A stretch of 32,530 nucleotides of DNA. Origin: Halioglobus sp. (GTDB lineage Bacteria; Pseudomonadota; Gammaproteobacteria; Pseudomonadales; Halieaceae). A model generated the notes under the pieces. It was not told the origin of the DNA and did not search any database. It was given only the letters and a program-made list of their open reading frames with translations. Of this stretch, positions 1-32,530 are shown piece by piece (position 1 is the first letter of the stretch; each line of letters starts with the position of its first letter). A program made the translations under genes and the position numbers. The stretch spans positions 1 through 32,530 of the forward strand of contig JAGRIE010000011.1 in assembly GCA_020443425.1 (NCBI GenBank), written 5' to 3'.

Positions 1-1
1 T

Positions 2-298
2 GACCAGGGCAGCCAGTTCACCAGTCAGGCTTTCACGGGCCTGCTGAAGGATAACGACATCCAGATCAGCATGGATGGCAAGGGCGCCTGGCGAGACAAC
101 GTGTTTGTAGAGCGGCTCTGGCGATCAGTGAAGTACGAGGAAGTGTACCTGCATGCCTACGACACCGTCTCGGCTGCCAAGGCCGGCCTGGATCGCTACT
201 TCCGGTTCTACAACAGCCGCCGGCCACACAGCAGTCTTGACCGGCAAACCCCGGATCAGTTTTACTTTGAAGCGCTGCCACTACCCATGGCAGCTTAA
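2..298 (+). CDS. IS3-family transposase OrfB, C-terminal part (cut by window edge)
   Basis: This is the C-terminal end of the DDE integrase-type transposase that moves IS3-family elements. The open frame runs in from the left edge with no start inside the window. The first residues, DQGSQFTS, contain the second catalytic aspartate of the rve core domain. NVFVERLWRSVKYEEVYL carries the catalytic glutamate, and FYNSRRPHSSLDRQTPDQ is the conserved C-terminal signature of IS3 OrfB proteins. The frame ends with TAA, about 33 bases before the apparent inverted repeat. The visible part is intact, so the element may be complete, but the left end and OrfA lie outside the window. Family assignment is firm; the subgroup cannot be fixed here. 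Confidence 0.93.
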   Translation, partial: DQGSQFTSQAFTGLLKDNDIQISMDGKGAWRDNVFVERLWRSVKYEEVYLHAYDTVSAAKAGLDRYFRFYNSRRPHSSLDRQTPDQFYFEALPLPMAA

Positions 299-330
299 AC
301 CCAGGGCAGGCATCCACTTATGGAATGGGT

Positions 331-360
331 TGGACTGTTCAAATAACCGGGGCCACCTCT
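331..360. repeat. Probable right inverted repeat of the IS3-family element
   Basis: Just after the transposase stop is a GC-rich stretch containing AAATAACCGGGGCCACCT, which resembles the terminal repeats common in IS3-family elements (outward sequence like GTGGCCCCGGTTATTT). The left partner is outside the window, so the boundary is placed by similarity only and may be off by several bases. Confidence 0.6.
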
Positions 361-376
361 AACAGGGAGAGTTCGT

Positions 377-973
377 GTGGCAACAAACTACGTACTGATA
401 GACTTCGAAAACGTCCAACCCAGTAACCTGGGGATACTGCGACAGCACCCTTTCAAGGTGATTGTTTTCGTAGGTGCAAACCAGGCCAAAGTACCTTTAG
501 ACTTGGCTATGGCAATGCAAACCCTTGGTGATGCGGCGCAGTACATCAAGATTGCCGGCAGCGGAAAAAACGCCCTGGACTTCCATATCGCGTTTTATAT
601 AGGTGAGCTGGCCGCGAAGGAGGCAGACGCCTACTTCCACATTATTTCCCGCGACACCGGTTTCGATACACTCATCAAACACCTCAAAACACGGGGGATT
701 AAAATCCAGCGAGAGCGTGATCTGGCTGAAATTCCCGTCGTGAGAATGTCCACCGCCACCTCAACCGAGGACAAGCTTGAAGCCATCGTGAAGAACCTCG
801 CGGGACGGGGACAATCCAGGCCCCGCAAGGTCAAGACGCTCTCAAATACAATCAACTCGCTGTTCACAGAGAAACTGCCAGAGCCGAAGCTCTGTGCAAT
901 CGTAAAAGAACTGGAGCAGCGTGAGTACATCAAGATCAGTGACGGCAATGTTTCATACCAGCTACCGGACTAG
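377..973 (+). CDS. PIN-like domain (PIN7/NYN-type) putative ribonuclease
   Basis: A 198-residue protein that looks like a metal-dependent PIN/NYN-type RNase. The N-terminus YVLIDFENV places acidic residues D9 and E11 next to N12. D68 (NALDFH), D93 and D97 (SRDTGFD) complete the acidic set expected for a PIN-fold active site. Residues about 150-198 look like a small winged-helix domain (KLCAIVKELEQREYIKIS) that could bind nucleic acid. The start is GTG at 377, preceded by an AGGGAGAG ribosome site. It lies only about 16 bases after the IS end, so its native promoter may have been displaced and it may now be read from the IS. No antitoxin-like partner is adjacent, so I do not call it a toxin. 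RNA substrate unknown. Confidence 0.75.
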   Translation: MATNYVLIDFENVQPSNLGILRQHPFKVIVFVGANQAKVPLDLAMAMQTLGDAAQYIKIAGSGKNALDFHIAFYIGELAAKEADAYFHIISRDTGFDTLIKHLKTRGIKIQRERDLAEIPVVRMSTATSTEDKLEAIVKNLAGRGQSRPRKVKTLSNTINSLFTEKLPEPKLCAIVKELEQREYIKISDGNVSYQLPD

Positions 974-1358
974 CCCGGGTAATACCAGGTAGCGGAACGC
1001 CTTTTCCGTTATGTCCTGACCTGTACGGCATCGCTGTGCACGCTGCCATCTGGTGGACGTGTCACCGCGTGTCCCACCAAACCACACCCACCAGAAGCCC
1101 GCAGAACCCGGCCGCTTATTTCCAAAAAATTAGAAAATACGGGCGCCTAATAACCGAAAGATTATCTCTGCCAGCCGCCGCTACGCCTGTCACCGGGAGG
1201 CAGCGCGTCCGCTTTCTTTACAGTCGCCCCATATTTTTACGAGCAGCGCCCAATCGCTTTTTTGGAAGCATTTGAATTGATTTGGATTTTTCATTTTTGG
1301 CTCATAAGATGCATGTTTCTCGCGCTTGGCCTCACTAATGGAATAGGACGATGTCATC
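974..1358. other. Intergenic region upstream of the PEP-CTERM gene
   Basis: No convincing gene. A small hairpin (CGGAA/TTCCG, 993-1008) lies just after the PIN gene but has no T-tract. The 79-codon open frame at 1036-1275 has no ribosome site and an unnatural composition. The last 120 bases become AT-rich and hold a possible promoter for the next gene. Confidence 0.5.
1282..1310 (+). promoter_or_regulatory. Possible sigma-70 promoter for the PEP-CTERM gene
   Basis: TTGGAT (1282-1287), a 17-base spacer and TAAGAT (1305-1310) sit in an AT-rich stretch 49 bases before the start codon. Both hexamers are imperfect, so this is a candidate only. Confidence 0.35.
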
Positions 1359-2297
1359 ATGGAACGAATGAAACTAGCAGCAGCAGTCTTTATTGGTATC
1401 GGTGGTTTTGCCTCGGTTGCCGCCACCGCCGCCCCCCTCACTGGCCCCTCCTACTACGTCCGCCCTGCCCTGCGCGTCGGCAGCGGTGAATTGATCGATG
1501 GGTACCAGGCCAATGGGCCGACGACCAAAGCGGTATCGCAGAGCGTAACGGGGACGTCCCGGTCTGAAGTGAACCTGTCCGACGGCACCGTCAAGATGTA
1601 CGTGGCCGAGACGCTGAATGCGCCGGTCGGCCTGCAGGCATTTGGAGGCTTTGGTGAGCGCATTGATATTCGCAATGGTGCTGGCACTTTCTGGGATTTC
1701 GGGTTCGGCATCGAGGGCGATATTTTTGGTGACCTTGGCTTCTATGCGCCGGGCAATCAACCCGCTACCTTTGTCTACAACGTCGGCCTCGTGGTGCATC
1801 AGCCGGGCGTGGCGACCGGCGAAAATTTTCTGGGTATCGCCAATGATCCCTGCTGGGGACAGGACCCGCTCAACTGCAACCCGGCGCCAGCAGCGCTGGT
1901 GAATGAGTTCGCGCAGGGCGTGTATACCATCCCGGCGGAAGACTTCCCGAACGTTGACTCTTTTTACGAGTACGTCTCAGAGTCGGTCTTCGGCAGCATC
2001 AAACTGCTGACCAATGCCGAGCAGTTCGACCTCTTCACCTACACCAATATTTATCTCGCCTTCGACACCGCCGGGCCCGAGGACGGTTTGACCCGCTACA
2101 CGATGGATTTTGAGCACACGGCGACCTTCAACCAGGAGGTCGCGCCGGGTGTGGAACTCTACTCCAGCTCCGGCGAATTCCTGGGTCTGGGCACACCACC
2201 ACCCACTGGCCCGACGCCCGTCCCTGTCCCCGCGACCTTCACGCTCTTCAGTCTGGGCCTGCTCGGCCTCGGGTTTACCCGACGCAAGCGAGCGTAA
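1359..2297 (+). CDS. PEP-CTERM sorting-domain surface protein
   Basis: A 312-residue secreted protein of unknown function. The N-terminus (MERMKLAAAVFIGIGGFASV, then AATAAP) is a Sec signal peptide. The C-terminus has the PEP-CTERM layout: a proline-rich VPVPATF motif, a hydrophobic span (TLFSLGLLGLGF) and a basic tail (TRRKRA). In this family that tail is processed by an exosortase/EpsH-type enzyme and the protein is placed at the cell surface or in the exopolysaccharide matrix. The middle is glycine- and aromatic-rich without a domain I recognise. The ATG at 1359 has AGGA ten bases upstream; ATG 1368 is too close to any ribosome site. No exosortase or polysaccharide genes lie in the window, so the sorting machinery must be elsewhere. 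A rho-independent terminator follows, so it is probably monocistronic. Confidence 0.85.
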   Translation: MERMKLAAAVFIGIGGFASVAATAAPLTGPSYYVRPALRVGSGELIDGYQANGPTTKAVSQSVTGTSRSEVNLSDGTVKMYVAETLNAPVGLQAFGGFGERIDIRNGAGTFWDFGFGIEGDIFGDLGFYAPGNQPATFVYNVGLVVHQPGVATGENFLGIANDPCWGQDPLNCNPAPAALVNEFAQGVYTIPAEDFPNVDSFYEYVSESVFGSIKLLTNAEQFDLFTYTNIYLAFDTAGPEDGLTRYTMDFEHTATFNQEVAPGVELYSSSGEFLGLGTPPPTGPTPVPVPATFTLFSLGLLGLGFTRRKRA

Positions 2298-2312
2298 GCG
2301 ATACCCCACTCG

Positions 2313-2337
2313 AAAGCCCGCCTCGCGCGGGCTTTTT
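2313..2337 (+). terminator. Rho-independent terminator after the PEP-CTERM gene
   Basis: A 9-bp stem AAAGCCCGC / GCGGGCTTT with a 5-base loop (CTCGC) runs straight into TTTTT, starting 16 bases after the stop codon. Confidence 0.9.
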
Positions 2338-2393
2338 ATTGTCCGCAAATAGCGATATCTTCGCTGTAAGCTGTCAACAAGGCGTAATGGGAA

Positions 2394-3005
2394 ATGAAAC
2401 TCGCAGTCCTGCTCTTTGAAGGTTTCGAACTGCTGGATGTATTCGGTCCACTGGAGATGCTCGGCCACCTCGGCGGCGAACTCGATATCAGCCTCGTCGC
2501 GGAATCCACCGGCCCGGTGCGCTCGGCGCAGGGGCCGGCGGCCTGCAGTGAACGCAGTTTTGCCGACAGTGACGACTACGACATCGTGCTGGTGCCCGGC
2601 GGCATCGGCACGCGCCGTGAGGTTGATAACCCGGCCTGTATCGACTGGATCGCGCGCTCCGCATCCCGCGCCCGCTATACCGCCTCCGTCTGTACCGGTG
2701 CTGCGCTGCTGGCGCGCGCTGGCGTGCTGGACGGCAGGAAGGCCACCACCAACAAGCTGGCGTACGCGTGGGTCTGTAGCCAGGGGCCCAACACCCAGTG
2801 GCAGGCCAAGGCGCGCTGGGTGCAGGATGGCAACCTGTTCACCTCCGCCGGGGTGTCCGCCGGCATCGATATGGCGCTGGCACTGATCCAGCACATCTGG
2901 GGTACGGCAAAAGCGGAAGAAATTGCACTTTGGTCGGAATATGTGTGGAATCCTGATCCTGCAAGCGATAGTTTTGCAGCCAGGCATGGGCTGGTAGCGC
3001 ATTAG
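2394..3005 (+). CDS. DJ-1/PfpI family protein (class I glutamine amidotransferase-like)
   Basis: A 203-residue single-domain member of the DJ-1/PfpI superfamily. It begins MKLAVLLFEGFELLDVFGPL, as in isonitrile hydratase-like proteins and the sensor domains of GlxA-type regulators. The nucleophile elbow is ASVCTGAALLARAG with Cys100. The VLVPGG strand (about 65-70) and DGRKATTN (113-120) are also typical. No C-terminal AraC DNA-binding domain is present, so this is the free-standing enzyme or chaperone form. Members include isonitrile hydratase, glyoxalase III-like and protease-like proteins, and the sequence does not tell which. The ribosome site is weak (AAGG at 2379). A SnoaL-like gene follows 53 bases later and may be co-transcribed. 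Confidence 0.85.
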   Translation: MKLAVLLFEGFELLDVFGPLEMLGHLGGELDISLVAESTGPVRSAQGPAACSERSFADSDDYDIVLVPGGIGTRREVDNPACIDWIARSASRARYTASVCTGAALLARAGVLDGRKATTNKLAYAWVCSQGPNTQWQAKARWVQDGNLFTSAGVSAGIDMALALIQHIWGTAKAEEIALWSEYVWNPDPASDSFAARHGLVAH

Positions 3006-3058
3006 CCACCGCAAGCAGCGGCAGCAGTCCTAATAGAAAACCAATAAGAGAACACAGT

Positions 3059-3562
3059 ATGTCTGATCAAGCACTCACCGAATTGCTCGCCAGGAATGCC
3101 ATCCAGGATGCCCTGTGCCGCTACTGCCGCGGGCTCGACCGAATGGACAAAAACATGGCCTACTCGGTCTGGCATAAGGATGGCACCGCGCTGTACCACG
3201 ATATGTACAAGGGCACGGGGCACGGCTTCATCGACTGGGTGTGGAAGGAACATGCCCAGATGGAGCGCCACTCCCACCAGATTGCCAACTCGCTCATCGA
3301 GGTGGACGGTACCACCGCACGCAGCGAGACGTATGTCACCATCGTGCTGTGGACAAACCCGGACCGCCACGGCGAGCAACAGGAAATCATCGGCAAGGGC
3401 CGCTATCTCGACCGCTGGTCCTACCGCAACGGGAAGTGGGCCATTGATCACCGCGAGCATATTCTCGACATGCAGACACTGCACGACCTGAACCGGGGCT
3501 ACATCAACGATGAGTCACGCCGCGACAAGAACGACCCGTCCTTCCAGCTTTTTCCCAACTGA
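3059..3562 (+). CDS. SnoaL-like / NTF2-fold protein
   Basis: A 167-residue single-domain protein of the NTF2-like superfamily (SnoaL_4 type). It opens with a helical segment, ARNAIQDALCRYCRGLDRMD, as in many small dehydratase, isomerase or hydroxylase-like members. It then has conserved aromatic and histidine positions (HSHQIANSLIEVDGTTA, then RSETYVT) and ends with a strand-rich YLDRWSYRNGKWAIDHRE. In this family the cone-shaped pocket binds small hydrophobic molecules and catalysis varies, so no reaction can be assigned. AAGAG precedes the ATG. It lies 53 bases after the PfpI-like gene on the same strand. Confidence 0.8.
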   Translation: MSDQALTELLARNAIQDALCRYCRGLDRMDKNMAYSVWHKDGTALYHDMYKGTGHGFIDWVWKEHAQMERHSHQIANSLIEVDGTTARSETYVTIVLWTNPDRHGEQQEIIGKGRYLDRWSYRNGKWAIDHREHILDMQTLHDLNRGYINDESRRDKNDPSFQLFPN

Positions 3563-3871
3563 GTTGCACCCACTGCGGAGAGCGTGCGGGGCGGCTTGCC
3601 GCACCCGAGAAAAGCGTCATAACAGTGCGCCACCGCGCCCCAAAATTTTCCTCACGCACTAATCTGGCACAAACGCAGTGAAAACTAGCGGGTTTTTGCC
3701 TTAAAACACGTCTCCAGAAGTCGGCACGCTATTTGCTCCTTGCATACTGTAAACCGTCATCCTGCTCCACGTTGCGCAGGATGGTCGGCCGACAGGATGC
3801 AACAGAGGCGCGCCCGACATGCTTATCACTGTTTTCAGTCTCCACACCGTTACGCCGCGAGTCGTGGCCGG
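3563..3871. other. Regulatory intergenic region before the ectoine-type operon
   Basis: It holds a GTGCGG-N9-CCGCAC dyad (3584-3604) and a sigma-54-type promoter (3722-3737). The region 3740-3871 is an untranslated leader if translation starts at GTG 3872. The dyad could be an enhancer site about 150 bases upstream of the predicted transcription start, or a stem-loop ending the previous gene; it has no T-tract. In-frame codons between 3740 and 3871 are rich in Arg and His and look non-coding. Confidence 0.5.
3722..3737 (+). promoter_or_regulatory. Sigma-54 (RpoN) -24/-12 promoter of the ectoine-type operon
   Basis: The sequence CGGCACGCTATTTGCT matches the RpoN consensus TGGCACG-N4-TTGCW with one mismatch (first base C for T). 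The invariant GG (3723-3724) and GC (3735-3736) are exactly 10 bases apart. It implies transcription from about 3747, which would exclude the longest possible start (TTG 3740) of the next gene. Such promoters need an enhancer-binding activator; none is encoded in the window. Confidence 0.65.
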
Positions 3872-5101
3872 GTGAGCTGGGACACCGTCATCACTGAGAG
3901 CATCCAGGCCCGCCACTGGTTTCACCGCCACCCGGAACTCACGTGGCAGGAACACAACACCGCTGCCCGTATTCGCGAGCGACTGACGGCGCTGGGTATC
4001 CAGTGGCGGGTGTGTGCCGAGCACGGCACGGTGGCCACACTGGCCGCCACAGCGGCAGGCCAGCACATCGCGTTTCGCGCCGATATGGATGCGCTGCCCA
4101 TCACCGAGAACGCCGCCGTCGAGTATTGCTCCTCCCACAGTGGCGTCATGCACGCCTGCGGCCACGATGGCCATATGGCGGCCCTGCTGGGGCTGGCGGC
4201 GTGGCTGAAACAGCACGAGGCCCTGCTGCAACACCCCGTCACCCTGCTGTTCCAGCCCGCCGAGGAAGGCGGCCACGGCGCGAGGGAAATGATTGCCGAC
4301 GGCGCGCTGGCCGGGGTGGATGTCATCTACGGCTGGCACAACTGGCCGGCCCTCCCCGCCGGCGTGGCGCTGTGCCCCGACGGCGCGGTGATGTCGGGCA
4401 ATGGCACGTTTCATATGACCATTACGGGTGTCGGCGGCCACGCCTCGCAACCGGAGATCTGTGCCGACCCGGTGCTGGCCGCCTCCGCGATCACCCTGAA
4501 CCTGCAACAGATCGTCAGCCGCCGCCTGCCGCCCCAGGCCGCGGCCGTGGTCAGCGTGACCTCCATTGTTGCGGATGCCGCCGTTACCGTGATTCCCGGC
4601 AGCGTCCGGCTGGAGGGCAGCATCCGGGTGTCAGACCCCGCCCTGCGCGCGACAGTGAACACGCTGATCGTCGAGATCAGCCAGCACACGGCGGCGGCAT
4701 ACGGCGTCAGTGTTGAAACCGAAACCCGGCCCCGCTACGAGGCCACCGTCAACCACCCCGATGCCGCGCGCAGTTACCGGGCCGCACTGCAGGCGGAGTT
4801 GGGCGATACCTGTGCCGACAGCACACTGCGCCTGCCCATCATGGCGTCGGAGGACTTCTCCTACTACCTGGACGCAATACCGGGCGCCTTCGCGCTGGTG
4901 GGCATGGCTGAGTCGACAGCCGACCAGACCGGTTACAGCGCCCCCTGCCACAGCCCCGACTACCGCTTCAACGACCGCATCCTGGCAGCCGTGATCCGCG
5001 TCTTTTCACGCCTCGCCGGCCTGCCTGTGGACGCAGCCGGTGAACCCATCTCTGAGCCCGGCCTCGCCGGGCATTTCGCACCAACGCACCCTGGGAGTTA
5101 A
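3872..5101 (+). CDS. doeB2: M20D-family amidohydrolase, probable N-acetyl-L-2,4-diaminobutyrate deacetylase (DoeB2-like)
   Basis: A zinc-type amidohydrolase of about 409 residues, proposed to remove the acetyl group from N-alpha-acetyl-L-2,4-diaminobutyrate, the product of ectoine hydrolysis. Seen directly: ARHWFHRHPEL near residue 13, FRADMDALP (68-76), the M20D metal motif HACGHDGH with C96 and H98, AEEGGHGAREM with E131/E132, GWHN with H156, and PCHSPDY near the C-terminus. The family fits amide hydrolysis of N-acyl amino acids; the substrate is inferred only from its neighbours. I chose GTG 3872 because it gives the normal family length and follows the sigma-54 site. ATG 3797 and TTG 3740 would add an unlikely Arg/His-rich tail. 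It ends one base before the next ATG. The general alternative is an IAA-amino-acid or N-acyl-amino-acid hydrolase. Confidence 0.75.
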   Translation: MSWDTVITESIQARHWFHRHPELTWQEHNTAARIRERLTALGIQWRVCAEHGTVATLAATAAGQHIAFRADMDALPITENAAVEYCSSHSGVMHACGHDGHMAALLGLAAWLKQHEALLQHPVTLLFQPAEEGGHGAREMIADGALAGVDVIYGWHNWPALPAGVALCPDGAVMSGNGTFHMTITGVGGHASQPEICADPVLAASAITLNLQQIVSRRLPPQAAAVVSVTSIVADAAVTVIPGSVRLEGSIRVSDPALRATVNTLIVEISQHTAAAYGVSVETETRPRYEATVNHPDAARSYRAALQAELGDTCADSTLRLPIMASEDFSYYLDAIPGAFALVGMAESTADQTGYSAPCHSPDYRFNDRILAAVIRVFSRLAGLPVDAAGEPISEPGLAGHFAPTHPGS

Positions 5102-5102
5102 T

Positions 5103-6356
5103 ATGAACTGGTTTGAATCCTACGAATCCGATATCCGCGCTTACAGCCGTGTCTATCCGGCGGTATTCGAGAAAGGCGACAACGCGCGCCAGACGGATGA
5201 AGAGGGCAAGGAGTATATCGACTTCTACGCCGGCGCCGGCGTCCTCAACTTCGGCCACAACAACCCCCGACTGATCGAGGCGGTGATCAGCTACCTGCAG
5301 AGCGGCGGTGTGCTGCACACACTCGATATGATGACGCCGCCCAAGCGCGAGTTCATCAAGGCGTTTGTGCAGACAATCCTCGAACCCCGGGGCATGGACT
5401 ACAAGCTGCAGTTCATGGGGCCCACCGGCACCAATGCGGTGGAGGCGGCCCTGAAACTGGCCCGGCGTGTCACCGGCCGCAGCGAGGTGGTCGCGTTCAG
5501 CCAGGGCTTTCACGGTATGACGCTCGGCGCCCTCGCCTGCACCGCCAATGAGTACTTCCGCAACGCGGCGGGAACACCGCTGGGCATGGTCACACACTGG
5601 CCGTTTGAAACGCATGACGGCGGCGGCATCGACAGCCTGCACACCCTGCGCGCCCTGTACCAGAACAGCTCCAGCGGTGTCGAGAAGCCCGCGGCCTTCA
5701 TCGTCGAGGTACTGCAGGCGGAGGGCGGCGTGAACCTCGCCAGCAAAGCGTGGCTGCAAGCCCTACAACAGCTGGCGCACGACATCGGCGCACTGCTGAT
5801 TGTGGATGACATCCAGTCCGGTTGCGGCCGCACCGGCAGCTATTTCAGCTTCGAGGACTGCGGTATCGATCCGGACATCATCACACTGGCCAAGGGCATC
5901 GGCGGTATCGGCACGCCGATGGCGATGAACCTGGTCAAGCCCGAGCACGACAAGCACTGGCAGCCGGGTGAACACACCGGCACCTTTCGCGGCCAGAACC
6001 TCTCCTTTGTCGCGGGCCGCGAAGCGCTGCGCTATTTCGAGGACGACGCATTGATGGCGGACACGCGGCGCAAGGGACAGATCATGGCGGACTTCCTCGC
6101 GGGCATTGCCGCGCAGTACAGCGATGAAGGCTTCAGCGTCAGGGGCAAGGGCATGATGCAGGCGCTGGACGTCGGCAGCGGCGACCTCGCCAAGGCGATT
6201 GCCAACGACTGCTTCGAGAACGGCATGCTGTTCGGCCCCTGTGGCGTCGGCGGCGCCGTGATGAAGCTGATACCACCACTGACCATTCCCGATGATGACC
6301 TGCACCAGGGGCTCGCCATTCTCGGCGCCGCTGTGAAACGCCAACTGGAGGCCTGA
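5103..6356 (+). CDS. doeD: Diaminobutyrate transaminase, EctB-like, catabolic type (DoeD-like)
   Basis: A 417-residue class III PLP aminotransferase that closely resembles EctB. It has FESYESDIRAYSRVYPAVF, FYAGAGVLNFGHNNP, GPTGTNAVEAALKLARRVTG, FHGMTLGALA and HTGTFRGQNL. The PLP lysine is K264 in TLAKGIGGIG, and DDIQSGCGRTG (about 235-245) holds the PLP-ring aspartate D236. EctB makes diaminobutyrate from aspartate semialdehyde; in ectoine catabolism the same chemistry runs backwards (DoeD). I call it catabolic because no ectA or ectC is nearby, while hydrolase, deacetylase and dehydrogenase genes are. ATG 5103 has GGGAG at a good distance and gives the family length, whereas the frame open from 5040 overlaps the upstream gene. 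Spacing to doeA is 3 bases. Confidence 0.85.
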   Translation: MNWFESYESDIRAYSRVYPAVFEKGDNARQTDEEGKEYIDFYAGAGVLNFGHNNPRLIEAVISYLQSGGVLHTLDMMTPPKREFIKAFVQTILEPRGMDYKLQFMGPTGTNAVEAALKLARRVTGRSEVVAFSQGFHGMTLGALACTANEYFRNAAGTPLGMVTHWPFETHDGGGIDSLHTLRALYQNSSSGVEKPAAFIVEVLQAEGGVNLASKAWLQALQQLAHDIGALLIVDDIQSGCGRTGSYFSFEDCGIDPDIITLAKGIGGIGTPMAMNLVKPEHDKHWQPGEHTGTFRGQNLSFVAGREALRYFEDDALMADTRRKGQIMADFLAGIAAQYSDEGFSVRGKGMMQALDVGSGDLAKAIANDCFENGMLFGPCGVGGAVMKLIPPLTIPDDDLHQGLAILGAAVKRQLEA

Positions 6357-6359
6357 GCC

Positions 6360-7613
6360 ATGCTTGAACGCGACGATATGACATTCCCTTTCACCGAGTA
6401 CCAGCGCCGTATCGGCGACCTGCGCAAACGCATGCAGGAGCGCCTGCTGGACGCGGTGATCATCTCGGATGCCGAGAACATCATGTACCTGACGGATTAC
6501 CAGACCACAGGCTACAGTTTTTTCCAGGCGCTGGTGGTGCCGCTGGAGGGCGAGCCGTGGATGGTGACGCGCAAACTGGAGGAATCCAATGTCATCGCCA
6601 GGACCTGGGTCAGTGTCACCCGCCCCTACCCCGATACCGGCGACGCGATACAGATGCTGGTGACCTCGCTGGTGGAGTTCGGGCTGGCCGGCAAGACCAT
6701 CGGCTACGAGAGAAACTCCTACTACTTCACCGCCTACCACCAGGATTTCTTCCACACCTCCTTCACCAAGAGCCGCCTGATGGACTGCTTCGGCATTGTC
6801 GAGGAGGGCCGCATCATCAAATCCGCGGTGGAGCTGGACGTGATGAAAAAGGCCGCCGTCGCCACCAAAGCCGGCATGCAGGCGGGGATCGAGGCAGCCA
6901 GGCCCGGCGTCACTGAGAACGAGATCGGCGCGGCCATCTGCCACGCCATGTTCTCCGCCGGCGGCGAGACACCCGCGGTGATGCCCTACGTCACCTCCGG
7001 CCCGCGCAGCATGATCGGGCACGCCACCTGGGAGGGCAGGACGGTACAGCCCGGCGAACATGTATTTCTGGAGATCGCCGGCTGTTTCCGGCGCTACCAC
7101 ACGGCGATGATGCGCACCGTGGTCTGCGGTGAACTCTCCGACAGCATGTACAAATCGCAGGAGCTGATGAAGCAGGCACTGGATACCGCGCGCAAGGAGT
7201 TCCGGCCGGGGTTGACGGTGTCGGATGCGGACAAGCTGATGCGCAATATCATCCGCGAGAACGATGTCGATGCGCGCCTGATCACCCGCTCCGGTTACTC
7301 CATCGGCATCGCCTTCCCGCCGGCCTGGGACGAGGGTTACATCCTGAGCCTGTTCCAGGGCAGCTCGGAGATCCTGCGGCCCGGTATGACCTTCCATGTG
7401 ATCCCGTGGATGTGGGGTATCGACGGCGACAAGTCCTGCGGCATATCGGACACCTTCTACATCACCGAGGACAGCTGCGGCTCCTTCTTTGACGATGTAC
7501 AGCAGGACTTCACGGTCAAGCCCGATACCCGCGACAGCAAGGACAGTGGCGGCGCCAAGCCGGTGCTGGTGAAAGCGAACCAGAAAACCGCCGCAACAAG
7601 CCAGAAGGCGTAG
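6360..7613 (+). CDS. doeA: Ectoine hydrolase, M24 (creatinase-like) family
   Basis: A 417-residue pita-bread-fold protein proposed to open the ectoine ring, giving N-acetyl-diaminobutyrate. It has the two-domain creatinase/prolidase layout: N-terminal domain to about residue 150, catalytic domain from about 155. The five metal ligands of true M24 peptidases are all replaced: D by E238 (FLEIAG), D by A249 (HTAMMRT), H by Y313 (GYSIGI), E by I348 (FHVIPW) and E by S363 (ISDT). That argues against a metallopeptidase and fits creatinase/EutD-type hydrolases. His221 (IGHATWEG) may serve catalysis. GGAGG lies 8 bases before the ATG. The last 35 residues are a Lys/Ser/Ala-rich tail that looks disordered. 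Its EctB-like and deacetylase neighbours support the assignment. The main alternative is another creatinase-like amidinohydrolase. Confidence 0.82.
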   Translation: MLERDDMTFPFTEYQRRIGDLRKRMQERLLDAVIISDAENIMYLTDYQTTGYSFFQALVVPLEGEPWMVTRKLEESNVIARTWVSVTRPYPDTGDAIQMLVTSLVEFGLAGKTIGYERNSYYFTAYHQDFFHTSFTKSRLMDCFGIVEEGRIIKSAVELDVMKKAAVATKAGMQAGIEAARPGVTENEIGAAICHAMFSAGGETPAVMPYVTSGPRSMIGHATWEGRTVQPGEHVFLEIAGCFRRYHTAMMRTVVCGELSDSMYKSQELMKQALDTARKEFRPGLTVSDADKLMRNIIRENDVDARLITRSGYSIGIAFPPAWDEGYILSLFQGSSEILRPGMTFHVIPWMWGIDGDKSCGISDTFYITEDSCGSFFDDVQQDFTVKPDTRDSKDSGGAKPVLVKANQKTAATSQKA

Positions 7614-7623
7614 GGAGCCCGCT

Positions 7624-8994
7624 ATGTTTATCGCCACCAACCCGACCACGGGCGAGCCGTTGCACGCCCACCCGCTGCATACGGAGGCCGAGGTCGACGC
7701 CATGGTCAACGCGTCACTCGCGGCCTTCAGGCAGTGGCGCAAGACAGGCTTTGCCGAGCGCGCCGCGCTGCTCACCGCCGTCGCACAGCGGATGCGCGAC
7801 GACGAGGAGCGGCTGGCGCGCCTGATGACAGTGGAGATGGGCAAACCCATTGTCGAGGCCCGCGCCGAGGTGCAGAAAGCGGCGTCCTGCGCCCTGCACT
7901 ACGCCGCCCACGCCGAGGCGTATCTCGCCGCGCAGACCCTGCCCTCCGATGCCAGCCACAGCTATGTGCAGCACCTGCCGCTGGGCGCAATACTCGGCGT
8001 GCTGCCGTGGAACGCGCCGTTCTGGCTGGCGTTTCGCTACTGCGCACCGGCGCTGATGGCGGGCAACACCTGCCTGATGAAGCACGACCCGCACGTCCCC
8101 GCCTGTGCCGAGGCCATCGCGGAGTTGTTCATCGCTGCGGGCGCGCCGCCCGGTCTACTGCAGAACCTGCGGCTGGACAACGGGCAGGTCGCGCAATTGA
8201 TTGACAACGATGCCGTACAGGCGGTGTCACTCACCGGCTCCAGCGCGGCCGGCAGTGCGGTGGCGTCGCTGGCCGCCGCCGCCATCAAACCCGCCGTGCT
8301 GGAGCTGGGCGGTTCCGACCCCTGCCTGGTGCTCGCCGATGCCGATCTCGACGCCGCCGCGCAGGTGCTGGCGGTGTCCCGTATTATCAACGCCGGGCAA
8401 TCCTGTATCGCCGCCAAGCGGATTATTGTCGAGGCGCCGGTGTATGAACGCTTCGTCGACAAATTCCGGCAGCGACTGGCGACACTGCAGATGGGTGACC
8501 CGGCCGAGGAGACCACCCAGGTCGGCCCGATTGCGCGCAGCGACCTGCGCGACAACCTGCACCGCCAGGTCAGCATGACCATTGCCGAGGGCGCCGACTG
8601 CCTGCTGGGCGGGGAGTTGCCCGACGGGCCGGGCTATTTCTACCCGGTGACATTGCTGACCGGGGTCAGCCCCGGTATGACAGCGTACTGCGAAGAGACC
8701 TTCGGCCCGGTGGCGGTGGTGATCAAGGCCGACTCGGTGGAGCACGCCATGACAATGGCCAACGATACCCCCTACGGCCTGGCGGCATCCATCTGGTCGG
8801 CCGATACCGCGCGCGCTGTCGCCATGAGCGCCGACATAGAGGCGGGCCAGGTCGCCATCAACGGCATCGTCAAGACCGACCCGCGCCTGCCCAGTGGCGG
8901 CGTTAAACGCTCCGGCTATGGGCGCGAGCTGGGCCCGCATGGCATTCTCGGCTTCGTCAATGTGCAGCAGGTCTGGGTGGGACCTGCGCAATAG
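7624..8994 (+). CDS. doeC: NAD(P)-dependent aldehyde dehydrogenase, probable aspartate-semialdehyde dehydrogenase (DoeC-like)
   Basis: A 456-residue aldehyde dehydrogenase, the predicted last step that oxidises aspartate semialdehyde to aspartate. Canonical features are present: oxyanion-hole Asn130 (LPWN), the nucleotide-binding turn GSSAAG (205-210), general base Glu227 (LELGG), nucleophile Cys261 (NAGQSC), and the C-terminal EETFGPVA and KRSGYGRELG motifs. It is close to succinate-semialdehyde dehydrogenases; the substrate is taken from the operon context. It starts 10 bases after doeA behind GGGAG, clearly in the same transcript. It is the last gene of the unit. No transporter and no AsnC- or GntR-type regulator usual for ectoine loci is in the window. 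Confidence 0.8.
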   Translation: MFIATNPTTGEPLHAHPLHTEAEVDAMVNASLAAFRQWRKTGFAERAALLTAVAQRMRDDEERLARLMTVEMGKPIVEARAEVQKAASCALHYAAHAEAYLAAQTLPSDASHSYVQHLPLGAILGVLPWNAPFWLAFRYCAPALMAGNTCLMKHDPHVPACAEAIAELFIAAGAPPGLLQNLRLDNGQVAQLIDNDAVQAVSLTGSSAAGSAVASLAAAAIKPAVLELGGSDPCLVLADADLDAAAQVLAVSRIINAGQSCIAAKRIIVEAPVYERFVDKFRQRLATLQMGDPAEETTQVGPIARSDLRDNLHRQVSMTIAEGADCLLGGELPDGPGYFYPVTLLTGVSPGMTAYCEETFGPVAVVIKADSVEHAMTMANDTPYGLAASIWSADTARAVAMSADIEAGQVAINGIVKTDPRLPSGGVKRSGYGRELGPHGILGFVNVQQVWVGPAQ

Positions 8995-9121
8995 CAGCAG
9001 TCAGTCTACAGAAACGACAGCGAGGGGCGCCGGGACGGGAAACCGCGCGCACGGTGCTGTTCGCCGCGCGGCGGAATCGGGTAAACTGCCGGCACCTCAA
9101 CCCGGATGACGACACCTCACC

Positions 9122-11284
9122 ATGCTGCCACCTCGCTACGCGCGTGCCCCGCGCCTTGCCACCACCCTGATCACACCGCTACTGGCCGCTGCACTGCTGC
9201 TCGGCTGCAGTGATTCCAACGACTCCGGCGACGACGCCATCGTGTTCTGGGTCTCCAGCACGGGCGATGACAGCGCCTCCGGCAGTGTCGAGTCGCCGTT
9301 TGCGACCCTCGTCCGCGCGCGGGATGCCGTGCGCGCCCTCACACTGGCGCAGCGCTGCCAGGGCGTTGCGATCAACATCGAAGGCGGCCTGTACACGCTG
9401 GACGAGCCACTGGCGCTGGATGCGCGCGACAGCGGCTGTGCCGGCAGGCCGGTGGTGTACCGCGCCGCCGCGGGTGCAGAGGTTGAACTCTCCGGCGGCA
9501 CCAGCGTCGAGGGCTGGACGCTGCACGACCAGACGCTGGGTATCTACCGGGCGCCGGTCCGGGTGCAGCACACCCGGCAGTTGTACGTGAACGGTCGCCG
9601 CGCCACCCGCGCGCAGACAACGCCCTACCCCTCCGGGTTCCGGCCCGCGTTCTATTACGCCGACGGCGTCCCGCAGCCCGAGGGTATCGAGTTCATCCCC
9701 ACCGACCTGAATCCATCGCGTTGGGGTGACCCCGCATCCTGGACCAATGTCGACCGCATCGAAGCGGTGCTGATCACACAGTGGAAAATGATGACGGTGC
9801 CGCTGCAATCGGTGGTGCCGTATCCCACCCACACCACGCCGCCGACATTCCTGCCCTTCCCGACGCTGCCAGCCGGCGGCCACACCGGTCTTATCACGCT
9901 GCAGGAGCCGGCATGGAGCAACGCCAACGTCTTCCTGGAGGCATCCACCGGGCAACCGGGGCTGTGGAGCTTGTGGGAGGTGACGCGCTTTGAGAATGCC
10001 TACCAGTTCCTCGATGAGGCGGGCGAATGGTATCTGGACAGTGACGAGGGCTTCCTCTACTACATCCCGCTGGACGGGGAGGACATCCACTCGGCCGACG
10101 TGCAACTGCCGGTGCTCGAAACGCTGGTCGACGGCGCCGGTGATGAAAATGAAGCGCTGGCGTACATTACCTTCGAGGGCCTGACCTTCAGCTATGCCAC
10201 CTGGCTGGCTCCCAGCGGCAGTAATGGCTATGTCAGCGACCAGAGCGGCTTTCACCTGACGGGACCGGGACACGCGCCCAACGTGATCGGGCATGCCCGG
10301 GATGTCACCCGCACACCGGGCAATATCCGCATGCGCTACGCCCACCATATCACCTTCAGTGGCAACCGCTTCCAGCACCTGGGCGCAGTGGGCCTCGATT
10401 TCGATACCGGCAGCCAGTACAACACGGTGTACGGCAATGTCTTCACCGACATCTCCTCCGCCGCCATCCAGCTCGGTGGCGTCAGCGCCATCGACAGCCA
10501 CCCGCAGCTGGCCGCGCAGTTCACCCGTGGCAATGTCATCGAGCAGAACAGCATCGAGGGTGTGGGCCGTGAATTCGTCGACGCCGCCGGCATCTATGTC
10601 GGCTTCACCAGCGACACGCTGATCCGCAACAACACCATTGCCGATGTGCCCTGGACGGGTATCGCCATGGGCTGGGGCTGGGGGCTGCTGGACCCGGGCA
10701 TGTTCCCCGGCCTGCCGGGCGCGGAGCGCGGGCAGTGGGGTGTCTACACCACCCCCACGCAGAACAGCGGCAACCGCATCCTGAACAATCGCATTGAGAA
10801 CTTCCTCGGGCAGGTGTGGGACGGCGGCGCGATCTACACCACCGGCCAACAGGGCACATCGATGGAGGACGCGCTGCTGATAGAGGGCAATGTGGCGCAC
10901 AATAAACGCAGCGCGGCCGGAGGCAATATCTTCTATACCGATGGCGGCAGCCGCTATATCGTGCTCAGGAACAACGCCTCCTATAACAACCCAGTGGGCG
11001 TGGTGGATTTCGGTCCGGCATCGAAAAGTGGCGACCCCCTGCCCTATCCAACCTATGCCAGTATCAACGGCATCCCCTATGGCAAGGAGACCGGTGGCTG
11101 CCAGACCTACGGCGATATCCTGTACCAGCAGAACTATTTCGACGATCTCACCTTCTTCAGCATCTGCCCGTTCACCGAGAACGGCATCTCCTATCCCGTC
11201 AACCTGATGTATGACAACAACCACATCATTAGCGATGAGAGCGGGATTCCGCAGTCGATACTGGCGGGAGCCGGGGTGCAGTAA
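9122..11284 (+). CDS. Large lipoprotein with right-handed parallel beta-helix domain
   Basis: A 720-residue predicted lipoprotein. The signal peptide ends in a lipobox, LLGC, with Cys29, followed by a Ser/Asp/Asn-rich linker. Residues about 42-130 (VSSTGDDSASGS, then PFATLVRARDAV and GGLYTLDEPLALDA) look like the start of pectate-lyase-type beta-helices. From about 380 to 660 there are repeated rungs rich in Asn and Gly: FSGNRFQHLGAVGLDF, YGNVFTDISSAAIQLGG, RNNTIADVPWTGIAMG, LNNRIENFLGQVWDGGAIY. Such proteins are usually carbohydrate-active (lyases, epimerases, GH141-like hydrolases), but I cannot identify catalytic residues. No sugar transporter is adjacent. No good ribosome site precedes the ATG. 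It lies 127 bases after doeC and is probably transcribed separately. Confidence 0.8.
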   Translation: MLPPRYARAPRLATTLITPLLAAALLLGCSDSNDSGDDAIVFWVSSTGDDSASGSVESPFATLVRARDAVRALTLAQRCQGVAINIEGGLYTLDEPLALDARDSGCAGRPVVYRAAAGAEVELSGGTSVEGWTLHDQTLGIYRAPVRVQHTRQLYVNGRRATRAQTTPYPSGFRPAFYYADGVPQPEGIEFIPTDLNPSRWGDPASWTNVDRIEAVLITQWKMMTVPLQSVVPYPTHTTPPTFLPFPTLPAGGHTGLITLQEPAWSNANVFLEASTGQPGLWSLWEVTRFENAYQFLDEAGEWYLDSDEGFLYYIPLDGEDIHSADVQLPVLETLVDGAGDENEALAYITFEGLTFSYATWLAPSGSNGYVSDQSGFHLTGPGHAPNVIGHARDVTRTPGNIRMRYAHHITFSGNRFQHLGAVGLDFDTGSQYNTVYGNVFTDISSAAIQLGGVSAIDSHPQLAAQFTRGNVIEQNSIEGVGREFVDAAGIYVGFTSDTLIRNNTIADVPWTGIAMGWGWGLLDPGMFPGLPGAERGQWGVYTTPTQNSGNRILNNRIENFLGQVWDGGAIYTTGQQGTSMEDALLIEGNVAHNKRSAAGGNIFYTDGGSRYIVLRNNASYNNPVGVVDFGPASKSGDPLPYPTYASINGIPYGKETGGCQTYGDILYQQNYFDDLTFFSICPFTENGISYPVNLMYDNNHIISDESGIPQSILAGAGVQ

Positions 11285-11332
11285 CTCGCACAATGCACCT
11301 GCTTCTGGCACGACCCCGGCACGGCGGTACTG

Positions 11333-11374
11333 CTTGCCCTGCCACCGGGACGCGTTCCCGCCCTGGCGGGCAAG
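11333..11374. other. Strong imperfect hairpin between the beta-helix and permease genes
   Basis: A 42-base structure: a 7-bp outer stem CTTGCCC/GGGCAAG, a 4-bp stem GCCA/TGGC and a 5-bp inner stem CGGGA/TCCCG with loop CGCGT. No T-tract follows on either strand, so it is not a classical terminator. It could protect RNA ends, be a REP-like element, or help end the upstream transcript. Confidence 0.45.
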
Positions 11375-11421
11375 TGAAGCGCACGGGCGGGCTGAAGATA
11401 GAATGGATGGGTTACAGGGCG

Positions 11422-11427
11422 TATACT
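11422..11427 (+). promoter_or_regulatory. Possible -10 element for the permease operon
   Basis: TATACT lies 56 bases before the permease ATG. I find no matching -35 hexamer, so it would depend on an activator or may be chance. Confidence 0.25.
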
Positions 11428-11482
11428 TTGCAGGGTGTTCCGACCACCGGGGCATTGTTTTTTGTACCCGGGAGTTGACGTA

Positions 11483-12463
11483 ATGCTATCTATTTTCACC
11501 GATCTGGCAGACTGGGTCGCCTACAGCTTACTCGGCCTCGTACCAGGCTCCAAACTCGGTGACTCGGTTCAGTTCTTTATCGAAGACACCAGCAAGATCT
11601 TTTTCCTGCTGGTGGTGATGATCTACGTGATCGCGCTCATTCGGGCCTCACTGAACATTGAGCAAGTGCGCGATTACCTGGCTAAGAACAATAAGTTCTT
11701 TGGCTATTTGATGGGGTCGACCTTCGGCGCGATCACGCCGTTTTGCTCCTGCTCCAGCATACCGGTATTCCTCGGTTTCACCTCCGCCGGCATCCCTGTC
11801 GGCATCACGATGTCGTTTCTGCTGACGTCACCACTGATCAATGAAGTGGCGGTGCTGCTGCTGTTGAGTCTGGTCGGCTGGGAGATAACCGTCATCTACG
11901 TGGTGATCGGGATGGCCATTGGGATAGCGGGCGGCATTTTCCTCGACCTGATCCGGGCCGAGAGACTGCTGCAACCCTTCGCACTGAAGGCCTATGAAAC
12001 CGCCGAACACACGGGTGTCGAGGGCAGTGGCAAAGCGCAGCTTTCCTTCAAAGCGCGGCATGATTTTGCCAGTGCCGAACTGCTGGATATCCTGGGGCGT
12101 GTGTGGAAATGGGTGTTTATCGGAGTCGGGCTCGGCGCCCTGCTGCACGGCTTCGTCCCCGACGCCTGGTTTGCGGACAATCTCGGCAGCGGCCAGTGGT
12201 GGTCCGTGCCAATGGCAGTGCTGGCCGGGATTCCACTGTACTCCAATGCCACAGGGGTTATCCCCGTAATGGAGAGCTTGATTGTGAAAGGCCTGCCACT
12301 GGGCACAACGCTGGCATTTTGTATGAGTACGGTGGCCGCGAGCTTTCCGGAGTTTGTGCTGCTGAAACAGGTGATGACATGGAAACTGCTGGCGATCATA
12401 TTTATGCTGCTACTGGTGTCATTCAGCCTGGTCGGCTGGGCCATTAATTTCATTTATCTATAG
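11483..12463 (+). CDS. Inner-membrane permease of the ArsP/DUF318 family
   Basis: A 326-residue polytopic membrane protein of PF03773. About eight to nine hydrophobic segments are visible. The family signature ITPFCSCSSIPVFLGFTSAG, followed by IPVGITMSFLLTSPLINEVA, lies in the first half and is partly repeated in the second (AGIPLYSNATGVIPVMES, then LAFCMSTVAASFPEFVLL). A cytoplasmic loop of about 50 polar residues separates the halves. Characterised relatives (ArsP) export trivalent organoarsenicals; many others have unknown metal or thiol-linked substrates. ATG 11483 is preceded by GGGAG at 8 bases; the open frame beginning at 11435 is less likely. A mini-thioredoxin gene follows after 12 bases, a common pairing, and no ArsR repressor is present. 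Confidence 0.85.
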   Translation: MLSIFTDLADWVAYSLLGLVPGSKLGDSVQFFIEDTSKIFFLLVVMIYVIALIRASLNIEQVRDYLAKNNKFFGYLMGSTFGAITPFCSCSSIPVFLGFTSAGIPVGITMSFLLTSPLINEVAVLLLLSLVGWEITVIYVVIGMAIGIAGGIFLDLIRAERLLQPFALKAYETAEHTGVEGSGKAQLSFKARHDFASAELLDILGRVWKWVFIGVGLGALLHGFVPDAWFADNLGSGQWWSVPMAVLAGIPLYSNATGVIPVMESLIVKGLPLGTTLAFCMSTVAASFPEFVLLKQVMTWKLLAIIFMLLLVSFSLVGWAINFIYL

Positions 12464-12475
12464 GAACACAGGCGT

Positions 12476-12709
12476 ATGAAAAACATCGAAGTGCTGGGCA
12501 GCGGATGCAGTAAATGTGTGAAGACCGCGGAGCTTGTGCAGGCAGTTGCCGATGACTGCCGCGTGAGCGTACAGGTCACAAAAGAAACCAACCCGCAGGC
12601 CCTGCTCACCTACCACGTCATGAGCACGCCGGCGGTGGTCGTGGATGGCCAGCTGATGCACTCAGGCTCAATACCGGACAAAACACAAATCGAAAAATGG
12701 TTGCAGTAG
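12476..12709 (+). CDS. Mini-thioredoxin (redox-active disulfide protein 2 type)
   Basis: A 77-residue thioredoxin-fold protein. It begins MKNIEVLGSGCSKC, with the redox pair C11/C14, has a helix (VKTAELVQAVADD) and carries the cis-proline segment MSTPAVVVDGQL. This matches the small archaeal/bacterial redox-active disulfide proteins that often sit beside PF03773 permeases. It has no signal peptide, so it should act in the cytoplasm, perhaps handing a thiol-bound metal or metalloid to the permease or reducing its cysteines (CSC motif). The start has a weak AGG-containing ribosome site and lies 12 bases after the permease stop, so the two are co-transcribed. Confidence 0.88.
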   Translation: MKNIEVLGSGCSKCVKTAELVQAVADDCRVSVQVTKETNPQALLTYHVMSTPAVVVDGQLMHSGSIPDKTQIEKWLQ

Positions 12710-12774
12710 CGCACAGGCTGGATACCGCACACGCGCAGCGAATCCTCCGCGAAAAATCCGTTGCTTGCTGAGCG

Positions 12775-12803
12775 CGCTGTGGCAAATGCCAGCGGTGTTT
12801 TTA
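12775..12803 (+). terminator. Possible terminator of the permease-thioredoxin operon
   Basis: CGC-TG-TGGC and GCCA-GCG can pair with a small bulge around an AAAT loop, followed by GTGTTTTTA. It lies between two convergent genes, where a terminator is expected. The stem is imperfect. Confidence 0.4.
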
Positions 12804-12823
12804 CCTCTTTAGCAACGGCATCG

Positions 12824-13621
12824 CTACACGGCAAACAGCGTGTCGGTGCCGATCTTCTTTTTGTACAGTGCGATATCGGCCTTGTAGGCTTTTTTCACGC
12901 ACGCCACCAGTTCTTCGTTGTACATCGCTTTGATCGACGGCAGGAATCCCTGGCTCTTGTACTCCAGTAGTTCCAGTGGCGAGCGCGCATACGGCTTGCG
13001 TCTGGAGAGCTTGTGATAGCCGTCGCTGCCGTGTTGTGTCAGCGGTCGCGCATCCACCAGTTCCAGGCCGATTTTCTCTTTCAGCACTGCTTCGGCCGTC
13101 GCGAAATCTTCGAGGGCGAAGTAGTCGTCGTAGTCCTCGTACACGAGGAAATTGGTCTGCGGCATCCAGTGGATATCGGCATTCCTGACAGCGTCCTTGC
13201 TCATGCTCTTCACAAAAAACTCGAAGGTGATGTCGTTGACGTCAATTTTTCGCCTGTGCAGGTCGACATAGCCCCAGGCCGGATTATTCCGGTTCACGAT
13301 TTTGTCCAGGTAGACGCTCAACAGTCGAGCGAACGGGCAGCGCAGGATGACGAAGGTGTATTTCGCCTTGGCCAGCTCCGACAAACTGGCTGAAAAGGTA
13401 TTATTGTTCTGGTGAATCCAGTTGAAGTCCGAACTGTCGCGGATGCAGCCGTTGGCAATGGCCAGCGAGGTGCGCAGTGTCGAACACGCGTTCTTGGGTA
13501 TGAAGGTATAGATCGCATCACTGGGGTAGATATTGAGCGCAAACTGCTGCGCGAAACTGTGCTGCTTGTTCACTCTCAATGTGCAGTAGTTCTGGTGACT
13601 GTAACGGAAGATACGCGGCAT
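12824..13621 (-). CDS. Sulfotransferase family 2 protein (PAPS-dependent carbohydrate type)
   Basis: A 265-residue cytoplasmic enzyme predicted to move sulfate from PAPS to a sugar or polysaccharide acceptor. The 5'-phosphosulfate loop is TFIPKNACSTLR (39-50), the P-K-x-x-C-S form of the HNK-1/chondroitin-type family PF03567. The 3'-phosphate loop is VILRCPFARLLSVYLDKI (91-108) with R94 and S102. DIHWMPQTNF is the conserved central motif of this family. There is no signal peptide or membrane segment. It stands alone: no PAPS synthesis or glycosyltransferase gene is nearby, so the acceptor is unknown. Its 5' end faces the mscS-like gene across 258 bases. Confidence 0.85.
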   Translation of the reverse strand: MPRIFRYSHQNYCTLRVNKQHSFAQQFALNIYPSDAIYTFIPKNACSTLRTSLAIANGCIRDSSDFNWIHQNNNTFSASLSELAKAKYTFVILRCPFARLLSVYLDKIVNRNNPAWGYVDLHRRKIDVNDITFEFFVKSMSKDAVRNADIHWMPQTNFLVYEDYDDYFALEDFATAEAVLKEKIGLELVDARPLTQHGSDGYHKLSRRKPYARSPLELLEYKSQGFLPSIKAMYNEELVACVKKAYKADIALYKKKIGTDTLFAV

Positions 13622-13710
13622 TGACGGACTCCAAACTCACGGTGATCTGCTGCGCGCCGGGCAGCGGCAGGCTTCGGCCAGGGCTGCGCTGTACGCCATA
13701 AACGGACTTT

Positions 13711-13727
13711 GATCCTATCACAGGATC
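13711..13727. promoter_or_regulatory. Short dyad GATCCT-N5-AGGATC in the divergent promoter region
   Basis: A perfect 6-bp dyad in the 258-base gap between the divergent sulfotransferase and mechanosensitive channel genes. It could be an operator; nothing else supports this. Confidence 0.25.
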
Positions 13728-13879
13728 TGCATAGCTTCCCATACAGGGGCGGTTGCCCTTGACCTTCAATGCCCCAGTTGCAATGCTAGCCGCCGCATCG
13801 GCCAGTTGCACTGGCAGACGCACTCACAACACCATCGCACGCAGACCGCGACAACACTGCAACAGGCACACACGAGAAT

Positions 13880-15166
13880 ATGAGCAACCTGAACACCGTC
13901 CGCGAGGACTTCCAACAATGGCTGTCCAGCTGGCTGGAATCCTATCTCCCGATCGCACCCGATTTGGCCTTCGACCTGATAGGCCTGCTGTGGATTGCGG
14001 CTGTGGCACTGACCCTGCACGTCTTCCTGCACCGGTTCGTGCACCGGCTGCTGGCCCGGCTGGCGCAGGCGTCCAGCCCGCTGGTGCACCGCATACTGCT
14101 GGCGAACAGTTTCTTCCGGCGTATTTCGTTTGTGTTGCAGGGCGTGATTGTCCAGGTGCAGGCACTGCACTGGTTCAAGGAGGACTCACCCACGCTGTGG
14201 CGACTCCTCGATGTCATCAGTGAACAGTGGATACTGCTCTATGCATTGCTGGCATTCTTCTCACTGCTGGATGCCATCCAGAGTAACGTGCTGCGCAGCA
14301 TGAGCCAGCAACTGCTGCCGTGGCGGGGCCTGTTCCAGACCATTAAGCTCATCGCCAGCGTGCTGGTCGGCTTGCTGGCGATCTCCTCGCTGATGGGGCA
14401 GTCACCGCTGATCCTGCTGAGCGGCCTGGGTGCGCTTTCCGCGGTCATGTTACTGGTGTTCAAGGACCCGCTGCTGGGGCTGGTCGCGGGCATCCAGCTG
14501 TCTGCCAACCGGATGCTGTCGGTCGGCGACTGGCTGGAGATGCCCAAGTACGGTGCCGACGGCGATGTCATCGACATCGCACTGACCACAGTGAAGGTGC
14601 GCAACTGGGACAAGACCATCACCACCGTACCCACCTATGCGCTGATCTCCGATTCTTTCAAGAACTGGCGCGGCATGACCGAGTCCGGTGGACGCCGAAT
14701 CAAGCGCAGTGTCCTGCTGGAAATCAACAGCATACAGTTCCTGGAAGACGAAATGTTCAGCCACCTCAAGGATGCCGAATTGCTGGGCGCCTACCTCGAG
14801 CGCAAACAGCACGAAATCGAGCGGGCCAACAGCGCCCGCACCAGCAACCTGTCACTGCGGCTCAATGGTCGCCGGTTGACGAATGTCGGCACCTTCAGGG
14901 GCTATCTGGTCTCCTACCTGAAGCAACACCCCAATATCCGCCAGGACATGACACTGATGGTGCGCCAGCTCGAACCGACCGCCAAGGGTCTGCCGCTGGA
15001 AGTCTACGCCTTCACGACCACCACCAACTGGAACGAGTACGAGGATATCCAATCGGATATCTTCGATCATATCTTTGCCGTGCTGCCGGAATTCAAGCTG
15101 CGCGCGCATGAGGCGCCCACCGGCTACGACATCCGTTCGCTCGCAGAGAGCGTGAAACTCCACTAG
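13880..15166 (+). CDS. ybdG: Mechanosensitive ion channel, MscS family, YbdG/MscM type
   Basis: A 428-residue inner-membrane channel that opens under membrane tension to release solutes during hypo-osmotic shock. Hydrophobic segments lie at about 30-55, 75-95, 118-135, 152-172 and 175-205; the last, ILLSGLGALSAVMLLVFKDP, is the pore-lining helix. The cytoplasmic beta domain has the YbdG signatures SVGDWLEMPKYGADGDVIDI, VRNWDKTITTVPTYALISDS and FKNWRGM. The C-terminal part has the subfamily-specific RRLTNVGTFRGYLVSYLKQH and VRQLEPTAKGLPLEVYAF. The start has only a weak GAGA ribosome site but gives the normal family length. An osmotic channel in the same neighbourhood as ectoine genes is suggestive, though they are not linked in one operon. 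Confidence 0.93.
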   Translation: MSNLNTVREDFQQWLSSWLESYLPIAPDLAFDLIGLLWIAAVALTLHVFLHRFVHRLLARLAQASSPLVHRILLANSFFRRISFVLQGVIVQVQALHWFKEDSPTLWRLLDVISEQWILLYALLAFFSLLDAIQSNVLRSMSQQLLPWRGLFQTIKLIASVLVGLLAISSLMGQSPLILLSGLGALSAVMLLVFKDPLLGLVAGIQLSANRMLSVGDWLEMPKYGADGDVIDIALTTVKVRNWDKTITTVPTYALISDSFKNWRGMTESGGRRIKRSVLLEINSIQFLEDEMFSHLKDAELLGAYLERKQHEIERANSARTSNLSLRLNGRRLTNVGTFRGYLVSYLKQHPNIRQDMTLMVRQLEPTAKGLPLEVYAFTTTTNWNEYEDIQSDIFDHIFAVLPEFKLRAHEAPTGYDIRSLAESVKLH

Positions 15167-15196
15167 GGCAACCACCGGCATTTGGCAGGAGTACGC

Positions 15197-16420
15197 ATGG
15201 CAGGACCGCTGAAGGGAATACGGGTACTGGATCTATCACGGGTGATGGCCGGCCCCTGGTGTACGCAGATATTTGCCGACCTCGGCGCCGAGGTGATCAA
15301 GGTAGAACGCCCGGGGCTTGGCGATGACACGCGTCACTGGGGCCCGCCCTGGCTCACGGATAAGGACGGCGAAGCGACGCGGGAGTCCTCCTATTATTTG
15401 TCGGCGAATCGTGGCAAGCACTCAATCACCCTCGATATCAGTTCCGAGGAAGGTCGCGAGGTGGTGCGCGAACTGGCGGCGCACAGCGATATTCTGGTGG
15501 AAAACTTCAAAACGGGCGACCTGGCGCAACGTGGCCTCGGCTACGACGATTTACACGCACAGCACCCGGGGCTGATCTACTGCTCGATCACGGGGTTCGG
15601 ACAGACCGGGCCGATGTCGCAGGACCCGGGCTACGACTACCTGATCCAGGCGCAGAGCGGGCTGATGAGCATCACCGGTGTGCCGGACGGCATGCCGGGG
15701 GCGGGGCCGCAGCGCGTCGGGGTCGCCACCGCCGACCTGACCACCGGCATGAATGCCGCCATCGCCGTGCTGGCGGCGCTGCACCACCGCAATATGACGG
15801 GTGAGGGCCAGCACATCGACATGGCGCTGCTGGATGTGCAGGTGAGTTGGCTGGCCAACCAGGCACAGAACTATTTCTGCAGCGGCATCGCACCCACCCG
15901 TACCGGTGAATACCACCCCAACCTTGTCCCCTACCAGCCCTTCCCCACCGCTGACGGGCAGTTGATCATTGCCGCGGGCAACGACGCACAGTACCAACGC
16001 CTGTGCCATGCGCTGGGATTACCGCAGCTGGCCTGCGACCCGCGGTTCGCGACCAATCCTGCACGCGTTGCCAATAGGGTGGCGCTGGTGGAGCAATTGA
16101 AGCGCGTGACAGAAACCTACAGCAGCGCGCAGTTACAGGCCCTGCTGCGTGAAATCAAAGTGCCCGGCGGGCCGATTCACACCATCGACAAGGTGTTCGA
16201 TGACCCTCAGGTCCTCGCCAGGAATATGGTAGTCGATGTCGAGCACCCCGAGTTCGGAGCTGTGCGCACTGTGGCAAACCCGATCAAGTACTCCGCCACC
16301 GGCATCGAATACAGCAAAGCGCCACCCCGGCTGGGCGAAGATACCGAGGCCGTGCTGCGTTCGATACTGGGAAAAAGTGAGTCACAGATCAGGCAGCTGC
16401 GTGATCGTGGTGTTTGCTAA
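15197..16420 (+). CDS. CaiB/BaiF family (class III) CoA-transferase
   Basis: A 407-residue CoA-transferase that moves CoA between carboxylic acids, usually as an interlocked dimer. It begins PLKGIRVLDLSRVMAGPWCT, typical of the family, followed by LGAEVIKVERPG, NRGKHSITLD and SITGFGQTGP. The catalytic aspartate that forms the mixed anhydride is most likely D180 (ATADLTTGMNAAIAV), matching D169 of formyl-CoA transferase. Donor and acceptor cannot be read from sequence; succinyl-CoA- or acyl-CoA-dependent forms are common. ATG 15197 has AGGAG five bases upstream, much better than the TTG at 15182. It converges on an acyl-CoA dehydrogenase gene, so the two may share a pathway but not a transcript. 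Confidence 0.9.
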   Translation: MAGPLKGIRVLDLSRVMAGPWCTQIFADLGAEVIKVERPGLGDDTRHWGPPWLTDKDGEATRESSYYLSANRGKHSITLDISSEEGREVVRELAAHSDILVENFKTGDLAQRGLGYDDLHAQHPGLIYCSITGFGQTGPMSQDPGYDYLIQAQSGLMSITGVPDGMPGAGPQRVGVATADLTTGMNAAIAVLAALHHRNMTGEGQHIDMALLDVQVSWLANQAQNYFCSGIAPTRTGEYHPNLVPYQPFPTADGQLIIAAGNDAQYQRLCHALGLPQLACDPRFATNPARVANRVALVEQLKRVTETYSSAQLQALLREIKVPGGPIHTIDKVFDDPQVLARNMVVDVEHPEFGAVRTVANPIKYSATGIEYSKAPPRLGEDTEAVLRSILGKSESQIRQLRDRGVC

Positions 16421-16481
16421 AAAGCAGAGCGGTTGGCTGCGCCTTACGCCACTGCGGTAAAAACACCGCCGGCAAACCGAA

Positions 16482-17627
16482 CTAGGCCGCCCGCGCGGCC
16501 ATCAGGTTGACATACCGCTGCAGATGCCAGGCTTCGTCGCCGTACAGCTTGGCCAGTATCATCAGGCGCTTGTAATGGTGCCCGACACACAGTTCATCGG
16601 TCATGCCGATGCCGCCATGCAGTTGTACCGCCTGTTGTGCGACATACCGGCCCGCCTCGGACACCTTCACTTTCAGCGCTGCGCAGGCCGCAGCCGCGTC
16701 ATCGCTGCCGTCGTCGAGCGCAATTGCCGCATTGAGCAGCAGTGAGCGGGTCTCCTCAACTTTCAGGTACATGTCGGCCATGCGGTGTTGCAGGGCCTGG
16801 AATTTACTGATGGGCTGGCCGAACTGCTCACGGGTTTTGGTGTACTCCACCGTGGCCTCCAGCAGCGCCTGCATGGCGCCTAGCGCTTCGGCTCCCAATG
16901 CCACAATCGCAGCATCGATCGCCGCCTCCATCAACGGCAGGCCGCCACCGACTTCACCCAGCACCTGCTCATCACTGAGCCGCACCTCCCTCAGCGTCAC
17001 CTGCGCGCCCTTGCTGCCATCCACAGCGACAAAGGTCTCGCGCTCCACGCCGGGCGCATCGGCATCGACAATAAACAGCGTCAGGCCGGCGCCCTGTGCG
17101 GCCTCACCCGCCAGACGCGCCGAGACGATCAGGTGCTGCGCACAATGGGCATTGAGCACCGCCAGCTTGCTGCCGCTGAGCAGGTAGGCATCGTCCGCGC
17201 GCCGGGCGACGGTATCGACTCGGGACAGGTCGTAGCCGCTGCCGGTTTCGGCAAACGCGAACGCCCACTGCGACTCACCACTGATAATCCCCGGGATGAA
17301 CTGTTGCTGCTGGGCCACACTGCCACCCCGCTGCAGCAGGCCTCCACAGGTCACCACTGTCACCAGGAACGGTTCGCGCACCAGCCCCCTGCCCAACGCC
17401 TCGCCTACGACCATCAAGTCGGTCGCGCCGCCCGCGATACCACCGTTGTCTTCGCTGAAGGGGACCGACAGCCAACCCAGTTCGGCAAACTGCTGCCACG
17501 CGCTGGCATCAAAGCCCAATGCACTTTTGCACAGCGCACGGTGGCGCTCTACACCGGCGTGCTCACGCACATATTTCTCGACGCTGTCGCGCAGTAGAAC
17601 CTGTTCTTCGCTGAGAGAGAAATCCAC
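16482..17627 (-). CDS. Acyl-CoA dehydrogenase family protein (FAD)
   Basis: A 381-residue flavoprotein expected to introduce an alpha-beta double bond into an acyl-CoA. It starts (M/V)DFSLSEEQVLLRDSVEKYV, has FAFAETGSGYDLSRVDT in the middle, YTKTREQFGQPISKFQALQH for FAD and dimer contacts, and ends with QAVQLHGGIGMTDE. It is shorter on conserved motifs than classical short/medium-chain enzymes and resembles the small subunit of PimD- or FadE-type heteromeric dehydrogenases, so the natural substrate could be a dicarboxylyl-, branched or steroid-side-chain-CoA. I chose GTG at 17627 (reading leftwards), preceded by an AGG ribosome site. The open frame to 17714 adds 29 residues unlike the family. 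Divergent from the nitroreductase gene. Confidence 0.88.
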   Translation of the reverse strand: MDFSLSEEQVLLRDSVEKYVREHAGVERHRALCKSALGFDASAWQQFAELGWLSVPFSEDNGGIAGGATDLMVVGEALGRGLVREPFLVTVVTCGGLLQRGGSVAQQQQFIPGIISGESQWAFAFAETGSGYDLSRVDTVARRADDAYLLSGSKLAVLNAHCAQHLIVSARLAGEAAQGAGLTLFIVDADAPGVERETFVAVDGSKGAQVTLREVRLSDEQVLGEVGGGLPLMEAAIDAAIVALGAEALGAMQALLEATVEYTKTREQFGQPISKFQALQHRMADMYLKVEETRSLLLNAAIALDDGSDDAAAACAALKVKVSEAGRYVAQQAVQLHGGIGMTDELCVGHHYKRLMILAKLYGDEAWHLQRYVNLMAARAA

Positions 17628-17815
17628 GGTAAGACCTGTTGTTGGAAACGGATAGACAGTGGCGCCGAAGGCGCTTGCGAGCCTCATGCTAACAAAGGGA
17701 TACTGCCAAAACAATCAATCCATACGGTTTTATTTGAGCCGGAATTCACCTAGACTCCTGTGCAGCCGTTGTCGCGACGCCGACACCCCGATGACACCTT
17801 GCAGCAGGAACGCCG

Positions 17816-18472
17816 ATGCCACACCTCAACCTGAGTGCCGATGAAGTACTGACCACAACCCGCGCGGTGCGCAAGCGCCTGGATTTTGACAGGCCGGTGG
17901 ACCCGGCAGTGCTGCGCGAATGCCTGGAGATTGCCCTGCAGGCACCCTCCGGCTCGAACTCGCAGGGCTGGCATTTTGTGCTCGTCACAGACGCCGCCAA
18001 AAAAGCGGCGATTGCCGAGTTCTACCTGAAGGCGTTTGACGACTACGAAGCCGGCCCCGCACAACCCACCAAACAACACCTCGATGACCCCTCTATGGCG
18101 CCGACGCAGGAGCGAGTGCTGAGCTCCGCCCGCTACCTCGCCGACAATCTCGCCCGTGTGCCGGCGATGTTGATCCCCTGCTGCGCCGGGCGGCCGGATG
18201 CAGCCGGGCTGCCGCATGGTGTCGTCGCCAGCATCTATGGCTCCATCCTGCCGGCCGTCTGGAGCTTCATGCTCGCCGCCAGGGAGCGCGGCCTCGGCAC
18301 CTGCTGGACCAGCCTGCACCTCAGTTACGAACGCGAGATTGCCACCCTGCTCGGTATTCCCGACGACGTGGCGCAGGTGGCATTGATACCGATCGCCTAC
18401 AGCCACGGCACGCAGTTCCAGCCGGCGCCACGCAAAAGCCTGGACGCTGTACTGCACAGCAACAGCTGGTAG
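17816..18472 (+). CDS. Nitroreductase family protein (FMN)
   Basis: A 218-residue FMN-dependent oxidoreductase of the nitroreductase superfamily. The N-terminal signature RAVRKRLDFDRPVDPAVL contains the Arg residues that bind the FMN phosphate. APSGSNSQGWHFVLV (about 43-57) is the FMN-contacting segment. The C-terminal GLGTCWTSLHL is the typical second FMN-contact region. The family reduces nitroaromatics, quinones, flavins or enones with NAD(P)H, and the physiological substrate is not evident. AGGAA lies five bases before the ATG. It is divergent from the acyl-CoA dehydrogenase with 188 bases between them, which could hold shared control. Confidence 0.9.
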   Translation: MPHLNLSADEVLTTTRAVRKRLDFDRPVDPAVLRECLEIALQAPSGSNSQGWHFVLVTDAAKKAAIAEFYLKAFDDYEAGPAQPTKQHLDDPSMAPTQERVLSSARYLADNLARVPAMLIPCCAGRPDAAGLPHGVVASIYGSILPAVWSFMLAARERGLGTCWTSLHLSYEREIATLLGIPDDVAQVALIPIAYSHGTQFQPAPRKSLDAVLHSNSW

Positions 18473-18492
18473 CTCCGACCGGGAGATCTGGC

Positions 18493-18512
18493 CGCGGCGC
18501 CGCTGCGCCGCG
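18493..18512. other. GC-rich stem-loop between nitroreductase and dehydrogenase genes
   Basis: An 8-bp stem CGCGGCGC / GCGCCGCG with a CGCT loop, 20 bases after the nitroreductase stop. It has no T-tract, so terminator function is uncertain. Confidence 0.35.
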
Positions 18513-18576
18513 ACACCCCGCTCGCACCCGCGAACAAATTCCCCTACTCTAGTGGTTTGTAAGGGGGAACCGCACT

Positions 18577-19722
18577 ATGACAATTCACACACTCCGGCCG
18601 CTGCTTCTGCTGCTGACACTGTTTTCACTGGTCACACCCACGCTGGCCAGCGCACCCACTCCCGAGGCGGTGGCGCTGATCGAAGAACTGGGGCTGACCG
18701 AAGCGGAGACGCCCATCGCCAAACATCCCGGCTGGAAGCCGCGCCGGATTGTCGTGATGCTGCTGCCAAAAATGGGCACCGCCAGCGCCGAATACGAGGC
18801 GCAGTTGCAGGCGGCTGCCGGCGATGTGGAACTTGTGTTTGATCGCAGCGGCAGCTTCATTCCGGCACCTGAACTGCTTGTTGGGGCGGACGCCGTTATC
18901 GGCATCTGTACCGAGCCGCTGCTGCAGACCGCAGACAAATCACTGCTGTGGCTGCACAACTACCTTGTCGGCATGGATCGCTGCAAAGGCGCGAGCGACA
19001 CGCAGCTTGAGGAAGTGGTGTTCACCAACAACAAACGCCTGTCCGGGCCCACGATCGCGGAACACGCGATCGCCATGCTGCTGGCCCTGACCCACAACCT
19101 GCCTGCCTATGGCAGGGCACAGGCCCAGGCGCAGTGGGATCGCTCGCTGTCAGAGGGCATTGCCTTCGGCGAACTGAAGGGTAAAACCATGCTGGTAGTG
19201 GGATTGGGAGGCATCGGCACGGAGATCGCCTGGCGCGCCCACGGGCTGGGAATGCGCGTTATCGCGACCCGCAGTTCCTCCCGTGAGGGCCCGGACTATG
19301 TCGAGTACGTGGGCCTGTCCGATGAACTGCTGGCACTGGCCGGCAAGGCGGATGTGATCGCCAACGCCCTGCCCCTGACGCCGTCCACGACAGGCATTTT
19401 CAACCGGGCGTTCTTTGATGCGGTAAAACCCGGTGCCATCTTCCTCTCCGTGGGGCGCGGCCAGAGCACGGTCACCGCCGACCTCGTGGCGGCGCTGGAG
19501 TCGCACCGGCTGTTCGGCGCAGGACTGGATGTCACGGACCCCGAGCCGCTGCCCAAGGACAGCCCACTGTGGCAGTTGCCGAACGTCATCATCACCCCGC
19601 ATGTATCCTCTGCCGGAGGGGACAGTCCGCAGCGCACCATGATCATCGCGGTGGAGAACCTGCGGCGGTATGTGCAGGGCGAACCACTGCTCAATGTCGT
19701 GGACATGCAAAAGGGGTATTAG
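18577..19722 (+). CDS. D-isomer-specific 2-hydroxyacid dehydrogenase with N-terminal signal peptide
   Basis: A 381-residue NAD(P)-dependent 2-hydroxyacid dehydrogenase whose catalytic set is complete: R294 (SVGRGQ), E323 (DPEPL) and H342 (ITPHVSS). The nucleotide-binding GxGxxG is at 209-214 (GLGGIG). Unusually, the first 24-26 residues (MTIHTLRPLLLLLTLFSLVT, then PTLASA) form a typical Sec signal peptide, with likely cleavage after TLA (residue 24) because a proline follows ASA. The start is well supported by a GGGGGA ribosome site, so the signal is not an annotation artefact. An exported NAD-dependent enzyme is odd because the periplasm lacks free NAD; it may instead be anchored by an uncleaved segment. 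Substrate unknown. It converges on the carotenoid oxygenase gene. Confidence 0.87.
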   Translation: MTIHTLRPLLLLLTLFSLVTPTLASAPTPEAVALIEELGLTEAETPIAKHPGWKPRRIVVMLLPKMGTASAEYEAQLQAAAGDVELVFDRSGSFIPAPELLVGADAVIGICTEPLLQTADKSLLWLHNYLVGMDRCKGASDTQLEEVVFTNNKRLSGPTIAEHAIAMLLALTHNLPAYGRAQAQAQWDRSLSEGIAFGELKGKTMLVVGLGGIGTEIAWRAHGLGMRVIATRSSSREGPDYVEYVGLSDELLALAGKADVIANALPLTPSTTGIFNRAFFDAVKPGAIFLSVGRGQSTVTADLVAALESHRLFGAGLDVTDPEPLPKDSPLWQLPNVIITPHVSSAGGDSPQRTMIIAVENLRRYVQGEPLLNVVDMQKGY

Positions 19723-19753
19723 GCGCCCTTCCAGGCGCGCGACACGCTCGATC

Positions 19754-19798
19754 GCACCGGCAGCGGTGCCGCGGGTGGTGCCCGCAGCGCCTAGGCGC
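19754..19798. other. Cluster of stem-loops in a convergent intergenic gap
   Basis: GCACCG/CGGTGC (19754-19769), GCGGG/CCCGC (19771-19785) and the palindrome GCGCCTAGGCGC (19787-19798, covering the carotenoid oxygenase stop) follow one another between two convergent genes. They may act as a bidirectional transcription barrier; there is no T-tract. Confidence 0.35.
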
Positions 19799-21221
19799 CG
19801 GGACGCCAGCCGCCGTGAAAACCTGCCGGCACCCGGTGCGACAGGTGCACTTTGGCGACAGGCCCCTCGGCGACCTTGAGCGCGTTGAAAATATACAGGC
19901 TGCTGGTGCGGGTCTCGAAGCTGGTGACGACGGAGAGCAGGTAGCCCTCACCCTCGGCGGCATCCTGCGAGGCCGGGACAAAGATCGCCTCGGAGGTGAT
20001 CGCCTGGCCGCAGGAGTACCTGTCAGCGGTGCCGGTCTCATGATCGAAGTGCCCTACCACATTGTAGATTTTGTCTTCTTTACCGTAGGCATTGCTCAGC
20101 TGGCCATCGGGGGAGGTGTACCAGCCGTGGCGGTAGGGCCGACCCGCGTAGCGCGGATCACACTGCGGGAACTCGGACTCAAAGTCGTCGACCCGGGTGA
20201 ACACCGCGCGCGGTTCGGCGGCGTTCATATCGATCGTCCAGCGACTCAGGTGCGGCGTGGAGCGAGGTGTGGACTCACCGCTCGCAGTCGGGAACAGCGG
20301 CGCGGAATCAAACCGGCAGGCATCGATAGAGATCACGCCATCCTTGTCAAATGCATTCATAAAATGGAATGCGAAGCTCACATCCATCTCGACCCAGCGC
20401 ACATCCTCGGTTTTGCCGCCGTGCCGCGGCAGCACCCCGAGAAACACCCCCTTGTCGGGCTCCCATGCAAATGGGGGGCCGCCTTCCATAGCCCGTTCGA
20501 GGCTGCCGGTGATCGGCATAATCGGAATCACAATGTAGTTCTCGGTGATCACAAAATCGTGAACCATGGAGGAATACGGCGTGGGGACAAGCGTGCTCTC
20601 TGTCAGTATCCCTTCGGGGTTGACCTTGTGCACCATCACATCGGCTGAAAATGGCCCCGTGGCCATATAGGCGAAGAACACCATCTCGCCCGTGACGGGG
20701 TCGATCTTGGGATGGGCAGTCATCGCGGTGTTGAGCTTGCCGCGAAAATTCCAGCTGCCGATCGACTCCAGCGTCACCGGGTCCAGCTCGAAAGGCGGAT
20801 GCCCCTCCTCCATCACCAGCAGGCGCCCGCCGTGCCAGACGACAGCCGTGTTGGCGGTACCGTCCTTGTCGGTGAAAACGAAATCCGTGTACTCGGGATC
20901 ACACTCAAACGGGTTCATCGGGTTGACCAGTGCGCGCCCCTCGCGATCCTCATGCTTCCACTTGTTGGTGCGCACCCAGCGATTGTTATAGTCGACGCGG
21001 CCGTCCTTGATATGGAAGGCGTGCACCATGCCGTCGCCCATGAACAGGTGGTAGTCGCCGCGCGGCTTGAAGCGCTGGTTGGGCCCGGCGCGGTACAGCG
21101 TGCCGCACAGGTCAGCGGGAACTTCCCCTTCCACGATCAGGTCCCGGGCCTCACATTCCATCTGGATCGAGCCAAAAGGGAAGTTCAGGAAAGGGTTGGT
21201 TGCAGACATCGGCTCGGCCAT
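19791..21221 (-). CDS. Carotenoid cleavage oxygenase (RPE65/CCD/lignostilbene dioxygenase family)
   Basis: A 476-residue non-heme iron dioxygenase. The four iron-binding histidines are visible: H170 (TAHPKID), H221 (MVHDFVITE), H286 (AFHFMNAF) and H469 (GFHGGW at the C-terminus). Family hallmarks GTLYRAGPNQRF, FMGDGMVHAFHI and TANTAVVWHGGRLLVMEEG are also present. The seven-bladed propeller core is full length, with no signal peptide. The family cleaves a C=C bond in carotenoids, apocarotenoids or stilbenoids such as lignostilbene, and I cannot decide between them. The ATG at 21221 has a GAGG ribosome site. It is divergent from a TonB-dependent receptor gene with a 187-base shared control region, which ties it to that operon. 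Confidence 0.93.
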   Translation of the reverse strand: MAEPMSATNPFLNFPFGSIQMECEARDLIVEGEVPADLCGTLYRAGPNQRFKPRGDYHLFMGDGMVHAFHIKDGRVDYNNRWVRTNKWKHEDREGRALVNPMNPFECDPEYTDFVFTDKDGTANTAVVWHGGRLLVMEEGHPPFELDPVTLESIGSWNFRGKLNTAMTAHPKIDPVTGEMVFFAYMATGPFSADVMVHKVNPEGILTESTLVPTPYSSMVHDFVITENYIVIPIMPITGSLERAMEGGPPFAWEPDKGVFLGVLPRHGGKTEDVRWVEMDVSFAFHFMNAFDKDGVISIDACRFDSAPLFPTASGESTPRSTPHLSRWTIDMNAAEPRAVFTRVDDFESEFPQCDPRYAGRPYRHGWYTSPDGQLSNAYGKEDKIYNVVGHFDHETGTADRYSCGQAITSEAIFVPASQDAAEGEGYLLSVVTSFETRTSSLYIFNALKVAEGPVAKVHLSHRVPAGFHGGWRPGA

Positions 21222-21257
21222 GGGGATCCTCGTTTCTATGATGAGTAACGGAGGCCT

Positions 21258-21286
21258 ACACTAGCGCCTCAATTAAAATCAGTCAA
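21258..21286 (-). promoter_or_regulatory. Possible promoter of the carotenoid oxygenase gene
   Basis: On the minus strand TTGACT, a 17-base spacer and TAGTGT lie 37 bases upstream of the ATG. The -35 is good (5/6) and the -10 weak. Confidence 0.4.
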
Positions 21287-21292
21287 TTCTGT

Positions 21293-21321
21293 TTGTTTTT
21301 AAAATAACGATTTGCTACTGT
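21293..21321 (+). promoter_or_regulatory. Possible promoter of the TonB receptor operon
   Basis: TTGTTT (21293-21298), a 17-base spacer and TACTGT (21316-21321), back to back with the divergent promoter candidate. Both hexamers are weak, but this is the only AT-rich stretch in the gap. Confidence 0.3.
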
Positions 21322-21332
21322 GGCCCCCGACA

Positions 21333-21345
21333 GGAGCCAGGCTCC
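21333..21345. promoter_or_regulatory. Perfect palindrome GGAGCC-A-GGCTCC, possible operator
   Basis: A 13-base perfect dyad 11 bases after the putative -10 of the receptor operon, in the divergent control region. The position suits a repressor site or an RNA hairpin in the leader. Confidence 0.4.
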
Positions 21346-21408
21346 GACAGGCGCACCGCACTGACACCGGCGCCACGCAATAATCATAAGTTTTTACGGG
21401 TGACATTC

Positions 21409-23874
21409 ATGACCTTTCGCCGTTTTGGATTGAGTTTATTCGTGCTGGCGCCCATGGTGGCCGCAGTGGCCTCCGCCCAGGAGGCGAAAACCGCCGCCAC
21501 CGGCCCGGACCCGCTGGCGCTGGAGGAAGTCGTGGTCACCGCCAATCGCCGGGTGGAAAGTATCCAGGAAGTCCCGATGTCCGTCACCGCGTTCACCGGC
21601 CAGTTCTTCAAGGATTCAGGCGTTACCAACCTCGCGGGGCTGGACCAGTACACTCCCAGCCTGAAAATCACCCAGGGTACTGACTCCAACAGCCAGTCCA
21701 TACGCATCCGCGGTATCGGTTCGGTGGGTACCAACGCCGGCATCGACCCCAGTGTGGGCCTGTTCATTGACGGTGTCTACCAGGGCCGTGCTGGCATGAG
21801 CATTGGCGACCTGATGGACATACAGCGGGTGGAAATCCTGCGCGGACCACAGGGCACGCTGTACGGCAAGAATACCGCCGCGGGGGCGATCAGCATCATC
21901 ACCAAGCCGCCCTCCGCTGAAGGCATGGAGTCCGAGGTCGAGTTGATGTACAACTCCGACAAGCGCGCGGAAGTGCACGCCATGGTGAATGTCCCGTTCG
22001 GTGAGAGCGGCCACGCCATGCGATTGACGGGCTACGGCATCGACGGCGACCACCTGTACAAGAACGAGTTCAATGGCGACCATGTGAACAATGCCAACAA
22101 ATGGGGGGTGAAATCGCGCGTACTGCTCGACACCGGCGCCAAGGCAGAGGGCGATGGGTTCGGGGAGTTCCTGTTCACCTTCGACTACAACAAGGAAGAC
22201 ACGGACTGCTGCGCGCTCGCGGTGATCGACTACGAGGGCTTTTCCACCCTGGGCGTCCCCGCCACCAACACGCCCTCTGCGGCCTACCAGCAGCAGCTTG
22301 GCCTCAATGACAAGGGCCAGCAGATCTTCCAGTACACCTCGTTCGAGGATACCGAGGGCTTTTCGCCACCGGCCAACTCCAACCCCTTCGATGACGATTA
22401 CTGGTTTGACGCACCGCTGTACAACGAGGTCGAGGTCGGCGGCGTAGCGCTGGAGTGGAACAAGGACCTGTCCAACGAAAATGTGCTGACCTTTATCAAC
22501 GCCTGGCGCCACTTCAAGTCAGACAGCGGGTACGACGGGGATTTCACCGCCTACAATGCCGTCCATGGCTCGCAGAAGTACAACTTCAACCAGTACTCCT
22601 CGGAGCTGCGCATCACCTCACCCGGCGGTGAGACACTGGACTACCAGGGCGGACTCTACGCATTCTATTCCGACCTGGATTCCACGGGCCAATTTGCACA
22701 GTCCGCGACGCTCACCAGCATCACACCGGCACTGGGGCCGCTGTTCCCGAACGGCACGCTCAACACCGACAACAACAATTACAAGACCACCAGCTTCGCT
22801 GCGTTCGGACAGTTGATCTGGAATATCACCGACCAGTTCAGCGCCACCTTCGGGCTGCGCTATACCTACGAGCAGAAAGACTTCAACGGCTCGCAGATCT
22901 CGGACCCGAAAACCACCTTCACGGTACCCCCTATTGTCGGCCCGGACGTGTACTACGATGAAACGCGCAGCGATGACGATTTCTCCCCGACCATTATCGG
23001 TCGCTACTTCTTCACTCCCGACATCATGACGTACGCCAGTATCAGTCGCGGCTTCAAATCGGGGGGATTCAACCAGCGTCGCGAGCTGGAAGGCAACAAC
23101 GGCGAGTTCGATCCGGAAAAGGCCACCAATTATGAACTGGGCTGGAAGACGTCAACCGACGATCGACGCCTGCAGTTCAACGGCACGTTTTACCTGGTGA
23201 ACTACGACGATTTCCAGGCGCAGTCGTTTGACGGCTCCACATTCACCGTCACCAATGCCGGTTCCATGCAGAGCTACGGCTCGGAACTGGACCTCGTATT
23301 CGTCCCGATGGCCGATGTCGTGGTGGGCACAGCTGTCGGCTACAACAAGGCCGAGTACAAGGATTTCGACAATGCCCAGTGCACCGTTGAGCAGGCGGTG
23401 ACCGAGTATTACCAGCGGCCCGGCGGACCGGCCTTCATTCCCAATCCCAGTGATCCCACCAACCCGCAGGCGGCCCAGAGCCTGCCCCCCGGCGTCGCGG
23501 CCGTCTGTGTCCAGGACCTGGAGGGCAAGCCGATAGACAACGCACCGGAGTGGACGGTCAGCTCCTATGTCCAGTACAACCGCGACCTCGCCGACAACCT
23601 GGTGGGTACCGTGCGACTGGAGCACAGCTACACTGACAGCTACTACCTGGACCAGGATCTCGACCCGACCCTTAAAAACGATGCGGTGGACCTGATCAAC
23701 CTGCGTTTTACGCTGAGCAATATGGAGAACTCCTGGGAGGTCGCGCTGTGGGGTCGCAACCTGCTGGATGAGGAGTACTATAATTTCGGTATCGATATCC
23801 CGGTCATCGGTGGGTATGTTGGCGCGGTTGCGCCCGGTGCCATCTATGGGGTGACGCTGCGTTTTATCAACTAG
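21409..23874 (+). CDS. TonB-dependent outer-membrane receptor
   Basis: An 821-residue outer-membrane transporter driven by TonB-ExbBD. It has a Sec signal peptide (MTFRRFGLSLFVLAPMVAAV, then ASAQ), a TonB-box-like LEEVVVTANRR, and a plug domain from about residue 50 to 170 with SIQEVPMSVTAFTG, RIRGIGSVGTN, VGLFIDGVYQGR and VEILRGPQGTLYGKNTAAGA. A 22-strand-type barrel follows, ending LRFIN. The plug sequence is of the kind common in sphingomonad and marine gammaproteobacterial receptors for hydrophobic or plant-derived compounds rather than a clear siderophore receptor. ATG 21409 has GGG eight bases upstream; GTG 21400 would add three residues. It heads a run of four genes with gaps of 28, 17 and 15 bases. 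Confidence 0.93.
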   Translation: MTFRRFGLSLFVLAPMVAAVASAQEAKTAATGPDPLALEEVVVTANRRVESIQEVPMSVTAFTGQFFKDSGVTNLAGLDQYTPSLKITQGTDSNSQSIRIRGIGSVGTNAGIDPSVGLFIDGVYQGRAGMSIGDLMDIQRVEILRGPQGTLYGKNTAAGAISIITKPPSAEGMESEVELMYNSDKRAEVHAMVNVPFGESGHAMRLTGYGIDGDHLYKNEFNGDHVNNANKWGVKSRVLLDTGAKAEGDGFGEFLFTFDYNKEDTDCCALAVIDYEGFSTLGVPATNTPSAAYQQQLGLNDKGQQIFQYTSFEDTEGFSPPANSNPFDDDYWFDAPLYNEVEVGGVALEWNKDLSNENVLTFINAWRHFKSDSGYDGDFTAYNAVHGSQKYNFNQYSSELRITSPGGETLDYQGGLYAFYSDLDSTGQFAQSATLTSITPALGPLFPNGTLNTDNNNYKTTSFAAFGQLIWNITDQFSATFGLRYTYEQKDFNGSQISDPKTTFTVPPIVGPDVYYDETRSDDDFSPTIIGRYFFTPDIMTYASISRGFKSGGFNQRRELEGNNGEFDPEKATNYELGWKTSTDDRRLQFNGTFYLVNYDDFQAQSFDGSTFTVTNAGSMQSYGSELDLVFVPMADVVVGTAVGYNKAEYKDFDNAQCTVEQAVTEYYQRPGGPAFIPNPSDPTNPQAAQSLPPGVAAVCVQDLEGKPIDNAPEWTVSSYVQYNRDLADNLVGTVRLEHSYTDSYYLDQDLDPTLKNDAVDLINLRFTLSNMENSWEVALWGRNLLDEEYYNFGIDIPVIGGYVGAVAPGAIYGVTLRFIN

Positions 23875-23902
23875 TACGCACAGCGCGAGGAGGCGGTAGA
23901 GC

Positions 23903-24709
23903 ATGACAGAAGAGACGATAATCTCGACAGATCAGCGCACCGGTCGTGTGGCAGCCCCGCAGAAGAAGGGTTTCTACTACAACTGGGGCCCGCAAGCCTG
24001 GATCGATATGTGGATGTCGAACGCGATGCTGGTTAAAAAAGCCATGCCCATCATCAGCCATACCTTCGTGCCCATCCTGCGCTTGTCCGGCGACAAGGAA
24101 CAGGTTGACCGCGACTACGCCGAGATCAAATCGCGGCGCGAGGTGATCGCGCTGCTGGATTCACCGCGCGAAAAATGGCGCAAACGCTACGGCAATTTCG
24201 TGCGAGAAGCTGAGTGGGCACTGCTGGAACTGCGCAAATATTACAGCCAGAAACAGTACGAGGATATCGTCATCGGCACTTCCGTTGCCCTCTCCCACGA
24301 AAACTCGCCTGAATTCCTCAAAATGATGAACAGCATGTCGGAGAAGAACAAAAACAAGAAAGCCAAACCGACATCGGACGGCTCCCCCTCGAAACCCGGG
24401 CGCTGGGCCACCTTCATGTTTGAAACCTTCAACCCCGCGCACTGGCTCACCGGGCCGGCCACCATCACCGAGTACGATCCCGCCAACGGCCTTACCGTGA
24501 TGGAGATTCCCGACTGCGGCTGGCATACCTGCGGGCCCCGCGAGCGGCTGCCCAATCCCGATGCACTGCCCGAGGAAGGCTGTCTCAATATCTGCAAGGG
24601 GCCGTTTGAAGCGCTGTTCAACGGCGCCGGCGGCGGCCTGAAAATGGAGTTCGACCCGCACCTGCCGGAGACGTCCTGCACCGTCAGGATGAGCTGGCAG
24701 CCGCAATAG
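23903..24709 (+). CDS. Conserved protein with Cys-rich D27/DUF4033-like C-terminal domain (putative)
   Basis: A 268-residue protein I cannot assign firmly. Residues 20-140 are helical and aromatic-rich (KKGFYYNWGPQAWIDMWMSN). Residues 145-165 form a charged, probably disordered linker. The C-terminus, about 180-265, shows WLTGPATITEYD, then cysteines C205 and C210, EGCLNICKGPFEALF with C227 and C231, and SCTVRMSW with C259. From memory, plant D27 beta-carotene isomerases carry WLVGPCEV, then CVGMCxNxCKxPxQxF, then a methionine-proline segment and SCEM in the same order (PF13225). The match is by eye. An ATC hydrolase-like fold (PF14196) is the main alternative. It starts with GAGGAGG upstream, 28 bases after the receptor gene and beside a carotenoid oxygenase, which makes the D27 reading more attractive. 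Confidence 0.55.
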   Translation: MTEETIISTDQRTGRVAAPQKKGFYYNWGPQAWIDMWMSNAMLVKKAMPIISHTFVPILRLSGDKEQVDRDYAEIKSRREVIALLDSPREKWRKRYGNFVREAEWALLELRKYYSQKQYEDIVIGTSVALSHENSPEFLKMMNSMSEKNKNKKAKPTSDGSPSKPGRWATFMFETFNPAHWLTGPATITEYDPANGLTVMEIPDCGWHTCGPRERLPNPDALPEEGCLNICKGPFEALFNGAGGGLKMEFDPHLPETSCTVRMSWQPQ

Positions 24710-24726
24710 GCAGCGCTGGCGGCGGC

Positions 24727-24978
24727 GTGGGAAAAATATCCGACATCCTGTACGCACAGAAACGCCTGTGGCAGCAGCGGCGTGAAATTGCACAGCTGCA
24801 CAAGGAATTGCAAACGCTGCGGGCACAGAACAACAGCATGCGCGAAGGGATGCGCCGCTGTGTGACCTGCGAGTACCGCATTGATTACAAACGGCGCCAG
24901 GGTGAACCCGCCCGGTCAGCGCCAACAGCAACGGCGGCAGCAGACGCAACCGACACCGACAACAACACACCTGCATAA
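24727..24978 (+). CDS. Small coiled-coil protein with CxxC
   Basis: An 83-residue protein, not recognised. Residues about 8-40 (LYAQKRLWQQRREIAQLHKE, then LQTLRAQNN) have heptad spacing of Leu/Ile and look like a coiled coil. CVTCEYRIDYKRR follows, with a CxxC that could bind a metal or form a disulfide. The tail is Ala/Thr/Asp-rich and probably disordered. It starts with GTG at 24727 and has no clear ribosome site. It fills the gap between two co-directional genes almost exactly (17 and 15 bases), has codon usage like its neighbours, and ends just before the next gene's ribosome site, so I think it is real. It may be an assembly or scaffold partner of the preceding protein. Confidence 0.55.
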   Translation: MGKISDILYAQKRLWQQRREIAQLHKELQTLRAQNNSMREGMRRCVTCEYRIDYKRRQGEPARSAPTATAAADATDTDNNTPA

Positions 24979-24993
24979 CAGAAGAGGCCCATT

Positions 24994-25860
24994 ATGTCCG
25001 TAATCCTAGTCACCGGCAGCAGCACTGGCATCGGCCAGGAAACCGCCCTGCACATGGCGCGCAAGGGCCACGACGTCTACGCCGCCGTGCGCAGCCCCGA
25101 CACCGCCACCGAACTGAAAGAGAAGATCGCGGCCGAGAACCTGCCGGTCACCGTGATCCGCCTCGACCTCGTGGACCCCGCCTCGGTGACGTCGGCCGTG
25201 GCCGACATCATGCAGCGCAGCGGTCGCATAGACGCACTGGTCAACAACGCCGGGATCGGCGGCGGTCGCGCGGTGGAAGAGACGCCACTGGAGGAAGCGC
25301 GAGAAATTTTCGAGACCAACTACTTCGGCAACGTCAGCGTACTGCGTGAGGTGACACCCATCATGCGCAAACAGAAATCGGGCCGTATTGTCACTGTCGG
25401 CTCGCTGGCGGGACGTGTGGTGATGGGCTGCCATGCGCACTACTCCGCCTCCAAGTGGGCGATGGAAGGCCTCAGCGAGGCGCTGGCACAGGAGATGGCC
25501 GAGTTCAATGTGAAGGTGTCCATCATCGAACCGGGCTGTGTGCTGACCCCGATCTGGGGCAAGGGCTCACTGCCGACAGAACCCTCCCCCTACCAGAATT
25601 CACTGCAGCGGCTGGGGCGCTTTTTTGAATTCGGCCTGCGCCGCCCGGCGATGCCGACCGATGTGGCCGGCGCTATCGAGCACGCGATCGAGTCAGACAA
25701 GCCGCACTTCCGCTACCCGGTCGGGCCGGATGCCGACGAAACCATCGCCGCCAGGGCGAAAGTCTCGGACGATGAATGGATGGAAGCCAACTGCCTGCAG
25801 GGTGACGCATTCTACGATCGCTGGAAGGCGCTGGTGGGCGTGGATTACTACCGCGATTAG
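24994..25860 (+). CDS. Short-chain dehydrogenase/reductase (classical SDR)
   Basis: A 288-residue NAD(P)-dependent oxidoreductase. It shows the cofactor motif TGSSTGIG (7-14), NNAG (84-87), catalytic Ser137, and Tyr150 and Lys154 in YSASK. VRSPDT after the second strand has an Arg where NADP-preferring SDRs often carry one. Length and the C-terminal extension resemble retinol dehydrogenase- and 17-beta-HSD-like SDRs, but these are broad families. It begins with an AGAAGAGG ribosome site, 15 bases after the small coiled-coil gene, and is the last gene of the receptor operon. In that context it could reduce or oxidise the aldehyde or alcohol formed by the divergent carotenoid oxygenase; this is inference. 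Confidence 0.9.
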   Translation: MSVILVTGSSTGIGQETALHMARKGHDVYAAVRSPDTATELKEKIAAENLPVTVIRLDLVDPASVTSAVADIMQRSGRIDALVNNAGIGGGRAVEETPLEEAREIFETNYFGNVSVLREVTPIMRKQKSGRIVTVGSLAGRVVMGCHAHYSASKWAMEGLSEALAQEMAEFNVKVSIIEPGCVLTPIWGKGSLPTEPSPYQNSLQRLGRFFEFGLRRPAMPTDVAGAIEHAIESDKPHFRYPVGPDADETIAARAKVSDDEWMEANCLQGDAFYDRWKALVGVDYYRD

Positions 25861-26017
25861 CCGCGACTTGCCGGGCAACGGGATGGCGGGCACCTGATCC
25901 GGCATTCCGCAGCAGGCCCCGGGGCATAAAGGGTCGTGCACCTTGCCAGCCATGAGAGGTGAAAACACGGGCGCAACCCGATAACATGATCGCTCACCGC
26001 TCACGGACGATAATAAC

Positions 26018-26023
26018 TATAAT
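26018..26023 (+). promoter_or_regulatory. TATAAT -10-like hexamer upstream of the propeller lipoprotein gene
   Basis: A perfect TATAAT lies 16 bases before the chosen ATG, without a recognisable -35. If it is the real -10, the 5' leader would be only about ten bases and translation would be nearly leaderless. Confidence 0.25.
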
Positions 26024-26039
26024 GCGCAAAGGACTGGCT

Positions 26040-29000
26040 ATGCCCACTGTTACCCATCCCCTCTCGATGACCACGCTGTACCGGATCGCAGGACAGCTGG
26101 TGCGACCGCTTGTGGTTGGTCTTGCGCTGACTGTCGTTGCCTGTAGCAGCGGCAGCAGTAGCAGTGGATCAACGACTGCCCCGCCTGAGCCGGCACCCCC
26201 CGCGCAGATAGCCGTGTCCGGCATGGCCGTGAAAGGGCCGCTGGCATTCGCTGATGTTGCTGTCTATACCGTTGACACTGCGGTACAGGATTGGCGTGGA
26301 GAGCGCGTCGCCACCGGCACCACAGACGAGTTCGCCAATTTTACCGGGGTGATGCTGGAACAACCCGTGGCAGGCCACTATATCGTCGACGTCACCGCCA
26401 ACAACGGCACGCTGGACCTGAATACCGGCACCGCGCCAGTGATGCAGCGATTGAGCCTGTTGGCCAGCGGTGCTGACATACGGCAGGGCCACCGGCTGTA
26501 CGCCACATCGCTGACTACCCTGGCGTGTTCCCTGGCGGCACTGACCGGTGTCGCCGATGCTAGCGCAGACGCAGCCTATGCCGATGCCCTGCAGCGCGTG
26601 GCGGATGTGCTGGGGTTTGGTCTGCTCTCCGCCCCCGACGCCTTCACCGCGGCCCCGGTTTACCCGGGTGAGGCGGTAGCGGATGCCCGTGAACGTCTGG
26701 CGCACCGAATGGCCATCGAGGCAGTCAGCACCATCGTTTACCGCTTACAGGCGCAGACCGGTTTCGATGCGGACCGGGTGATCGAGGCACTGGCACAGGA
26801 TATGGCCGATGGCACACTCGACGGCCTGGACAAACAGGGCGCAGCGGTGGTCGGTTTTCTGGCCATCGACAATGTAAGCCACTGGTTCGAGAGCCTGCCG
26901 GTCGCGCATCTGCCGATACCGAATACGCAGCGCGATGGCCAACGCTTCCCGAGTGACCCGTACACCATTGCTGACGTCCATCAACTGATGGTATGGGAAC
27001 GGGCGGCACTGGGTATTGACCTGCCCACCCCGCTGCCGGTTCCAGCCGCGCTCAAACCCGTCCCGATCGGGTTTGACCTCGACCGGGATGGCTGGCCCGA
27101 CCGCTCGGATTTCGATGATGACGGCGATGGCATTCTGGATGTGTTTGATGATTTCACCAATCTGGCATCGATACAGGCAACAGCCGCCGACACGGTATTC
27201 GACAAACAGAGGCGCCATCTCTACCTGAGTGCCAAAGACGACAGGAAGGTGTATGCGTTTGACGTGACAAGTGGCGAACTGGTGAGTGAGTGGCAGTTTG
27301 CGTACATGCCGGAACACATGTACCTGCAAGCCTCGCGCAATGAACTCTATATCGCCCTGTTGGCCCGGGAGCACAGTTCATACTGGTGGGACGACGAGCA
27401 ATACGGCTATATCGCCGTCATTGACCTGGCCACCGGGGAGCTTGCCCGCACATTGGAAATCCGCATCGATCCCTACGACCTGGTGGTCACTGCGGCCGGC
27501 AAGCTGGTGGTGTCCAGCGGTTCCGGCCAGTGGGCTGATATTCTCGCTGTCGACGCCGCCAGCGGGGCCGAGTTGGGCGCCGCGAGAATCAGGCAGCAAT
27601 CGCGGTTGGCGCTGCATCCCAATGAGCGCTGGGTGTACACCGCGGGAACTGAATCTTCACTCGGTGATATCGGGAAGTTTGACCTCAGCGGCGATGGCAT
27701 CACTGCGCTGTACAACTCACTTTCCCAAGGTGTGCACAGAGTGTCGGGAGGCTTGACGATCTCTGAAGACGGCGCATACCTGGTGACCCACGGTGGCGAT
27801 GTGTTCCAGCTTTCATCACAGCGCAGCGAGGATATGCTGCACGTGACAAGCCTGACTGCAGGCGCGGTAGCGGCAGCGCATTTTGATGCAGAAAACAACC
27901 TGCTGTTCACAGTGGAGACAGACATTCACAGTACCACGTTCATCCGCCACTACAACGCTTCGTCGCTGCTGCTCATCGGCGAGCGCATCACCTCCGCTGC
28001 GGTGAGCGCGCTGTATGGCTACTATGATGAACTGTTGATTGTGCAGGACAACAACGGCAACGGCGTTGAGATCGGCCGCACAGATCACCCCTGCCCGGAC
28101 TGCGGCAACAACACGGCGCCGATAGCCTATTTCACCGTGAACCCGGCCACTGGTGGTGATACGACAACGACCTACACCTTCGATGCCTCTGCCAGCACCG
28201 ATGCCGAAAGCGCACTCCGGTTCCGCTGGGATTGGGAGTCCGACGGCAGCTACGATACCGAGCTGAGTGCAGAGCCCGCCATCAGCCGTGATTTTGACCT
28301 GGCAGGATCGAAATACATCACCCTGCAGGCAGTCGACACGGCAGGGCTTTATACGACCTACCGCCTGCAACTGGATGTCGCCCAGGGTTTCGACGACGAG
28401 TTCGCCTTTGAACTGCCGTTCGAGGTCACCGCAGCGGAGTACGATGAAGGTCGCGGCAAGCTCTACGCCACGGACCGGCAGAACCGACGCCTGTATATCG
28501 TGGACTTGGCCAGCGGACTGGTGGAAACGCACTTTGAATTCGCCCATATGCCAGAGCGCATGGCGGTCACACCGGATGGCAGGCGGCTGTATGTGGCCCT
28601 GGCGACGCGGGATCACAGTGCCTACTGGTGGGAGGAGGACCAGAATGGCTTCATCGCGGTATTCGATCTGGAAAAATGTGAGAAGTTAAGCGAGTTCGAG
28701 ATCGCTATCGATCCCTATGATTTGGTGGCCACCGATGCAGGCAAATTGGTTGTCACCAGCGGATCGGGGCAATGGACTTACATCATCGCCTATGATGTCG
28801 CCAGCCAAAGCGAACTCGGGAAGGCGAGGACGTACGATGGCTCTGTGCTGAGCTTACATCCGAACCAGCAGTGGGTTTATGCCGCGAACCGGGGGCTGAC
28901 GCCCTCTGACATTGAGAAGTTTGATATCAGTGGCGAGGGTATCGTTGAGCTCTACGACTCGCCCTATCACGGTGATCATCGGATGTCGGGAGGGGTATGG

Positions 29001-30578
29001 GTGACTCCGGATGGCGACCGGCTGATCACGCGCGGCGGTGATGTCTTCGCCGCTACCGGCGATGTCGCTACCGATATGACGTACCTGCAGGGATTGTCCG
29101 CAGGCATCGTCAACGGGCTGCATTTCGATATCACCACAAACCTGGTTTTCACGCTGGAGAAAAGTGTCGGTATCGCTGTCCTGAACTACTACAATCTCAG
29201 CACTATGGAGTTTGTCGACCAGGTGGAGTTGGACAGCGATCCGGCGTTCACATTCACCACCGGTGATTCGGTGTTCACGCTGGCCAGCGGCAACAGTTCA
29301 ACACTTGTCTATTTTGTCCCGCACCCCTGCATCGAGTGTGGCCTGAACACAGCGCCGATCGCGGCGTTCAGCGTAAACCCCGACGTCCAGGTATCGACAC
29401 AGGATGATATTACTTTTTCTGCCGCGGCCAGCTCTGACGCGGAAAGTGAATTGCTGTATCGCTGGGACTGGGACGCTGACGGTGTCTACGATACGCCCTA
29501 TTCTGACCAGTATACGGTCATTAAAAACTACCCGCTGGGTGGCACCAAAACCGTTTTCCTGCAGGTCAAGGACACCGGCGGCCTGACGCACCGCGTATCG
29601 CAGACCTTCGATGTGTCCTTTGTCAGCGATGCCAACCAACCCGCGACGGGCGGCGCCGCACTCGAGTTGCAGTTCCGCCCTGATGCACTGGTGTACGATC
29701 ACAGCCACGGCCGCATCCTCGCCACTGACGCCAACAGCCGCAGGCTGTATGCCGTGGACGCTGGCACGGGAATAATCCAGCGGCGTTTCGAGTTTGACGC
29801 CACGCCAGCCAGAATGACGATCACACCGGATGGCAATACGCTGTATCTGGCACTGGAGGCACATCCGCAGGACTGTTGTCGCGATGATGACCAGCAGCGC
29901 GGGTACATCGTCGAGATTGATCTGGCTTCGATGACAAGGACAAACCAATTTGAAGTGTCGATTGACCCCTACGACCTGGTGGTGACATCCGACGGCAAAC
30001 TGGTGATTTCCAGCGCATCAGGACAGTGGACAACGATGCGCGCCTACGACGTCAGCGACGGTTCCCTGCTGGGTTCCGTGCCGATACGCCACCGGTCCAA
30101 CATTGCATTGAGCGCCGATGAACGTTCAGTGTTTGCAGTCGATACCGATACCTCTTCATCAGACATCGAGAAATTCGATATCAGTGGTCGCGGCATCGTA
30201 AAACAGCGGGCCGGCGGCTCCGGCGTTGACAGCAAGGTATGGTCCTCCCCTGATGGCGAGTACCTGGTGTCAAGTGGCGGCGATGTCTTCAGCAGCAGTA
30301 CCGATGCACAGAGCGACTTCCTGCTGCAGGCCGAATTGACCGAGGCCCGGATCAGGGCGGTAGCGTTTGACGTTGACCAGAACCTGTTGCTGACAATCGA
30401 GGTCTCTGGCAATTATTTTTCCCCGGACTACCACCTCCGCTACTACGATGCCGGCACGTTCGCGCGGGTCGATGAACAACCGTTAACCGCGGGCGACCTG
30501 CTCTACCTCCACAACGGCGACGCCCACGCCGTCAGCTACAGCGACCACAGCGCAACCATCGCTATCTTCACCAAATAG
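26040..30578 (+). CDS. Giant lipoprotein with three beta-propeller modules and two PKD domains
   Basis: A 1512-residue predicted lipoprotein: basic N-terminus, hydrophobic core, lipobox VVAC with Cys35, then a Ser-rich linker. Residues about 48-140 look like a carboxypeptidase-regulatory/Ig-like domain (MAVKGPLAFADVAVYTVD), followed by a mainly helical stretch. About 343-372 is an Asp-rich thrombospondin type 3-like calcium motif (DLDRDGWPDRSDFDDDGDG). Three homologous YVTN-like propeller modules follow (about 370-685, 787-1097, 1205-1512), each with IDPYDLV.T..GKLV and SGQW. PKD domains lie between them (about 690-782 and 1102-1193). It is probably a surface adhesin or binding protein. ATG 26040 has AAAGGA six bases upstream; the longest frame begins at 25959. 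Its stop codon lies in a repeat that belongs to the next element. Confidence 0.85.
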   Translation: MPTVTHPLSMTTLYRIAGQLVRPLVVGLALTVVACSSGSSSSGSTTAPPEPAPPAQIAVSGMAVKGPLAFADVAVYTVDTAVQDWRGERVATGTTDEFANFTGVMLEQPVAGHYIVDVTANNGTLDLNTGTAPVMQRLSLLASGADIRQGHRLYATSLTTLACSLAALTGVADASADAAYADALQRVADVLGFGLLSAPDAFTAAPVYPGEAVADARERLAHRMAIEAVSTIVYRLQAQTGFDADRVIEALAQDMADGTLDGLDKQGAAVVGFLAIDNVSHWFESLPVAHLPIPNTQRDGQRFPSDPYTIADVHQLMVWERAALGIDLPTPLPVPAALKPVPIGFDLDRDGWPDRSDFDDDGDGILDVFDDFTNLASIQATAADTVFDKQRRHLYLSAKDDRKVYAFDVTSGELVSEWQFAYMPEHMYLQASRNELYIALLAREHSSYWWDDEQYGYIAVIDLATGELARTLEIRIDPYDLVVTAAGKLVVSSGSGQWADILAVDAASGAELGAARIRQQSRLALHPNERWVYTAGTESSLGDIGKFDLSGDGITALYNSLSQGVHRVSGGLTISEDGAYLVTHGGDVFQLSSQRSEDMLHVTSLTAGAVAAAHFDAENNLLFTVETDIHSTTFIRHYNASSLLLIGERITSAAVSALYGYYDELLIVQDNNGNGVEIGRTDHPCPDCGNNTAPIAYFTVNPATGGDTTTTYTFDASASTDAESALRFRWDWESDGSYDTELSAEPAISRDFDLAGSKYITLQAVDTAGLYTTYRLQLDVAQGFDDEFAFELPFEVTAAEYDEGRGKLYATDRQNRRLYIVDLASGLVETHFEFAHMPERMAVTPDGRRLYVALATRDHSAYWWEEDQNGFIAVFDLEKCEKLSEFEIAIDPYDLVATDAGKLVVTSGSGQWTYIIAYDVASQSELGKARTYDGSVLSLHPNQQWVYAANRGLTPSDIEKFDISGEGIVELYDSPYHGDHRMSGGVWVTPDGDRLITRGGDVFAATGDVATDMTYLQGLSAGIVNGLHFDITTNLVFTLEKSVGIAVLNYYNLSTMEFVDQVELDSDPAFTFTTGDSVFTLASGNSSTLVYFVPHPCIECGLNTAPIAAFSVNPDVQVSTQDDITFSAAASSDAESELLYRWDWDADGVYDTPYSDQYTVIKNYPLGGTKTVFLQVKDTGGLTHRVSQTFDVSFVSDANQPATGGAALELQFRPDALVYDHSHGRILATDANSRRLYAVDAGTGIIQRRFEFDATPARMTITPDGNTLYLALEAHPQDCCRDDDQQRGYIVEIDLASMTRTNQFEVSIDPYDLVVTSDGKLVISSASGQWTTMRAYDVSDGSLLGSVPIRHRSNIALSADERSVFAVDTDTSSSDIEKFDISGRGIVKQRAGGSGVDSKVWSSPDGEYLVSSGGDVFSSSTDAQSDFLLQAELTEARIRAVAFDVDQNLLLTIEVSGNYFSPDYHLRYYDAGTFARVDEQPLTAGDLLYLHNGDAHAVSYSDHSATIAIFTK

Positions 30579-30613
30579 GGGACGGAGGGAAGGCAAATAG
30601 GGGACGGAGGGAA
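30573..30613 (+). repeat. Two direct copies of the RAYT-associated repeat (left flank)
   Basis: The 19-base sequence AAATAGGGGACGGAGGGAA occurs at 30573-30591 and again at 30595-30613. The first copy contains the TAG stop of the lipoprotein gene. Its GGGGACGGAGGGA core is repeated in inverted orientation after the transposase gene, so these are the element's left boundary. Confidence 0.9.
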
Positions 30614-30619
30614 TATAAT
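30614..30619 (+). promoter_or_regulatory. TATAAT hexamer at the element's left end
   Basis: A perfect -10-like TATAAT follows directly on the second repeat copy and may drive the transposase gene. No good -35 was found. Confidence 0.3.
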
Positions 30620-30706
30620 TTCACCAACTGCCCACATCTGATATCGACTTCAACTCACCCGCCGGGCAGTATGCTCCGGGTGTCGATCACAGCGGCGTAT
30701 TCCACC

Positions 30707-31414
30707 ATGCCACGACGAGCGAGGATGTATCAGCCGGGCCTGCCCTACCATGTGTTCCAGCGAGGAAACAATCGCAGCGCCTGCTTTTTCGACACGGATG
30801 ATCGCCAGTACTACCTGAGTTTATTAGCGCAGACCTCCCATCTATACGGCGTGGATCTGCATGCCTATGTGCTGATGACAAATCACGTTCACCTGCTCTT
30901 GACGCCACATTGCACAGACAGCATCTCGCGGATGACTCGCGTTGCAGGCAGCCGGTACGCACAGCGGTTGAACAAAAAATACGGGCGCACAGGTACCCTT
31001 TGGGAGGGCCGGCACAAATCATGCCCCGTGGATACAGAAACCTATTTACTGAAGTGCTACATTTACATTGAGCTGAACCCGGTGCGGGCCAGGATGGTCT
31101 CCAGCCCGCACGAATACCCCTGGTCGAGTTACGCTGCCAACGCGCTGGGTGCACACAGTAGCTTGCTGTCACCGCACACGGTGTACCGTTGCCTGGGACA
31201 GTCGGCGGAGGAACGCTGCCGTGCGTATCGCGGCTTTGTTCATCAGACGTTTGATGATCGAGATGTGCAGGCTATAAGAACCGCAACGCATTACTGCTAT
31301 CCGCTGGGGAGCGAGCGTTTCTGTGAGCGACTGCAAGCTGAACTCGGCGTCTCTGTTGGGCAGCAGGGTAGAGGGCGGCCGCGGAAACGGGCGGGGACGG
31401 TGAGTAAAAAATAA
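30707..31414 (+). CDS. REP-associated tyrosine transposase (Y1_Tnp / IS200-like, RAYT)
   Basis: A 235-residue HUH single-strand transposase of PF01797. It starts MPRRARMYQPGLPYHVFQRG and continues NNRSACFF, the standard RAYT N-terminus. The HUH motif is H60-V-H62 (MTNHVHLLLTP). The catalytic tyrosine is most likely Y120 in YIYIELNPVRARMV. The C-terminal 100 residues are the longer tail of this subfamily, ending in a basic RGRPRKR segment. ATG 30707 gives this canonical N-terminus; the open frame from 30671 would add 12 unrelated residues. RAYTs are usually single-copy, immobile-looking genes linked to spread of REP repeats. Here it lies between repeats whose cores are in inverted orientation, as expected. 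The frame is intact. Confidence 0.93.
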   Translation: MPRRARMYQPGLPYHVFQRGNNRSACFFDTDDRQYYLSLLAQTSHLYGVDLHAYVLMTNHVHLLLTPHCTDSISRMTRVAGSRYAQRLNKKYGRTGTLWEGRHKSCPVDTETYLLKCYIYIELNPVRARMVSSPHEYPWSSYAANALGAHSSLLSPHTVYRCLGQSAEERCRAYRGFVHQTFDDRDVQAIRTATHYCYPLGSERFCERLQAELGVSVGQQGRGRPRKRAGTVSKK

Positions 31415-31427
31415 TCCCTCCGTCCCC
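31415..31427 (-). repeat. Inverted copy of the RAYT repeat core (right flank)
   Basis: TCCCTCCGTCCCC is the exact reverse complement of the GGGGACGGAGGGA core found twice on the left side. It starts at the base after the transposase stop codon, so it defines the element's right end. Confidence 0.9.
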
Positions 31428-31432
31428 TTTTT

Positions 31433-31460
31433 AGTCCCCTTTTTACAGTCCCCTTTTTAC
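31433..31460. repeat. Tandem 14-bp repeat AGTCCCCTTTTTAC (two copies)
   Basis: Two exact copies at 31433-31446 and 31447-31460, and a partial first unit (GTCCCCTTTTT, 31422-31432). The last copy contains the stop codon (TTA at 31457-31459, read on the minus strand) of the convergent alcohol dehydrogenase gene. Confidence 0.9.
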
Positions 31461-32488
31461 AGCTGCAGCAGCACCTTGCATTGGTGGCTGGGTGTGCGCA
31501 GTGCCTCGAAGGCGGCGGGCATCGCATCGAGGCTGACGATGTCGGTGACCATCGGCGAGACGTCGATACGCCCCTCCCCCAGCATGGCGACACAGGTTTC
31601 GAAATCGTCGCGGGTGTAGGCGATGGCGAACTGGATCTGCAACTCCTTCACCAAGCCGAAGAACGGCATGATGGCATCGGGTTGCTCGCACACCCCGACC
31701 GGGATGATCTTGCCGCCGAAGGGCGCCATCTCAATACACTGCTGCAGCAGCCCCGGCGCGCCCACACATTCAAAGATCACATCCGGCGCGCCACCGGCGA
31801 TATCCGCATACTGTTGCAGCAGCGCCTCGGCACCCTGCGACACATCCGGGTGAATCACCGCCGTGGCACCCATTTTATACGCGAGCGCGGCGCGCGTTTC
31901 CGCGACCTCGCTGACCACCACATCGCGGGCACCGAAAAAGCGGCACCACAGCGCCACGGTCAGGCCAATCGGCCCGGCGCCGATCACCATCACCCGGCTG
32001 CCGGCTTTCACATCGGCGACGCGCACCGCGTGTATGCCTACGGCCAGCGGTTCCACCAGCGCGGCACTCTGCAGGTCGAGGCTGTCCGGCAGCAGTATGG
32101 TCTCGCGGCATCCGGTGGTCACAAACTCGGCAAAACCACCCGCATCGTCAACCCCGGAGACCTTCTTGTTCGCACACTCGAAAAAGCGGCCGGCGGCACA
32201 GGGCAGGCAGCGGCCGCAGGCGATGAACGGCATCGCACACACGCGGTCACCGACACGCCAGTCGCCCTCGGCCTCGCTGCCGACCTCGACGATCTCCCCG
32301 ACGTACTCGTGGCCGAGAATCTGGCCGCAACAGGCGGTAGTCAGGCCTTCGCGGGTGGCGTGCAGATCAGTGCCGCAAATGCCGCAGAAGCCGACTTTCA
32401 TCACCAGCTCGGTGGATTCCGGCACCGGGTCTGGCACTGTCTCCACTGCCAGGGGCTGACCGATTGCTTTGAACACTGCCGCTTTCAT
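31457..32488 (-). CDS. Zinc-dependent medium-chain alcohol/polyol dehydrogenase
   Basis: A 343-residue MDR-superfamily dehydrogenase. Catalytic zinc ligands are C38 (GICGTD) and H60-E61 (LGHEYVGEI), with E146 (ALVEPLAV) near the site. The structural zinc uses C91, C94, C97 and C105 (CGRCLPCAAGRFFEC). The NAD-binding motif is GAGPIG (170-175). It resembles the threonine/butanediol/sorbitol dehydrogenase branch; the substrate is not predictable. The start at 32488 (minus strand) has GAGG upstream. The coding sequence ends LLQL, and its stop codon lies within the tandem repeat beside the RAYT gene, so the last residues may have been altered by the insertion. The gene upstream of it is outside the window. 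Confidence 0.9.
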   Translation of the reverse strand: MKAAVFKAIGQPLAVETVPDPVPESTELVMKVGFCGICGTDLHATREGLTTACCGQILGHEYVGEIVEVGSEAEGDWRVGDRVCAMPFIACGRCLPCAAGRFFECANKKVSGVDDAGGFAEFVTTGCRETILLPDSLDLQSAALVEPLAVGIHAVRVADVKAGSRVMVIGAGPIGLTVALWCRFFGARDVVVSEVAETRAALAYKMGATAVIHPDVSQGAEALLQQYADIAGGAPDVIFECVGAPGLLQQCIEMAPFGGKIIPVGVCEQPDAIMPFFGLVKELQIQFAIAYTRDDFETCVAMLGEGRIDVSPMVTDIVSLDAMPAAFEALRTPSHQCKVLLQL

Positions 32489-32530
32489 CGTGGCACCTCG
32501 CGTCTGGTTAATGGGCGATCAGGCGGCCTG

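Follow-up and report, generated by a model that had tools for sequence, protein, structure and literature searches.

The locus described here raises the question of whether bacteria outside the cyanobacteria possess a relative of D27, and whether that relative acts together with a carotenoid/stilbene cleavage oxygenase family protein (CCD) encoded beside it. In plants, D27 starts strigolactone hormone synthesis and is associated with CCDs at the level of the pathway, whereas the CCD considered here is a physical neighbour of the protein in question, which is termed P0001. The window, that is, the whole stretch of 32,530 nucleotides that was analysed, contains the following row of genes:

19791..21221, minus strand: carotenoid/stilbene cleavage oxygenase family protein (CCD; PF03055), transcribed away from the TonB gene
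21400..23874, plus strand: TonB-dependent outer-membrane receptor (PF00593/PF07715), the gene before P0001
23903..24709, plus strand: P0001, 268 aa, putative remote relative of D27, no Pfam or NCBIfam model above cut-off
24443..24703, plus strand: C-terminal domain of P0001 (residues ~181-267), comparable to PF13225, with C205, C227, C231 and C259 in common with plant D27
24727..24978, plus strand: 83-aa coiled-coil protein with GMRRCVTCEYR, downstream of P0001, no Pfam or NCBIfam model over cut-off
24994..25860, plus strand: short-chain dehydrogenase/reductase (SDR; PF00106), next in the row

The genes of the plus strand are closely spaced around P0001, with 28 bp between the stop of the TonB gene and the start of P0001, and with the 83-residue frame beginning at a GTG 17 bp past the P0001 stop. 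The initial annotation of this DNA had read the motifs WLTGP and NICKGPFEALF, two pairs of cysteines and a final SC259 from P0001, and all of these are present at the positions given there within the 268-residue frame (W181-LTGP, C205, C210, C227, C231, NICKGPFEALF at 229-239 and S258-C259). Its description of the row as divergent from a CCD-family gene is borne out as well: the CCD lies on the minus strand, with the TonB gene between, and scores 435 bits against PF03055 (cut-off 27).

Several other features of the window lie outside this row. An ectoine degradation cluster occupies positions 3740-8994 and comprises DoeB2 (625 bits, over cut-off), a diaminobutyrate transaminase over the cut-off of NF006733, the ectoine hydrolase DoeA_2 (754 bits, over cut-off) and an aldehyde dehydrogenase. 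After the SDR gene, positions 25959-30578 encode a protein of 1539 residues that matches a PKD domain and, weakly and below cut-off, a beta-propeller. Positions 30671-31414 hold an IS200-like Y1 transposase (PF01797), which resembles the REP-associated kind.

A scan of genome contigs with P0001 as the query identified 41 loci with relatives of the protein. The records are mostly labelled Halieaceae, Halioglobus, Haliea or Gammaproteobacteria, and the more distant members of the family come from records labelled Myxococcota, Deltaproteobacteria and Candidatus Binatia. Carriers account for 32 of the 140 genomes of the host's own family and for 16 of the 18 same-genus genomes listed, the host's own included. 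An alignment of P0001 with relatives from 27 of the 41 loci (A1, 28 sequences) has C205, W207, H208, C210, C227, C231, K232, H253 and C259 as invariant residues, so that the motif pattern of P0001 is more than chance. Used as a profile against 369 genomes of the class, A1 gave the host's own genome as the sole credible match; a matching stretch in another genome (G057) contains six internal stop codons and was dismissed as a chance hit. Samples of the phyla of L033 and L025 yielded matches in 1 of 118 and 3 of 140 genomes, respectively, all of them already-known carriers, which indicates that the family is rare in those two phyla.

Two loci, L026 and L040, have a divergent paralogue of P0001 (about 33% identical) adjacent to the main gene in a back-to-back arrangement, at L026:5054-5794 and L040:5020-5766 (minus); further paralogues (L054, L057) were found elsewhere in two other carrier genomes. 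In the four paralogues compared, C205, H208, C227, C231, K232 and C259 are retained, position 210 is Ala in every case and position 253 is Asp in one. Together with A1 they form a set of 32 family sequences, 31 of which have H253. At L065, one neighbour is an FAD-dependent amine-oxidase-type protein (PF01593).

The gene that follows P0001 also recurs. A small protein whose coiled-coil-like stretch ends in MRRCxxCx[YF]R is encoded downstream of the P0001-type gene in 34 of 39 loci, within 480 bp in 33 of them and at about 630 bp in L020, when L030 and L040, which are cut inside the gene, are left out of the count. It was not found downstream of the genes in L021, L024 (where about 230 bp are available), L037, L038 and L041. 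The small protein is kept in loci labelled Myxococcota, Binatia and Deltaproteobacteria, some of which have no CCD, and it is therefore a more constant partner than the CCD. Because its weak matches are TraR/DksA-like, it may be speculated that it provides half of a four-cysteine metal site, which dimerisation would perhaps complete.

Whether P0001 is related to D27 was addressed at two levels of sensitivity. PF13225 is the only Pfam family that P0001 matches, at 15 bits and an E value of 0.025, and in a six-frame search of the host genome P0001 is the top PF13225 match at 17.0 bits, followed 0.2 bits lower by a stretch with an internal stop (16.8 bits). Both values are below the Pfam cut-off of 27, and the significant PF13225 match that the initial annotation had named as supporting evidence was thus not obtained. 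Among the 28 members of A1, 12 match PF13225 (best E 0.0035) and four match the runner-up Flu_NS2 (best E 0.0073), five families being matched at E values up to 10. The cysteine-containing ATC hydrolase family (PF14196), which had been named as a rival assignment, is matched by none of the 28 members at E values up to 10, at a setting of HMMER in which the filters drop most matches above about 0.1. Weak matches to ElaB, VMA22, Flu_NS2, RLL and others that surfaced in searches related to P0001 were rejected, and tblastn searches of plasmids with P0001 and with a reconstructed rice D27 sequence returned nothing.

The PF13225 search was extended to the genomes of six other loci (E up to 1). The top match was the orthologue in two of them (L025 and L033) and a paralogue, confirmed by the A1 HMM, in two more; of the remaining two carriers, one had an unrelated stretch on top and one had no match. 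The highest score of these six genomes, 19.2 bits, belongs to the L025 orthologue and covers positions 1-83 of the 88 profile positions. A member of the family or a paralogue is thus the best PF13225 match in five of seven carrier genomes. The same profile also found matches in 4 of 14 unrelated control genomes (E up to 1), a count obtained in two separate searches, and among 299 Pseudomonadota genomes it gave none over the cut-off and partial matches of up to 19.3 bits in six genomes; the A1 profile matched none of six (L044-L049) of the eight loci with such partial matches. Since chance scores reach 18-19 bits in unrelated genomes, the PF13225 score alone is no evidence, and it is the best-in-genome rank that counts. 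The HMM results are suggestive of a relationship between P0001 and D27, and membership of P0001 in PF13225 as curated is not concluded, its score being below the cut-off.

Comparison of profiles with profiles gave a clearer picture. The three plant D27 sequences used are reconstructions and are unverified letter by letter; they score 115, 121 and 131.6 bits against PF13225, which makes them adequate stand-ins. The A1 alignment was aligned by hhalign to one of them, a rice D27, with a probability of 90.9 (E 1.2e-6), and the profile of 32 family sequences was aligned to all three with a score of 66.4, a probability of 96 and an E value of 4e-9, compared with maxima of 24.4 for 100 column shuffles and 22.1 for three unrelated neighbour profiles and a score of 18.1 for the reversed profile. 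Masking the five cysteine columns of P0001 lowered the score to 32.7 and the probability to 26.5; this score still exceeds the shuffles, which reached at most 20.4, and the match to D27 is therefore not due to the cysteines alone. The similarity resides in the C-terminal part, which on its own scored 50.7 against 20.8 for shuffles. The N-terminal half was aligned to D27 with a probability of 0.4, and 13 of 100 shuffles did as well, in agreement with the earlier remark that this half is unlike plant D27; over the N-terminal ~160 residues no similarity to D27 was detected.

The likeness to the D27 and D27-Like carotene isomerases of plants, algae and cyanobacteria thus concerns the C-terminal ~85 residues, with WLxGP, CxxxCK and GL/GM...P...SC. 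In a joint alignment with the three plant sequences, the GP after WL, C205, CxxxCK, P252 and C259 are common to both sides, and C205, C227, C231 and C259 are present in 32 of 32 family sequences as well as in the three plant proteins. The fifth cysteine, C210, is Ala in all four paralogues and lacks an equivalent in plant D27 as represented by these three, which places it outside the shared pattern. Of the D27-like domain proposed in the initial annotation, the remote homology and four aligned cysteines have therefore stood, and the inclusion of C210 has not. Further differences from plant D27 are about ten extra residues before C227 and the family residues H208 and H253, which are additions absent from the plant protein. 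Taken together, the sequence comparisons make it very likely that P0001 is remotely homologous to D27 in its C-terminal domain. Arabidopsis DWARF27 proteins are listed as [Fe4S4] in a passage of PMC6006212, which fits four cysteine ligands and is consistent with the set C205/C227/C231/C259. A metal ion or Fe-S cluster is thus a probable, though putative, constituent of P0001 in view of its four cysteines.

The second part of the question concerns the CCD. A tblastn search with the window CCD found a CCD-family match in the available DNA of 27 of the 41 loci; in 25 of them the identity is at least 45%. The pairing of a D27-like gene with a CCD gene at one bacterial locus, which had been suggested from the window alone, can thus be regarded as a conserved neighbourhood. 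The loci without a CCD match are L005, L016, L017, L019, L023, L025, L026, L028, L029, L030, L031, L033, L035 and L040. The contigs of L016, L017 and L019 stop short of where the CCD commonly lies, and those of L030, L033 and L040 are short on one side; other loci, for instance L005, L025, L026 and L028, have wide flanks and yet no CCD match, so that the link to the CCD is neither universal nor obligatory. The arrangement is variable. In most loci the CCD is divergent, with the TonB gene between; in L036 it is divergent, but that TonB gene has no match there; in L024 the CCD precedes the P0001-type gene on one strand at a distance of 19 bp; and in L032 and L021 the P0001-type gene precedes the CCD on one strand. 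Two tandem CCD genes, with identities of 51-53% and 68-81% to the CCD of the window, stand beside the P0001-type gene in L007, L008, L010, L011, L015 and L027. In the host genome, which measures 4.33 Mb, the search for CCD genes found three. The retention of the CCD through these changes of layout argues for a pathway shared with the P0001 family, and a functional link between P0001 and the neighbouring CCD is very probable.

The observed sequence, remote homology, shared cysteines and conserved neighbourhood can be joined into a scheme, of which we infer the cluster, the substrate, the import, the isomerisation and the order of steps from sequence. The adjacent TonB receptor would take up a hydrophobic conjugated compound, for example, a carotenoid breakdown product, another terpenoid or a similar molecule. 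P0001, carrying an Fe-S cluster on C205, C227, C231 and C259 as in D27, would set or change the geometry of a double bond of this substrate or perform another cluster-dependent rearrangement; the compound would subsequently be cleaved by the CCD, and the SDR would oxidise or reduce the cleavage product. The small MRRCxxCxYR protein would serve as a dedicated partner, perhaps in a metal or redox function. The scheme as a whole is slightly more likely than not. Within it, a role of P0001 as a double-bond isomerase on a polyene is put forward tentatively and is less likely than not. A more far-reaching version, in which a D27-type Fe-S polyene isomerase with its small partner would pass stereochemically set substrate on to the CCD beside it, in bacteria that take up carotenoid-like compounds and either degrade or sense them, is rather unlikely.

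The nature of the substrate is the point at which the main alternative departs from this scheme. P0001 might be an Fe-S protein of the D27 superfamily that does not isomerise carotenoids and that serves the catabolism of a stilbene- or lignan-like, sterol or terpenoid compound, with the CCD acting on the same compound; this possibility deserves to be taken seriously, although it falls somewhat short of an even chance. It is in line with the type of the window CCD, for which the best solved match is lignostilbene dioxygenase-like (322 bits) and which is overall closest to LsdA, NOV1 and LSD4 (about 320 bits), sharing Phe59 with them. The matches of the window CCD to the NCBIfam models LigStilDioxAlpha (419.6 bits, cut-off 800) and carotenoid 13,14-cleaving (299.4 bits, cut-off 675) are both below the respective cut-offs. 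According to a passage of PMC8191317, Tyr-101 and Lys-134 of LSD4 bind the 4-hydroxyl group of the stilbenoid. In contrast to LsdA, NOV1 and LSD4, both residues are absent from all 33 CCDs compared (the one in the window, 30 relatives and those from L032 and L021). Position 101 is occupied by Met, Leu, Ile or Phe. At position 134, 31 of the 33 have Glu, L032 has Trp and L021 has Tyr; Phe59 is kept throughout. The missing Tyr101 and Lys134 speak against phenolic stilbenes and are by themselves no pointer to carotenoids. Glu134 was considered as a mark of carotenoid-type CCDs and ruled out, for the carotenoid-type CCDs compared have Trp, Tyr or Ser there, Ser being the residue in the chains of plant carotenoid 9,10-dioxygenase and VP14; in this respect the window-type CCD is unlike them, as the alternative would have it, and the polyene reading becomes slightly less likely. 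The CCDs of L032 and L021 count against it, since they are of the carotenoid and apocarotenoid type, with a plant carotenoid 9,10-dioxygenase (242 bits) and an apocarotenoid 15,15'-oxygenase (279 bits), respectively, as best solved matches. By these matches, three CCD subtypes appear to be kept beside one P0001 family.

The metabolism of the host, a marine bacterium, bears on both readings. Phytoene synthase was not found in the host genome at E 1e-5, an absence that is no proof in a genome that is 94% complete, and the same search found the enzyme in 7 of 14 control genomes; CrtI-like matches in the host reach 132 bits, below the cut-off of 238. The host thus differs from the usual setting of D27, a non-carotenoid substrate gains in plausibility and endogenous beta-carotene is an unlikely substrate of P0001. 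If the substrate is carotenoid-like, it would have to come from outside the cell, and the TonB receptor, matched in 28 of the 41 loci, is the candidate for its uptake. A close match to the SDR (about 64% identity or more) is present in 20 of the 41 loci; its solved relatives, with a putative dehydrogenase on top and 17beta-HSD1 and DHRS9 among many others, are compatible with the scheme and unspecific. Genes of an SDR, an acyl-CoA dehydrogenase or a 2-hydroxyacid dehydrogenase lie nearby in several Halieaceae loci, as they would in a degradation cluster, and a Rieske ring-hydroxylase is encoded upstream in L021; both observations favour the catabolism of a non-carotenoid compound.

A second alternative would make P0001 a non-enzymatic domain for ligand binding, sensing or transport of a ligand, of the TRAPP/H-NOX/V4R type, with zinc bound to its cysteines. 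Fold searches returned weak resemblances to TRAPP, H-NOX, PoxR (which carries the V4R label) and BcsD, and nothing viral matched at an E value of 0.001 or better; neither P0001 nor the small protein had a significant match in PHROGs. The AF2 model of P0001 has a predicted helix at 224-238 and predicted strands at 187-192, 197-202, 247-252 and 259-264, and this model and that of the L026 paralogue both seem to resemble the TRAPP/H-NOX arrangement weakly, with scores too weak to claim a shared fold. We consider such a role improbable. That P0001 has no homology to D27 at all, and that it belongs to some other metal-binding family whose cysteines are arranged alike by coincidence, is very improbable: sub-threshold PF13225 scores no higher than chance matches elsewhere and the dissimilar N-terminal half would be in keeping with it, but the shuffle and decoy controls, the survival of the match after cysteine masking, the best-in-genome rank in five of seven carriers and the independent conserved linkage to CCDs all stand against it.

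On balance, the explanation favoured here, by a narrow margin, is that P0001 founds a bacterial protein family with a D27-homologous C-terminal domain that works in one pathway with the neighbouring CCD. Passages of PMC11449226 describe CaD27 of Cyanobacterium aponinum as a D27 orthologue with assayed isomerase activity, report that D27 occurs in photosynthetic eukaryotes and, among cyanobacteria, in about 20 of 200, and regard the cyanobacterial type as ancestral to the D27 enzymes of plants. CaD27, as described there, is like P0001 a prokaryotic D27-type protein in an organism without strigolactones; the P0001 family differs from it in belonging to other bacterial lineages and in being only remotely similar to plant D27. 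Among the matches listed from the open-licence PMC literature, no title or opening of an abstract pointed to a bacterial D27-type protein outside the cyanobacteria.

Neither the family nor its small partner is recognized above cut-off by a Pfam or NCBIfam model, so that annotation from those models alone overlooks both. The physical linkage of the P0001 family to three CCD subtypes suggests that the combination of D27-type chemistry with cleavage by a CCD is more widespread. The family also offers a bacterial system in which the D27 enzyme class and its metal centre can be studied. If the polyene isomerase version of the scheme is true, the pairing of D27 with a CCD known from strigolactone synthesis would recur, beyond plastids and cyanobacteria, in bacteria that carry the two genes in physical linkage.
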